Made by a program: the position numbers and the translations under genes. DNA of 64,000 nucleotides from Nyssa sinensis (taxonomy: Eukaryota > Streptophyta > Magnoliopsida > Cornales > Nyssaceae): assembly GCA_008638375.1 (NCBI GenBank), contig CM018035.1:27406307-27470306 (forward strand), given 5' to 3'. Below are positions 1 to 64,000 of this stretch, in pieces; within the stretch, counting starts at the first letter, position 1; every line of letters begins with the position of its first letter. Below the pieces are notes generated by a model. The model was given only the letters and a program-made list of their open reading frames with translations. It made no database searches and had not been told where the DNA came from.

Positions 1-512
1 GTTAACCTTTATGTGATAAAGTGGTTTATCTCAACCATCAAAGTAGTGGACGCTAGGTTATTGTATTGGTGTATTGGGAATACACTAAACTGGATCACTA
101 TAAGAAATGCATCATTTAGAACTATCACCTTTAATAAGTTTTTTATTCACTATTTATAGTAAGCTCTTAATCTTGAGAGGATAGTGAACTCAAGTTTTGA
201 ATAATGACGACTTTGAGTTACCAATGAGCGAGGTCTTTTAGATCAACACCTCGGTATTTTGGGAAGTCATTATTTAGACTAGTGGGAACACGTATTCTCA
301 AGATATATGTCTGCGTACATTTTTTTTCATACTATCCGGTCCCTCGTACGGGTAGTCCCGGGGTACTCAAAATTGTTTGTAAATTGCATCTTGTGTTTTC
401 AAAATTGTACATCTATCTCACTACAATATGTGTTTGGATTATAAGCCAGTTTTACACGGGTTGACCCGATCTATCTCGGGTCTAGTGTTACATTTTGGGT
501 CGGGGTGTTACA
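1..512 (-). mobile_element. LTR 5'-end fragment, inverted (gypsy-type)
   Basis: The + strand ends in GGGTCGGGGTGTTACA at about 497-512. Its reverse complement, TGTAACACCCCGACCC, is the same LTR start as at 56071. The LTR would therefore begin at 512 and read leftwards out of the window. No coding potential is seen; the short ORF at 282-464 has no recognisable domain. The right boundary rests on the terminal motif only, and no target duplication was found. Confidence 0.5.
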
Positions 513-800
513 ATGGCTATTATCATAGACTACTCGAGAAAGTATGAGCAAGTGGATAAACTCTAAGCTGAGCTAGACAAAACCCGACTCTTATTGGAAC
601 TGCTCAGTCTATTTCCTCTGCCTCAAATAAGAAATTGAATGAGGGTACCAACATATCGAAGCAAAAAAAAATGAGACTGGAGTGGCCTTGAAGGCTGATA
701 TCCATAAGCTGGGTAGAGATTTTGTAGACTACAGGTACCTGGATGTACAAGAAGAAGCTTCTAAAGCTCCACCCCAATCTCATCCTTGTCGTCCTGGACG
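513..800. other. Unassigned stretch between LTR fragments
   Basis: About 290 bp between an inverted LTR start and a direct LTR start. A + strand reading gives a lysine- and glutamate-rich, helix-like peptide with stops. This could be the tail of a decayed element protein, but no family is recognised. Confidence 0.3.
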
Positions 801-1953
801 TGTAACACCCACACCCTGTAAGTTGGGGCTTAGGGCAATGTAATGAAAATGGCAATAAAAAAGTCTTTTAAAAAATCCTTTGGGCACTATAACACGGCAT
901 GAATTGAACTAGGGTTACTGAGACTAACTCATCTTAACCATAAACTCTAACCCTAATCAGGCCATCACTTATGTAGGGTTAAAATTTAACCCAATTATGA
1001 GCAAAACTACCCTAACTTAGGCTAATAAGGTTGAATGATTGACTGTGTCACTAATCCAAGAAAGGAAAACATACATTAAACTGTAACTCCCCAACTTAAT
1101 GGAACGCCCAAGACATAATTATGATTTTGACTATCATATTGTGGGTACAAGGAAATAACATTTGGGAGAATTATACATCAAATACTATAGAAAATATAAA
1201 TAAATACAAAAATATATTCAGGTATACCTACACATACAAGCATGTATATTTATAGATATATATATATATATATACTTACACATAAATATATAAATACCCA
1301 AAAATGATATATACATATATATATATATATGTATACACACACAACTGTGTTAGTGTGACGCATATTTTCATTACATTGTATTAACGAATCCATGAATGTG
1401 TGATGAATCTTGTTAATGCATTGTATGGATAAATTGGATGGCATGTAGGTTATAATTGTGCATGTACATATAACTGTACACTTGCACATGCCATGCCTTA
1501 GATTATGTTAATGAGTTAGGATGGCATGTAGATTATTGCTAGTACATTGTATGGGTGATATTGAATGACATGTAGATATAACTGTACACTTGCACATGCC
1601 ACGCCTTAATTTTGTTCCTTGCATTAGCATTATATTATACTAGCAGTTGAGCTGACCCATTCGTGGGATAACACATTACAGATGATGCTCTCGGCACTTA
1701 AGACTTAAGGAAGTCTTGCAGAGTGGAGGAGACATGAGCTTAGAATGATTTTGGCCCTTGGGGGCATATTTTGAGATGTAAGGGCTTAAGCCCGAAAGAC
1801 ATGTTGAATGCTTTTATTGATTGTGCTTTACATGGATGTACATTGAAGGAAATGAATGTAAGTTTGAATTGAATCCGTTAGATTGTCCTTTATTTTATTT
1901 TCTTTTAGTTTCGTTACTCGCGCCTTAGGTTCGTGGGAATTCGGGGTGTGACA
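801..1953 (+). mobile_element. Gypsy LTR fragment or decayed solo LTR
   Basis: Begins TGTAACACCC at 801 and ends GGGGTGTGACA at 1953. The last 350 bp match the 3' ends of the Element A and Element C LTRs, including the CACATGCCACGCCTTA block, the CCCATTCGTGGGATA block and the TTCGTGGGAATTCGGGG end. Flanking pentamers GGACG and CCTCA do not match, so this is a truncated or rearranged copy. It contains an internal TA-rich stretch (1255-1330) and a ~105-bp imperfect duplication around 1435-1610. Confidence 0.6.
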
Positions 1954-2379
1954 CCTCACCCTTTTGGCCATTTTCCACTTTTTGGGCTTTATGCCTTGTT
2001 TGGCTAGCGCAAAATTCCATTTTGGCTATTTTCGTTATATTTTATTTTCCAGTGCTCTTTTTTTACGAAACGATTTCTTCTGGGGGTTTCGTATTTTAGT
2101 TAGCTTCGATGTCAAAGGCCCCGTGTTGATTATTACTTCTTTGTGATTTCTGTAGTTAGCTAATTCGAATTCTTGTAGGGTTAAAATGACACCATTTCAC
2201 CTAATTAATTGATAATTAGGTTCGGGTATTACACCCTCCTCTCATGACGGGTTTAATTATTTTATTGGTCTATCGTGACCGTCAAGAGATTCTTGATTAA
2301 CTTTCTTAATCATTCTTTATGTCGGTTCTAATTAATAAATAGCAACTAATTATTAATGAATCAGGGTCGGGGTGTTACA
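1954..2379 (-). mobile_element. LTR 5'-end fragment, inverted
   Basis: Reverse complement starts TGTAACACCCCGACCC at 2379. It follows the first ~350 bp of solo LTR Element B (21602 onward) block by block: an ATTAATAATT-type AT-rich run, then the block around CGGTC-CATAGACC-ATTAAATAATTAAA, then GAATTAGCTAAC. It abuts the 3' end of the preceding LTR directly, giving a tail-to-tail junction at 1953/1954. Confidence 0.6.
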
Positions 2380-3390
2380 GCTAAGGAGCATTCGAGATAG
2401 ATTAATTAGCTAATCATTAAGCTAAGGTGAATAAGCCTGAACCTTGAAATGAATATTATTTCCATTAGCTGTAGTTTTTTACAACTTTATAATAGTTTTC
2501 AGACTACTGTGTTAAATATTTGAATTTCATACTTTTAAGGAGAATCTCTTAAAATGTTTTAAATAGCATGGATAGCTTAAAGAAGGTTTGCAATCATGTT
2601 TTAGTAAAGTTTTACGTGCCATACTAAACCCTTTCAGGGGTCAAGAGTCGATAAATTGCTAGAAGTCTTTTATAAGCATGACTCGGTTGAGAGTTAGAAT
2701 CCGGTAAACTATGTAAATCTAGAGCTCTAAATTACATTAAGGTTTCCAAGGTGAAAACTCAAGGTCCACAAGGGATAAAGCTTAGAGATGTTAGGAATAT
2801 ATTATTTTATCAGCCTCAATTTTATGTTTACCATGATTTACCTAGCAAAAGCTCTTGCATGATTTTAGTATATACATATCTTGCAACTCTTAATAGCTTA
2901 TACATGTTTTATAAAAGCTAGTAGCTTTCAATACAATTTTTTTTCTACTATAATTTATAAAGTATTATGTAAAAGTGTTTTAGAAAACCCATGATAGGAA
3001 ACTTGACTTACTCACGAGCCTTTCAGAAGCTTACAGGGTTTTATCTTGTATTTTTCAGGTTAAAGGCCAAATACTTCAGTGTAAGAAGATAGACCTTAGA
3101 TTACAACCATTTTCTAGAGAAGACTCTGGCTTTTGATTAACATAGTTATGTCTTGTATTAGAATGCCAAGAGAAATTTTTATGGATTGTAATACTTAAAC
3201 ATCAATGTGATGTAATAAACCAGAACTTACTTTATGTTATGTCATGCTTTATTTCCGTTACTATGTATAATTATAAATGCATAGATTTTATGAACTAGTC
3301 AAGAAGACTATGGTTGGACACATCATCAATATGTTACAAAATGGTTAGTATAGTGGCGAAGTTCCTAACTGGTCGGTTATTATTCCTAAT
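2380..3390 (+). mobile_element. LTR 3' portion, interrupted by CACTA-1
   Basis: Non-coding. It contains the pattern seen near the 3' end of other LTRs here (TTACTCAC...GAAGCTTACAGGG...TTTTTCAGG at about 3010-3060, compare 59150-59205). It stops at the AAT target of CACTA-1. The remaining ~30 bp of this LTR lie at 13083-13114. The 5' boundary at 2380 is only where the inverted fragment ends. Confidence 0.5.
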
Positions 3391-3404
3391 CACTGTAGGA
3401 AAAG
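3391..3404 (+). repeat. CACTA-1 left terminal inverted repeat
   Basis: CACTGTAGGAAAAG. The CACTA core differs at position 5 (CACTG), as seen in many plant CACTA ends. It pairs with 13069-13082. Confidence 0.9.
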
Positions 3405-3722
3405 TAACTTTTTGCGACGCACATTATTAGCAACGCGTAATAGGCGTTGCAAAAGGTGCTTTTTAGCGACGCACACACGTGTGTCGCTAAAATTAGTAAA
3501 AAAAGTAATAAAAAACTAGTTTCCCAAAAATAGGCGCGAACCTAACCGCGACGTACAAGTGGCCATTAGCGACTCCCTTATGCGTCAGTAATAGTTAATA
3601 CTTTTAGCGACGTGCACGCGTTCGTCGTGAATAATATGAGTAAATTAAACGCTGTCGTTTTAAGTCAATTTAGTGACGCTCGAATTCTTATTAGCGACGC
3701 ACGGTGTGCGTCGCTAATAAGT
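3405..3722. repeat. CACTA-1 left subterminal repeats
   Basis: Multiple direct and inverted copies of TAGCGACGCAC and GTGCGTCGCTAA, for example at 3413-3425, 3460-3490 and 3690-3719. Some are arranged as head-to-head palindromes. In En/Spm, subterminal repeats of this kind are the TNPA binding sites; a similar role here is inferred. Confidence 0.85.
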
Positions 3723-3769
3723 CCTTATATCTCAAATCCCTAATTCGATCTCTTTCTCTCCCAGACCCT

Positions 3770-3877
3770 CAATCTCTCTCTCTCTCTCTCAAACGCTCTT
3801 TCTCGTTCTTTCTGTGTATCGATCTCCACTCTCTCTCTCTCTCTCAGACGCTCTTTCTCATTCTTTCTGTGTATCGA

Positions 3878-3918
<41 letters not shown>
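3770..3918 (+). repeat. CT-rich leader of the CACTA-1 transposase gene
   Basis: Long (CT)n tracts separated by a repeated unit containing CGCTCTTTCTC and TTTCTGTGTATCGATCTCC. Open frames across it on both strands are low-complexity artefacts. Its position before the intron at 4086 suggests 5' UTR or promoter-proximal sequence. A CT-rich stretch is also present near 50100-50160 in CACTA-2, on the opposite strand. Confidence 0.55.
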
Positions 3919-3921
<3 letters not shown>

Positions 3922-4085
3922 GATCTCCCTCCATGGCCGATTGACGAAGATCGCCGCCGCCATAACTGCCGATAGCACTAGCCCACAGATCTTCTTCTCC
4001 TATCCCCTCTCGATCGGTTGTGCCCCCATTCATCTTTTCCTCTCGATCTCTTCATCTTCGATCTCTCTGTCGATCTCAGCATTAG

Positions 4086-5628
4086 GTATGTTGAAACTTC
4101 TTCTTTTCTCTTTTTCCTTTTTTTTTTTTTTTGCCTTTTTTGTTGTCTAAAATATTTCAACAAACATATAAAAATACAAACCGTATAAATGGGTATGTGT
4201 TCAATATTTTCATAAAGCATGACAATTTTATCTGCTGATTAATGGGAGTAAGGTTTTTTTTTTTAGAAAATCTCTTAGATTAGATAGCCATTCTTTGCAT
4301 TTGTGTTTTAGTGTATTAGTTGGAAAAAAATTAGTGTTGTGCATGTATGTTGGAAGTCTTGAGATGTGGTTTGATTAATTTAGAACTTAACTGTTCTAAT
4401 GTGATGTGATAGGATTTAACACACATAATGTTACTGAACTATTTTTTTTATTTTTGGAATTTTGTTGTATAATTTTTTCCCTAATTTTTTTTCCAGTTTG
4501 GTATATACCATGTTGACCAGGCAAAATGTTGTTATTCTCCATAGAATATGTAGAAATTTAACCATTCAATCTATTAAATGAGTGTTTGGAGCTTTCTAAA
4601 TTCAAAAAAATTACTTTTGATAGAAATACCATATATAAAGATGATACATATTTTGGTGAGCCTTCAACATTTCATCAGCATTTAGTAGCACTAGTCACTT
4701 CTTAGACCATGATTACCGTAGAGATTATTTTATTTGGACAAATACTTTTCGGATATCTGTGAACAATTCTGAGTTCTTCATGGACGCACAACTTTCTCTA
4801 ATCTCTTATTATAGTTTTGTCTGCAAAATGAAAATTATACGATAAGCCTTCACTTTGTAGATCATGTCCTGTAATGAAAAAAAAAATGGCAACCTTGGAA
4901 AGTGCATATTTGACGTCTATATTTAGGTAGATATTCACATAGTACTACAATGGTCATTGGCAAGGACTTAAGTTTTGATAAAAATTAATAAAGAAAGAGA
5001 AGGGACAATCTCTTACTTATAATTTGTAAAACCCGACATTGGCTCATGACTGGGGTGAAGAATCTACTCTCGCCCTGCTCTGCCATGTCCTGAATATATA
5101 TATTTAAATTAGCTCGAATGTCATATTCTTGTATTAGTAGTGTTTGTAACTAAATAATCATGTAACTCAATGTATAATTGCATTCATGTAAGCCTAGCCC
5201 CGTTCGGGAGTCATTTTCATCACATGTGAATCTTGTCGCAAAATTTATTCGTGATTAGAATCGTGTGCATGAAAATCGATTCTTGAATTGTCCAAAGAGG
5301 ACAGTTCGGGAATACATAAATCTGCATTGCAATCAATAGCTTCTCATGCTTGAATATTCCACTATGACAAAATTTCAGCATGGTCAACTATTGTTCTCTA
5401 GGTATATATTTAGGCGTGCTAACGTTTATCTCATATATTTGGAGAACCATGGGGAGATGCTGCCGAAATTTTGTCCAAGTGGAATCAAGCATTTGATTTG
5501 CTGTTGATTGCAATGTAGATTGTGCATTCACGAATGGGATAGGACCACCTTACCCTTTAGAGAGAAGTTGGAGGTGATAGGATTCATGTTTCATATTTAT
5601 AATGAGTACCATTTTTGACTTGTATTAG
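4086..5628 (+). other. Probable 5'-UTR intron of the CACTA-1 transposase gene
   Basis: Donor ATTAG|GTATGT at 4086 and acceptor TTGTATTAG at 5628, ten bases before the ATG at 5639. The interior is AT-rich with no domain. This is a splice inference from motifs only. Confidence 0.4.
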
Positions 5629-5638
5629 GTAGACGAAA

Positions 5639-8600
5639 ATGGATAAAAGTTGGATGGACTTGAGGGGCAGGCATTTGGCAGGGTATGTGAAAGGGATCAA
5701 AGATTTTATTGAGTTTGCTCATGCATCTATAGATAGGAGAAATAGGATAAGATGTCCATGTAAGAGGTGAAATAATAGGGATTATATGCACATAGATGAG
5801 GTCAAAGAGCACCTACTCCAACACGGGATGGACAAGAGGTATACGTGTTGGGAATTTCACGGGGAACACCGTGATGTGCGAGTGGTATTCGAGGATGAAG
5901 AAGAAGACGACGACGATGACTTTGGTGATAATATTTGGGTTGGTTACGAAGGCTTGCCACAAATGCTAGCAGACTTGTAGGGGGCTACAACTGGGCGAGT
6001 AGTCACAGGAGTGACACAGGACAATCAGAAGTGTTTGAGTCCTTGTTGAAGGAAGCAAGGCAGCCGTTATATCTAGGTTGTGATAAGTTTTCGAAACTGG
6101 ACTTTCTCATGAAACTCTTTCATATTAAGACCATTAACCGATGGAGTAACAAATCATTTAATATGGTCATTGAATTGATTAAAGCAGCGTTTTCTACTGG
6201 GGAGACCTTTCCAAAATCATATTACGAGGCGAAAAGAATATTAAGAGATTTGGGCCTTGGGTATATTCCCATACATGCTTGCAAAAATGATTGCATGTTA
6301 TTTTGGAAGGAGACTGAACAATGTAAGGAGTGTACGGTGTACCACGAACCTAGGTACAAGCTGAATGAAGGAAAGAACAAGACAATTTCGCACAAGGTGC
6401 TGAGATATTTTCCCTTAAAACCTAGACTAAAAAGGTTATACATGTCTCAAAAAATAGCAAAAGATATGCGGTGGCATAAGGAGAAGCGTGTTGCTGAGGA
6501 AAATGTATGTAGGCATCCGGAAGATTCTCAAACTTGGGTCGAGTTTGATACAAATCACGAATGGTTTGCAAATGAGGCGGGTAACGTACGACTTGGGCTG
6601 GCTAGCGACGGTTTCAATCCATTCGGTGACATGAGGAATGCCTACAGTATGTGGTTGGTGCCTACAGCATGTGGTCGATGTTGCTTGCGCCTTATAACTT
6701 GCCACCATAGAAATGTATGAAAGAACCATTTATCTTCATGTCGTTGCTTATTCCAGGGCCAAAGTCTCCTGGTAATGAAATTGATGTACTTGCGTCCTTT
6801 AGTGGATGAGTTAAAGGAATTATGGGAGGTGGGAGTGGAGGCATACGACGTCTCTAAGAACGAGACATTTGAATTGCATGCAGCGTTACTGTGGACCATA
6901 AATGACTTTCCAGCATACGAAACTTGTTTGGGTGGAGCACTAAGGGGTATCTGGCATGTCCGGTTTGCAATAAGGATGCATGTTCCCTACATTTATCCAA
7001 TGGAAAGAAGATATGCTATATGTGACATCGTCATTTTCTATTGCCATCACATGGCTGGCGAAATCGGCAGAAGCATCTGTTTGATGGAAAAATTGAGCGC
7101 AGATTGTCACGTCCATTGTTGTTTGGCAAAGACGTGTTGACGCAATTGGCACTCATCCAACCAGTGAGGTTTGGGAAGATACCGGGTACTAAGAAGAGGA
7201 AGCGTACTAGTGTGGAGTTAAATTGGATGAAGAAGAGCATATTTTTTGATTTACCATACTGGAAGACCCTTAAATTGAGGCACAATTTGGATGTTATACA
7301 CATCGAGAAGAACATTTGTGATAATGTGTTGGAAACTTTAATGAACATTAAAGGGAAGACGAAGGACACTGTTAAAGCCCGGTTGGATCTGCAAGAGTTG
7401 GAAATATGGAAAGAGCTGTGCCTAATGCGTAGTAGTGATAAATATATCGTGCCTCCTGCATAATATACGTTATCATCCGTAGAGCGAATGACAATTTGCG
7501 AGTGGTTTAAATCGGTGAAGTTTCCAAATGGATACGCATCAAATATATCTCGGTGTGTAAATGTTATAGATGGGAAGATATCCAGATTGAAGAGTCATGA
7601 CTGCCATGTCCTTTTACAACGACTTCTTCCGGTTGCACTACATGGATATCTCACCAATGACATATCAACTACATTGACTGAGCTGGGCTGCTTCTTTAGA
7701 GAATTATATGCGAAGACGTTGAATTTGGAAGTACTGAAAAAGCTCGAAAGGGATGTTGTTGTGATCCTCTGCAAGTTGGAAAAGATTTTCCCTCCACCTT
7801 TCTTTGATGTAATGGTCCACCTAGCTGTGCATTTACCTTATGAGGCAAAAATTGGCGGACCTGTCCAATACCGTTGGATGTATCCAATAGAAAGGTACAT
7901 TTAATTTGTGACATGAATTGTGTTATCTATCCATCCTAACTATTTTAATGTATAACTGATTAATTATTAAAACAGATATTTGCACACATTGAAGCAATAT
8001 GTGTGTAACAAAGCACGACCGAAAATGTCAATTGCTGAGGCTTACGTTGATATTGAGATAAGGTTTAATCGACAACGTGCTCAACAACTGCGATGAGACA
8101 TTGCCATATTTTAAGTAGGTTTATTAAAATCATTGCAATACTATGTTAGTACATAAATGTAAGTTACAGATAGCATATCTTATCTTATGTAGTGAGCATA
8201 CGATCGAGCTTCAGAGAGAACATGTATCAAGTTCTGATCTAGAGCAAAGACAACAAAATTTGTTTCCAAAGTGGTTCGGAGAACATGTAAGACAAGGTTT
8301 CAATTACTTGTAATTGTATTACTTTATGCATTTGTATTCAATTAATTCTGTACTTGTATTGAATTAATAGATGAAGCTATTATGCCACCAACAATCTCCT
8401 GAGGCATACGATCAATTATATTCCTTGGCATGTGGTCTTGATCAAAGGATATCCTGCTACACCGGTTTAATTCTTGATGGTGTTCGATTTCACACGAGGG
8501 AACGTGAGCTCAATCGGCGAACAAAAAATAGCGGGGTCCTTGTTCAGGAAGATGGTGACACAAGACAAACTGTAGAGTACTATGGTGTTTTACAAGACAT

Positions 8601-9135
8601 CATACAGTTATATTATTGCTACGATTATTTTGTGTATATTTTTAAATATGATTGGTGGGATGTAAGTAATAAGAAGACTGGAATGCAGATCGATAAACAC
8701 TTCATAAGTGTTAATACGTCACATACGACATTTAAAGATGATCCGTATGTTTTGGCATTGGTTGCAAAATAAGTTTTCTATTTGAAGGACACAAAAATAA
8801 GAGGTGATTGGCATGTTGTCCAAAAAATAAAAACTAGAAATGTTTATGATGTCCTAGAAGTTGGCGAGGGAGATGAAGAGTTGGAGAGGATTGAGGAAGC
8901 ATTATAAGAAGAGTCTCAAACTGCCTACGATGGTGTTGTCCGGCATGATCAGGAAGATGTTACTTCGTATCGGTTGAATAGAACTGATGTAGAACTAGAT
9001 CATGCCGTAGCTTCCGACCTCACCAATACCACACAATTGGATCCGAGGGATGCAACGTTCATTAATGATGAGACATTGTTAGAGTATTGTACCGAGAATG
9101 AAGAAAATTCAAGTTCAGGTGATGATACAGACTGA
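5639..9135 (+). pseudogene. TNP2/TNPD-type CACTA transposase, broken
   Basis: This is the catalytic CACTA transposase lineage. The visible order is: a transposase-associated N-terminal domain from ATG 5639 (MDKSWMDLRG...); the TNP2/Transposase_21 core at about 6030-7440, with the stretch FGDMRNAYSMW near 6630 and HIEKNICDN near 7305; a DUF4218-like region at 7480-7900; then spliced exons near 7976-8095 and 8190-8290; then a DUF4216-like region at 8371-8800; and an acidic C-terminus ending at TGA 9133-9135. Breaks: an in-frame TGA at 5768-5770 where a cysteine is expected; frameshifts near 5970-6030 and 6780; a small direct duplication (CCTACAGTATGTGG / CCTACAGCATGTGG) near 6640-6675; and further stops near 6707 and 7020. 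It is non-functional as read. Exon borders after 7900 are estimates. Confidence 0.85.
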
Positions 9136-9284
9136 GATGAATAATTGTAATAGGTGTTACATGTGTTAGGATCAAGTGTAATGGATTGTCAATTTTATAA
9201 TGTAATGGATATTCAATTTTATGATGTAATGGATTTTAATTTTTATGATGTAATGGAATTTACTTTTAAACTTTCTTTTTAGAT

Positions 9285-10736
9285 ATGGTTGGACCAGGCT
9301 CACGCAGACGCACAGCCCCGGCGGACCCATCAACCCCTTCCCCTTCCTCTGCAAGGTCGATCGATCCTGCCATTAATGGTATGCATAGTTCTACTTTGTA
9401 TTAATGATTATATAAATATGGTACTAATTGTTTCTATTTTATTTTTTCTAAAGCTTCGGCCACCTCCTCTAGATGAGGGTGCGGTAGGTCGAAGAATCGA
9501 AGTTTGTAGGCACAGATGGAGGCAGCAGGGGGCTCGCGACTTTGGATTGAGCTACCTGAGGGCTTGCTAAAGCCCGTTGGTGGGTGGGTACATCAGTTCA
9601 CCACAGAGGTCGGCATCATTTGTAGACTACACGCCCCACTCCATATTAGTGACTGGAGTCTCATCACTAAGAAGGAGCGACGGGATATTCATGCGCATAT
9701 CCTAGTATGTCTTTTATTATTGTGTTGAACTAAATTTTAACATATCGAATGCTGTAATGCTTTGACAATGACATGCTTTACAGGAGAAGTTTGACATCGA
9801 TCTCCACCTGCCTCACGTAGCGAAGGTAGTGGACCGTTATCTGGGAGTCCGTTTCAGGGACTATCGACATCGACTCCAAATGCACTACGAGGCGGAGGTG
9901 GTAGTCGATAGAAAGCCTCGTGATAGACCCTACAAGGGGGGTCACGGTGGAGGATTGGATGTTACTGTGCGACCAGTTCGCTAGTGATCCATTCTAGGTA
10001 AAAATTGTCAAAATTACTTTTGTTGTCTGATAGATCATTATCATTTATACTAACTTTCTTTGTTTTGGCCAAGTGTAGGAACTGAGCAGGAAAAATAGCG
10101 AGAGCAAAAGCAAGCAAAAGGTGACCCACTGTGGTGGATCACGTTCTTTTGTATAGTATAGGCATGATATGTTAAGTTAATAAATGTATCAAGTTCTTAC
10201 TGTATAATCTATTCGTGAAATCAATCTTCACAAGCTACTATTTATTTGCTCCAGCAAGACCAAGAGACCGGTGCACCACCCAGCAGCAATGATTTGTGGC
10301 ACAGGACACACTACAACCCCGAGAAGGGTTGGACTAGGCCTGAAGCACAGCGGCTTTATGTAAGTTTTTATGTAACTTGCCATAGTATTACTAATTTAAT
10401 ATTAAGCTAAAGTTATAAAATTAGTAACATATATTTATGTTTTTATAAGAAGAGATGGTCCACCTGCGTGCTCAACCGACAGTTGAGGGTCAGGATCCGC
10501 CTTCCGATGACCAGATACGGGAGACTGTTCTGGGCAAGAGGCGTGGCTATGTACGTGGCTTAGGGACTCGGATGGCACCAATGACATCATCCTCTACCAT
10601 CGAGAGTGATGTTAGGGCACACGCAGCCACTGAGACAATTCAACGAGAGAATGCAGAGCTGTGGCAGAAGGTGATGGCGCTTGAGGAACGATATTCCCAG
10701 CTACAGGCTCTTGTGCAAACGATGCTCAGCCAGTAG
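9285..10736 (+). pseudogene. TNPA-like protein (Transposase_24, PF03004 type), broken
   Basis: This resembles the En/Spm TNPA-type accessory DNA-binding protein. Inferred exons: 9285-9378 (MVGPGSRRRTAP..., donor GTATGC), 9454-9704 (contains IELPEGLLKPVGGWVHQF and GIICRLHAPL), 9784-~9999 (contains EKFDIDLHLPHV and RYLGVRFRDYRHR), ~10080-10155, 10256-10360 and 10451-10736. The last exon has a basic stretch (GKRRGYVRGLG) and then a C-terminal coiled coil (ENAELWQKVMALEERYSQL), typical of the family. Defects: in-frame TGA near 9474 and TAG near 9507, and one extra G in the G-run near 9937 that shifts the frame. It follows the TNP2 gene by ~150 bp in the same orientation. Confidence 0.78.
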
Positions 10737-10829
10737 GGTGGCTCTGCTCAACCTTGGTATGTTTTAAAAATTATATACTTTGGTGGATTTATTATTTATA
10801 GAAAATGTTACGTAAAAATAAAAAAATAT

Positions 10830-12135
10830 AGTTGCACGAACTTATTTAATTTCATCGGCTCCAAAAAGGCCCATTTTGGGGTTTTGACGGACCAAAATGT
10901 TGGATATCAAGCCTACCAACCCCAAAACTCTATCACACACCTCACAAATAATAAAATAGACTTGCACGAACTTACGGCACTCGGTTCGGATCACCGGTTT
11001 GGAACTTACGCAAGTTTCTGCTCTAAAAAGGCCAATTTTTGAGTTTTTACAGACTAAAACATCATATATTGGCCTAACTATCCTAAAACCCCATAACACA
11101 CCTCAAAAATGATAAAATAGACTTGCACGAACTTATTGCACTCGGTTCGGATCACCGATTTGAAACTTGTGCAAGTTTTTGATCCAAAAAGGCCCATTTT
11201 GGGGTTTGACAAACTACAACACCAGATATCAGCCTAACTATCCTAAAATCCCATCACACACCTCAAAAATGATAAAATAGACTTGAACGAACTTACGGCA
11301 CTTGGTTCGGATCATCGGTTTGAAACTTATACAAGTTTCTACTCCAAAAAGGCCTATTTTGGGGTTTTGAAGGACCAAAATGTTGGATATCGGCCTACCG
11401 ACCCATAAACTCCATCAAACACCTCACAAATGATAAAATATACTTGCACAAACTTACGGCACTCGGTTCGGATCACTGGTGTGAAACTTATGCAAGTTTT
11501 TGCTTCGAAAAGGCCCATTTTCGGGTTTTGACGGACTAAAACATCGGATATCGGCCTAAATATCCTAAAACCCCATCACACACCTCAAAAATGATAAAAT
11601 AGACTTGCATGAACTTACGGCACTCGGTTCGGATCACCGGTTTGAAACTTATGCAAGTTTCTACTCCAAAAATGCCCATTTTGGGGTTTTAACGGACCAA
11701 AATGCTGGATATCGGCCTAACTACCTTGAAACTCCATCACACACCTCAAAAATGATAAAATAGACTTACACAAACTTACGGCACTCGGTTCGGATCACCG
11801 GTTTAAAACTTACGCAAGTTTCTACTCCAAAAAAGCGCATTTTGGGGTTTTGACGGACCAAAATGCCGAATATCGGCCTACCAACCCCAAAACCCCTTCA
11901 CACACCTCACAAATGATAAAATAGACTTGCACGAACTTACGGCACTTGATTCAGATTAACGGTTTGAAACTTATGCAAGTTTTTGCTCTGAAAAGACGGG
12001 TTTTGTGGTTTTCACGGACCAAAATACCAGATATCCGCCTAACTATCTCGATACCCCATCACACAACTCACAAATGAAAAAATAGACTACCAAAAATTTA
12101 GGAAAATCAGTTCGGATTAGTGGTTTGCAACTTAT
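10830..12135 (+). repeat. Tandem array, ~160-bp unit, about 8 copies, inside CACTA-1
   Basis: The unit runs from GACTTGCACGAACTTACGGC through CTCGGTTCGGATCACCGGTT, a CAAAAAGGCCCATTTTGGGG block and CACACCTCACAAATGATAAA. Copies begin near 10960, 11120, 11280, 11440, 11600, 11762 and 11922, with a partial copy before and a decayed one near 12080. Copies differ by scattered substitutions. It lies just downstream of the TNPA-like stop codon and has no coding potential. Confidence 0.9.
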
Positions 12136-12587
12136 GCTACTTTAGGCCGTTTTTACTATTTATGCATAGAAAAAAACAATATATTCACTTTGCATATATA
12201 TATATATATATATATTTAATAAGTGTTCTAATATATATCATTTGATCTTTATTTCAGATTGGTCGGGATTATTGTGCCGGGGTCTTTAGGTCTTGCATCG
12301 GGACTGACTATTTTTATCTGTTTTTTTTTTCATCGACATCTGTTGTTACATTTTTTGAGACAATTTTTTATTTTTGTATTTATTCTTAAATTGTACTATT
12401 ACAAATGTAACTAATTAATTAGCATAATATATATATATATATATATATGAATGTATTTTTCTTTTTCAATATATATTCATTTCAAAATGTTTGGATTTTA
12501 CTATATATCAAGATGATTGATACAAGTTTAAATAAGAATAAAACAATAAATAAAACAAATAATGTAGGAAAAATAAATAAATAAACT
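12136..12587. other. AT-rich filler in CACTA-1
   Basis: No gene seen. Contains (TA)n runs near 12196-12215 and 12426-12447. A short TTTCAG acceptor-like site near 12255, followed by ATTGGTCGGG, may be a terminal exon or 3' UTR of the TNPA-like gene. Confidence 0.3.
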
Positions 12588-13068
12588 TTTAGCGACGCAC
12601 AAAATGCGTCGCTAAAACTAAGAAATCAATTTATAGCGACGCTCCAAATTCGTCGCTAAAGATTGGCTACAAACTATTAGCGACGCACAACAAGCATCGC
12701 TAAAGGTCATATACCATTTGCGACGCTCACTGTGTGCGTCGCAAATGGTACCTCACGCGACGCACATAGTGAGCGTCGCTAAAATAGACCATTGGCGACT
12801 CACAAAGAGCGTCGCTAATAGTAGCTTTTAGCGACGCACATTGTGTCCGTGTATAGTATTTGCGACGCACCATCGAAATTATTAGCGACGCACCGTAATC
12901 GTGCTAATAGTTACCTTTAGCGACATAAATGGATGTGTGCGTCGCTAATACTATTAGCGACACGACTATTTATGACATTTTTAGCGACGACCCTTTGTGC
13001 GTCGCAAAAACGCTTTAGCGACGCATTTTTCCACTATTAGCGACGCACGAGTGCGTCGCTAATAGTGC
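12588..13068. repeat. CACTA-1 right subterminal repeats
   Basis: About a dozen copies of (T)TAGCGACGCAC and its complement GTGCGTCGCTAA, spaced 20-60 bp apart with variable short spacers. Several form near-perfect hairpins. They are denser than at the left end, which is usual for CACTA elements. Confidence 0.88.
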
Positions 13069-13082
13069 CTTTTCTTGTAGTG
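13069..13082 (-). repeat. CACTA-1 right terminal inverted repeat
   Basis: CTTTTCTTGTAGTG; the reverse complement CACTACAAGAAAAG matches the left end with three mismatches. Confidence 0.9.
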
Positions 13083-13114
13083 AATTCGTATAGGGTGGGG
13101 TCTAGGATGTGACA
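13083..13114 (+). mobile_element. Last ~30 bp of the LTR split by CACTA-1
   Basis: AATTCGTATAGGGTGGGGTC followed by a TGTGACA end at 13114 closely matches the solo LTR end at 27110-27137. It begins with the AAT target duplication and continues the LTR interrupted at 3390. Confidence 0.65.
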
Positions 13115-13214
13115 AGAGTACTTTTGGTGGTTGCTTTTATTTAAGAAATGCCTTGGTATGTTGGCAGCAAGAAGGAAAGCTCAATTTCTTTTTCCATGGC
13201 TAAGGTAAAGTAAA

Positions 13215-13410
13215 TAACTGCAGGTAGTTGTTGTGCTCAGCTCATGTGGATGAGACAGATGTTGAAGGACTATGGAGTTGTTGTTGACACAATGACGGTG
13301 TATTGTGATAGCTCGAGTGCAATAAACATCTCCAAATCTTGTTCAACACTCTAGGACTAAGCACATTGACATTAGACATCATTTCATTAGAGAGCTTATA
13401 GAAGAGAATT
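13215..13410 (+). pseudogene. Ty1/copia RNase H fragment
   Basis: One frame reads ITAGSCCAQLMWMRQMLKDY then VYCDSSSAINISK; after a frame change it reads TKHIDIRHHFIRELIEE. These are hallmarks of the copia RNase H C-terminal half: the catalytic D in CDSSSA and the TKHID-R-HFIR box. A stop at CTC-TAG near 13350 and a frameshift follow. No LTRs or other pol domains are nearby, so it is a scrap. It begins ~100 bp after the LTR end at 13114. Confidence 0.7.
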
Positions 13411-13429
13411 TCATAGAAGCTTATGGATT

Positions 13430-14025
13430 TTGGAGAAAGATGAAGTGTATGGCTTGCAAGGTGCATACCAATAGTCGCTTCTCAATTCTAGTGAATGAGT
13501 TGGAAGGTTTCTTTTTGAATTATACGGGTTTATATAAAGGGAATCCCTTATCCCTACTACTATTCATAGTTGTGATGAAAGTTTTGAGTCAGATGATAGA
13601 TAAGGTGGTTTTAAGTGGTTTTTTAACAAGGTTAGAGTTGGTAGTGCTAGAGGAAGTTTGATCTCAGTATCATATATTCTATTTGTCGATGATATGGTTA
13701 ATTTATGTGGAGCAAATGAGGCTCATATTTAATACTTCTGATCTATTTTGCGATGGTCTTCGGGTTGCGCAACAACATTGCCAAGTAAAAAATGATCTTG
13801 ACGGGTAAGGTGGATGATATAGATGTGTTAATGGGTAATTTGGGGTGTGGTCTTTGAAAATTGCCTGTATCCTATTTGGGTCTTCCTGTCGGGGCGACTT
13901 TTAGTAACAGTAGTTTGGGACTCAATGGTAGGAAAATAGAGAAGTATTTAGTAACCTGAAACTGACAATATTTATCTAGGTGGGAAGCTTACTCTCATTT
14001 ATAGAACTCTCTCTAACCTACTTAT
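13430..14025 (+). pseudogene. L1-type LINE reverse transcriptase fragment
   Basis: Reads RFSILVNELEGFFLNYTGLY, KGNPLSLLLFIVVMKVLSQM, then with frame changes ISYILFVDDMVNLCG (RT catalytic F-V-D-D near 13680) and PVSYLGLPVGATFS near 13880. This is the palm-domain order of plant L1 RT. There are several frameshifts and stops. The 3' side is cut by the TRIM-like element at 14026. It joins a copia scrap at ~13415, a chimeric junction. Confidence 0.72.
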
Positions 14026-14450
14026 TGTGATACTGTTATCCCACATTGGTTTGGTAAGAGTAGAATGATTGGTATATAAGACACCATAAGTCTTATTACT
14101 AAAAACTTGGGCTGAAGCTTTTGAGCCATAATGTTTGAGTTCTTCAAATTGTTAAGACAGTGGGCTTGGGGCATTACTTTTGTGGCATTAGAGCCAGTTC
14201 TTAGGGGTAACAGCCCATAGATTGTTTGTTTAATGGGCAGTTGAGAGATTGAGATCTATCCCACGATGACGTGTGGTCTTAAGATGGGGAGAATGTGATA
14301 CTCCTATCCCACATCGGTTTGGTAAGAATAGTATCTTTGGTATATAAGACACCAAGGACAAGACTTGAGGAACTAAGTCATTGTGTTTACCATATCTATA
14401 ATCATCGAAGCTATTCTAGTCAATTCAATGCATCTAGGTAAGTGCCCAAG
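14026..14450 (+). mobile_element. TRIM-like miniature LTR element
   Basis: Two direct repeats begin TGTGATACT...ATCCCACAT at 14026 and 14294 and are clearly similar for ~65 bp, through GGTATATAAGACACC. A primer-binding-like TGGCATTAGAGCC (tRNA-Met type, altered) lies at about 14183-14195. A purine tract, AAGATGGGGAGAA, lies at 14281-14293 just before the second repeat. There is no coding sequence. The right end is not sharp and no target duplication was found. Confidence 0.5.
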
Positions 14451-14879
14451 GGTTTTTCAAAGTAGATACAATTAATCTATAGTTGTTTCCTCATCAAAAC
14501 AAATTGGTGTGTTTTCTATTTTCTTCTTATTATTCCTTTATTGCTATATTGATGCATATTTTCTTCTTATTATTGTTATATTGATGCATGCTACTAATTT
14601 TTCATTGCACGCACATAAACATAACTTTCACTTAATCAAAGTGATAACCTTAGTCATTATAGGCAATATTAGAAATTGGTTAAGTTCCTTTTAAATTTCC
14701 CATGGAGACCTATTCACCCCTACTATAGGTCTAATTCATTATATCTAGATACAACATTAGGCCTTCACATGGCTTTACACTTAAACTCAAAAAAGATTCT
14801 AATGTTAGGATCTCCTACCAACTCGAACTTACTATAGCTTAAGCCCTACAGCTCTTGCAAACTTCAATAGCATCTCCCA
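14451..14879. other. No gene seen; AT-rich
   Basis: Only low-complexity short ORFs, such as 14509-14694 built from TTCTTCTTATTAT repeats. Probably the decayed 5' side of the Tat-type element below. Confidence 0.3.
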
Positions 14880-16040
14880 ATTAGATGACCCTTATTACCA
14901 CCTATCTGAAAGATGGACTTTTGCCAGATGACAAAAATCAGGCCCAAAGAATCTGAATAAGGGTAACTTGGTACTTTATTCTCAATGGCAAGTTGTACCG
15001 AAGGTTTTACTCATAGTCACTGTTGTTATGCTTAGGACTAGAGGAAGTTTAGTATGTGTTAGCTGAAACTCGTGAAGGAATCTATAACAACCACAACGAA
15101 AGCTGAACTATAGCCTGCCAAGCTCTATCCTAAGGATACTATTGGTCGAGTATGCTAAAAAAATAAATAAGTATGTAGAGAAGTGTGATAAATGCCAACG
15201 CAACATATTAGCACCAACCTCAATAGGAACTGGTCCCCATTATCAGTCTATGGCCCTTAGCTCAATAGGGAATGGACATTGTGGGACCACTACCAACTGC
15301 ACCTTAGAACAGGAAATTCCTGTTAATGGCGATTGGCTACTTCACAAAGTGGGTTGAGGCTAAACCATTAACCAAAATCACTGAAGCAGAAGTCTAAAAC
15401 TTTTCTTGAAATATTTCTTTTATAGGTTTGGTATAAAATTTTGTGTATACTTGCACATCAACCACAATTTCTCTTCCCCAGGCCATCCATAAGCTAATGA
15501 ATAGGTAGAGGTGATCAATAGAACTATCTTGAAAGAAATAAAGAAAAGGTTAAAGTCTACAAAAGGGAGATGGGTTGAAGAAGTCCTTGGTGTGCTCTGG
15601 TTCTAGTAAACAACCAAATGAGTCCCAACAGCTGAAAGCCTATTCTTTCTAGCGTATGGGTCGAAAGCCGTAATTCAAGTGGAAATCGCTATGCCAACAC
15701 TAAGGACGGAGCTTTATGACCCTCGAAGCAATGACAAGTGCTTATCTCAAAACCTTAATTTCCTTGAGGAAAAATGGGAACAAGCCTAGATCTGAACAAA
15801 AGCCTACCAACAGAGAATGACTAGGTGTTTCAACAAAGGGGTCAAGTCTATTTATTTTCAAGTTGGTAACCTAGTTTTGAGGACACTAAGGGTCTCAATA
15901 TGGGGAAATTATCCCCGAACTAGAAAAGTCCTTACAAGGTGGTCAAGATCATCAAGCCAACAACATATTAGTTAGAAGACTTATCAAGAAAGCTTATCCC
16001 AAGGCCATGAAATGTAAAGCATTTACGTAAATATTATGAA
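14880..16040 (+). pseudogene. Ty3/gypsy Tat-lineage integrase region, heavily decayed
   Basis: Scattered matches in pol order: a segment ending KLYRRFY near 15005; the integrase zinc-binding part with YVEKCDKCQRN at 15172-15207; GPLPTAP and YFTKWVEAKPLTKITEAEV at about 15280-15395; and the C-terminal integrase part with LRTELYDPRSNDKCL then FQVGNLVLRTL at about 15700-15890. Stops and frameshifts occur every 50-150 bp. This style of integrase belongs to the non-chromodomain Tat/Ogre/Retand side of plant gypsy. No functional product is possible. Confidence 0.72.
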
Positions 16041-16479
16041 TAAAGTAAGCATTTTTGATAGCCATTGTTGTTATTTTGTTTAGTGTTGCCAAACTCTTGT
16101 TATTCATTACTTGTGAAAAATTTTACAAGTGTCGAAGCTCTGAAGTCTAAGTGATTTAAGGGCATTGCTCGGTGTTGTTAACTGCTTAATATTCATTACT
16201 TGTGAAAATTTTCACAAGTATTGAAGCCCTAAAGTCTAAACAGCCTAAGGGTTTTGTTCGACATAGCCAACTTTCCATTATACAATATTTGTGCAAAGGT
16301 TTACAAGTAGCCCAAGTGGCCTAAAGGTCCCAACCAACGATATTAAATTTCATACCTTTATTTTAGAAGTATTGAAGATTGGGCATGTACTTGACCTAAT
16401 ATTTATGTGCTAATACATGCGTCCAAATGTCATAACAAATAACCAACAACATAGAACGGAAGAAAGTATATACAAATAT

Positions 16480-18345
16480 TTTTACTACTCAGCAAGAGTG
16501 AGAGTCTCTGTCTTAGTGAGTTGGACAGTGGGGAGGACTAGCATGTCTTTAGTGGGCTCATTATCTTTAACAAGGGCTTCCTCGGTATCCAGCTCCTCGG
16601 GACGTATCTCAAATATGTCCAAGTGAGAAAAGTCTGGATCAGGAAAATACTTTGCAAGTTTTTTTATTGCATGGCTGGTACCCGTAGTCCATAAGGTCAC
16701 CTCCCAATTTCTCGACCTTTGCCATCATCTTCTATTGGGTTTGAGCCTTGGCTACTTGTATGTCCTCGACATGCTTTATCCTAGCTTCAAGAGACTCCCA
16801 GTGCTAGACCGACAATTCTTTCTTCACTACTTCTAGGTCTGCATCTAGACCATCTCTCTCGAATTCTTAAAAGGAAGCAAGACTAGTGGCCTCCCTCCAC
16901 TTCTTCACTAAAGACTGAGCCTTCCCAAGCTACCCCTAAGGTAAGTCTTAAAGGCCTTTACCCAAACCTTCTTTAAAACACCTTCCCCATCCAGAGCGGG
17001 AATCTCAACAGAAACATCCTTGCCCTTTCTCTTATAATGAGACCAGGTGTTTGTGGCAATGGGAGTCCCCTATATAGAGGGATATTGCTTAGAGGTTAAT
17101 ATTTTGACACCCTCGGACACAGTCTTCTCTATGGACTCCTCATCCCTAATTATCACTCTCCTCATTTTTTGAGCTAGAGGGGCAATAATAGAAGGGCCCA
17201 CCCTTGTAAGCTTCTAGTACTGTTTTGGCTTAAAGGCAATTGAAACTGTTTTCTTGAGCTCCATATTTTTAGACTGGATTAGTCGAGCGGTTGTCAGGGA
17301 TTGTAAGCTTAGAATCAGCTCGTGCGAATGTTTAGAATGGTCTGGGAGCCGTATATACTTATTATGAAAGGCCTCTTTATAGAATGGGCACCTTCGGGTA
17401 GATTTATTTGCATCAATGATAAAAAGGAATGGATTAGTGCTTGTTACAAAATAATTAGGAAAAAGCAATAAAAGGAGATCGAGATAGTTAGGTTCTCACC
17501 AGTGTGCCCGGTACTCTAATAAAAGACACTTTCATCCTGCTAAGTGTAGTTCGAGAACTCCCAACCTCCCGTTATAAAGAAATACAACTTCTTCCATGTT
17601 TTGTTGGAGGAAGGAATAGAGGTCGAAGCTTAAACCCATTGTCAAATGACATATAGTACAGACCCTCCTAACCTTTCTTCAGATCTATTTTGCACCTAAT
17701 TAGGTCTAAATGTAATGATACCCCATTCCTATGGGCTAAGACTAGGAAGCCCATTAGACACCTCCAACTATTTATATTTAATATGGTAAGACAGATTCTA
17801 TGAAAAAGAAAAAATTCCCTAATTATAGGATGAAAGGGAAATCTGACCCCAATCTCGAACCACTCTAAATAAGCACAAATCTCTTGTTGTTTTATGTTCT
17901 AGGGGTGGTCCATTTCCCCTAAAACCCTACATTACACATAAGGGAAATCATAGGTTTCCCTTAGCCTATCCAGCATGACCAGAGTCATTGCATTAGCCCT
18001 TTCGCCCCTATGGCTACTTTCAGCCCTTTTATTTCTAGGCTCGATAAAGCGATCTACTATCGCTACTCCAAGCCAAATATCAACCCTATTCTTCTACCCT
18101 CTAGAGTCCTTAGTGGACTCACTATGGTCTCTAGAATTGCCACTAGCCTCACTATACCCCTCGAGGCTTCCTTTAATATCACTATGACCCTTATAAACCA
18201 CTCTATGAAGAAAATAATGAAAGAAAGTAGGGGAGGTTTGAATAAAAAAAGTGGTGAACCTAATTTACGAGTTGGTCGTGCCTTCACCGAAGATTTAGTC
18301 AAGTAGTTCACCGGAGGTCGCCTTTCATGATGAACAATTCGCAAT
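16480..18345 (-). pseudogene. Antisense ORF of Tat-type element (PF04195-like), decayed
   Basis: Reading the - strand at about 17960-17520 gives GVRFPFHPIIREFFLFHRIC, NSWRCLMGFLVLAHRNGVSL and YMSFDNGFKLRPLFLPPTKH, with stops between. This resembles the plant 'putative gypsy-type transposon' domain (PF04195). The C-terminal part is acidic (FPDPDFSHLDIFEIRPEELD at 16650-16590). It lies downstream of, and opposite to, a Tat integrase, where members of this lineage are known to carry an extra antisense ORF. The function of that protein is not established. The N-terminal part (18345-18000) is serine/arginine-rich and least certain. Confidence 0.6.
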
Positions 18346-18359
18346 GAGATAAAAGTTTT

Positions 18360-19020
18360 GACCTAAAGGCCCCAATTTATAAGCCCTCATAAGCATTCAA
18401 GAGGGTGTGCCGATCTGTGTGACATTCAAGCATTCGAGGAGGCATAATTATTGCCTAGGTTTCTAAAATGACGATAGTAATGAGAGACATTAAAGCCGAG
18501 AAACGACTGTCACTTTGAAAACTGAAATGATGCATTTAATGCCCGTATGGTTTTTAGACATTGTAACCCTAACCTCAGTTTGGTATGAATCCCACAGAAC
18601 TGAGGTTGGGGAGAGTAGTTGACATGCCATAATTAAGCACTAACCTATTACTTGAAATGTGTCCTTATAGGTCTAGCATCCCTAAGTCATAGCTTCCTAG
18701 GTCCCGATTAACTTGGTCTCAACCCATACAAACGTGAACGGATACCAAGCTATCCACCACTTTCAAACCAAGCTCTAGATATAGAATAAAGAAGTAGAGT
18801 TCGATAAAGTAACTTTCACTTATGGATACATTCCAATCCCGATTTCTTAGACTCTTAATCCTATTTGAATTAGGCAAGAGACAACCTATAAATAAAGCCC
18901 TAAGGTATACCCTAAGACTTATGGTGAATTATTCTCTTTCAGTTTAAGTTATTTTTTTTTACTCAATCATTAGAACACCTACCACCGGAGTCATCCCGGT
19001 GGCCCTCTGGTCGATGTTTT
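18360..19020 (+). mobile_element. LTR-like tail of the Tat-type element
   Basis: Non-coding. It includes a TATA-like box TATAAATAA at 18887-18895 and a 3' block with CACCTACCACCGGAGTCATC then CCCGGTGGCC (about 18976-19005), a style common in Tat-lineage LTRs. No partner LTR is in the window and the ends are not resolved. Confidence 0.4.
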
Positions 19021-19439
19021 ATAAGAAACAAGAAGAAAAGTTCTTAAAACAACCAGAAATAGACAACATCATATACAGTTAGAATCAATTGTTCATCATC
19101 AATTCTCTAAATTTTAGTTAATGGTCAACTATATCTCCCCAAATTGCTACTTAGTACATAATTCCTTATCAATAATACTAAATTTCTCAAAGTTTCATAT
19201 CAAATTTTACATTAAAAATAGTGTAACATAAAATCATTGATGATGTACAATTGACCTTCTTATAATTAATTAATATTCAATAAGTTAATAATTTTTAATA
19301 ATTAATAAATTTTTAAGAAACCAACTTGATTTCATGGTGTATAATTTATAATTCTATTATGTAATAATCAATATTTTTAAAAGAAAAACTCCTTATAATG
19401 TTAATTATTAGAGAGATAAAATAATTATAAATGTACTTA

Positions 19440-19473
<34 letters not shown>
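19021..19473. other. AT-rich DNA, no gene
   Basis: Poly-A/T and ATTAAT-rich, with a (TA)n run at 19443-19478 that provided the TATAT target for Element A. The sequence continues at 34289 on the far side of that insertion. Confidence 0.5.
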
Positions 19474-19480
<7 letters not shown>

Positions 19481-19861
19481 CAGAGATCTGAAAAATGAGG
19501 ATAAATTTTTCGTTTTTGCCGGTAGGGCACTATACATGCATCATTTGCCGGTAGAGCACTACATATGCATCATTTAACTATGAGGCATATTTTGAGTGTG
19601 TCATAGAATAAAAATATGCTTATAATTTTAAAATACACCTTTTTTAAAATTTTGAGCCTGTTCAGAGACAGTTTCAGAAATTGGACCAAAAGGGCATCCC
19701 GGGTAGCCCATGTGGATCCGGCCAAACCCGGCCACAGGTGAAAATTTATTTTTTTGAACTAGAAAAATATCAAATTGAGGCATTTTGGGATGAGTTGTAG
19801 TGTAACGGGGTCCCGGATTCATTAAAGGCAAAAGGATCATTTTGCACCTTTGCCCCTCCAC

Positions 19862-19869
19862 TATAAATA
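19862..19869 (+). promoter_or_regulatory. TATA box in Element A left LTR
   Basis: TATAAATA in CTCCACTATAAATACAGCC. The right LTR has CTCCACTAAATACAG at the same place (about 31990-32004), so it lacks two bases of the box. Confidence 0.6.
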
Positions 19870-22010
19870 CAGCCCCTTAGTGTAGTTTTTTCATAGTTTG
19901 GTTTGAGATTCAGAGCAAAGCACGTTCATGGAGAAAAAGTGAGAAAAGCCCAAGGTTCTCCAAGCTTCAAGCCACCAAAACACACTCCTAGGCCAAGATT
20001 CTTGCGAGGCTTCCTTCTTGGAAGTTGTTCCTTTCATCAAGACCTATATTATCACAGATCGATTTGGCTACACAGCAAACAAAACTTCCTCGGTTTGAGA
20101 AAAAATATTCTAGGTATGATATTTTGCTAAGCTAGGAATATATTTAAGTTTTCTTACCTTTCTATGTGTTGATTGAATGATTTAGGTGTTTACTAGATGT
20201 TAGAAAACCACTTATGTGGTAGTTGCTTTAAAAACTTAGAGTTGGTAGTTTAGGTACTTTTGTGTTCTTTGAGTTTCTTGACAATTTGTTACTATGATGA
20301 ATGTGTACCTTGCATATGTGTTGGATTATTATATTCTAGCTTATGTTCATGTAGAGGAACCTTTAGGGTTTGAGAGTTATGATTGATTCCATGAGTTGGT
20401 GGTTTATGTATTTGTGTTTTCTTTGAGAAATTGTTAGAGAAATGAACATGAAACTTGATCATATGTTTAATTCGTTGACTTGTTACTTCCATTCATGTAG
20501 ACAAAGTGTTGTGAATTTGAAGTTATGTTTTACTTCATGAAAGAGACATTTTTAAGTTATACACCATATGTTGATGAAATGTTGCATAGAATTTACATTG
20601 AGACAAATCAAGGCATCTTGACATACTTGAATCCTTGAAAACATGGCGTAGGTTGAGCACTTGGTACTATGCATTATGAAGGTGTAGATCCTGTGGTGAA
20701 AAACCCAAAAATCTTACCAATGATAGTACTCGCGGGCTGACGGGGGCAGACCGTGAAGCGAGACATGGGTGGCATAGAGTTGTATGAGTGTGTCATGCAT
20801 ATTGACATTGCATACCATTGAGGGATTACGGGGTTATAGCTTTTAAAAATGTACACTTGCACATGCCACGCCTTAAATTTGTTCCTAGTATTAGCATTTT
20901 GTCATACCAGTAGTTGAGCTGACCCATTCGTGGGATATCATATTTTAGATGAGGCTCCGGGTACTTGAGACTTGTTTAAGTCTTGAAGAAAGGGATGAAA
21001 ATGGACTATGAAGCATATTTGGCCCTTAGGGCATGTTTTTGTATGTATGGGCATAAGCCCAAATAACTTATATTTAAATTTGGAAAATAGTGAACTATGG
21101 GCCTTGGGCCACTTTGCAATGTAAGGGTCTAAAACCCAAATGATTGGTGGGATGTCTTTATTTAAAGTGTATCACATGTATGTGTTGAAATTACTAGAAG
21201 TATGTTTTACTTCCATGAATTGTGGCCATTGAGTGAGGATGGAAATGTGTGAATCATTGATTGTATATGTATCATTAATATTAGTTGGGAAAATGCTTAG
21301 AAACTAAAGGAAACCATGTCAAAATTTTGTGAAATTAAAAGAACCATGCCCCTGAATAAGTGGGAAAAAGTGCCACAAAGTGGGGTTAGAAGCCTTGAGG
21401 AAATAGCCCAAAACTAGAGAAATTTAGCGCAGTCGTTACAGTAAAAAAATTCAGAAATAGGAAAAATCAGGTTGCAGCCATGAAAATGAAAATGCTGGAA
21501 ATCAGAAAAACTGCTCTTAGTCACTACAGTGCCCAGCCCCAGTCGCCCATAGCTCGGCACTCCCCGCCCGCGTGTGCGCATGCCTAGCCGCCTACCTGTG
21601 TTTTAACACCCCGATCCCGTGAAATTAATAATTGATTAATAATTATTAATTAATACCGACTTACAGAATGATTTAGGGAATTAATCATAATCCCGGCGGT
21701 CGCCATAGACCGATTAAATAATTAAATGTCTGGAGGGAAGGGTACCTTACCCGAATCCAAATTACTGATTAATTCGATGAAATAACGCCATTTTAATACT
21801 AACAGAATCCGAATTAGCTAACCCGGGAAATCCTGAATGATTAATAAATGACACGGAACCTCTGACACTGAAGATAACAGAAATAGGAACTGACCGGAAG
21901 AAACTGCATCGAAAAAGAAGCTACGGAATGAAAGTTATGTAGCAAACACTGAAACCGAATTACTGCGCAGCCAAACGTGGCCTTAACCAAAAATGATGAA
22001 AAAGGGGCCA

Positions 22011-22091
22011 AATGGGAGGCCAAGGGAATTGAACCCTTGACCTTTGAAAGGATAAATTCTTCCCAAAAACTTACCAGTTAGGCTACCCATT
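22011..22091 (-). other. tRNA-like (Pol III A/B-box) module, antisense in Element B
   Basis: On the - strand: a closing stem AATGGG...CCCATT (22091-22086 with 22016-22011), an A-box-like TAGCCTAACTGG at 22085-22074, and a B-box-like GGGTTCAATTCC at 22036-22025. The B box lies in a perfect 5-bp T-arm (AAGGG-TTCAATT-CCCTT). A run of five T follows on that strand (22003-21999). The middle does not fold into a normal anticodon arm, and five extra bases sit between the T-arm and the closing stem, so it is not a functional tRNA gene. Confidence 0.45.
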
Positions 22092-23819
22092 ACTTTGTGT
22101 ATATATATGCAACTTATTTGTATATATCTCTGTATTGCCCCAAGCTGCCACCCAAATTGACCAATGGCAACCCATGCAAACCCCACATGATGGAATTACA
22201 TCACCCTACATCACTCTCTGATTATCCAGTCCCCTCATTGCTGAACATACTTATGGAAATATATGTATAAGTGTGTATACATGTGAGAGATAATGTTGGG
22301 GGATTCTCTTGGATCAAAAAGGGAGTGTTATTTGAGAATTCACCACTGCATATAGGGTGTGACAGAACCGTTAGAGAGGAAATCTAAAGAGAGGGTCAGG
22401 GGCATTGGGTGAGAGAAGTGAATGTGAAGCCGTGATGTGTGTTGACCATGGTGTGTGCATGGTAGGGGTGACCACATGGAAATGCACAAGGAAAAGGAAC
22501 TGAGGCACCAGAAGGGAACTGAGGCTACGGAGGTGCCAAAGGACACAAACGGGCCATGGAAAAAGGGTCAACCACTGTTTAAAAGGTAAACCCAAAAACT
22601 GCTAAAAATTTCTGTTTGAATTACTGGTATTGTTTTGATGAAATTTGATCCATGCAAACTGTATATACAAGTTACTGTGAGGCTTAGGATTGCTATAGAA
22701 CAACTGAGAGGGTCGAATAGTCATGAGAAACCCAGAGCCGTGACCCATCCGCCATGGATGACCTCCATAGATACAGTTCTGAAACAACCTTGACCGAACC
22801 AAGTTTGGTTGGTCAAGACATGATCTAGACCTCAAGAGGGTTCTAAAAACCCTAGACCACGACCCCAACGCTCAAGTTAAGACCCTCAAAACCGAAGTTG
22901 CAGGTTCGGGTTTAAAACCCAACCTCACCTAAACCTTGATTAAACTGGATTTTTAGAATGGGGATTAAATCTCCATGTCACGAGGATCAGTTTGGGCTAA
23001 ACCATGCAAGATTTGATGGTGAATTGAGGGTTTACCAGCCAGTTACAGGTTCGGTTATTCCCACCTGAACCAAGCAATTGAGCTAAATTTGAAGCTCAAA
23101 ATCGATGCCAAGTTGTTGCTCTAGACCTTAGGAACAATTTGAGATGAAAATCAGTTAAAAGCCCTGTCTGAAACTCCACGAATTTGAAAGTGAAAATCTG
23201 CAGAAATTAGGGCAACACTGAGGCAGTTAGTGGGGAAGACAGAGTTGACTCGGCCGAGTTGACCGAGTCGAGATGAGTTGGGCCGAGCCAACTCGGATAC
23301 GTGTCAAAGAATGGGACTACCACCGAATTAATAGGACGGTGTCGTTTTGGCTAAACTGATTGTTTTAAATTAAAATCGAATTCCGGCTGTTTGGCTACGG
23401 CTTAAATAAATTAAAATCGGGATTAGGGGCAACTGAAACACGGATAGGGACTGAAATTGGGAATAAGATGGGTTATGCTATTCCGGTTTTCTAAAGGTTA
23501 ATGAACCGGTTGGTTTTCTGAGTTTTGAACCGGTTCAGTCCACTGAACCCTTGAACCCTACGGTTTGAACCCCTAAATCATGTAATTACATTTTGGACCC
23601 CAAATAATTCCCGAAATTACGGATTTGCCCCAACAGTTCTGAATATTGCACAGTGGCCCAGATTTTGGAAAAAAATTATACATTTAAGCCCCTGGTAATT
23701 AATTAAATAATAAAATAATTATTTAATTATTTTATTAAATAGGTAAAATTACAATTTTACCCCTGGACATTAAATATGTCAAACGGAGTCCAAATAAATT
23801 AAATAAATAGTGTATTTTC

Positions 23820-24180
23820 ACTATTTCAAGCATTCTGGACTCAATGGTACAGTCCGATTTTGGAAATACAGTCCCGAAAAATACAGACCCGTAAGTGATA
23901 AATGACCGAACTGCCCCTGATGGTACCCAGACCCAAATAAAAATATCAGATAGCCTATTTTGACTACCTCAGGCATTCTGAACTCAACGGTGAGGTCCGT
24001 TTAATGAACCGAGGTCCCGAAAAATACAGACACGTAGGTGTAAATGACCGAATTGCCCTTAATGATACCCAGGGCCGATTAAACATAACAGACAGTCCAA
24101 TTTCACTATGTTGGACGCTCTGGACCCAATGGTGAGGTCCATTTTATGAACTGACGTGCCGAAAAATACGACACATGAAA
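23820..24180 (+). repeat. Imperfect tandem LTR modules (~145 bp)
   Basis: Three successive units centred on CTGGACTCAATGGT, then a TCCCGAAAAATACAGAC core, then AATGACCGAA and a TTGCCC or TGCCCCT element. Cores lie near 23875, 24015 and 24160. Single or double copies of the same module occur in the LTRs of Elements C and D. Confidence 0.7.
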
Positions 24181-24479
24181 TTACCAAATTACCCCTGATA
24201 CCGTACGAGACCTAAACAAAGTCCGATTGGGACGAAACTGATACCGGTAGGAGCCCAGACACTGGTGAGACTGTATACTTGATTAGATGACGAATCGGGA
24301 TCAGAATTACACAAAACGTAAAATGACCAAAATACCCCTGAGCACTGTAAGTGCAAAGTAGAGGTCGAATAAAGGTCAAACTGATCTAATAAATTATCAC
24401 AGGGATAATTATGAACACTGAAGGGCTAAATAAGACTCCGAGACAGTCAACGCGTAAAACGAGAAATGACCGATGTGTC

Positions 24480-24900
24480 CCGACGATCTAAAGCAGATAC
24501 CAAATGAAGTCCAAGGGACATACAAATTTATACATGAGATATATGGGACGTTCTGAGGACCATGATGGGGTCCGGGGCAAAAATGAAAAAATTACCATTT
24601 TGCCCTTAAGACTAAATAAGTACCCAACTGATACCGATTAAAGTCTAAAAGACTTAAAACTTTATATATACGATATATGGGATATTCTGAGGACCATAAC
24701 AGGGTTCGGGATAAGAATGGCAAAATTACCATTTTGCCCCTATGGTTAAAATGAGAACCTAACTGATACCGATTGGAGTCCAAAGGACGTAGAACTTTGT
24801 ACTTAAGATATAAAGACTATTCCGAAGACCACGACAGGGTCCGGGACAAAATGGTAAAATTACCATTTTGCCCCTAAGGTTGAATGAGTGCCTGACTGAT
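24480..24900 (+). repeat. Tandem repeat, ~120-bp unit, three copies plus partial
   Basis: Each unit contains ACTGATACCGATT, AGTCTAAAAGACTT, a TTCTGAGGACCA block, GGGTCCGGGACAAAA and TTACCATTTTGCCCCTAAG. Units end near 24610, 24740 and 24880. Non-coding. Confidence 0.75.
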
Positions 24901-25296
24901 AACAATTGAAGTCTAAATGACTTAGGATATAATCCTAATAACTGCTAAGCCTAATTAAAGAATGAAATAGCCTCGGGTGAGACCCAATGGAAGGGCGATA
25001 GGCTACTAGGCTATCTTAGGTAATCCGATAGATACCTAAGATGACGAATGAGACCTGAATGGATGAGTTCTGATCTGTTTGTGATTGATGATTATTATTC
25101 AGGATATACATGGAGATGCCTGACGTACCTGGAAGTTATCAGATTTGTTGGTGCAAGGAGATAACCGTGACAGTTTGTGAGTAACCCTGACTCCTGAACT
25201 GGTGTATAAGTTCTGTCTAGATACTGTATTTTGAAGCTCTGTACTGTTTTGAATGTTATACTGTTTAAAAAGCATATATTTAATGTACGATATGCC

Positions 25297-25820
25297 TTGT
25301 CCTGATTGATATATTGTTCCGCTTTGTTCCGACATGTTCAGTTCCGATATGTCTCGTTCTGATTGATATATTGTTCCGCTTTGTTCCGACATGTTCAGTT
25401 CCGATATGTCTTGTTCTGATTGATGTATTGTTCCGCTTTGTTCCGACATGTTCAGCTCCGATATGTCTTGTTCTGATTGATGTATTGTTCCGTTTTGTTC
25501 CGTCATGTTCAGTCCTGATATGATTTGTCCTGATTGATATTGTACCGTTTGTTTCCGTCATGACTTGATCTGATTGATATTGTACCATTTTGTTCCGACT
25601 TGTTCAGTTCCGATATGCCTTGATCTGATTGATATTGTACCGTTTTGTTCCGACTTGTTCAGTTTCGATATGTCTTGATCTGATTGATATTGTACCATTT
25701 TGTTCCGACTTGTTCAGTTCCGATACGACTTGATCTAATTGATATTGTACCGTTTGTTCCGTCATGTTCAGTTCCGATATGACTTGTCCTGATTGATATT
25801 GTTCCGTTTTGTTTCGTCCG
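25297..25820 (+). repeat. Minisatellite, 57-bp then ~55-bp unit, about 9-10 copies
   Basis: Unit: TTGTTCTGATTGATATATTG, then TTCCGCTTTGTTCCGACATG, then TTCAGTTCCGATATGTC. The first copies are 57 bp, a multiple of three, which keeps frames open on both strands and yields artefactual 19-residue periodic ORFs. Later copies are shorter (54-55 bp), with one ~40-bp copy. Confidence 0.9.
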
Positions 25821-27693
25821 TTTTGATCTATCCGTTTCATGGTCTGTCCGTTACTGATATGTCCTTGTTTTGACTGACGTATTGATCCGTTTGGTTCTAT
25901 TATATCTCGACCGTTAATGAGCTGTCTGTCTTGATTGTTTACCTATGACTTGAACTGGTGTTTTGCTCCGTCTGATTCCGTTATGTTCCGTCCGTTAATG
26001 ATTTGTCTGTCTTGATTGATATATGGTCCAGTTCCGTTAGGATCTGTCCGGATTCTTGACTTGGTATATAAGTTACTGCCTAGATACTGTATTTTGATGC
26101 ACTGTACGATTTTAAAAGTTATACTGTCTGAATGCATGTTTTAAATGCAAACTTTTATACTGTATTGTACGCGGAATGATTTTGTCCCGTCCTACTATTA
26201 TTTTGTTCGGTCTGTCTTGTTCCGTTTTATGGTCTGTCTGATTTTGTTCTGCTATGATGTGTCTGACTCTGGGTACCATTCTAATTATGAGCGGTCTGGC
26301 ATAAGTAGGCTTGATTACGCGCCTAACTGATATATTATTGTTATGCCCTGTTATGTTCCGCCCATTTCTGATCTGTTCTAATATTTGAATTAATTGCCTA
26401 TACTCTCATTGATATATTGGCATCATGCACTGTTCCGTCTGTTCTGATTTGTTATTCCGTTTAGTTCAGTCCCGTTTTATTCTACTTAAATTGTATTCGA
26501 GTAGATCTATAAAACTGTTATTCCTTAGCGATTGAACTATCCTTGTGATTTATAAACAAGACCGGGTTTGAAACCCATGACAGGGAACCTGTGTTACTCA
26601 CTGGGCTTTTCGAAGCTCACCCCATTCCTTAACATTTTTCAGGGATTATCTCTGATGGATTAGAAGACACCATGATATGACATGGTAGGCCGAGTGGCAC
26701 TTCAAGTAAAGGATCTGACGGCACTGATCTGTAGAGACTGGATTTTTGTGGACTGATTCTGTTATTCAGGTGAGTGATATGATACGGCTAACCTGATTTA
26801 CATGTACTGGATAGATAATTATGGCTCATGGAAATAAACGGTACTCTAAAGATATTAGATCTGCTCTGTACTATATGCCTAATTTTAGATATGCTCTGAA
26901 CTTAGAACTGTTAACTGTTTTGGATTTAGACTTGCTCTGTGGTACATACCTTTATGGTGGATAAGTGAGTTGCATTCCCGTGACACAAAGAAAAAGTTTT
27001 AAATTCCGCTGCATCTGACCCTACAGTTGGAGTGCAATTCGTCGGAAGGTTTAGAATTTGCCTTTGGTTGGTCGCGTCGCGACTGACTGGCAGTCACGTC
27101 CTCGACATCCGCGTAGGGTGGGGTTCGGGATGTGACATGTGTGCCCTGCCCGTGCGCCCTCTGCACGCGCCCTACTGCCTATTGTCTTGCCATGCTGCCC
27201 AGCCACCTGACAACCCCTTTGGCACCACCTTTTGAGCCATGTTTTGGTACCTTTTTTAGGCCATTTTTGGCCACTCTTTAGGGCCATGTTTGGCCACCTT
27301 TTAGGCCATGTTTGGCCACTCTTATGGGCCATGTTTGGTCACTTACTTGGACTACTTTAGGTAAACTTTCGACCTATTCTTGGCCCATACCTTAGGGTAT
27401 TTTAGGGCCCATTTGGGGTCACTATTCCAAGGCATACTGAAAGATATCTTGGGGCTATTTTGGGAGTCATTCTTTGATATGACTTAAACCAATTAAACAT
27501 TAATTGAGTGGGATAATTAATTAACCTTGGGAGACCCTATTAGTCATGTTAAACAGCAAGTTTTTAATTCTAATTTTGGGAAAACATGGGGAAATGAATA
27601 AGCAATTAAATCCACTTTATGACCTTTCATTTGTTTTTCCTCTTTCATTTCACTCACTCCCCGGGTTTTATGAAAATTCGAGGCGTAACAACG

Positions 27694-27705
27694 TGGTATC
27701 AGAGC
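27694..27705 (+). other. Element A primer binding site
   Basis: TGGTATCAGAGC, complementary to the 3' part of plant initiator tRNA-Met, three bases after the left LTR end. Confidence 0.85.
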
Positions 27706-29465
27706 ATAGGTTCGAATACTTAGGGATCGTGGGGTGTTGTTGAACACAATGGGACTATGACGCATGATATGAGATTTGTGTAAACCTTGTGAAATGTGTA
27801 GATTTTGACAGCTTGGTATTAGAGTTCTAGTTTGAAAATATTTAGCGATGATAGGTGTTGTTGAACACCATGGGACCCTTGAGGAAAGCCTGTTACTTAG
27901 TATGAACTGTCGGTGGCATGTGATAAGACATTGTGTGTGATGTGATTATCTATACTTGAAGCATGATTTGTGTGATTTTGTGTTAGTTGATATTATACTA
28001 TGAGGCATGATTATATGATTTGGTACAGTGAGATGCATGATATGTGTAATGTGTATATTGGCATAACCGTGTGTGATAACTTGGTATGTGATGACATAAT
28101 ATGTGATGTGCGTTATGCTATGATGTATACTATGATGCATGTTTGCTTGATAACTTGGCATGACCGTATGTGATTTGGTATATGTTTACATGTGTGATAG
28201 ATGATACTTGTTTTGCTTTTATGATAACAAGTAGCATTACGGAAGACTGCCATAGGATGTGAAACACATTAGATAAGACAAGCTGAATTTTGAAATAATA
28301 CTTGTTCCTACTATAGGATACCATCCAAAACACTAGGTTGAGGTAGAGTAGGTTGAGGGAGAGGGAGAACTTTAGTTCTCGAACCTCTATCAACCATGGT
28401 AGCCTCGATTGACGTATGATTTAGGATCTAATGCCTTCTAACAGTGGATGAAGTTTAGACCTTAAGTTATTTGGGCTAGTTTGGGTGGTATGTTTTATGT
28501 GCACGTGTTGCATTGGTGTGCACAGGTATGCACTATACTTGATTTTTTCGGTTGACTGGGAGTATGTGATTGTTTGATATAATGGTTGACTAAGATTAGA
28601 AACTCATGTCTACGTGATAGACCATATGTTTTATGGGATAGGTCATATGCCTAGTTATTTATGAGACAGGTTGTGCACCTAGTTATCTATATGGTAGGTC
28701 GTATGCCTAGTTATTTATGAGATAGGTCGTGGACCTAGTTATATACCTAGTCGATTGTGTTCCCATATGTATATGTGTGTTCTTGGGATGGATTGCATAC
28801 TTGCATGCTCATGTGGTAGGCTACGTGTTAGCTGTTGATTGTGGCTTGTTGATTTTATATATGTATGCTGGGTTAGTAACCGATGTTCATGGGTTATAGT
28901 ACTATGACTATGTTATCGATACAGACTGGATTGGTCTCAAGTCTTGCGTTATAGTTGATGGATGGCGCCCCATCAGCCAGTAACAAAAGGAGTTGTGATC
29001 CATGAAGGGTTATTACCTAGCTATGAAAGTAAGAAATAATGAAAGAATTATAAAATTTTAAATGAACAAATTCTAATAAGGTAGAAAATCGTAAATTCAA
29101 AAGACACATAAGATCTTAGAATGCTAAAATAAGAATTAAGACTTGTGAAGATTCTTGTGTATGGACTAGACAGTGGATGCTCAAGGTAATTGTACCTAAA
29201 ATTTTAGAGATATTGTTATGTTAAACTCTCTTGTGGAAAGATGTATTCTTTTTGGATAGCATTTCACCTAGGGTTGAGTGATAACTGGAGCATGTGTATA
29301 TTGTATTGCTTAAATAAATTTTTTCTTGCGAAAGGCTGTGTTAGAACTCGATGTTATTTTTTTAATTGTAAACAATGGGTGGGGATGGTTGACTTGAGTT
29401 ATATAAGTGTTGATTAGGCAAGTGTGTCATAACATGTTATATGTGTTGCTTAAGGTTATAAATAG
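27706..29465 (+). other. Element A interior without recognisable coding
   Basis: About 1.75 kb where gag would be expected. No open frame over 90 residues and no zinc knuckle. There are repeated short motifs, TAGGTCGTATGCCTAGTTAT-like, at 28640-28750. This region is gag-less or too decayed to read. Confidence 0.4.
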
Positions 29466-30620
29466 ACCGGCTAGATCCATTATTGCATGTTGACAGCCCG
29501 TTTGGGGGTAGTGTGACTTTGATAAGGATCTATAGAGATTGCTCGATAGAGATAGCTGATTGCATCCTTTATTTTGACTTCATTCTGCTTGACATGTCTA
29601 GTTTTGATATTATATTGGGGATAGATTGGTTGTTTGCTTTCTGGGCAAGAATAGATTGCTACAGGGGGAGAGTGACTATGTGTACTCCTGAATAGAGATA
29701 GCTTTTAATTCACGGGGGATTGTGGAGATTTCCTAGTGCCACCTTTGTGTGACTCGAGGAGTTGGGGAGGCCATAGCTATTTGTTGGCTAGTTTGATAGT
29801 AGATAGGAATAGGATTATAGAGAGCATGTTACCGCCAGTAATGGATGAGTTTCCAAATGTCATTCCGGATGACTTGACTAGTCTACCGCTGAGACGGGAG
29901 ATAGAGTTCACGATAGAGCTTATCCCAGGCACTATGCCTGTTTCCTTTCCACCTTACCGTATGGCTCCAGCTGAGTTGAGAGAGAGCTGAAGGAGTAGTT
30001 GACTGATTTACAAGGTAAGGGTTTTACTTGTCCTAGTACTTCGCTGTGAGATGCTTCGGCATTGTTCGCGAAGAAGAAGGATGGGACATTATGTTTGTGT
30101 ATGGATTATAGGAGACTGAACTGGGTTGTTATCAAGAATAAGTAACCGTTATCAAGGGTAGATGACTTGTTTGACCAGCTTGGGGGTTCGAGATGTTTCT
30201 TGAGGATCGATCTTAGATCGGGGTACCATTAGTTGGGAGTATGGGAGGAAGATGTGGCGAAGATAGCTTTTCACACTCGTTATGGACATTATGAGTTGTG
30301 GTTATGCAATTCGATGTGACAAATGCCCCGGCGACATTTATGGACTTGATACATCGCAACTTTAGCCCTTATTTAGATCAGCTTAGTGGTGGTCTTTGTA
30401 GATAGTATTCTGATTTATTCACCTTCTGACGAGGAGTATACTTTTCACTTGAGGACTATATTATAGATTTTGAGGGGGCATCGTTTATTTGCTAAGTTCT
30501 CAAGGTATGAGTTTTGGCTTTAGGAGGTACAGTTTCTAGACCATGTTGTATCAGGTAGTGGGATGTCTGTGGATCCTTCTAGGATTGACTTTGTCATGAG
30601 TTGGGAAAGATTAGACCTTA
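29466..30620 (+). pseudogene. Element A pol remnant: protease end and partial RT
   Basis: Frame pieces include SSFDIILGIDWLFAFWARID at about 29596-29655 (protease/RT linker as in Element C) and [14 protein letters not shown] at about 29949-29990. With frame changes come degenerate counterparts of the RT fingers and palm up to about 30600. It is collinear with Element C 42330-43400 and clearly homologous, but has stops at CCTGAATAG (29696) and GAGAGCTGA (about 29988) plus many single-base shifts. RNase H and integrase are missing: after 30620 the sequence becomes non-coding. Confidence 0.75.
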
Positions 30621-31560
30621 AGTTAATTGGACTAGTTGGGATTACGTGATCATGTGTGTGCAGATTAATGTATGTTCATAGTTAAATTGGTAAGGAATTT
30701 CACTAAGAATCCCATTTGTTTTGAGACTTTATTATTTAATATATTGACTAGAATGATGATGAGTTAGAATAGCCTTCAATGAAATTAGGATATATTTTTT
30801 CTTCCTTCTTTGATGTTTTAGATTTTTAAACCTTGATGTATTGCCTTTGGTTTCATATTTGGAATACATAGACTACATTGTCTACATTGGGATATCAATT
30901 GATATATGTATGATTGAAATTAATAGGCTAGTCTTTATTAATGCATGACATTTAGTCTCGGTTATCTATAGACTGAGGTGGATGATGATGACTTTACTTT
31001 AAGATTATGTTGTTGATGCCTTGTGGATGATTAGTACTTGGAGAATACTGGATCATTAAATTACATTAAAGTGCAGGTGTTATATTGATGCCATTGTGAT
31101 GAATTATTAGATGATTGCATAGCTTGATTTGAGGTTAGTTAGATGGTCATCACATGTGTGAGAGACTTTGAGGTATCCTTGTGAGCATTGAGAATTTTTT
31201 TTTTTTTTGTTGCATTATTAAGGTGGGTCATAATGCTTGGATGGATTTATAAAATTGGCATTGATAAGCCAACATGTTTGAGGATTTCATTATGCGTTGT
31301 GCCATGTAAAATGGGCTGTTACAGATGAGATCAGAACCAGACCCTAGCAGGGAGTGTGGAGATGTCTGCATGCCGCTGCACGCCAGTCCAAGTGGACGAG
31401 GTTCCTTTGGGGGGAGAGGGTAATGCATTCCATATCGCCTGGCGAAGGGAGAGGTGAAGGATCCATAGGTACTGCACGTCTCCATGTGACAACGCATTTT
31501 GTATTGATCTTTCTAAATTTTGTCGAAGAGGTACATTTTAAATTTTAGGATGAAATTTCT
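30621..31560 (+). other. Element A 3' interior, non-coding
   Basis: No domain seen. It holds a patch with TGTTACAGATGAGATCAGAAC (about 31315) and a GC-rich segment 31350-31500 that looks like a fragment of another element. An ATTTTAGGATGAAATTTC block precedes the polypurine tract, as in Element C. Confidence 0.35.
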
Positions 31561-31575
31561 TTATGGGGGGAAGGA

Positions 31576-34283
31576 TGTATAGATTTAAAACATGAGGAAA
31601 AATTTTTTGTTTTTGCCGGTAGGGCACTATACATGCATCATTTGTCGGTAGGGTACTACATATGCATTATTTAGCTATAAATCATATTTAGAAGCATATT
31701 TTGAGTGTCTCATAGAAGAGAAATATGGTTAGAATATTAAAATAAACCTCCTATAAAAATTTGAGCCTATTCGGTGACATTTTTAGAAATTGGACCAAAA
31801 GGGCATCCCGGTGGATCCGGCCAGACCCGGCCACAGGCGAAAATTTATTTTTTTGAAAATTTTCATTTAAAATAACTTTAAGAACTTTGGTTAAAGCAAA
31901 ATATCAAATTGAGGCGTTTCGGGACAAGTTGTAGTGTAACGGGGTCCCAGATTCATTAAGGGCAAAAGGGTCATTTTGCACCTTTGCCCCTCCACTAAAT
32001 ACAGCTCCTTAGTGTATTTTTTTCATAGTTTGGTCTGAGATTCAGAGAAGAGCACGTTCATGGAGAAAAAGTGAGAAAAAGCCCTAGGTTCTCCAAGCTT
32101 CAAGCCACCAAAACACACTCCTAGGCCAAGATTCTTGCGAGGCTTCCTTCAAGGAAGTTGTTCCTCTCATCACGACCTATATTCTCACCAATCGGTTTAG
32201 CTGCACAGTGAACACAACTTCCTCGGTTTGAGAAAAATCATTCTAGGTATGATATTTTGCTAAGCTAGGAATAGATTTAAGTTTTCTTGCCTTTCTATAT
32301 GTTAATTAAATGATTTAGGTGTTTACTAGATGTTAGAAAATCACTTAGGTGGTAGTTACTTTAAAAACTTAGAGTTGGTAGTTTAGGTACTTTTGTGTTC
32401 TTTGAGTTTCTTGACAATTTGTTACTATGATGAATGTGTACCTTGCATATGTGTTGGATTATTATATTCTAGCTTATGTTCATGTAGAGGAACCTTTATG
32501 GTTTGAGAGTTATAATTTATTCCATGGGTTGGTGGTTTATGTATTTATGTTTTCTTTGAGAAATTGTTAGAAAAATGAACATGAAACTTGATCATATGTT
32601 TAATTCATTGACTTGTGACTTCCATTCATGTAGACAAAGTGTTGTGAATTTGAAGTTATGTTTTACTTTATGAAAGAGACATATTTTTAAGTTATACACC
32701 ATGTGTTGATGAAATGTTGCATAGAATTTACATTGAGAAAAATTAAGGCATCTTGACATACTTGAATCCTTGGAAACATGGCGTGGGTTGAGCACTTGGT
32801 GCTATGCATTTTGATGGTGTAGATCTTGTGGTGAAAAACCCAAAATCTCGCCAATAACAGTACTCTCGGGCTGACGGGGGTGGACCGTGAAGCGAGACAT
32901 GGGTGGCATAGAGTTGTATGGGTGTGTCATGCATATTGACATTGCATACCATTAAGGAATTACAAGGTTATAGCTTTTAAAAATGTACACTTGCACATGC
33001 CACGCTTTAAATTTGTTCCTAGTATTAGCATTTTTTCATACCAGCAGTTGAGCTGACCCATTCGTGGGATATCATATTTCAAATGAGGCTCTTGGTGCTT
33101 GAGACTTGTTTAAGTCTTGAAGAAAGGGAGGAAAATGGACTATGAAGCATATTTTGCCTTTGGGGCATGTTTTTGTATGTATGGGCATAAGTCCAAATAA
33201 CTTGTATTTAAATTTGGAAAATAGTGAACTATGGGCCTTGGGCCACTTTGCAATGTAAGGGTCTAAAACCCAAATGATTAGTGGGATGTCTTTATTTAAG
33301 GTGTATCACATGTATGTGTTGAAATTAGTAGAAGTATGTTTTACTTCCATGAATTATGGCCATTGAGTGAGGATGGAAATGTGTGAATCACTGATTGTAT
33401 ATGTATCACGAATATGAGGTGGGAAAATGCTTAGAAAATATGGGAAACCATGTCAAAATTTTGTGAAGTTAAAAGAATCATTAGGTGTGTAAAATATCCA
33501 TGAATAAGTGAGAAAAAGTGCCACAAAGTGGGGTTAGAAGCCATGAGGAAATAGGCCAAAACTAGAGAAAATTAGCCGTAGCCGTAGCCGTAGCCGCTAC
33601 AGTAAAAAAATCTAGGAATTGGAAAAATCAGGTTGCAGCCATGAACAGTAAAAATGTAGGAAATCAAAAAAACTGCTCTCAGTCGCTACAGTGCCCAGTC
33701 CCCAGTCGCCCACAACCCCGCGCACCCATATGCGCCTGGCCCCCTGCTTGCGTGCCCTGCCCGTGCGCCCTCTGCACACGCCCTGCTGCCTGCTGTATTG
33801 CCCTGCTGCCCAGCCACCTGATAGCCCCTTTGACACCACCTTTAGAGCCATGTTTTGGTAGCTTTTTTAGGCCATTTTGGCCACTCTTTAGGGACATGTT
33901 TGGCCACTCTTATGGGTCATGTTTGGCCACTTACTTGGACTACTTTAGGTAAACTTTTCGACCTATTCTTGGCCCATACCTTAGGGCATTTTGGGGCCCA
34001 TTTGGGGTCACTATTCCAAGGCATACTAAAAGATATCTTGAGGCTGTTTTGAGAGTCATTCTTTTATATGACTTAAACCACTTTAAACATTAATTGGGTG
34101 GGATAATTAAGTAACCTTGGGAGACCATTTTAGTCATGTTAAATAGCAAGTATTTAATTCTAATTTTGGGAAAACATGGGGAAATGAATGAATAAGCAAT
34201 TAAATCCACTTTATGACCTTTCATTTGTTTTTCTTCTTTCATTTCACTCACTCCCGGGGTTTGTGAAAATTCGGGGCGTGACA
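31576..34283 (+). repeat. Element A right LTR
   Basis: 2708 bp, TGTATAGATTT...GGGGCGTGACA, preceded by the polypurine tract and followed by the TATAT target duplication. It is uninterrupted, so it shows what the left LTR was before Element B. The shared block lies at about 32983-33090. A hexamer microsatellite (GTAGCC)n lies near 33576-33597. Confidence 0.9.
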
Positions 34284-34288
34284 TATAT

Positions 34289-34429
34289 ATTTTATAACAT
34301 AGTAATTATATTTATTAATTCTATATAACTAAAGTTTAAAATATTGTAAGTAAGGAAAATTATAACATAGGCAAATACATTATTTACTTGAAATTGATAT
34401 TTGGAGCTTTTGATGTCAAAAGTTAAATG

Positions 34430-34463
<34 letters not shown>

Positions 34464-34782
34464 TTTTATGAAAAATTAAAATATTATTAGCAAATTGTAT
34501 CTAATGTCTTATTTATTTATAAAAAGTTATTTATATGTAAAAAATATTTATTAATTAATAAAAATATCAAAAAACTTAATAATTAATAAACTTTAAATTT
34601 CTCATATCTATTACTTATAAGAGTATTGATTGTTACGTTTTACAATCAATACTAAGGCCTTGGCATATTATTACGTTTTACTAAGGCCTTGGCATATTAT
34701 TGGATTCCATGTTGAAGGAAATTTCTTTATTATTTTAAATTATTTTCATTGACAAAATGAAAGATATGTTTACGTCATTACC
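34289..34782. other. AT-rich spacer between Element A and CACTA-2
   Basis: No gene seen. Long (TA)n tract at 34433-34460. A small tandem duplication with ACTAAGGCCTTGGCATATTA lies near 34650-34702. Confidence 0.4.
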
Positions 34783-34785
34783 ATT

Positions 34786-34813
34786 CACTACAAGAAAATA
34801 GGCCTTTCGCGGC
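34786..34813 (+). repeat. CACTA-2 left terminal inverted repeat
   Basis: 28 bp beginning CACTACAAGAAAATAGGC; mismatches to the right end at positions 9, 18 and 23. Confidence 0.9.
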
Positions 34814-35375
34814 GTTTCAAATTCGCTGCTAAAGGGTTTAAAAACCGCCACTAATTACATTTGCGGCATTTTATCTTTTTGACGCCAATGCCTCCATCGT
34901 AATTTTGTTACTTCAAGAAATGCCACAAAGTATTTGTGGCGTTTTGAGTGGCGAATTGATTTGTCGTTAAAACAAAAAGTGTCGTTTGACGAATATGGGT
35001 ATATATGACGCATTTAGTGGCGCTTTTCTAATTGCCATTACTTTGGTGGCACTTTCGAAACCGCCGCTAATAGACAACATTTGTGACCATTGTATAACCG
35101 CCGCTAAAGCATTTTTCTTAGTGGCATTTAACAAACACCACAATTCTGAAAGTTTTTGTGACCATTTTACAATCACCGCAAAAACATTTGTGGCATTTAT
35201 CATTTCTGACAATTATTTTACCGCCGCTAAAATGTTGCAAAAAATTCACCTTCTATAACTGCCGCTAAAAGCATTTAATTTTGTGACAATTTTTTAAACG
35301 TCGCACAAAAAACTTGTGGCGTTTATTTTTTGTGGTAATTTTTTATATAGAGAAAAAATCTGTCGCTAATGTACT
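34814..35375. repeat. CACTA-2 left subterminal repeats
   Basis: Iterated GTGGCGTTT, GTGGCATTT and ACCGCCGCTAA-like motifs in both orientations at 20-60 bp spacing. They are unrelated in sequence to the GCGACGCAC motif of CACTA-1, which implies a different binding specificity of the cognate TNPA. Confidence 0.8.
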
Positions 35376-35930
35376 CCTAATCGTAGGAATGATCACTTTT
35401 TAAAATGATGTTAACCTATTTCTACAAAATTTTAAACACATTCACTAATTAAGTGCACTAAACACTCAATACATCAATCCACACATAAGATGTCCTACAC
35501 CAAAACTCATCCGTTCATATAAAACCAAATTAAAATCTCACTTGACATCACCAACTCAAATCCAAATTAATATCCATACAAATAAAATGCAAGATAGATA
35601 ATCTCCCAATATTCAAGTAAGATAGTCATCAAACAAGTAACAAATACAATAGTCATCAACAACCAAATAACCAGGAAAAAAAACTCCTGAAGAAAAGTCT
35701 CAAATAAGTGAAAAACATGCTAATTAGAATGAACTCCAACTCCAAGCAATATTAACAACAGCCCACCATAAAAAACAACAATCCAACGAGAAGCCCAACA
35801 TCAAAGACAATAGTCCGTCATTTACTCATTCTCATTAACCTGAAAAAAAGCAAAATAAATAAATAAATTAGTTTATACAAGCTAATATTTAGTTGCAAAA
35901 TCATGATATTAGAAAAAATAACACATACCC
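35376..35930. other. CACTA-2 interior, no gene seen
   Basis: AT-rich, probably the 3' UTR side of the minus-strand TNPA-like gene. Confidence 0.3.
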
Positions 35931-35931
35931 T

Positions 35932-36810
35932 GCATTTTATCTAACTTTTCTTTCGTATGTTCAGAGTCTCTCCTATTCTCATCATCCTGTTTGCGAGCAA
36001 ATAAAGCAGATGGGGTGGGACCTAAGCCGTAAGTCCTCACACGACCATGCCTTTCTGGTCCCATGATATTGGAGAAAACCTCCTCACGAAAATCTAATGA
36101 TTGTGAAGATTCTGGTACCTGTGAAAGTTGTTTGTTGAACTTTTCCTGTAAAACTTTCATAGTTAGTGAATATAGTAAATAATAAACATCATTTTTTTAC
36201 AAATATAACATTTTTCTATCTGCATAATATGTATTAAACATGCAATTGTATCAGTTGATGTCTGGTAAACTATTTGACCATTTTTCTTGGTATGTGTTTG
36301 AATAAAAATAGTAATTCGATCTGGTTCCTTACCATTAGCTTTCTTCAACTACATTAAAAGATAGTGTAAACATTTGTATTAAATTAAATATGTATAAGAC
36401 CACCATATAATAACTTAAAATTCCCTTACAACTTAATATTTTATTTTACCTTATCCCGAACACGGCAACGGGCCATTCTTCTAGTTGAGTGACTCATTTT
36501 CTACTTAGCACGATTAGCTTTATTGATTTCGTTACGTTCCTATAATAAATTATAGATTTTCAAGAAAATTTGTCAATAAATTGTGTAAGATAGATAAATA
36601 AAAAAATTATAGACAACTAGTATTTATAAGTTTCATACCCTTGCAGACTAGATATTCCCACTGATTTTCTATTTCCCTCTTTGGACGACACAAAAAATTT
36701 AAAACTTCATAATGAAGATGCGGAAAATAATAGTCAATAAGCCAACATATCAATTTTCCATACTTTCCTTCCACCAATCTCTTAGGAGTATGTCGCAACA
36801 TGTCAAAGGA
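35932..36810 (-). pseudogene. TNPA-like (PF03004 type) gene remnant in CACTA-2
   Basis: Four minus-strand exon-like blocks in protein order: about 36805-36650 (ending LNFLCRPKREIENQWEYLVC); about 36540-36455 (EINKANRAK, one stop, MSHSTRRMARCRVRDK); about 36352-36245 (KKANGKEPDRITIFIQTHTK); and 36157-35932 (EEVFSNIMGPERHGRVRTYG). The NKANR...HSTRR, IF-THTKK and GPE--GRVR-YG motifs are characteristic of the plant En/Spm TNPA-like family. The N-terminal part is not found and there is one in-frame stop, so it is not intact. The promoter side would lie towards 50 kb, beyond the Element C insertion. Confidence 0.7.
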
Positions 36811-37512
36811 GTAATATGTACATTAGTAATGACACCCTCATATAATAGTTATCCAAAGTTCTTTGTGCAAAAGTGTTCATGCTTAAATTATTTGAATTTT
36901 AAAAAGACGAGTGTTTTAATGTCAAACATTTTCCAATTATTTGCAAAAATAAATAAAATAAAATTACATACTCAACAAAGCCAAGTAATTGTATTAGGTT
37001 CAACTGAGTCATATTCAACCAAGCCAAACTACTCCATCAGAGTCGACTTGAGATGTTTTGAAGCCTAAAGCGACAACTTTAAATGAGGTCTTTTTATTAA
37101 ATGATATTTTTTTTTAATATTACTATAAAAAAATTTATTTAATATGTATTCTTCTTTCTTTTTGGAGATGCAAAATTATTTTTGTAATCAAGTTTTGCTA
37201 ACATATTGTTTTCAATTGATAACATGCCTAATCCACTTATTTTTGTAATCAAGTTTTGCTTGATTTTTCAATTGATAATATGCTTTGTTATTTTGTTTTT
37301 GTATTTTATTTTTTGTAATATAAGAATGTGTGTCTGTATATATATTGTCATTGAAATTGATCATTTTATATTTCTTAGACTCCAAGAATATGCCATCTTT
37401 TTTATTACCACTAACATTTTTTTAGTTTTTTTAATTATTTATATGTATTATATAAAGAGGTAGAATCATCTAATCCATCTCTTACCAAAATAAGAAATAA
37501 GGAACGTATATA
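36811..37512. other. CACTA-2 interior, no gene seen
   Basis: AT-rich, intron-like, interrupted at 37517/48438 by Element C. Confidence 0.3.
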
Positions 37513-37517
37513 TATAA

Positions 37518-37555
37518 TGTTATAACATGGAAAAAAAAAATTTTTATTATTATTA

Positions 37556-37595
<40 letters not shown>

Positions 37596-37884
37596 ACAAT
37601 TATTGGATGTATGTATATATGTATATATATATATATGTGTATATATATATATGTATAAATTTAAGGTATTTATTTAATATATGTGTGTGTACCTGTGAGT
37701 GTATATTTAAAAGTGAATATATATATATGGGTGTAGAACAGTGTGTGTATGTGTGTGTGCCGGTTGTGTGTGTGTGTGTGACCTTGAGTGTTACACACTC
37801 AAAGGGGTATGGGGTGAGGTTGAGTGTGTGAGTAGGATTCAGGGAGTGGGAGAGTGCAGAATCAGCAGAGAGTGGTTAGCCTTG

Positions 37885-37928
<44 letters not shown>

Positions 37929-40379
37929 TATATATATATATATAGAAAAAGAGAGTGGTCTCGGGTGGGAAAGAAGAGAAGGAAAGAAGCAGAAAAGAAG
38001 GAGAGAAACAGAGCTCTGAAGGAGAGTTAGAGACCTGGTTCTAGCTCGGAGCAAGAGGGAGAAGGAAGGCACGGCTAGAGAGAGAAACGGCTGAGAAAAT
38101 TTGTAAGTGGGTCACTTCTGTTTCAATTTTTTTTAGAGCATTTCAGTTGATTTAAATTGTAGAACCTTGTAGAGCATCATGTAAGGATTAAAACGCAACA
38201 AAAATGATAGAAAACGGTTGAAAAATGAGGGAGAAAGAAGGAGGTGCAGGTCACGGCCATGGGGGGGGAGATCTGGTTTTTCGTTGTGATTGGAAGCTTC
38301 AAAACGATATTAAAAAGCTCCAAAAATGTTTTAGAACAAGTTGGGATCGAAAGGGGCTTTGAAAACACGAAGAAAATCAAGTTTAAAAACTTGATTTTCT
38401 GAAAATCCGGTCACCGGCGCCGGAGAGGGTGACCGGAGCTCCGCCGGAAAAACGGGGGGGAGAAGAGGGTCTGTCCGGGTCTGGGTCGGGTCCGGGTCGG
38501 GTCGGTTCGGTTCGGGTCCGGTTCGGGGCGGGCGTGGACCGCCCCTGCCACGTGTCGGCTCACCGTTTAAAAGAAAAAAAAAATGAAATAAAATAAAAAT
38601 AAAAATAAAAACCTAATTTGGACCGGGTTAGAAGGGGAAGGGGCTGAACCGGTCGGTTCAGTGGACTTTTAAACCGGTTTAGGGTTTTGGTTTAAAAACC
38701 CCCTGGTTCAAACCAAAGTTTAGGTTATTTATATTTTGAACCCCAAAACTTTTAATAATTATATTTTGACCCCTTAGCCTTTAAGAAATTAGAATTTGAC
38801 CCAAGACTTTTGGGTAATTATGTTCTGACCCTCATGAATAAAATATTAATTAAATTAATTAATTAATTAATTTAATTTAATTAATTAAATATTCAAAAAC
38901 ATCCCGGAGTCCAAATGGGACAAGTCATAGGTGTATTTTGACTATCTCGACCATTCTGAGACCAATGGTGAGGTCCGTTTTACGAGACGAGGTCCCGAAA
39001 AATAAAAGACCCGTAGTAACCCTTAAAATTACCAAAATGCCCCTAACTTGAAACACTGTCAGACGAACTCCGAATTAGGTAAACAAATAGTGAAATTTTA
39101 TTATCTCGAACATTCCGGACTCAACCGTGGAGTCCGATTTGTGAAAAGAGGTCACGAAATGTAAGGACACGTGTAAAGTGCAAAATGACTGTTTTGCCCT
39201 TTTGAACCCCGGTGTCCGAATTGAGTTCTACGAAAACCTAGACTTACTTTCTTAAACGCTCTAAAACCAATGGTAGAGTTTAATTTAGCAGAATAGAAAC
39301 CTATGAATTTAAAGACATAAAATTTGATGAATAGCATAAATTCAAACAACAATGGACTGAGTTGTAATTTCTACTTTTAGGGACACTGACAGGACAGGAG
39401 GAGGCGATCTGATCTCCTACATTTTCATCCGCCAGTTCAGTTACATATAGTTCACGATTTTCTAGGGTTGATACCAACCCATCAGGTATGGTGTTTTGCT
39501 AGTGTTAGAAATGAAGTTAAGTTAGGAATATTTGTGAATGACTGAATGCTGTATGTGTTTATCTGTAATGTGTTTACCTATTTATTTGGAATTGGTTGTT
39601 CACATGCTTACATGTTACTTGTACCTTATGAATATTTAGTGAATGATGAATGTGACTCACGACATGTGTATATGTTGATTTTACGAGATATGCTTGCATG
39701 TGGAATCAGTTAGGTGATTTATGTATTATTGTCTCGAGCATGCTATATTGTGGAAACCATGTATCATTGAGATTGCATTGACATATTGGCATATGATGAA
39801 TCCTTTGAGAACATGGCGTGGGTAAGCACGTGGTGCTTTGCATTATGAGGGTGTAGATCCTGTGGTGAAAAACCCAAAATTGGCCATTGCATTGGTACTT
39901 CGTGCCATCGGGGAGTACCCGTAAATGAGACATGGGTGTGGCATAGAGTTGTGCATGGGTGTGTCATGCATACCATTCATATATATTACCGCGATGTTTG
40001 AATGTCATTTAGAAATGAATGTACACTTTGCACATGCCACGCCTTAGCTTTATTTCTGGCATTAGCATTTCATCATACCAGCAGTTGTGCTGACCCATTC
40101 GTGGGCAACATTTTCAGATGAGGATCCTCCAGCCACATGAGACTTAGTGATGCCCTGAGAGGGCGAAGCACGTGATGTATTTGTGATCCATGAGACTTGT
40201 ATTTTGTTATGTAAGGGCTTAAGCCCGAATGACTGATGAACAATGTATTCGATGTTACTTTATGTATGGATGATGATGGACGCATGTTTATTGAATTTAA
40301 TTACTTTTGTCCTTTTGTTTACTTTACTTTCTGTCTCGTTACTCGCGCCCCGGGTTCGTGGGAAATTCGGGGCGTGACA
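37518..40379 (+). repeat. Element C left LTR
   Basis: Contains a (TTA)n tract (about 37541-37592), TA/TG-rich sequence, a (GA)n tract (37888-37925), a GGGTC-rich segment 38460-38525, two copies of the shared 'TCCCGAAAAATA' module near 38990 and the degenerate 39150, and the shared 100-bp block at 40021-40128. Confidence 0.95.
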
Positions 40380-40382
40380 ACG

Positions 40383-40394
40383 TGGTATCAGAGC
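40383..40394 (+). other. Element C primer binding site
   Basis: TGGTATCAGAGC, complementary to initiator tRNA-Met, three bases after the LTR end at 40379. Confidence 0.9.
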
Positions 40395-40588
40395 ATAGGT
40401 TCGAATACCTAGAGACTGTGGGGTGTTGTTTAACACCATGAGACCCTAGAGAAGAGAATAAGACTTAGCATGAACTGTTAGCAGCATGTGATAGGATCTT
40501 ATGTGCTACGTGATTATGTGTCCTAATGCATGCCTTATTGTGATTACGTGAAGAAGTGATACTAAAATTTTCTTTTGAACTTGTAGAT

Positions 40589-42292
40589 ATGCCTCCTAGA
40601 CGAGCTCCTACGAGAGGCAGACCACCCAGAGGGGGTAGGGGTAGGGGTGCGCCTCGAGGTGCCGCCCAGCCTCGTCGTGGCAGACCCAGAGCTGCTGCCC
40701 CTATTCCTGATGTGGTTGAGGAGGTAGTTGCCCCAGCTGACGTTCCTGAGCATAGTACAGCTGAGGAGGATGTTGCTCCAGCCCCTGTGGAGGAGGTGGG
40801 GCAGACTATTGGCGCCAGGGATTTGGCGACCATTATACAGGAGTGCTTCCGTGCCATGCAGGAGGCCAGGACCACTGAGGCTGAGGCCAGAGCTACTGAG
40901 GCCGAGGCCAGGGCTGCCGGTGCCGCGGCCAGAGCGGCCGGTGGGGAGACCAGAGACACCTTCGTCATGAAGGCGTTTCAGCATATGAGGCCACCGTCAT
41001 TTGCAGGACAACCTGATCCTTTGGTGGCCGAGGAGTGGTTGGACCAGATTGTGAGGATCCTGGACTCACTAGGGATTGTTGAGCCACACCTGAGGATACG
41101 ATGTGCCACCTTCCAGTTTACAGGGCTAGCGAGCCAGTGGTGGAAGGTATCTGCCGGCAGGATTAGCAGGTTCGGAGAGGGGTGGGATGCATTTGTGGCC
41201 ATGTTCAATGACCACTACTTTCCAGCGACTGCTAGGGTCGGGTTCAGGAGAGAGTTTGAGACCTTACTACAGAGGGACATGACCGTGACGCAGTATGAGT
41301 CCCAGTTTACCGCATTGGGCAGGTTTGCCCCGCACATTGTTGGGGTGGAGGAGCTGAGAGTTTATCATTTTCTAGAGGGGCTGAAGACCTCTATCAGGGA
41401 TAGACTGGCGGGTCACATCATTGACACTTACGAGGAGGCTGTGATCAGGGCCACGAGGGTAGAGAGGGAGTTGACAGCTCTCAGAGGGATTAGGGAGTCC
41501 TGGACTCAGACCAGGCCAGCCACAGCACTAGCACTTACACCAGCTCAGCCTACTGTGACCGTCCCAGCTCATTCTGGTAGGAGACCGCCGAAGAGGTTCC
41601 GAGGCGGTACCTCTTCTCCATCTACATCCCAGAGACCTATGCAGCTTTTAGCACCCCAGCCCACTATGTCTACTACTCCTCGAGGAGGGGCACCACAGCT
41701 GACCATCACATGCTACCAGTGTGGACAGCCTGGCCACAGGATGGCTGATTGCCCACAGAGAGATCCTAGTCAGGGATCAGGGACAGGACCGAGCCAGCTA
41801 CCACTCCCATCCCAGTCTCAGAGTCAGGCCTGGAGGGCCACACTAGTGTGCTATACATGTCATCAGCCGGGCCATGTCAAGGCCCACTGTCCTCAGGGGC
41901 AGACTTCCCAGAGCGCCCCGAGGTCCCACTATTTCCAGCCCACCCAGGTGCCTTTACCCCAGACACAGTCAGGTTACAGACCCCCAGCACCTTACTATCA
42001 GCCAGCATCTTCTGCATTGAGTGTTAGAGCTCCAGCCCCGAGAGGGGGAGGACAGCAGGGGCAGAGAGGGGGAGGCAGACAGGGTCAGACTGTACAGGGC
42101 AGGGTATACGCAGTCACTACCCCAGAGGCTTCTACTGCTGGGCCATCAGTAGTGCGAGGTATCTTTCTTATGTTCAGTTCATGGGCTAGCAGTGTTGATA
42201 GATTCTGGTGCATCGCATTCTTTCATATCCACTGCATTTGCCATGACATTGGGGTTGACTATAGACCGGTTAGATCCACCGCTACGTGTTGA
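40589..42292 (+). CDS. gag: Element C gag (Gag capsid and nucleocapsid)
   Basis: Structural protein that packages element RNA. The ATG at 40589 (MPPRRAPTRGRPPRGG) is preferred over the in-frame ATG at 40556 because related elements start with this basic MPPRR-type N-terminus. Order: Arg/Gly/Pro-rich N-terminus; Ala/Glu-rich helical stretch (residues ~95-125); Retrotrans_gag capsid core (~residues 130-260, with AEEWLDQIVRIL and FNDHYFPA); Pro/Ser/Thr linker; two CCHC zinc knuckles, CYQCGQPGHRMADC at 41711-41752 and CYTCHQPGHVKAHC at 41849-41890. The last ~40 residues after about 42180 are out of frame: the protease active-site triad region continues in another frame, so the native product would run on into pol. 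The open frame ends at 42292. Confidence 0.88.
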   Translation: MPPRRAPTRGRPPRGGRGRGAPRGAAQPRRGRPRAAAPIPDVVEEVVAPADVPEHSTAEEDVAPAPVEEVGQTIGARDLATIIQECFRAMQEARTTEAEARATEAEARAAGAAARAAGGETRDTFVMKAFQHMRPPSFAGQPDPLVAEEWLDQIVRILDSLGIVEPHLRIRCATFQFTGLASQWWKVSAGRISRFGEGWDAFVAMFNDHYFPATARVGFRREFETLLQRDMTVTQYESQFTALGRFAPHIVGVEELRVYHFLEGLKTSIRDRLAGHIIDTYEEAVIRATRVERELTALRGIRESWTQTRPATALALTPAQPTVTVPAHSGRRPPKRFRGGTSSPSTSQRPMQLLAPQPTMSTTPRGGAPQLTITCYQCGQPGHRMADCPQRDPSQGSGTGPSQLPLPSQSQSQAWRATLVCYTCHQPGHVKAHCPQGQTSQSAPRSHYFQPTQVPLPQTQSGYRPPAPYYQPASSALSVRAPAPRGGGQQGQRGGGRQGQTVQGRVYAVTTPEASTAGPSVVRGIFLMFSSWASSVDRFWCIAFFHIHCICHDIGVDYRPVRSTATC

Positions 42293-42384
42293 TACTCCTG
42301 TTGGGGGTAGTGTGACATTGACCTAGGGTTTGTAGGGGTTGTTCACTTGAGATAGCTGACCGTACTCTCTGCTTTGATTTTATT
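42180..42384 (+). pseudogene. Element C protease segment, interrupted by two frameshifts
   Basis: The retropepsin signature DSGASHSFIS is encoded at about 42206-42235 in the frame +1 relative to gag. It follows a single-base shift around 42180-42200. A second shift follows near 42322, at ACC-TAG-GG where one extra T creates a stop, after which the frame of the main pol ORF resumes. Both breaks are one-base indels. They could be real inactivating mutations or consensus errors in the assembly. Confidence 0.75.
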
Positions 42385-44616
42385 GTGCTTGATATGACTA
42401 GCTTCGACATTATCTTGGGTATGGATTGGCTGTTTACCTTCCGGGCTAGCATCGATTGTTTCAGGGGGAGAGTTACAGTGTGTACCCCTGAGGGGGATTG
42501 CTTTTATTTCACGGGAGATCGTGGGGACTTCTTAGTACCACCCTTGTACGACTCTAGGAGTTGGGGAGCCCATAGCTATATGTTGGCTAGTATGATTGCA
42601 GGGGATAGTGAGGCTACAGGGGTTGTATTACCACCAGTGGTAGAGGAGTTTCCTGACGTGTTTCCCGACAGTTTGACTAGTTTACCCCCGAGGCGGGAGG
42701 TGGAGTTTACCATTGAGCTTATCCCCGGTACTGTACCCATATCTATTCCACCATACCGCATGGCTCCAGCAGAGCTGAGAGAGCTGAGAGAGCAGCTGAC
42801 TGACCTTCAGGGTAAGGGGTTCATCCGTCCTAGCACTTCTCCTTGGGGTGCCTCAGCACTCTTTGCGAAGAAGAAGGACGGGACGTTACGGTTATGTGTG
42901 GACTACCGGAGGCTGAACCGGGTGACTATTAAGAACAAGTACCCGTTACCCAGGATCGATGACTTGTTTGATCAGTTGAGAGGTTCGAGATGTTTCTCGA
43001 AGATTGATCTTCGGTCTGGGTATCATCAGTTGAGAGTGCGAGAGGAGGACATAGCGAAGACAGCCTTCCGCACTCGCTATGGTCACTTTGAGTTCGTGGT
43101 GATGCCATTTGGTGTGACGAATGCCCCAGCGGCATTCATGGATCTGATGCACCGTGTCTTCGGTCAGTACATAGATCAGTTCGTGGTGGTGTTTGTGGAC
43201 GATATCTTGATTTACTCACCTTCTGAGGATGAGCATGCTTTCCACCTACGGACTGTGTTACAGATCTTGAGAGAGCATAGGCTGTTTGCCAAGCTCTCCA
43301 AGTGCGAGTTCTGGCTCCAGGAGGTGCAGTTTTTGGGTCACGTGGTATCTGGGAGTGGAGTATCTGTTGACCCTTCGAAGGTCGACTCTGTTATGAGCTG
43401 GGAGAGGCCGAGGAATGTATTTGAGATACGGAGTTTCTTGGGGTTAGCAGGGTACTACCGCCGTTTTGTAGAGGGATTTTCCCGACTTGTCGCACCGATG
43501 ACCCGGCTGACGCGCAAGGGCGTCAGATTTCAGTGGACCGACGACTGTGAGCAGTCATTTCAGGAGCTGAAGAGGAGATTGACTTCAGCTCCCGTCCTGA
43601 TTATCCCCGAGGGAGGCCTGGGTTATACAGTGTACTGTGATGCTTCCCGAGAGGGACTGGGTTGTGTATTGATGCAGGAAGGCCGGGTAGTAGCTTATGG
43701 TTCTCGCCAGTTGAAGAGCCATGAGAAGAACTACCCCACCCACGATCTAGAGTTGGCTGCCGTCATCTTTGCTCTTAAGAGCTGGCGACACTATTTATAT
43801 GGGGTGAGATTTGAGGTGTTCTCGGACCACAAGAGCCTCAGGTATATCTTTACACAGAAGGATCTGAACCTTCGACAGAGGAGATGGATGGAGTACCTAG
43901 AGGACTACGACTTTGACCTTCAGTACCATCCTGGGAAGGCCAACGTCGTAGCGGATGCACTCAGTCGGAGACCGAGCAGCACCTTAGCCAGCCTAGCCAT
44001 CAGAGAGTGGGAGATGATGGGAGTTATTGGGGAGTTTGACTTAGAGCTTACCGAGTCTGAGGGACACGCCACCCTATTCAGCCTGTGTATACAGCCTACC
44101 CTTCTGACCAGAGTTATAGAGGCACAGTTGCTGGATACCGAGGCTGAGCAGATCAGGGCACAGATTGCTAGCCCCGAGGGATTTGAGGGATGGACAGTCC
44201 ATTCTGACCTTGGTCTGAGATACAGGGGTAGGGTCTTCGTTCCCGAGTCTCTTAGGACTGATGTCCTTAGGGATTTCCACCATTCACGCTTGGCGGTGCA
44301 CCCAGGGGGCACCAAGATGTATCATGATCTGCGCCGTCAGTATTGGTGGACTGGGATGAAGGCAGATGTGGCACAGTTTGTGGCTAGGTGTCTCACGTGC
44401 CAGCAGGTGAAGGCTGAGCACCAGAGGCCTGGAGGTTTGCTACAGCCACTACCGGTCGCCGAGTGGAAGTGGGAGCACGTTACCATGGATTTCGTGGTGG
44501 GTCTTCCGAGGTCACCTAGGGGCCATGATGCGATTTGGGTTATTGTGGACAGACTGACGAAGTCCGCCCATTTCTTACCGATCAGAGTGACTGACTCATC
44601 AGACTGCCCTCAGTAG
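42385..44616 (+). CDS. pol: Element C pol: reverse transcriptase, RNase H, integrase N-part
   Basis: Copies element RNA into DNA and begins integration. The shown start is the first Met in frame; the true product is a gag-pol polyprotein. Order: protease/RT linker ([10 protein letters not shown], ~residues 7-16); RT with the palm motif F270-V-D-D273 (YxDD variant) and [11 protein letters not shown] upstream; RNase H at ~residues 405-530 (D in VYCDAS, E in DLELAAV, D in FSDHKSL); integrase zinc-binding HHCC ([11 protein letters not shown] ... CLTCQQ at about 44278-44405) and the first catalytic Asp in [12 protein letters not shown] near 44486. All catalytic residues seen are intact. The frame closes at TAG 44614-44616 because of a one-base shift around 44600-44610. 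Confidence 0.9.
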
Positions 44617-44617
44617 G

Positions 44618-45529
44618 TTGTACATTCGAGAGATAGTACGACTACATGGGGTACCGGTATCCATAGTTTCTGACAGGGACCCACGTTTCACTGCACGGTT
44701 CTGGCAGAGCTTCCAGACAGCCTTAGGTACCCAGCTGCAGTTTAGTACTGCCTTCCACCCACAGACAGATGGCCAGTCAGAGCGCACTATTCAGATCTTG
44801 GAGGATATGCTCAGGGCCTGCGTCATGGACTTTAGAGGTAGCTGGGAGGACCACCTTGCCTTAGTTGAGTTTGCCTACAACAACAGCTACCAGTCCAGCA
44901 TTGAGATGGCACCATTTGAGGCATTATATGGTAGGCCGTGCCGCTCCCCGGTATGTTGGACTGAGGTGGGAGAGACAGCTGCCTTAGGACCTGATATTGT
45001 TCGTGAGACCACGGACAAGATACAGGTGATCAGACAGCGGTTGTTGACAGCTCAGAGCCGCCAGAGGAGTTATGCAGATAGGAGGCGGCGGCCCTTGGCA
45101 TTTGAGGTGGGGGACCATGTGTTCCTCAAGGTATCTCCCAGACGAGGCTTGAGGAGATTTGGGCGCGGTGGGAAGCTATCGCCACGATTTATAGGCCCCT
45201 TTGAGATTCTTGGGAGGGTTGGTGAGGTGGCTTATAAGCTAGCCTTACCACCACAGCTATCTGGGGTTCATGACGTCTTCCATGTATCTATGCTGAGGAA
45301 GTACCATCCTGACCCCTCACATGTACTTGACTGGGTAGATCTTCAGTTAGAGGGGGACGCTTCCTATGATCAGAGACCCGTAGAGATATTGGACTCGAGG
45401 GACCAGGTTTTGCGAGGCAGGACCATCCCTTTGGTCAAGGTTCGTTGGAACCACCATGGGGTTGAGGAGGCTACGTGGGAGCGTGAGGCCGAGGTTCGAG
45501 TTAGGTACCCTGAGTTGTTTGATCAGTGA
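44618..45529 (+). CDS. Element C pol C-part: integrase core end and chromodomain
   Basis: Continues integrase after the frameshift near 44605; the first residues of the true frame are [16 protein letters not shown] from about 44606. It contains the second catalytic Asp in IVSDRDPRF (near 44665) and the Glu in DGQSERTIQ (near 44780), completing the DDE triad. Then comes the GPF/Y-like module ([20 protein letters not shown], near 45190) and a C-terminal segment [16 protein letters not shown] ... [20 protein letters not shown] (about 45380-45500), which fits a plant chromodomain used for heterochromatin targeting. Ends TGA at 45527-45529, 65 bp before the right LTR. Confidence 0.85.
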
Positions 45530-45580
45530 TGTATTTTCTTTTGGTTCTATGTTATTTTAAATTTTGGGACGAAATTTTTG

Positions 45581-45594
45581 TAAGGAGGGAAGGA
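45581..45594 (+). other. Element C polypurine tract
   Basis: TAAGGAGGGAAGGA directly before the right LTR start at 45595; plus-strand priming site. Confidence 0.85.
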
Positions 45595-45637
45595 TGTTAT
45601 AACATGGAAAAAAAATTTTTTTATTATTATTTATTTA

Positions 45638-45670
<33 letters not shown>

Positions 45671-45964
45671 AACAATTATTGGATGTATGTATATATGTAT
45701 ATATATATATATGTGTATATATATATATGTATAAATTTAAGGTATTTATTTAATATATGTGTGTGTACCTGTGAGTGTATATTTAAAAGTGAATATATAT
45801 ATATATATGGGTGTAGAACAGTGTGTGTATGTGTGTGTGCCGGTTGTGTGTGTGTGTGTGACCTTGAGTGTTACACACTCAAAGGGGTATGGGGTGAGGT
45901 TGAGTGTGTGAGTAGGATTCAGGGAGTGGGAGAGTGCAGAATCAGCAGAGAGTGGTTGGCCTTG

Positions 45965-46004
<40 letters not shown>

Positions 46005-48437
46005 TAGAAAAAGAGAGTGGTCTCGGGTGGGAAAGAAGAGAAGGAAAGAAGCAGAAAAGAAGGAGAGAAACAGAGCTCTGAAGGAGAGTTAGAGACCTGG
46101 TTCTAGCTCGGAGCAAGAGGGAGAAGGAAGGCACGGCTAGAGAGAGAAACGGCTGAGAAAATTTGTAAGTGGGTCACTTCTGTTTCAATTTTTTTTAGAG
46201 CATTTCAGTTGATTTAAATTGTAGAACCTTGTAGAGCATCATGTAAGGATTAAAACGCAACAAAAATGATAGAAAACGGTTGAAAAATGAGGGAGAAAGA
46301 AGGAGGTGCAGGTCACGGCCATGGGGGGGGAGATCTAGTTTTTCGTTGTGATTGGAAGCTTCAAAACGATATTAAAAAGCTCCAAAAATGTTTTAGAACA
46401 AGTTGGGATCGAAAGGGGCTTTGAAAACACGAAGAAAATCAAGTTTAAAAACTTGATTTTCTGAAAATCCGGTCACCGGCGCCGGAGAGGGTGACCGGAG
46501 CTCCGCCGGAAAAACGGGGGGGAGAAGAGGGTCTGTCCGGGTCCGGGTCGGGTCCGGGTCGGTTCGGGTCCGGTTCGGGGCGAGCGTGGACCGCCCCTGC
46601 CACGTGTCGACTCACCGTTTAAAAGAAAAAAAAAATGAAATAAAATAAAAACCTGATTTGGACCGGGTTAGAAGGGGAAGGGGCTGAACCGGTTGGTTCA
46701 GTGGACTTTTAAACCGGTTTAGGGTTTTGGTTTAAAAACCCCCTGGTTCAAACCAAAGTTTAGGTTATTTATATTTTGAACCCCAAAACTTTTAATAATT
46801 ATATTTTGACCCCTTAGCCTTTAAGAAATTAGAATTTGACCCAAGACTTTTGGGTAATTATGTTCTGACCCTCATGAATAAAATATTAATAAATTATTAA
46901 TTAAATTAATTAATTAATTAATTAATTAATTAATTTAATTAATTAAATATTCAAAAACATCCCGGAGTCCAAATGGGACAAGTCATAGGTGTATTTTGAC
47001 TATCTCGACCATTCTGAGACCAATGGTGAGGTCCGTTTTACGAGACGAGGTCCCGAAAAATAAAAGACCCGTAGTAACCCTTAAAATTACCAAAATGCCC
47101 CTAACTTGAAACACTGTCAGACGAACTCCGAATTAGGTAAACAAATAGTGAAATTTTATTATCTCGAACATTCCGGACTCAACCGTGGAGTCCGATTTGT
47201 GAAAAGAGGTCACGAAATGTAAGGACACGTGTAAAGTGCAAAATGACTGTTTTGCCCTTTTGAACCCCGGTGTCCGAATTGAGTTCTACGAAAACCTAGA
47301 CTTACTTTCTTAAACGCTCTAAAACCAATGGTAGAGTTTAATTTAGCAGAATAGAAACCTATGAATTTAAAGACATAAAATTTGATGAATAGCATAAATT
47401 CAAACAACAATGGACTGAGTTGTAATTTCTACTTTTAGGGACACTGACAGGACAGGAGGAGGCGATCTGATCTCCTACATTTTCATCCGCCAGTTCAGTT
47501 ACATATAGTTCACGATTTTCTAGGGTTGATACCAACCCATCAGGTATGGTGTTTTGCTAGTGTTAGAAATGAAGTTAAGTTAGGAATATTTGTGAATGAC
47601 TGAATGCTGTATGTGTTTATCTGTAATGTGTTTACCTATTTATTTGGAATTGGTTGTTCACATGCTTACATGTTACTTGTACCTTATGAATATTTAGTGA
47701 ATGATGAATGTGACTCACGACATGTGTATATGTTGATTTTACGAGATATGCTTGCATGTGGAATCAGTTAGGTGATTTATGTATTATTGTCTCGAGCATG
47801 CTATATTGTGGAAACCATGTATCATTGAGATTGCATTGACATATTGGCATATGATGAATCCTTTGAGAACATGGCGTGGGTAAGCACGTGGTGCTTTGCA
47901 TTATGAGGGTGTAGATCCTATGGTGAAAAACCCAAAATTGGCCATTGCATTGGTACTTCGTGCCATCGGGGAGTACCCGTAAATGAGACATGGGTGTGGC
48001 ATAGAGTTGTGCATGGGTGTGTCATGCATACCATTCATATATATTACCGCGATGTTTGAATGTCATTTAGAAATGAATGTACACTTTGCACATGCCACGC
48101 CTTAGCTTTATTTCTGGCATTAGCATTTCATCATACCAGCAGTTGTGCTGACCCATTCGTGGGCAACATTTTCAGATGAGGATCCTCCAGCCACATGAGA
48201 CTTAGTGATGCCCTGAGAGGGCGAAGCACGTGATGTATTTGTGATCCATGAGACTTGTATTTTGTTATGTAAGGGCTTAAGCCCGAATGACTGATGAACA
48301 ATGTATTCGATGTTACTTTATGTATGGATGATGATGGACGCATGTTTATTGAATTTAATTACTTTTGTCCTTTTGTTTACTTTACTTTCTGTCTCGTTAC
48401 TCGCGCCCCGGGTTCGTGGGAAATTCGGGGCGTGACA
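45595..48437 (+). repeat. Element C right LTR
   Basis: 2843 bp, near-identical to the left LTR. Differences seen: shorter (GA)n and no (TA)n run after it near 46003, a ~10-bp deletion in the GGGTC repeats, an expanded ATTA tract near 46890-46930, and about eight transitions. Confidence 0.95.
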
Positions 48438-48442
48438 TATAA

Positions 48443-50464
48443 AGGCAAAATCCATCTATTTCGTGTGAGTATATATATAATAGATATTTTAATTGTATTC
48501 TAATTCTAGTAGAACTAAAAAAAAACTTTTCAGATGATGAATTTTGTATTGTAATTCTAATTTCTACAGGTTCAACTTTTTTTTTTGTTTTGTGCTTTTT
48601 ATTTTTATTTTTTATTAGACTTCTAATTGTATTATACTATACAATTATACAAATTTGAAGCCTTCTTTGTAAGTGGGACCTAAAGCAATTGTTTTTCTCG
48701 CATAAAAATAATCCCAATACAAAATCTTTTTAGTGTCATTGTTTGCAGTTCAATGAAACAAATACTACTATTATATTTAATAAATATAGCTTGTATAAAC
48801 TAAAATACATTAAGATTCACTAGCAACAAACAATTCACATCAAACAATAATTCTTTTGGAACATGGAACGTATACAGACCCCTGATGGATCAGATTTTGA
48901 ACTAGCTCTGTTTCTACCTCATACGTCAATCATATAATAGTTTAGCAAAAGGTGTAGGATACCTATCGTGCAAGTGAGACTGTTGTCCATGCCAAAATTC
49001 AAAAATCTCTAGTTTAAGCCTGTATATCCGCCCCAATGTTTGGGTTTGGGAATCAAACTTTTGCCATTAAAAAAAAATTGAAAAGAAAAAGTAACCTTGT
49101 CAGAGTTCCTTAACTAGAGGTGTTAGTCACGATTTTAAAACAGACTAACAATAGTGCTCTTAGAGAATAAAGATGTAGATTTAGTTTGGTCTGGGCTTCC
49201 AAATCAATCATGGAAATATATATACATTTATAGCAATGTGCAAAGATTGCAACCTTGATTCACAATAAAAATCTCATGTACATGGTAATTTTGAAAATTA
49301 GACCGAAGAATTATTCAAGTAAGCTTACAAAACTGGTTAAGAGTAGTACTTCATTCAGATGCTATTTGTGCAACCTGTACTGGGGACCAATAGTTTAAGG
49401 AAGTTAAACTAAAAAATCTTATTAAGCATAACATTTGTAGGATCAAATTATCAATATTGATTTACAAGGCTAAAATACTAAGACATCGGAGAACTTTTTC
49501 TCTAATTCTTTGTATTCTTGCCAGAGAACATGCCACCTAGGAAATACAGTGCTCTAAGGATAAGATAGAGATTGGTTTAGTAGCTTAAGCATGTCATTTG
49601 TAAATAAGTATTTGAAGAATAAAAAAGAAAAGCAGCAAACAAACCAGCTTGCTAACTATTGCTCCAATTTGACTTCCTTTAGGACGATTGTGGAATTATT
49701 GCTCAGATTCCTCATCATAAACTCTCTAGACAAATCCTTCCACTCTTAATTATAAATTATAGAGATAATTGTGATATGAAAATAAGAAACAATGATTGAA
49801 AAATTTGTTATTAATTCCTTGGCCATAATACAAAATCTCTCATTTGATATGGTACACAGTAGTGATTCAATCTGATTGCTCATCATAATAAAAAAAAAAA
49901 AACTCAATAAATATTAAGTTATTAAATAAAAAGAAAGACTATGATGATAGACAAAAAAAAAAATAGAGAATGGATATATTTACATAATCTACACTTGTAC
50001 TTGTTGAGAAACAAGTCTTTGCCCCAAAATTTCATTGGATGGTAAAAGAGAAAATAGAAAGAGAAGAGATAGAGAACAAAGAGAAGGCATACTTGTAGAG
50101 TGCTTGAGAGACAGCACAAGCTTGATTGAGAGAGAGAGAGCAAGATTAGAGAAACAATCTACATCAAAACATGATGTTTTGCCCCTTGTCAATCGATGTG
50201 TATGATGCAAGAGATAGCCGCTAGTGTCGATCAAAAACACATCAAACTAATGCTAGGTTTTCTATGAAGGTAATAAGCTAGGGTTTAGGGGACAGAAGAT
50301 AGGGTTCCTATATCAAATTAAAATGGAATGAGAAAGGATTTATTTCCCAAAGAAGAGAATCTGAAGGGTTTCTTCTTTCAAACACATAAGAGGTTTTTTT
50401 GTATTAGCGTGCGGGTATCGAAGGAAAATTGTATTTTAATTTTTAAAAACTATACAAACCGTGT
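48443..50464. other. CACTA-2 interior, right of Element C
   Basis: No gene seen. AT-rich. A segment rich in GAGAGAG on + (about 50040-50160) reads as a CT-rich stretch on -, resembling the leader of CACTA-1 and therefore possibly the 5' UTR side of the minus-strand gene whose 3' exons are at 35.9-36.8 kb. The 73- and 83-residue minus ORFs here are low-complexity. Confidence 0.35.
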
Positions 50465-50756
50465 CGTTTTGAGTTATATGTAATAGTGACATTTACGGAA
50501 CCGCCGTTCCTTTGTGGCATTTTAACAAAATCTCCGCTAATTAGCGGCTACAACTCTAAACCGCTGCTAATTAGTGACAGAAAATAAAAAATGCTATTTT
50601 TATTAATTAAAACGACAGCATTTTCATAAAATATGTGGCGTTTAAAGGAAGCGCCGTACGTTTTGTGGCGTTTCAAATAAAATTCCATAAATTTGTGGCA
50701 TTTGCTTTTAAGTGCCACTAATTTGCGGCGTTTTTATAAACTGCTACAAACTGTTT
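50465..50756. repeat. CACTA-2 right subterminal repeats
   Basis: Same motif set as the left side (GTGGCGTTT, GCCGCTAA, TTTGTGGCATTT). Confidence 0.8.
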
Positions 50757-50784
50757 GCCGCCAAAGCCCTATTTTGTTGTAGTG
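50757..50784 (-). repeat. CACTA-2 right terminal inverted repeat
   Basis: 28 bp ending TTTTGTTGTAGTG; pairs with 34786-34813. Confidence 0.9.
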
Positions 50785-50861
50785 ATTGTCATCTTCCATC
50801 CACAGAAAATGGCTTCATGGCTTCCAATCTATTCAAATCTTGGCTTACCAATATATATCAG
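50785..50861. other. Short host spacer between CACTA-2 and Element D
   Basis: 77 bp of non-repetitive sequence, including the ATT and ATCAG target duplications. Before Element D inserted it was continuous with 59632 onward, the region upstream of OPR. Confidence 0.6.
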
Positions 50862-53800
50862 TGTAACACCCCGGCCCGACTAAGAATCATTAAATCACTA
50901 AATATTAATTAGCAACCGAGACGTTAAGTAACGAGGCCGATTTCGAATCCCAACACGTGAGCTTTCAGTAAAAGTCCCGAAATCCAGGACGACTGTACAT
51001 CACTTTCATTGCAATCACCAAATTGTTTTTGATGATCTCATTGAAATTGCATATTTTCACGTCAACCGCCAACCTCTGATTACGATTATTAAATTTAGGC
51101 ATGAACATTACGTAAACAAATAAATCAATATTAATAATAATATTATTATAAGAAAAATAAAAAAAATATAAAATATAAATACATATATATATATATATAT
51201 AAATATATGTGTATATATATATGTAATTAAATATACATAATGCAAGAATAAATTAAATAATATACAAGTATATGTATGTATATATATGAGTACGGTTGCC
51301 TCATATATATATGAAAGCAATACATTTATATATATATATATATATATGTAAACTAAAGATTAAAGCAAAGAATTTAATGGAAAGAAAAGAAATGAAGTGA
51401 GAAGAAACTAGACTTAAGTGGAAGGATTTAGAAGAGTTAGTGGCTACAGTTGTTCTCCATATGATGAAGAATGGTCAGCAGCCATGTGAGAGTGAGAAAC
51501 AATGACCATGATCTGTACACCATGCAAAATGGCAGCCAACAGGTGGCACCATCACCATCCTCAAGGTCGGTTTTAAAAGAGAAATTGGGAAGAAAGAGAA
51601 TGAGAAATACGTAGAAAAAGGAGAGAATCTAAAAAAGAAAGGGAACTAAAGAATAGAAGAAAGGAAATTTTGGAAAAATAGCCAACATAACAGGTATAAT
51701 TTCGGTTGAAATATATTTAGTTATGTTTTAGATTTAAAGCATGCAAGTACAGGATCTTAATTTACATAGTATGAGCTATATTTTGCAAAAATTATGACTG
51801 AAAATCGTGTAGAATCGAGTGAGAAAATTTGAAATTCAGATTGAACAATAATTTGAAATTGTTAGTACAGATCTGAATTGGTGTAAACTAAACCTAAATT
51901 TGAGTATTGAGACCTCAATAAGGCCTTATTAGTATTTCCAAAACACAAGACCGCGACTCTAAATCTCAAAGAATAGACCCTAAAACCTTAGTTGCAGGTT
52001 TCGGTCATAAAACCCAGTCCTCACTTTAGACCCTTAAACCCACATTTGAGGATAAGAACATGAACCCCACAAAAAATGAATCATCCCAGAAGAAACTCCA
52101 TGGCTTTTGACTCAAAAATGAGTTTGTAGGGCCAAGTTGCAGGTCTTAGTATCAAATTCCAAACCACGACCATGAGCCCAAACTTGAACCCCAAATCAAT
52201 GCCAAACCATCCTTTGATATGACAGAAATGGTTTGGATTCAATAACAGGAAGTTTCAGTGGTGTAAAATCCACGAAATTGGAAGTTTAGGTTTGCAGAAA
52301 TTAGGGCAACACAAGGGTGAGTTGGGAGAAGACGATGAACAGTGACGGGTTATGGGTCGGACCTCGGGTCGGGTCCTGACCTGATGTTTTAAGTAGGATC
52401 TGGGTCACTCAAAGTTACGACATTTTGATTAGTTTTTTAAATTTAAAACGTTAGGGCTGACGTCATCATTACATGATGAACTGGCTAAATCGGTTGGTCC
52501 AGTAAAACTTTAGACCGGTTCACTTAAAAATAACATGAACCCACTGGTTCAAAGCAGTACTTCAGGAAATTGCAACCTGACCCCAGAAGTTTTGGGAAAT
52601 TCCACTAAAGCCTAGACAGAAAAATTAATAAAATATTTCAATAAGAAAACTTTCAAAAATACCCCTAAGCCAAAAATGGGTCAAACAAAGTCCAAATAAA
52701 ATAAACAAATAGTGTATTTTAACTATTTTAGACATTTTTAACCTAATGGTGGGGTCCGTTTCACAAGACGGGACTCTAAAAAAATAAGACACGTTAAAGT
52801 GTAAATTACTAAATTGCCTCTATCATGCCCAAAGCCAAATTAAAAGCCGAGAAAGTCTATTGACTTTCTTCGACGTTCCGGACTCAATGGTAAGGTCCAT
52901 TGTATGAAATGAAGTACAGAAAAATATGGCACGTAAATATGTGAAGTTAAGAAAGCAACCCGAAAAGTTAATGACGCTATCAGAAAAGTATACATTAGGA
53001 TAATAACGCTTAAGGTAAAAGTTAGGATTTAAAACGATCTAAGCATAAATTAAGAATATCAATAGGAAATATTTGAAGTACATATGAAGTTAATAGATTA
53101 TTTATGAATTGTTTTTAGGAACTACAAAGGGGAAAGGAAAGGCACTGCAATAGAGTAACCCTAAGGACTAAGGTGGGTAACCCTGCATTTGAAATGGAGA
53201 TTTAAATCCACGGATTTGATGATATTTTAAATTTCAAAATATCTGAAGCATTGTGTGTTAAATTCAATATTTCGTGATTCCTGTTTTAAAATATTCTGTT
53301 CTTATAAATCTTATTGTGACATGCTCAGTGAGTGATTTTTATTATAGTTATCCTTGAAAGTATTTAACATGTTTACATGTTCTGAAATTGTTTATTCCAA
53401 GTATTTGAAGATTCTATCATGTAGTCATGAACATCATGTTTTAAATGCTCATAAAAAAGCATTTCTTGAAGAAGTCATGTTTAAATGCTCATAAAAAGTA
53501 TTTCTTAAAGAGGCTAAAGTTTTGCAAGATAATGATGCATAAGCATCGCAAATTATTTTGCACCCTTCGGGTTCTCAATCCAAAAGAATGTCCGGTAGCA
53601 GGATCTAATCCCCCAAGCATGAGATCTCTCAAAAGTAAAAGGAGAGTCTGGTTCGAAACAGATTCCACCTAACCAAAGAGAAAAGATGCCAAACGCTTTT
53701 GAAAATGGAAGCAGGTTTTACCCCAATTTTCACTATGCATGTTTATATGTTTTGAAGTGCATATACTCTATTTGAAGAAATATATATTAGCTTTAATACT

Positions 53801-54604
53801 TTAAATGTTTTAAAGCTATCTGTTATGAAGAATGCATGTACTCTATGTTCAAAATATACGAGCAATTGGTAGTGAGTATTTTATAAACTCTCATGTGCGA
53901 AACCACTGCCAATTGAAAACCCACGACAAATGCTAGAATTACTCACTGGGCTACTTGAAGCTCACCCTATTCCCTAACATTTTTTCAGATATTGATGATG
54001 AATGGGAGCCTTGCCCAAATTTAAGGACTAGCGATTAACGACTCTATTATGATGACGGGCTTTTGAAAATACTAGGACTTGTAGATGGTCAAATTTTGAT
54101 GTAGTAGATTTTGGACAAATATGTACTTAAGCCCGAGAGGCAATCGAATATGTAATATGTATAAAACTTTATAATTTTATTTATGCTCTGAATGTATATT
54201 CATGTGTATTGCTATGAAGAGCGGCAGTACCGAACAGATGTGCGAAAGATTCAAATAAGAAAAGAAAAGAAAAAGTTTTTCATGCTTCTGCGAACACAGG
54301 CTGCACCGCCATCCGATATTGTTGCTTATGTGAGCCTTGCCCTAAAGTCCTCGGGCCGAAGGGTGGCGGTCGCAATACGAGATCCACACAGGGTGGGTTA
54401 CTACTATGAAGAGTGGTAGTACCGAACAGATGTGCGAAAGATTCAAATAAGAAAAATAAAAATAAAAAATTTCACGCTTCCGTGAACACAGGCCATACCG
54501 TTATCCGATACTGTTGCTTATGTGAGCCTTGCCCTAAGGTCCTCGGGCCGAAGGGTGGCGGTCGCGATACGAGATCCCAATAGGGTGGGTTTCGGGTCGT
54601 GACA
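50862..54604 (+). repeat. Element D left LTR
   Basis: Contains (TA)n-rich sequence at 51180-51350, shared LTR modules at about 52730-52935, and a ~192-bp direct duplication close to its 3' end (54211-54402 and 54403-54595) that the right LTR lacks. Confidence 0.92.
54211..54595 (+). repeat. ~192-bp direct duplication at LTR 3' end
   Basis: Units begin GCTATGAAGAGCGGCAGTAC and ACTATGAAGAGTGGTAGTAC and both run through the CCTCGGGCCGAAGGGTGGCG block to GGGTGGGTT. The right LTR (59426-59615) has one unit, which accounts for most of the LTR length difference. Confidence 0.88.
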
Positions 54605-54607
54605 GAG

Positions 54608-54620
54608 TGGTATCAGAGCA
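54608..54620 (+). other. Element D primer binding site
   Basis: TGGTATCAGAGCA three bases after the LTR end; initiator tRNA-Met type. A second, decayed copy, TGGTATCAGAACA, lies at about 54692-54704. Confidence 0.85.
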
Positions 54621-54784
54621 ATAGGTTAATGGTCTTTGGGGAAGATCGTGATTAAGGTTTAGAAGTAATTAAGATTTCTGATACCACGGAGTGGTATCAG
54701 AACACTAGGTTGACTTAAACAAACTTAGTGACACTAGAAGAATTAGAAACAGAATTATGGATTAGGTAAGTTCTAGTTACCTAA

Positions 54785-54955
54785 AATATGTGAAGTATGT
54801 GACGTGATGGGAAGGCGGGGTAAGGGACCCGCCATACATGAAGTAGATATGTAAAGTATATGACATGATGGTAAGGCAGGGTATGGGACCCACATTATAT
54901 AAAGTAGTTATGTGAAGTATGTGATATGACGTGAAGGCGGGGTATAGGACCCGTG
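54785..54955 (+). repeat. 61-bp tandem repeat, three copies
   Basis: Units start TATGTGAAGTATGTGACGTG, TATGTAAAGTATATGACATG and TATGTGAAGTATGTGATATG, each followed by a GGCGGGGTA(T/A)GGGACCC block. Confidence 0.85.
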
Positions 54956-55364
54956 GTAGATTAGAAGGAATAAAGTCTGAAAATTAGAAGTAAATGTAAC
55001 GAGAAAAGAGAAAGGCAGGATTTTGACAGTCACTAGTGTGTTATCAGGACCTTTGTTACCAGGTAAGCAATGGCCACCTTATCATGTAACTAAGGGAATT
55101 GAGAAACACACAGTGCTACCTTATCCAACCATATTGAGGAAATCCTTAAACCATAGGAAGACATAAATCTAGTATGTGACATAGAGAATTAGAAATTGTA
55201 CGTTAGTGAATTAGAAGCAAGTAGTGATACGAGTGAACCTACTACCTATCTTAAAATGATGAATCAAAGTTCACCTCTTGAATCACTAAGTAAATGAATA
55301 TAACCTTATGTATTACGGTACATGAAAATAAATTAATAACTATTATTCTTTTGTAACAGAAATA

Positions 55365-55935
55365 ATGGTAAATACACAAGGGAATACAGATAATCCTAAT
55401 GAGAGCTTGGACAGGATCGAACGAATCTTGGAGACAGTAGTGTCAATCGTAAGTAGTGTCCAAACCCTGAGAAGGGGCACAACAGCAAGCGCAAGATCCC
55501 CGACCATCTTTACACCAGGGATAACCTACTATAGCAAGAATCAAAGGGAATGCCTGGGGTGAGACTTCCAGAAAAAGGAAGAACAAGGAGATCGATGGAA
55601 AAGATAATACCCGTCAAAGGGGTATGAACAATCCACTGTGTTCGACCTGCCGAAAGTACCATTATGGAATCTGTCGACGTCTCACTAAGGCCTGCTACAG
55701 GTATGGGAAGGCTGGGTACCATATAAAGGATGGCCCAAAATGGAACCAAGCTATCAAAGAACCCACGAAAGTAGCTTCTTTAGCCACACCACAAATCCAG
55801 ATCCTGACAACTGAGAATCCGGAAGGAAATAAAGAACCTCTGGAATATGGTCGAATATTCAATTCCTTCCCTGAGGCTACCCCGACCCTTGTTGGTCATT
55901 TAGGTACACCATCTAATACTCAAATTTCTATCTAA
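55365..55935 (+). pseudogene. Element D gag remnant with decayed zinc knuckles
   Basis: First piece from ATG 55365 (MVNTQGNTDNPNESLDRIER...) resembles a gypsy gag N-terminus with a helical segment. After a stop at 55560 a second frame at 55624 reads CSTCRKYHYGICRRLTKACY then RYGKAGYHIKDGP, a double knuckle in which later Cys and His ligands are lost (for example Gly where the last Cys is expected). The capsid core between them is absent, implying an internal deletion. Not functional. Confidence 0.6.
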
Positions 55936-56057
55936 TATGTATATGATTGTCGTTCAATTTCGATTACTAGACACATGAATATGATAGATAGAAATAACGT
56001 AAGGAGACTAGAACTCTTGGATAAAGAAAACTCGAGTTTTGAGGACAAAACTCTTTT

Positions 56058-56070
56058 AAAGGAGGGAGAA
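56058..56070 (+). other. Element D polypurine tract
   Basis: AAAGGAGGGAGAA immediately before the right LTR at 56071. Confidence 0.85.
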
Positions 56071-56500
56071 TGTAACACCCCGACCCGATTAAGAATCATT
56101 AAATCACTAAATATTAATTAGCAACCGAGACCTTAAGTAACGAGGCCGATTACGAATCCCAACACGTGAGCTTTCAGTAAAAGTCCCGGACTCCAGGACG
56201 GACTGTACATCACTTTCATTGAAATCACCAACTTGTTTTTGATGATCTCATTGAAATTGCATATTTTCACTCAACCGCCAACCTCTGATTACGATTATTA
56301 AATTTAGGCATGAACATTATGTAAACAAATAAATCAATATTAATAATAATATTATTATAAGAAAAATAAAAAAAATAAAAAATAAAAAATATAAATACAT
56401 ATATATATGTATATATATATGTAATTAAATATACATAACGCAAGAATAAATTAAATAATATACAAGTATATGTATGTATATTTATGAGTACGGTTGCCTC

Positions 56501-56532
<32 letters not shown>

Positions 56533-59500
56533 GAAAGCAATACATTTATATATATATATATGTAAACTAAAGATTAAAGTAAAGAATTTAATGGAAAGAA
56601 AATAAATGAAGGGAGAAGAAACTAGATTTAAGTGGAAGGAATTAGAAGATTTAGTGGCTGCAGCTGTTCTCCATATGACGAAGAATGGTCGGCAGCCATG
56701 TGAGAGTGAGAAACAATGACCATGAGCTGTACACCATACAAAAATGGTAGCCAACAGGTGGCACCATCACCATCCTCAAGGTCAGTTTTAAAAGATAAAT
56801 TGGGAAGAAAGAGAATGAGAAATACGTAGAAAAAGGGAGAGAACCTGAAGAAGAAAGGGAACAGAAGAACAGAAGAACAGAAGAAAAGGAGATTTTGGAA
56901 AAATAACCAACATAATAGGTATAATTCCGGTTGAAATATATTTAGTTATGTTTTAGATTTAAAGCATGCAAGTACAGGATCTTAATTTACATAGAATGAG
57001 CTATATTTTGCAAAAATTATGACTGAAAATCGTGTAGAATCGAGTGAGAAAATTTGAAATTCAGATTTAACAATAATTTGAAATTGTTAGTACAAATCTG
57101 AATTGGTGTAAACTAAACCTAAATTTGAGTATTGAGACCTCAATAAGGCTTTATTAGTATTTCCAAAACACAAGACCGCGACTCTAAATCTCAAAGAAAA
57201 GACCCTAAAAACTTAGTTGCAGGTTTCAGGTCATAAAACCCAATCCTCACTTTAGACCCCTAAACCCACATTTGAGGATAAGAACATGAACCCCATGAAA
57301 AATGAATCATCCCAGAAGAAACCCCATGGCTTTTGACTCAAAAATGAGTCTGTAGGGCCAAGTTGCAGGTCATAGTATCAAATTCCAAACCACGACCATG
57401 AGCCCAAACTTGAACCCCAAATCAATGCCAAACTATCCTTTGATATGCCAGAAATGGTTTGGATTCAATAATAGGAAGTTTTAGTGATGTAAAATCCACG
57501 AAATTGGAAGTTTAGGTTTGCAGAAATTAGGGCAACACAAGGGTGAGTCAGGAGAAGACGATGAACATTGACGGGTTATGGGTCAGACCTCGGGTCGGGT
57601 CCTGACCCGATGTTTTAAGTAGCATCCGGGTCACTCAAAGCTACGACATTTTGATTAGTTTTTTAAATTTAAAACGTTAGGGCTGACGTCAGCATTACAT
57701 GATGAACCGGCCAAACCGGTTGGTCCAGTAAAACTTTAAACCTGTTCACTTAAAAATAACATGAACCCACTGGTTCAAACCGGTACTTCTGGAAATTGCA
57801 ACCTGACCCCAGAAGTTCTGGGAAATTCCACTAAAGCCTAGACAGAAAAATTAATAAAATATTTCAATAAGAAAACTTTCAAAAATACCCCTAAGCCAAA
57901 AATGGGTCAAACAAAGTCCAAATAAAATAAAAAAATAGTGTATTTTGACTATTTTAGACATTCTTAACCTAATGGTGGGATCCGTTTCACAAGATATGAC
58001 TCCAAAAAAATAAGACACGTTAAAGTGTAAATTACTAAATTGCCTCTATCATGCCCAAAGCCAAGAAAGTCTAAATTGACTTTCTTCGACGTTCTGGACT
58101 CAATGGTAAGGTCCATAGTATGAAATGAAGTACAAAAAAATATGGCACGTCAATATGTGAAGTTAAGAACGTAACCCTAAAAGTTAATGAAGCTACTAGA
58201 AGAGTATACATTAAGAGAATAACGCTTAAGGTAAAAGTTAGGATTTAATAATATCTAAGCATAAATTAAGAACATCAATAGGAGATATTTGAAGTACATA
58301 TGAAGTTAATAGATTATTTATGAATTGTTTTTAGGAACTACAAAGGGGAAATGAAAGGCATCGCAATAGAGCAACCCTAAGGACTAAGGTGAGTAACCCT
58401 GCATTTGAAATGGAGATTTAACTCCACGGATTTGAAGATGTTTTAAATTTCAAAATATCCGAAGCATTGTGTTAAATTCAATATTTCGTGATTCCTGTTT
58501 TAAAATATTCTGTTCTTATAAATCCTATTGTGACATGCTCAGTGAATGATTTTTATTACAGTTCTCCTTGAAAGAATTTAACATGTTTACATGTTCTGAA
58601 ATTGTTTATTCCAAGTATTTAAAGATTCTATCATGAAGTCATGAACATCATGTTTTAAATGCTCATAAAAAAGCATTTCTTGAAGAAGTCATGTTTAAAT
58701 GCTTGTAAAAAATATTTCTTGAAGAAGCTAAAGTTTTGCAAGATAATGATGCATAAGCATCGCAAATTATTGAGCACCCTTCGAGTTCTCAATGCAGAAG
58801 AATGCCCGGTAGCAGGATCTGATCCCCTAGGCATGAGATCTCTCAGAAGTAAAACGGGAGTCTAGTTCGAAACAGATTCCACCTAGTCAAAGAGAAAAGA
58901 TGGCAAACGCTTTTGAAAACGGAAGCAAATTTTACCCCAATTTTCACTATGCATGTTTATATGTTTTGAAGTGCATATACTCTATTTGAAGAAATATATA
59001 TTAGCTTTAATACTTTAAATGTTTCAAAGGTATCTGTTATGAAGAATGCATGTACTCTATGTTCAAAATATACGAGCAATTGGTAGCGAGTATTTTATAA
59101 ACTCTCATGTGCGAAACCACTGCCAATTGAAAACCCATGACAAATGCTGGAATTACTCACTGGGCTTCTTGAAGCTCACTCCATTCCCTAACATTTTTTC
59201 AGGTATTGATGATGAATGGGAGCCTTGCCCAAATTTAAGGACTGGCGATTAACGGCTCTATTATGATTACGGACTTTTGGAAATACTAGGACTTGTAGAT
59301 GGTCAAATTTTGATGTAGTAGATTTTGGACAAATATGTACTCAAGCCCGAGAGGCAATCGAATATGTAATATATATAAAACTTTAGAATTTTATTTATGC
59401 TCTGAATGTATATTCATGTGTACCGCTATGAAGAGCGGCAGTACTGAACGGATGTGCGAAAGATTCAAATAAGAAAAGAAAATAAAAAAATTTTCATGCT

Positions 59501-59626
59501 TCCGCGAACACAGGCCGCACTGCCATCCGATACTGTTGCTTATGTGAGCCTTGCCCTATGGTCCTCGGGCCGAAGGGTGACAGTCGCGATACGAGATCCG
59601 CACAGGATAGGTTTTGGGTCGTGACA
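56071..59626 (+). repeat. Element D right LTR
   Basis: 3556 bp; collinear with the left LTR apart from the single-copy 3' unit and microsatellite length. Ends GTGACA before ATCAG. Its 3' end is 771 bp upstream of the OPR start codon, in the same orientation. Confidence 0.92.
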
Positions 59627-59631
59627 ATCAG

Positions 59632-59903
59632 CATAAATAAATCTTATGATTTTATTGATTCTACCAATATCTTAGAGCATATCTTTTGATTTTTTTTTTA
59701 TCCTTTTTGTTTCATTCCTTTAAAAGTAACATTAGATTTCTCTTTCATTATATGGGAATCATAACAGGTTTGATAATTCATTTGCCAATTCTTTTTAATA
59801 ATGGTATCTAAAAATTAAAATTAAATTTCTCTTTCATTATAGTTGTAAGAGATAATCAATAAAAAGAGTTGTTTTATTAGACCTGGATGCACAAAACAAA
59901 AGA

Positions 59904-59934
<31 letters not shown>

Positions 59935-60397
59935 CACCAAAGAGAATCATATGGTTAGAAATGAAAATATATTCTTAACGAAAATACAAAAATTACAAGA
60001 GTGGAGATTTTTGAAGTGCAAGTATGCTTTAAAAAAAAAAAACCATTATGCTTTTAAAAAAAAGACAAAAATTCCAACAATGAACCGTCTTATTGGCTAT
60101 ATATATAAAGTTGGTGGACGTACGAACCAGAAAAAGGGGAAATGGTTTGAGATCATTACTTACGTAGTATAACGTCGAAAAACTGGAAACCTTAGCCGAA
60201 CACAATCCCGTCTTTGACTGTAAAACAGAAAAAGAAAACGCAATTTATTACAATCAGCCGCCTGGTTTCCAGGGCTGTGACGATGAGCCATCAGACGATG
60301 CAGACTGTCTCTATGAATAGGCAGTTTCAGTTAGTTGTATCATCCATTCATACTATCAATCTTCTCCCATTTTCGGTGGAAAGAGAGAAAACCAACA
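59632..60397 (+). promoter_or_regulatory. OPR upstream region (promoter and 5' UTR)
   Basis: Apparently single-copy host DNA between Element D and the OPR ATG. It contains a TATA-like TATATATAAAG at 60099-60109, a W-box core TTGACT at 60214-60219 (WRKY-type site, common in wound and jasmonate genes) and an AACAATGG start context. A (TA)n run lies at 59906-59931. The transcription start is not determined; a 5' UTR of ~250 nt would fit this TATA. Confidence 0.45.
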
Positions 60398-60483
60398 ATG
60401 GAAAGGAAAGTAGAGGAAAAGCATGCCCTTCAAATCCCACTCCTCACCCCGTACAACATGGGAAAGTTCCAACTTTCTCGTAG
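60398..60483 (+). CDS. 12-oxophytodienoate reductase-like, first coding exon
   Basis: Old Yellow Enzyme-family flavoprotein (FMN, NADPH). Plant OPRs reduce 12-oxophytodienoate or related enones, in jasmonate synthesis or cytosolic detoxification. ATG at 60398; the exon encodes 28 residues plus two bases, including IPLLTPYNMGKFQLSR. This is the conserved start of the OPR barrel (LLTPY-MG-F-LS). A donor CGTAG|GTATAT follows at 60484, in phase 2, where plant OPR genes split before the VVLAPLTR-type strand. No later exon is visible: the intron is occupied by an antisense LTR up to the window end. Whether it is OPR1/2-like or OPR3-like cannot be told from this exon. It could also be a truncated gene copy. 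Confidence 0.72.
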
Positions 60484-60878
60484 GTATATATGTCTTACCA
60501 TGCATCATGAAACATTAGATTATTGCCGGCCGTCTCTCAATATATATATGTCTTCCCCTCCGGTTCCTTCCTGTGTGGTTTGGCATAGCATGAATTTTAA
60601 GTTTGTAGGCCACAGGTGTTTGGGAAGGGGCCCTTTTATTTATGAAATATAGTAGTAGTTTGTCGCCAACTTTTTGGGAAGGGCCCTTTTATTTATGAAA
60701 TATAGTAGTAATTTGTTGCCAACTTTTTGAGTTCAGCAAATTTTCTTCCATCTTGTTGATAAGTTATTACTTGTGAATCGTGAGTATTAGGAGAGCGAAT
60801 AAGAGAATATATGTGGTACAGGGAATGGCTCTTCCATGTTAGATGGCTGAAATGGTAAGGAGAAAGCAGGTGTGGTGA
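60484..60878 (+). other. OPR intron 1, proximal part
   Basis: Non-coding, with a 54-bp tandem duplication (60621-60674 and 60675-60728, around GGGCCCTTTTATTTATGAAA). It ends at GGTGA, the candidate target duplication for the antisense LTR. Confidence 0.55.
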
Positions 60879-62342
60879 TGTCACGACCCGAAATCCGCCT
60901 CGCGCGGACCTCGTGTCGGGACTGCCGCCTGCAGATCCGGGGGCCTTGAGACAAGGCTCACATAAGCAGCGGTATCGAATAGATGTATAACATGTGGTTT
61001 GCGGAAGCGTGAAAAAAAAAATTTTCTTTTCTTTTCTCATTTTAAAATTTGCACATCCGTCCGGTATTGCTGCTCTTTACATTGCAGTATACATGATTAT
61101 ACATTCAGAGCATAATTAAAACTTAAAGTCTTTATAATTAATACATGTTTAACTGCCCCACGGGGCTTAATACATAACAGTTTACTACTTCCTAATACAA
61201 AAGCTACTATTAAAGTCCATAGTGTTCCACAAAAGATACTACTTAAACAACCCCTCCAAAAACGGCCAGACTCTTCACCATCGTCATCAAAATCAAGACT
61301 GCTGCTAATCACCTGAAAGGAGGACGGATAAAATCCGGGTAAGCTAATCTAAGCTTGTGAGTAATTCCTGCATTCGTCATAAGGTTTTCAATTGGTAGTG
61401 GTTTTGTACATGAGAGTTATAAAATACTCACTACCAATTGCTCGTACTTTTAGAACATAGAATATTTGCATTCTTAAAATAGATAGCTTTGAAACATTTA
61501 AAGTATTCAAACTAAACATACATTTCTTCAAGTAGAGTATATGCACTTCAAGAACATATAAACATGCATGATAAAAATGGGGGTAAAAACCTGCTTCCAT
61601 TTTCAAAAGCGTTTGTCATCTTTTCTCTTTAATTAGGTGGAATCTGTTTCAAACCAGACTCCCGTTTTACTGCAATGCTACAATGGAGATATCTCATTTG
61701 CCTAGGGAATTAGATCCTGCTACTGGGCATTTCTTCATGTCATAGTTGAATCCCAAAGGATTTCAACGTCGCATGTGGTACTTAAGTACCCTTTATCTTA
61801 TAAAACATTTATCACATGGCTTCTTCAATAGATACTTTTCATGAGTATTTAAAACATGAAATACATAACTTCTGCAATAGAACTTCAAATACTTGGAATA
61901 ATCAAATTCAGAGTATTTAAGGAATTGACATTTTACTCAGACATGCTAAATATTTCTAAGAAAGGAACTGCATAAAAACATTTACGGAGCATGTCATAAC
62001 AGAATATTTTAAAACAGCAATCATATAAAGACTGAATTTGATATTCAAATGCTTCACATAACTTGAACTCAAAACTTCTTCAAATATATGGAGTTAAATC
62101 TCCACTTCAAATACAGGGTTACGTCACTTTATGTGTCGGGGCCGGCTCTACTGAGGCGCCTTCCCTTTACCCTTTTCCTTTCTTAACCTAACATGATTTA
62201 TGTAGATTTCATAAATTCTGTATGCACTTAATCATCTTCATGACTTACCAATTGTAGACTATGCAAGACTAAATTTTTAAAATCGGTCTAACTCATAGCT
62301 GTATTATAGACTAGTCATTTATGTATTTAATGATAATAAATA

Positions 62343-62597
62343 TTACCTGCGGCGCATTTCAGCTAGGGTTTCGGTGTTCTCTCTTTCTTCTTCCTCTTTT
62401 TCTTCCTTAAGCTTTGCCTCAGCAAGTCTCCTTGCTACAACTTCATGCATAAATCGTCCCATTGGGACGATTGGGGTCCAATATCTGAATGGCGTAAGGG
62501 AGATGATCTCATAGGTTTTGGCGATCCTTATCTTCCTGTGGATCACCCTATGCTGCAAATCTAGTTCGTCCCTGAATTCTTGTTGTTTCTTATCCAT
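62343..62597 (-). CDS. Hypothetical 84-residue ORF inside the antisense LTR
   Basis: Not recognised. It starts MDKKQQEFRDELDLQHRVIH at 62597 in a good context (CTAAATGGA). A middle part holds IIS-LTPFRYW-PIVPMGRFM; then comes a strongly charged helix (AEAKLKEEKEEEERENTETL) ending EMRRR. The stop TAA overlaps a splice-donor-like CGCCGCAG|GTAATAT, so the ORF could be the end of a first exon. A TGTTAG acceptor-like site follows ~160 bp further along the - strand. Element D LTRs have no counterpart of this segment. It may be a captured host exon or a chance ORF; base composition is less AT-rich than its surroundings. Confidence 0.3.
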   Translation of the reverse strand: MDKKQQEFRDELDLQHRVIHRKIRIAKTYEIISLTPFRYWTPIVPMGRFMHEVVARRLAEAKLKEEKEEEERENTETLAEMRRR

Positions 62598-63169
62598 TTA
62601 GAGATTTCTAGGTTTTAACTTAAAACACAAATCCAACATATTAGAAATTATTTCTATTTCAACTATACTCTTCTAGTAGCTCCATTAATTTTTAATTTAA
62701 ATTTAATTACTTCACATGTTTACGTGTCGTATCCTTACGTATCTTATTTTTTACGTATGAGCCTTAGTTTAGTACTTTGGCAAATGGTTTAGTTCATAGC
62801 CCCCTGACTGATGCTATTCATCAAATTTTATGTCTCTTTATTTTAGACATCTCTTTTGGTTGAATAGACTCTACCATTGAGTCCGGAACGTCAAAGAAAG
62901 TCAACTTAGGCTTTCGCGGAACTCCGTTTTGGTTTGGTAGCAGTAGGGGCATTTTGGTCATTTTAGCATTTTTATGGGTCTTTAATTTTTTGGAATCTCG
63001 TCTCATGACGTGGACCTCACCATTGGATTCAGGAGGTCTGAGATAGTAAGAATACACTAATAACTTGTTAATTTTGGACAACGGCTATTTTTGACATTAT
63101 TTATTTTTAATAAATTAATTTCATCAAGTATTACATATATATATTTTGGTTGCATAAAGGGTTGGATGA

Positions 63170-63260
63170 AATGGGTGGCACGCTGACCAGCGTGTCACCT
63201 CCCCTCTAAAAGATACTGCGTTCGAGTCTCCATAGGTGCGTATGCACCTTTTTATTTTTT
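63170..63260 (+). other. tRNA-like module 1 (A box, B box, hairpin, oligo-T)
   Basis: A-box-like TGGCACGCTGACC from 63176; B-box-like GCGTTCGAGTCTCC with TTCGA at 63221 (45 bases after the A-box T; tRNA positions T8 to T54 are normally 46 apart). A hairpin AGGTGC-GTAT-GCACCT lies at 63234-63249, then T-runs at 63249-63253 and 63255-63260, which would serve as a Pol III terminator. There is no acceptor-stem pairing, so it is not a tRNA gene. Confidence 0.45.
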
Positions 63261-63317
63261 GGTTTTATTAAATATATAATATATATATATATATTTTGTC
63301 ACATATGTCTCACACGC

Positions 63318-63405
63318 GTGCGCGTGGCCGAGTGGAAAGGGAGGGGGTTTAGGCGCGTGGCGTCAGGGGTTCGAACCCCAGGAACTGCGGTTCCTCATTT
63401 TTTTC
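63318..63405 (+). other. tRNA-like module 2 (A box, B box, hairpin, oligo-T)
   Basis: Perfect A box TGGCCGAGTGG at 63325-63335 and B box GGTTCGAACCC at 63368-63378, with TTCGA again 45 bases after the A-box T. A hairpin AGGAAC-TGCG-GTTCCT lies at 63380-63395, then seven or more T from 63398. Every element has the same order as module 1, offset by 146-149 bp, but the hairpin sequence is different. Confidence 0.5.
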
Positions 63406-64000
63406 TTAATTTTTTGAAGCCAAACGGTGGACAGGGCATTAAACGCGTATAAGTCACCTTATCCGCGTTTAGGATATTAAATAGGACTCTAAACCGTGTT
63501 ACCAAATGGCCTAATTCTGATTTTTTTTAAAACAAAAAACCCTACGTCCAAAACGACGTCGTGTTATTTATGCGGTGGCTAATTCGTAAGCCATCACGTG
63601 TCTGAGTTAACTCACAGAGCCTAACCGAGACACTCGAGTCAACTCATCGTCTTCCTCTTCATCACCCACGACTGTTGCCCTAATTCTGATTTTTCTTTTT
63701 CTTCAATTTCGTGAGTTTTTAATCATTCTTCACTCTCTGTTTTCATCCCCATCCATTCCCATAACATTAAGGATAGGTTTTGCATTCATAATAGGGTTCG
63801 AATTGGTCTTATTAGCTCGAGCAGAGGGTTGATAACCCAACCTGCAACTTGTTCGTATATGCTCATTTTTGAGCAAAAATGATTGAGGTTTGTTCTGTTG
63901 TGATCCATTTTCCATAAGGTTTCATTCCTCATTCTTTAAACCTAGTTTTGGTGTGAGTTTCAGAGTTTTGTTTTCAAAACCAAAACCTGTAACTCGTGTT

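Follow-up and report, generated by a model that had tools for sequence, protein, structure and literature searches.

A long terminal repeat (LTR) of gypsy type in the genome of Nyssa sinensis carries two short units, in which an A box, a B box and a T-run occur in the order and at the spacing of a type 2 Pol III transcription unit, the A box of the first unit being weak. With a probability of roughly 0.6, they represent an old antisense type 2 (tRNA-like) Pol III cassette of gypsy-type LTRs, which usually contains two units about 150 bp apart. The retention of the boxes and of the terminal hairpin, while the rest of the sequence drifted, suggests that a short RNA, so far unrecognized, may be made within the element. 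The window is the whole stretch of DNA that was analyzed (64,000 nucleotides), and all comparisons were made within one genome of 1.0 Gb.

Architecture of the units and of the host LTR

Unit 1 (63135-63253) and unit 2 (63273-63404) follow a common plan, consisting of a (TA)n tract, an A-box-like motif, the pentamer TTCGA, a terminal hairpin of 16 nt (6-bp stem and 4-nt loop) and a T-run. Their features and the LTR that hosts them are, in window coordinates:

60879..65007 (4129 bp; in the window 60879..64000), - strand: solo LTR of gypsy type hosting both units, with ends TGTCACGACCC and GGGTATTACA
63135..63144, + strand: (TA)n tract of unit 1 in a TATA-like position, ending about 31 nt before the A box
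63175..63198, + strand: near-palindrome of 24 nt in unit 1, overlapping the weak A box
63219..63229, + strand: B box of unit 1, CGTTCGAGTCT, agreeing with 7 of 9 consensus positions
63234..63253, + strand: terminal hairpin of unit 1, AGGTGC-GTAT-GCACCT (63234-63249), and T-run (63249-63253)
63273..63293, + strand: (TA)n tract of unit 2, ending 31 nt before the A box
63313..63326, + strand: 5' hairpin of unit 2, CACGC-GTGC-GCGTG
63325..63335, + strand: A box of unit 2, TGGCCGAGTGG, agreeing with 9 of 9 consensus positions
63368..63378, + strand: B box of unit 2, GGTTCGAACCC, agreeing with 9 of 9 consensus positions
63380..63395, + strand: terminal hairpin of unit 2, AGGAAC-TGCG-GTTCCT, with a loop of the UNCG type closed by C-G
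63398..63404, + strand: T-run of unit 2, Pol III terminator-like, with a mean identity of 0.94 in 28 copies

TTCGA is located at 63221 in unit 1, 45 nt after a TGGC at 63176, and at 63370 in unit 2, 45 nt after the start of the A box at 63325; the two pentamers are 149 bp apart. These coordinates confirm the two-unit plan proposed in a preliminary description of this DNA, including its boxes, 45-nt spacing, hairpins of 6-bp stem and 4-nt loop, T-runs and 149-bp offset. The A boxes claimed there hold for unit 2, whereas that of unit 1 (TGGCACGCTGA) is weak and overlaps the near-palindrome. The (TA)n tracts preceding the A boxes and the 5' hairpins had not been part of that description.

Both units repeat a (TA)n-TTTTG lead-in, which suggests that an ancestral unit may have been doubled in tandem; the resemblance between their upstream halves exceeds that of shuffles (z>3) in only 2 of 50 copies. 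The upstream half of unit 1 varies by subfamily (L001-L098), containing either the 24-nt near-palindrome or long hairpins around CACGGGATTGTCCTGTC, while the B box, hairpin and T-run of the same unit stay across subfamilies. One LTR (L105) contains three units, the first two of which are nearly identical and arranged in tandem, and looks like a case of recent doubling.

The sequences flanking the solo LTR of the window (GGTGA and AGTGA) are alike at 4 of 5 bases, and a related solo LTR of 4812 bp (L072) is bordered by a perfect 5-bp duplication, GAGGA. Read in the sense of the LTR, the units lie approximately 1.6-1.8 kb from its 5' end and point the opposite way. Their orientation can be established in a homologous element with two LTRs (L071, the one such carrier that was examined), which contains units in both LTRs. 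There, the + strand has the primer-binding site after the LTR end, while the units occupy the - strand; they are thus antisense to the LTR, as previously proposed. The sequence directly after the first LTR, AGAGTGGTATCAGAGC, is presumably a match to initiator tRNA-Met. The interior of this element spans 1.1 kb and its longest listed reading frame encodes 102 amino acids with a CCHC zinc knuckle (PF00098), which identifies it, at the level of sequence, as a non-autonomous element with a gag remnant. At the same locus, where the element occupies 978-9940, the - strand has a further unit-like site at about position 234, within different LTR sequence.

The assignment of the host LTR to the gypsy type is based on a neighboring element (37517-48437), to whose LTR it is 76-77% similar over about 180 bp and whose reading frame has a Tf2-1-like SH3 domain (PF24626) at its end. 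This neighbor, whose 2.9-kb LTRs are 97% identical and surround the frame, is likely to be a once-autonomous Ty3/gypsy element; the motif scan found no unit in its LTRs. The two LTRs of a second neighbor (50862-59625) are related to the host LTR, measure 3.6-3.7 kb, share 93% identity with each other and contain no units; its interior of 1.5 kb includes no listed frame of 120 aa. Elsewhere in the window, self-comparison revealed tandem repeats at 10838-12143 (offset about 164 bp) and at 25288-25818 (offsets about 114 and 171 bp).

Recurrence and conservation of the units in related LTRs

A loose motif scan of the window, run on both strands, retrieved the two units and one weak site, and 20 locally shuffled windows gave 19 matches in all, i.e., the plan arises about once per 64 kb. 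At these settings, its presence at this one locus would not convince alone. A chance pairing of motifs is ruled out by the recurrence of the units in relatives that were picked without reference to them, through the sequence on either side. Copy searches scored the best 40 of 1143-6819 candidates per query. With the upstream flank as query (62760-63060, 301 bp), the motif scan detected at least one unit in 37 of the best 40 of 6819 candidates, and none in the other three (L075, L081, L096). The downstream flank (63420-63720, 301 bp; best 40 of 1230 candidates) provided 28 newly examined copies, namely those in which the match begins near the unit, and all 28 have a B box, a hairpin and a T-run directly upstream. 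The other members of these 40 are four that were already known to bear units (the window itself, L046, L027 and L002) and eight that were left out, in which the match starts over 100 bases into the query. Identity to the query amounts to 69-73% in 26 of the 28 copies and to 86-88% in two. In a raw scan of 65 copies, two units were found in 54, one in 10 and three in 1; four of the 121 raw segments were dropped as false or misread, leaving 117 for analysis.

The boxes are present in these sister copies, as the preliminary description had expected. An A box agreeing with at least 7 of 9 consensus positions was found in 26/28 last units of the downstream-flank set (35.5% of shuffles) and in 29/35 of the upstream-flank set (33.5% of shuffles), and in 15/21 and 23/32 first units (26-27% of shuffles); the A-box part of unit 2 is missing in some copies (L078, L086). 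The distance from A box to TTCGA was counted for unique best A boxes, a first measurement having broken ties towards 45. It is 43-45 nt in 20 of 24 such last units of the downstream-flank set and in 28/28 of the upstream-flank set. (TA)n tracts are present in 27/28 and 35/35 last units, respectively, ending at a median of 30 nt before the A box in the downstream-flank last units and of 32-33 nt before the chosen A box in the first units of relatives. Hairpins at the 5' side with a score of at least 5 were detected in 17/28 and 24/35 last units, against 25-29% of shuffles.

The degree of conservation differs between the parts of the unit. Mean identity to unit 2 of the window in the 28 copies is 0.85 for the A box and 0.85 for the B box, as compared with 0.71 for the spacer between them; together with the T-run, the boxes are thus better kept than the spacer, as judged by raw means. 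The stem, also at 0.71, drifts like the spacer yet stays paired.

Pairing of the terminal stem and the strand it serves

By a strand-neutral score, the stem is kept in 28/28 and 34/35 last units and in 21/22 and 32/32 first units. A contiguous stem score of at least 4 was reached by 90 of the 117 units (17.6% of shuffled segments), of at least 5 by 67 (3.9%) and of at least 6 by 47 (0.75%). Covariation was studied in an alignment of 37 register-matched last units, from which 26 of 63 were excluded by eye due to another hairpin register (e.g., the TTAC loop class), near-identity to a kept row or decay. Paired cells make up 82.4% of this alignment, compared with 76.9% (sd 1.1) in shuffles, cells changed on both sides number 17 against 7.3, and the covariation score is 0.302 against 0.216; none of 500 shuffles was as high on any of these. 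Two further measures gave no excess in the same alignment, namely the number of pairs changed on both sides (331/500 shuffles as high) and the number of further pair types (456/500). The proposal that structure rather than sequence is kept in the stems therefore stands with regard to pairing and two-sided changes, and finds no addition in the latter two measures; independent variation of the stem positions, which had been named as the opposite outcome, is not what the 37 copies display. Common descent accounts for part of the similarity among units. A parsimony count of separate stem changes was discarded as too noisy, its tree resting on about 85 bp.

A genome-wide pattern for one hairpin class, in which the B box, outer stem and T-run were fixed and the two inner pairs and the loop were free, was found at 73 places, and at none for a reversed control. 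Both free pairs are Watson-Crick in 64 of the 73, five of these 64 involving a two-sided change (GA/TC in three, AG/CT in two). Reduction to 51 distinct rows leaves 94 pairing cells out of 102, where the shuffled mean is 87.0 and 1 of 5000 shuffles was as high. The stems seen include AGGAAC/GTTCCT, AGGGGC/GCCCCT, AGGAGC/GCTCCT, AGGGAC/GTCCCT, AGAGGC/GCCTCT and AGGTGC/GCACCT.

The loops bear on the question of the strand. At 47 of the 73 free-stem places the loop is TNCG (N being G, T or A), the reverse complement CGNA occurs at none of the 73, and a G..A loop occurs at nine. A UNCG loop closed by C-G is a stable RNA tetraloop, and the TNCG loops therefore point to an RNA of the unit strand. 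They are found in 18/28 downstream-flank and 11/34 upstream-flank last units, and in 0/53 first units; the loop TTAC is present in 11 last units overall, nine of them in the upstream-flank set. The ratio of G-T to A-C cells was also considered as a strand test and brings no decision: the non-Watson-Crick cells comprise 29 G-T and 42 A-C in the flank-chosen units, and 5 and 1, which are small numbers, in the free-stem pattern set. It lends no support to the unit strand. Many copies are probably dead insertions that decay by C-to-T change on both strands, which would blur this test. Folding energies do not separate the strands either, the z-scores of the two strands being weak for unit 2 (-1.28 and -0.80) and alike for unit 1 (-2.45 and -2.52).

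Predicted product, alternative readings and known elements

From the sequence we infer transcription of the units, an RNA product and selection for that RNA. The TATA-like (TA)n tract and the A and B boxes would recruit TFIIIC, TFIIIB and Pol III, transcription would begin some 10-20 nt upstream of the A box and end at the T-run, and the product would be an RNA of approximately 90-110 nt. This RNA would have a hairpin at its 5' side and, just before the U-tail, a short terminal one, often UNCG-capped in the case of unit 2. Selection for such an RNA might reflect a role in termination or stability, in countering LTR-sense transcription or in maintaining an open LTR. A wider proposal, which is put forward tentatively and at less than even odds, is that these LTR retrotransposons possess antisense small-RNA genes of their own, in which doubled Pol III units would yield structured RNAs of about 100 nt, often ending in a hairpin of the UNCG type, and diverged LTR families would have retained the units through selection for the RNA itself. 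The antisense small RNA could, for instance, regulate the element's own sense RNA or keep the LTR free of silencing.

Several candidates for the origin of the units were checked. No tRNA or tRNA cloverleaf was recognized in them by ARAGORN or Rfam; an Rfam search of 63000-63600 at E<=5 gave no match at all, and hence no 5S rRNA-like sequence, and another gave ten weak matches far below gathering scores, none of them to tRNA. On these results, a cellular tRNA or other Rfam family is ruled out. A pattern of B box, GGGGC-TNCG-GCCCC hairpin and TTTTATTTTT was found at 34 places (none for the reversed control), and the first 20, all of one hairpin class, were matched with AT-runs masked, orientation required and E<=1e-3. 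All 20 match LTR copies upstream and all 20 downstream, some upstream matches covering unit 1; an unmasked first pass of the same places had given 20 and 19 flank matches. No free-standing, SINE-like copy was present among these 20 of 34 places, which argues against two independent SINE insertions. On reading the sequence, no target duplications were noticed round each unit in the window, and no poly-A tail was seen. The lack of a visible tail and the LTR flanks of the 20 copies weaken the pair of decayed SINEs that had been named as the main alternative, and leave an old SINE origin as a less probable candidate. Most of the checks put forward in the preliminary description thus come out in favor of its reading of the structure.

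Such an old origin, i.e., a single tRNA-derived SINE inserted into an ancestral LTR, doubled in place and copied passively, so that the boxes persist by descent alone, is considered rather unlikely. The A and B boxes do resemble tRNA-Ser/Leu boxes. A SINE insertion has also been proposed as the origin of Helenus by Kojima (2024, PMC10886601). However, the better preservation of boxes and T-run than of the spacer among diverged LTRs, stems that were rewritten yet remain paired, the lack of a visible poly-A tail and the location of 20/20 unit-selected copies of one hairpin class in LTRs do not fit passive copying.

Two other readings concern the use of the sequence. The hairpins might have their role in the LTR-sense (Pol II) transcript or in the DNA, e.g., in folding, packaging or as a regulatory site, with the Pol III appearance partly incidental. 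The near symmetry of the hairpin between strands, the excess of A-C cells (G-U on the LTR-sense strand) over G-T cells and the about equal folding of unit 1 on either strand agree with it, but it leaves the kept A and B boxes and their spacing, the T-run, the near-fixed (TA)n distance and the TNCG loops on the unit strand, without any CGNA, unexplained, and it is judged improbable. It is still less probable that the units are sites that bind TFIIIC without being productively transcribed and that function as a chromatin boundary or insulator, for which ETC sites and tDNA insulators are precedents. The preferential retention of the A and B boxes over the spacer and the doubling, which suits a binding array, would both be expected of such sites, whereas a terminal hairpin and a T-run are not required for TFIIIC binding and yet both are kept.

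If the reading as an antisense Pol III cassette is correct, its doubled, hairpin-ended units would give retrotransposons another route to Pol III. They would also be a plausible origin of short plant RNAs overlooked by annotation, and would allow the retention of RNA structure within a long terminal repeat to be tested directly. Plant SINEs derived from tRNA begin with an A/B-box head of similar spacing; unlike them, the units have no free copies among the 20 places of one hairpin class and show no visible poly-A tail. The titles and abstracts listed by searches of a PMC library that lacks most subscription papers and all preprints include no description of a Pol III unit placed antisense in a large LTR.

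Among the published elements identified in these searches, Cassandra and Helenus come closest; both are miniature and have Pol III-type sequence in short LTRs. The Pol III promoters described so far in LTRs belong to such miniature elements, which they serve as promoters of their own. Cassandra is a TRIM whose LTRs include a 5S rRNA-derived Pol III promoter and terminator (PMC7215508; also PMC10853983), and thus shares with the units the presence of small-RNA-gene-like Pol III signals and terminators inside a plant retrotransposon LTR (PMC7215508). By contrast, the boxes of the units are of tRNA-like type 2 and not 5S, and the units are antisense, doubled, equipped with a terminal hairpin and located in non-miniature LTRs of 4-5 kb. 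Helenus, a TRIMp3 treated together with Ajax, has a tRNA-derived sequence in the LTR, a total length of 311-1263 bp and, as the only plant example given there, a Selaginella element with a 120-bp LTR (Kojima, 2024, PMC10886601). Common to Helenus and the present elements are an LTR with tRNA-like A and B boxes and, in plants, target duplications of 5 bp. The Helenus boxes are treated in that paper as a promoter belonging to the element itself, which in our reading of the discussion places them in sense orientation (PMC10886601). The LTRs described here (4129 bp in the window, 4812 bp in L072) exceed this miniature size, and their units are antisense to the LTR and followed by a hairpin and a T-run. 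The units thus differ from Cassandra and Helenus in strand, LTR size, doubling and hairpin.
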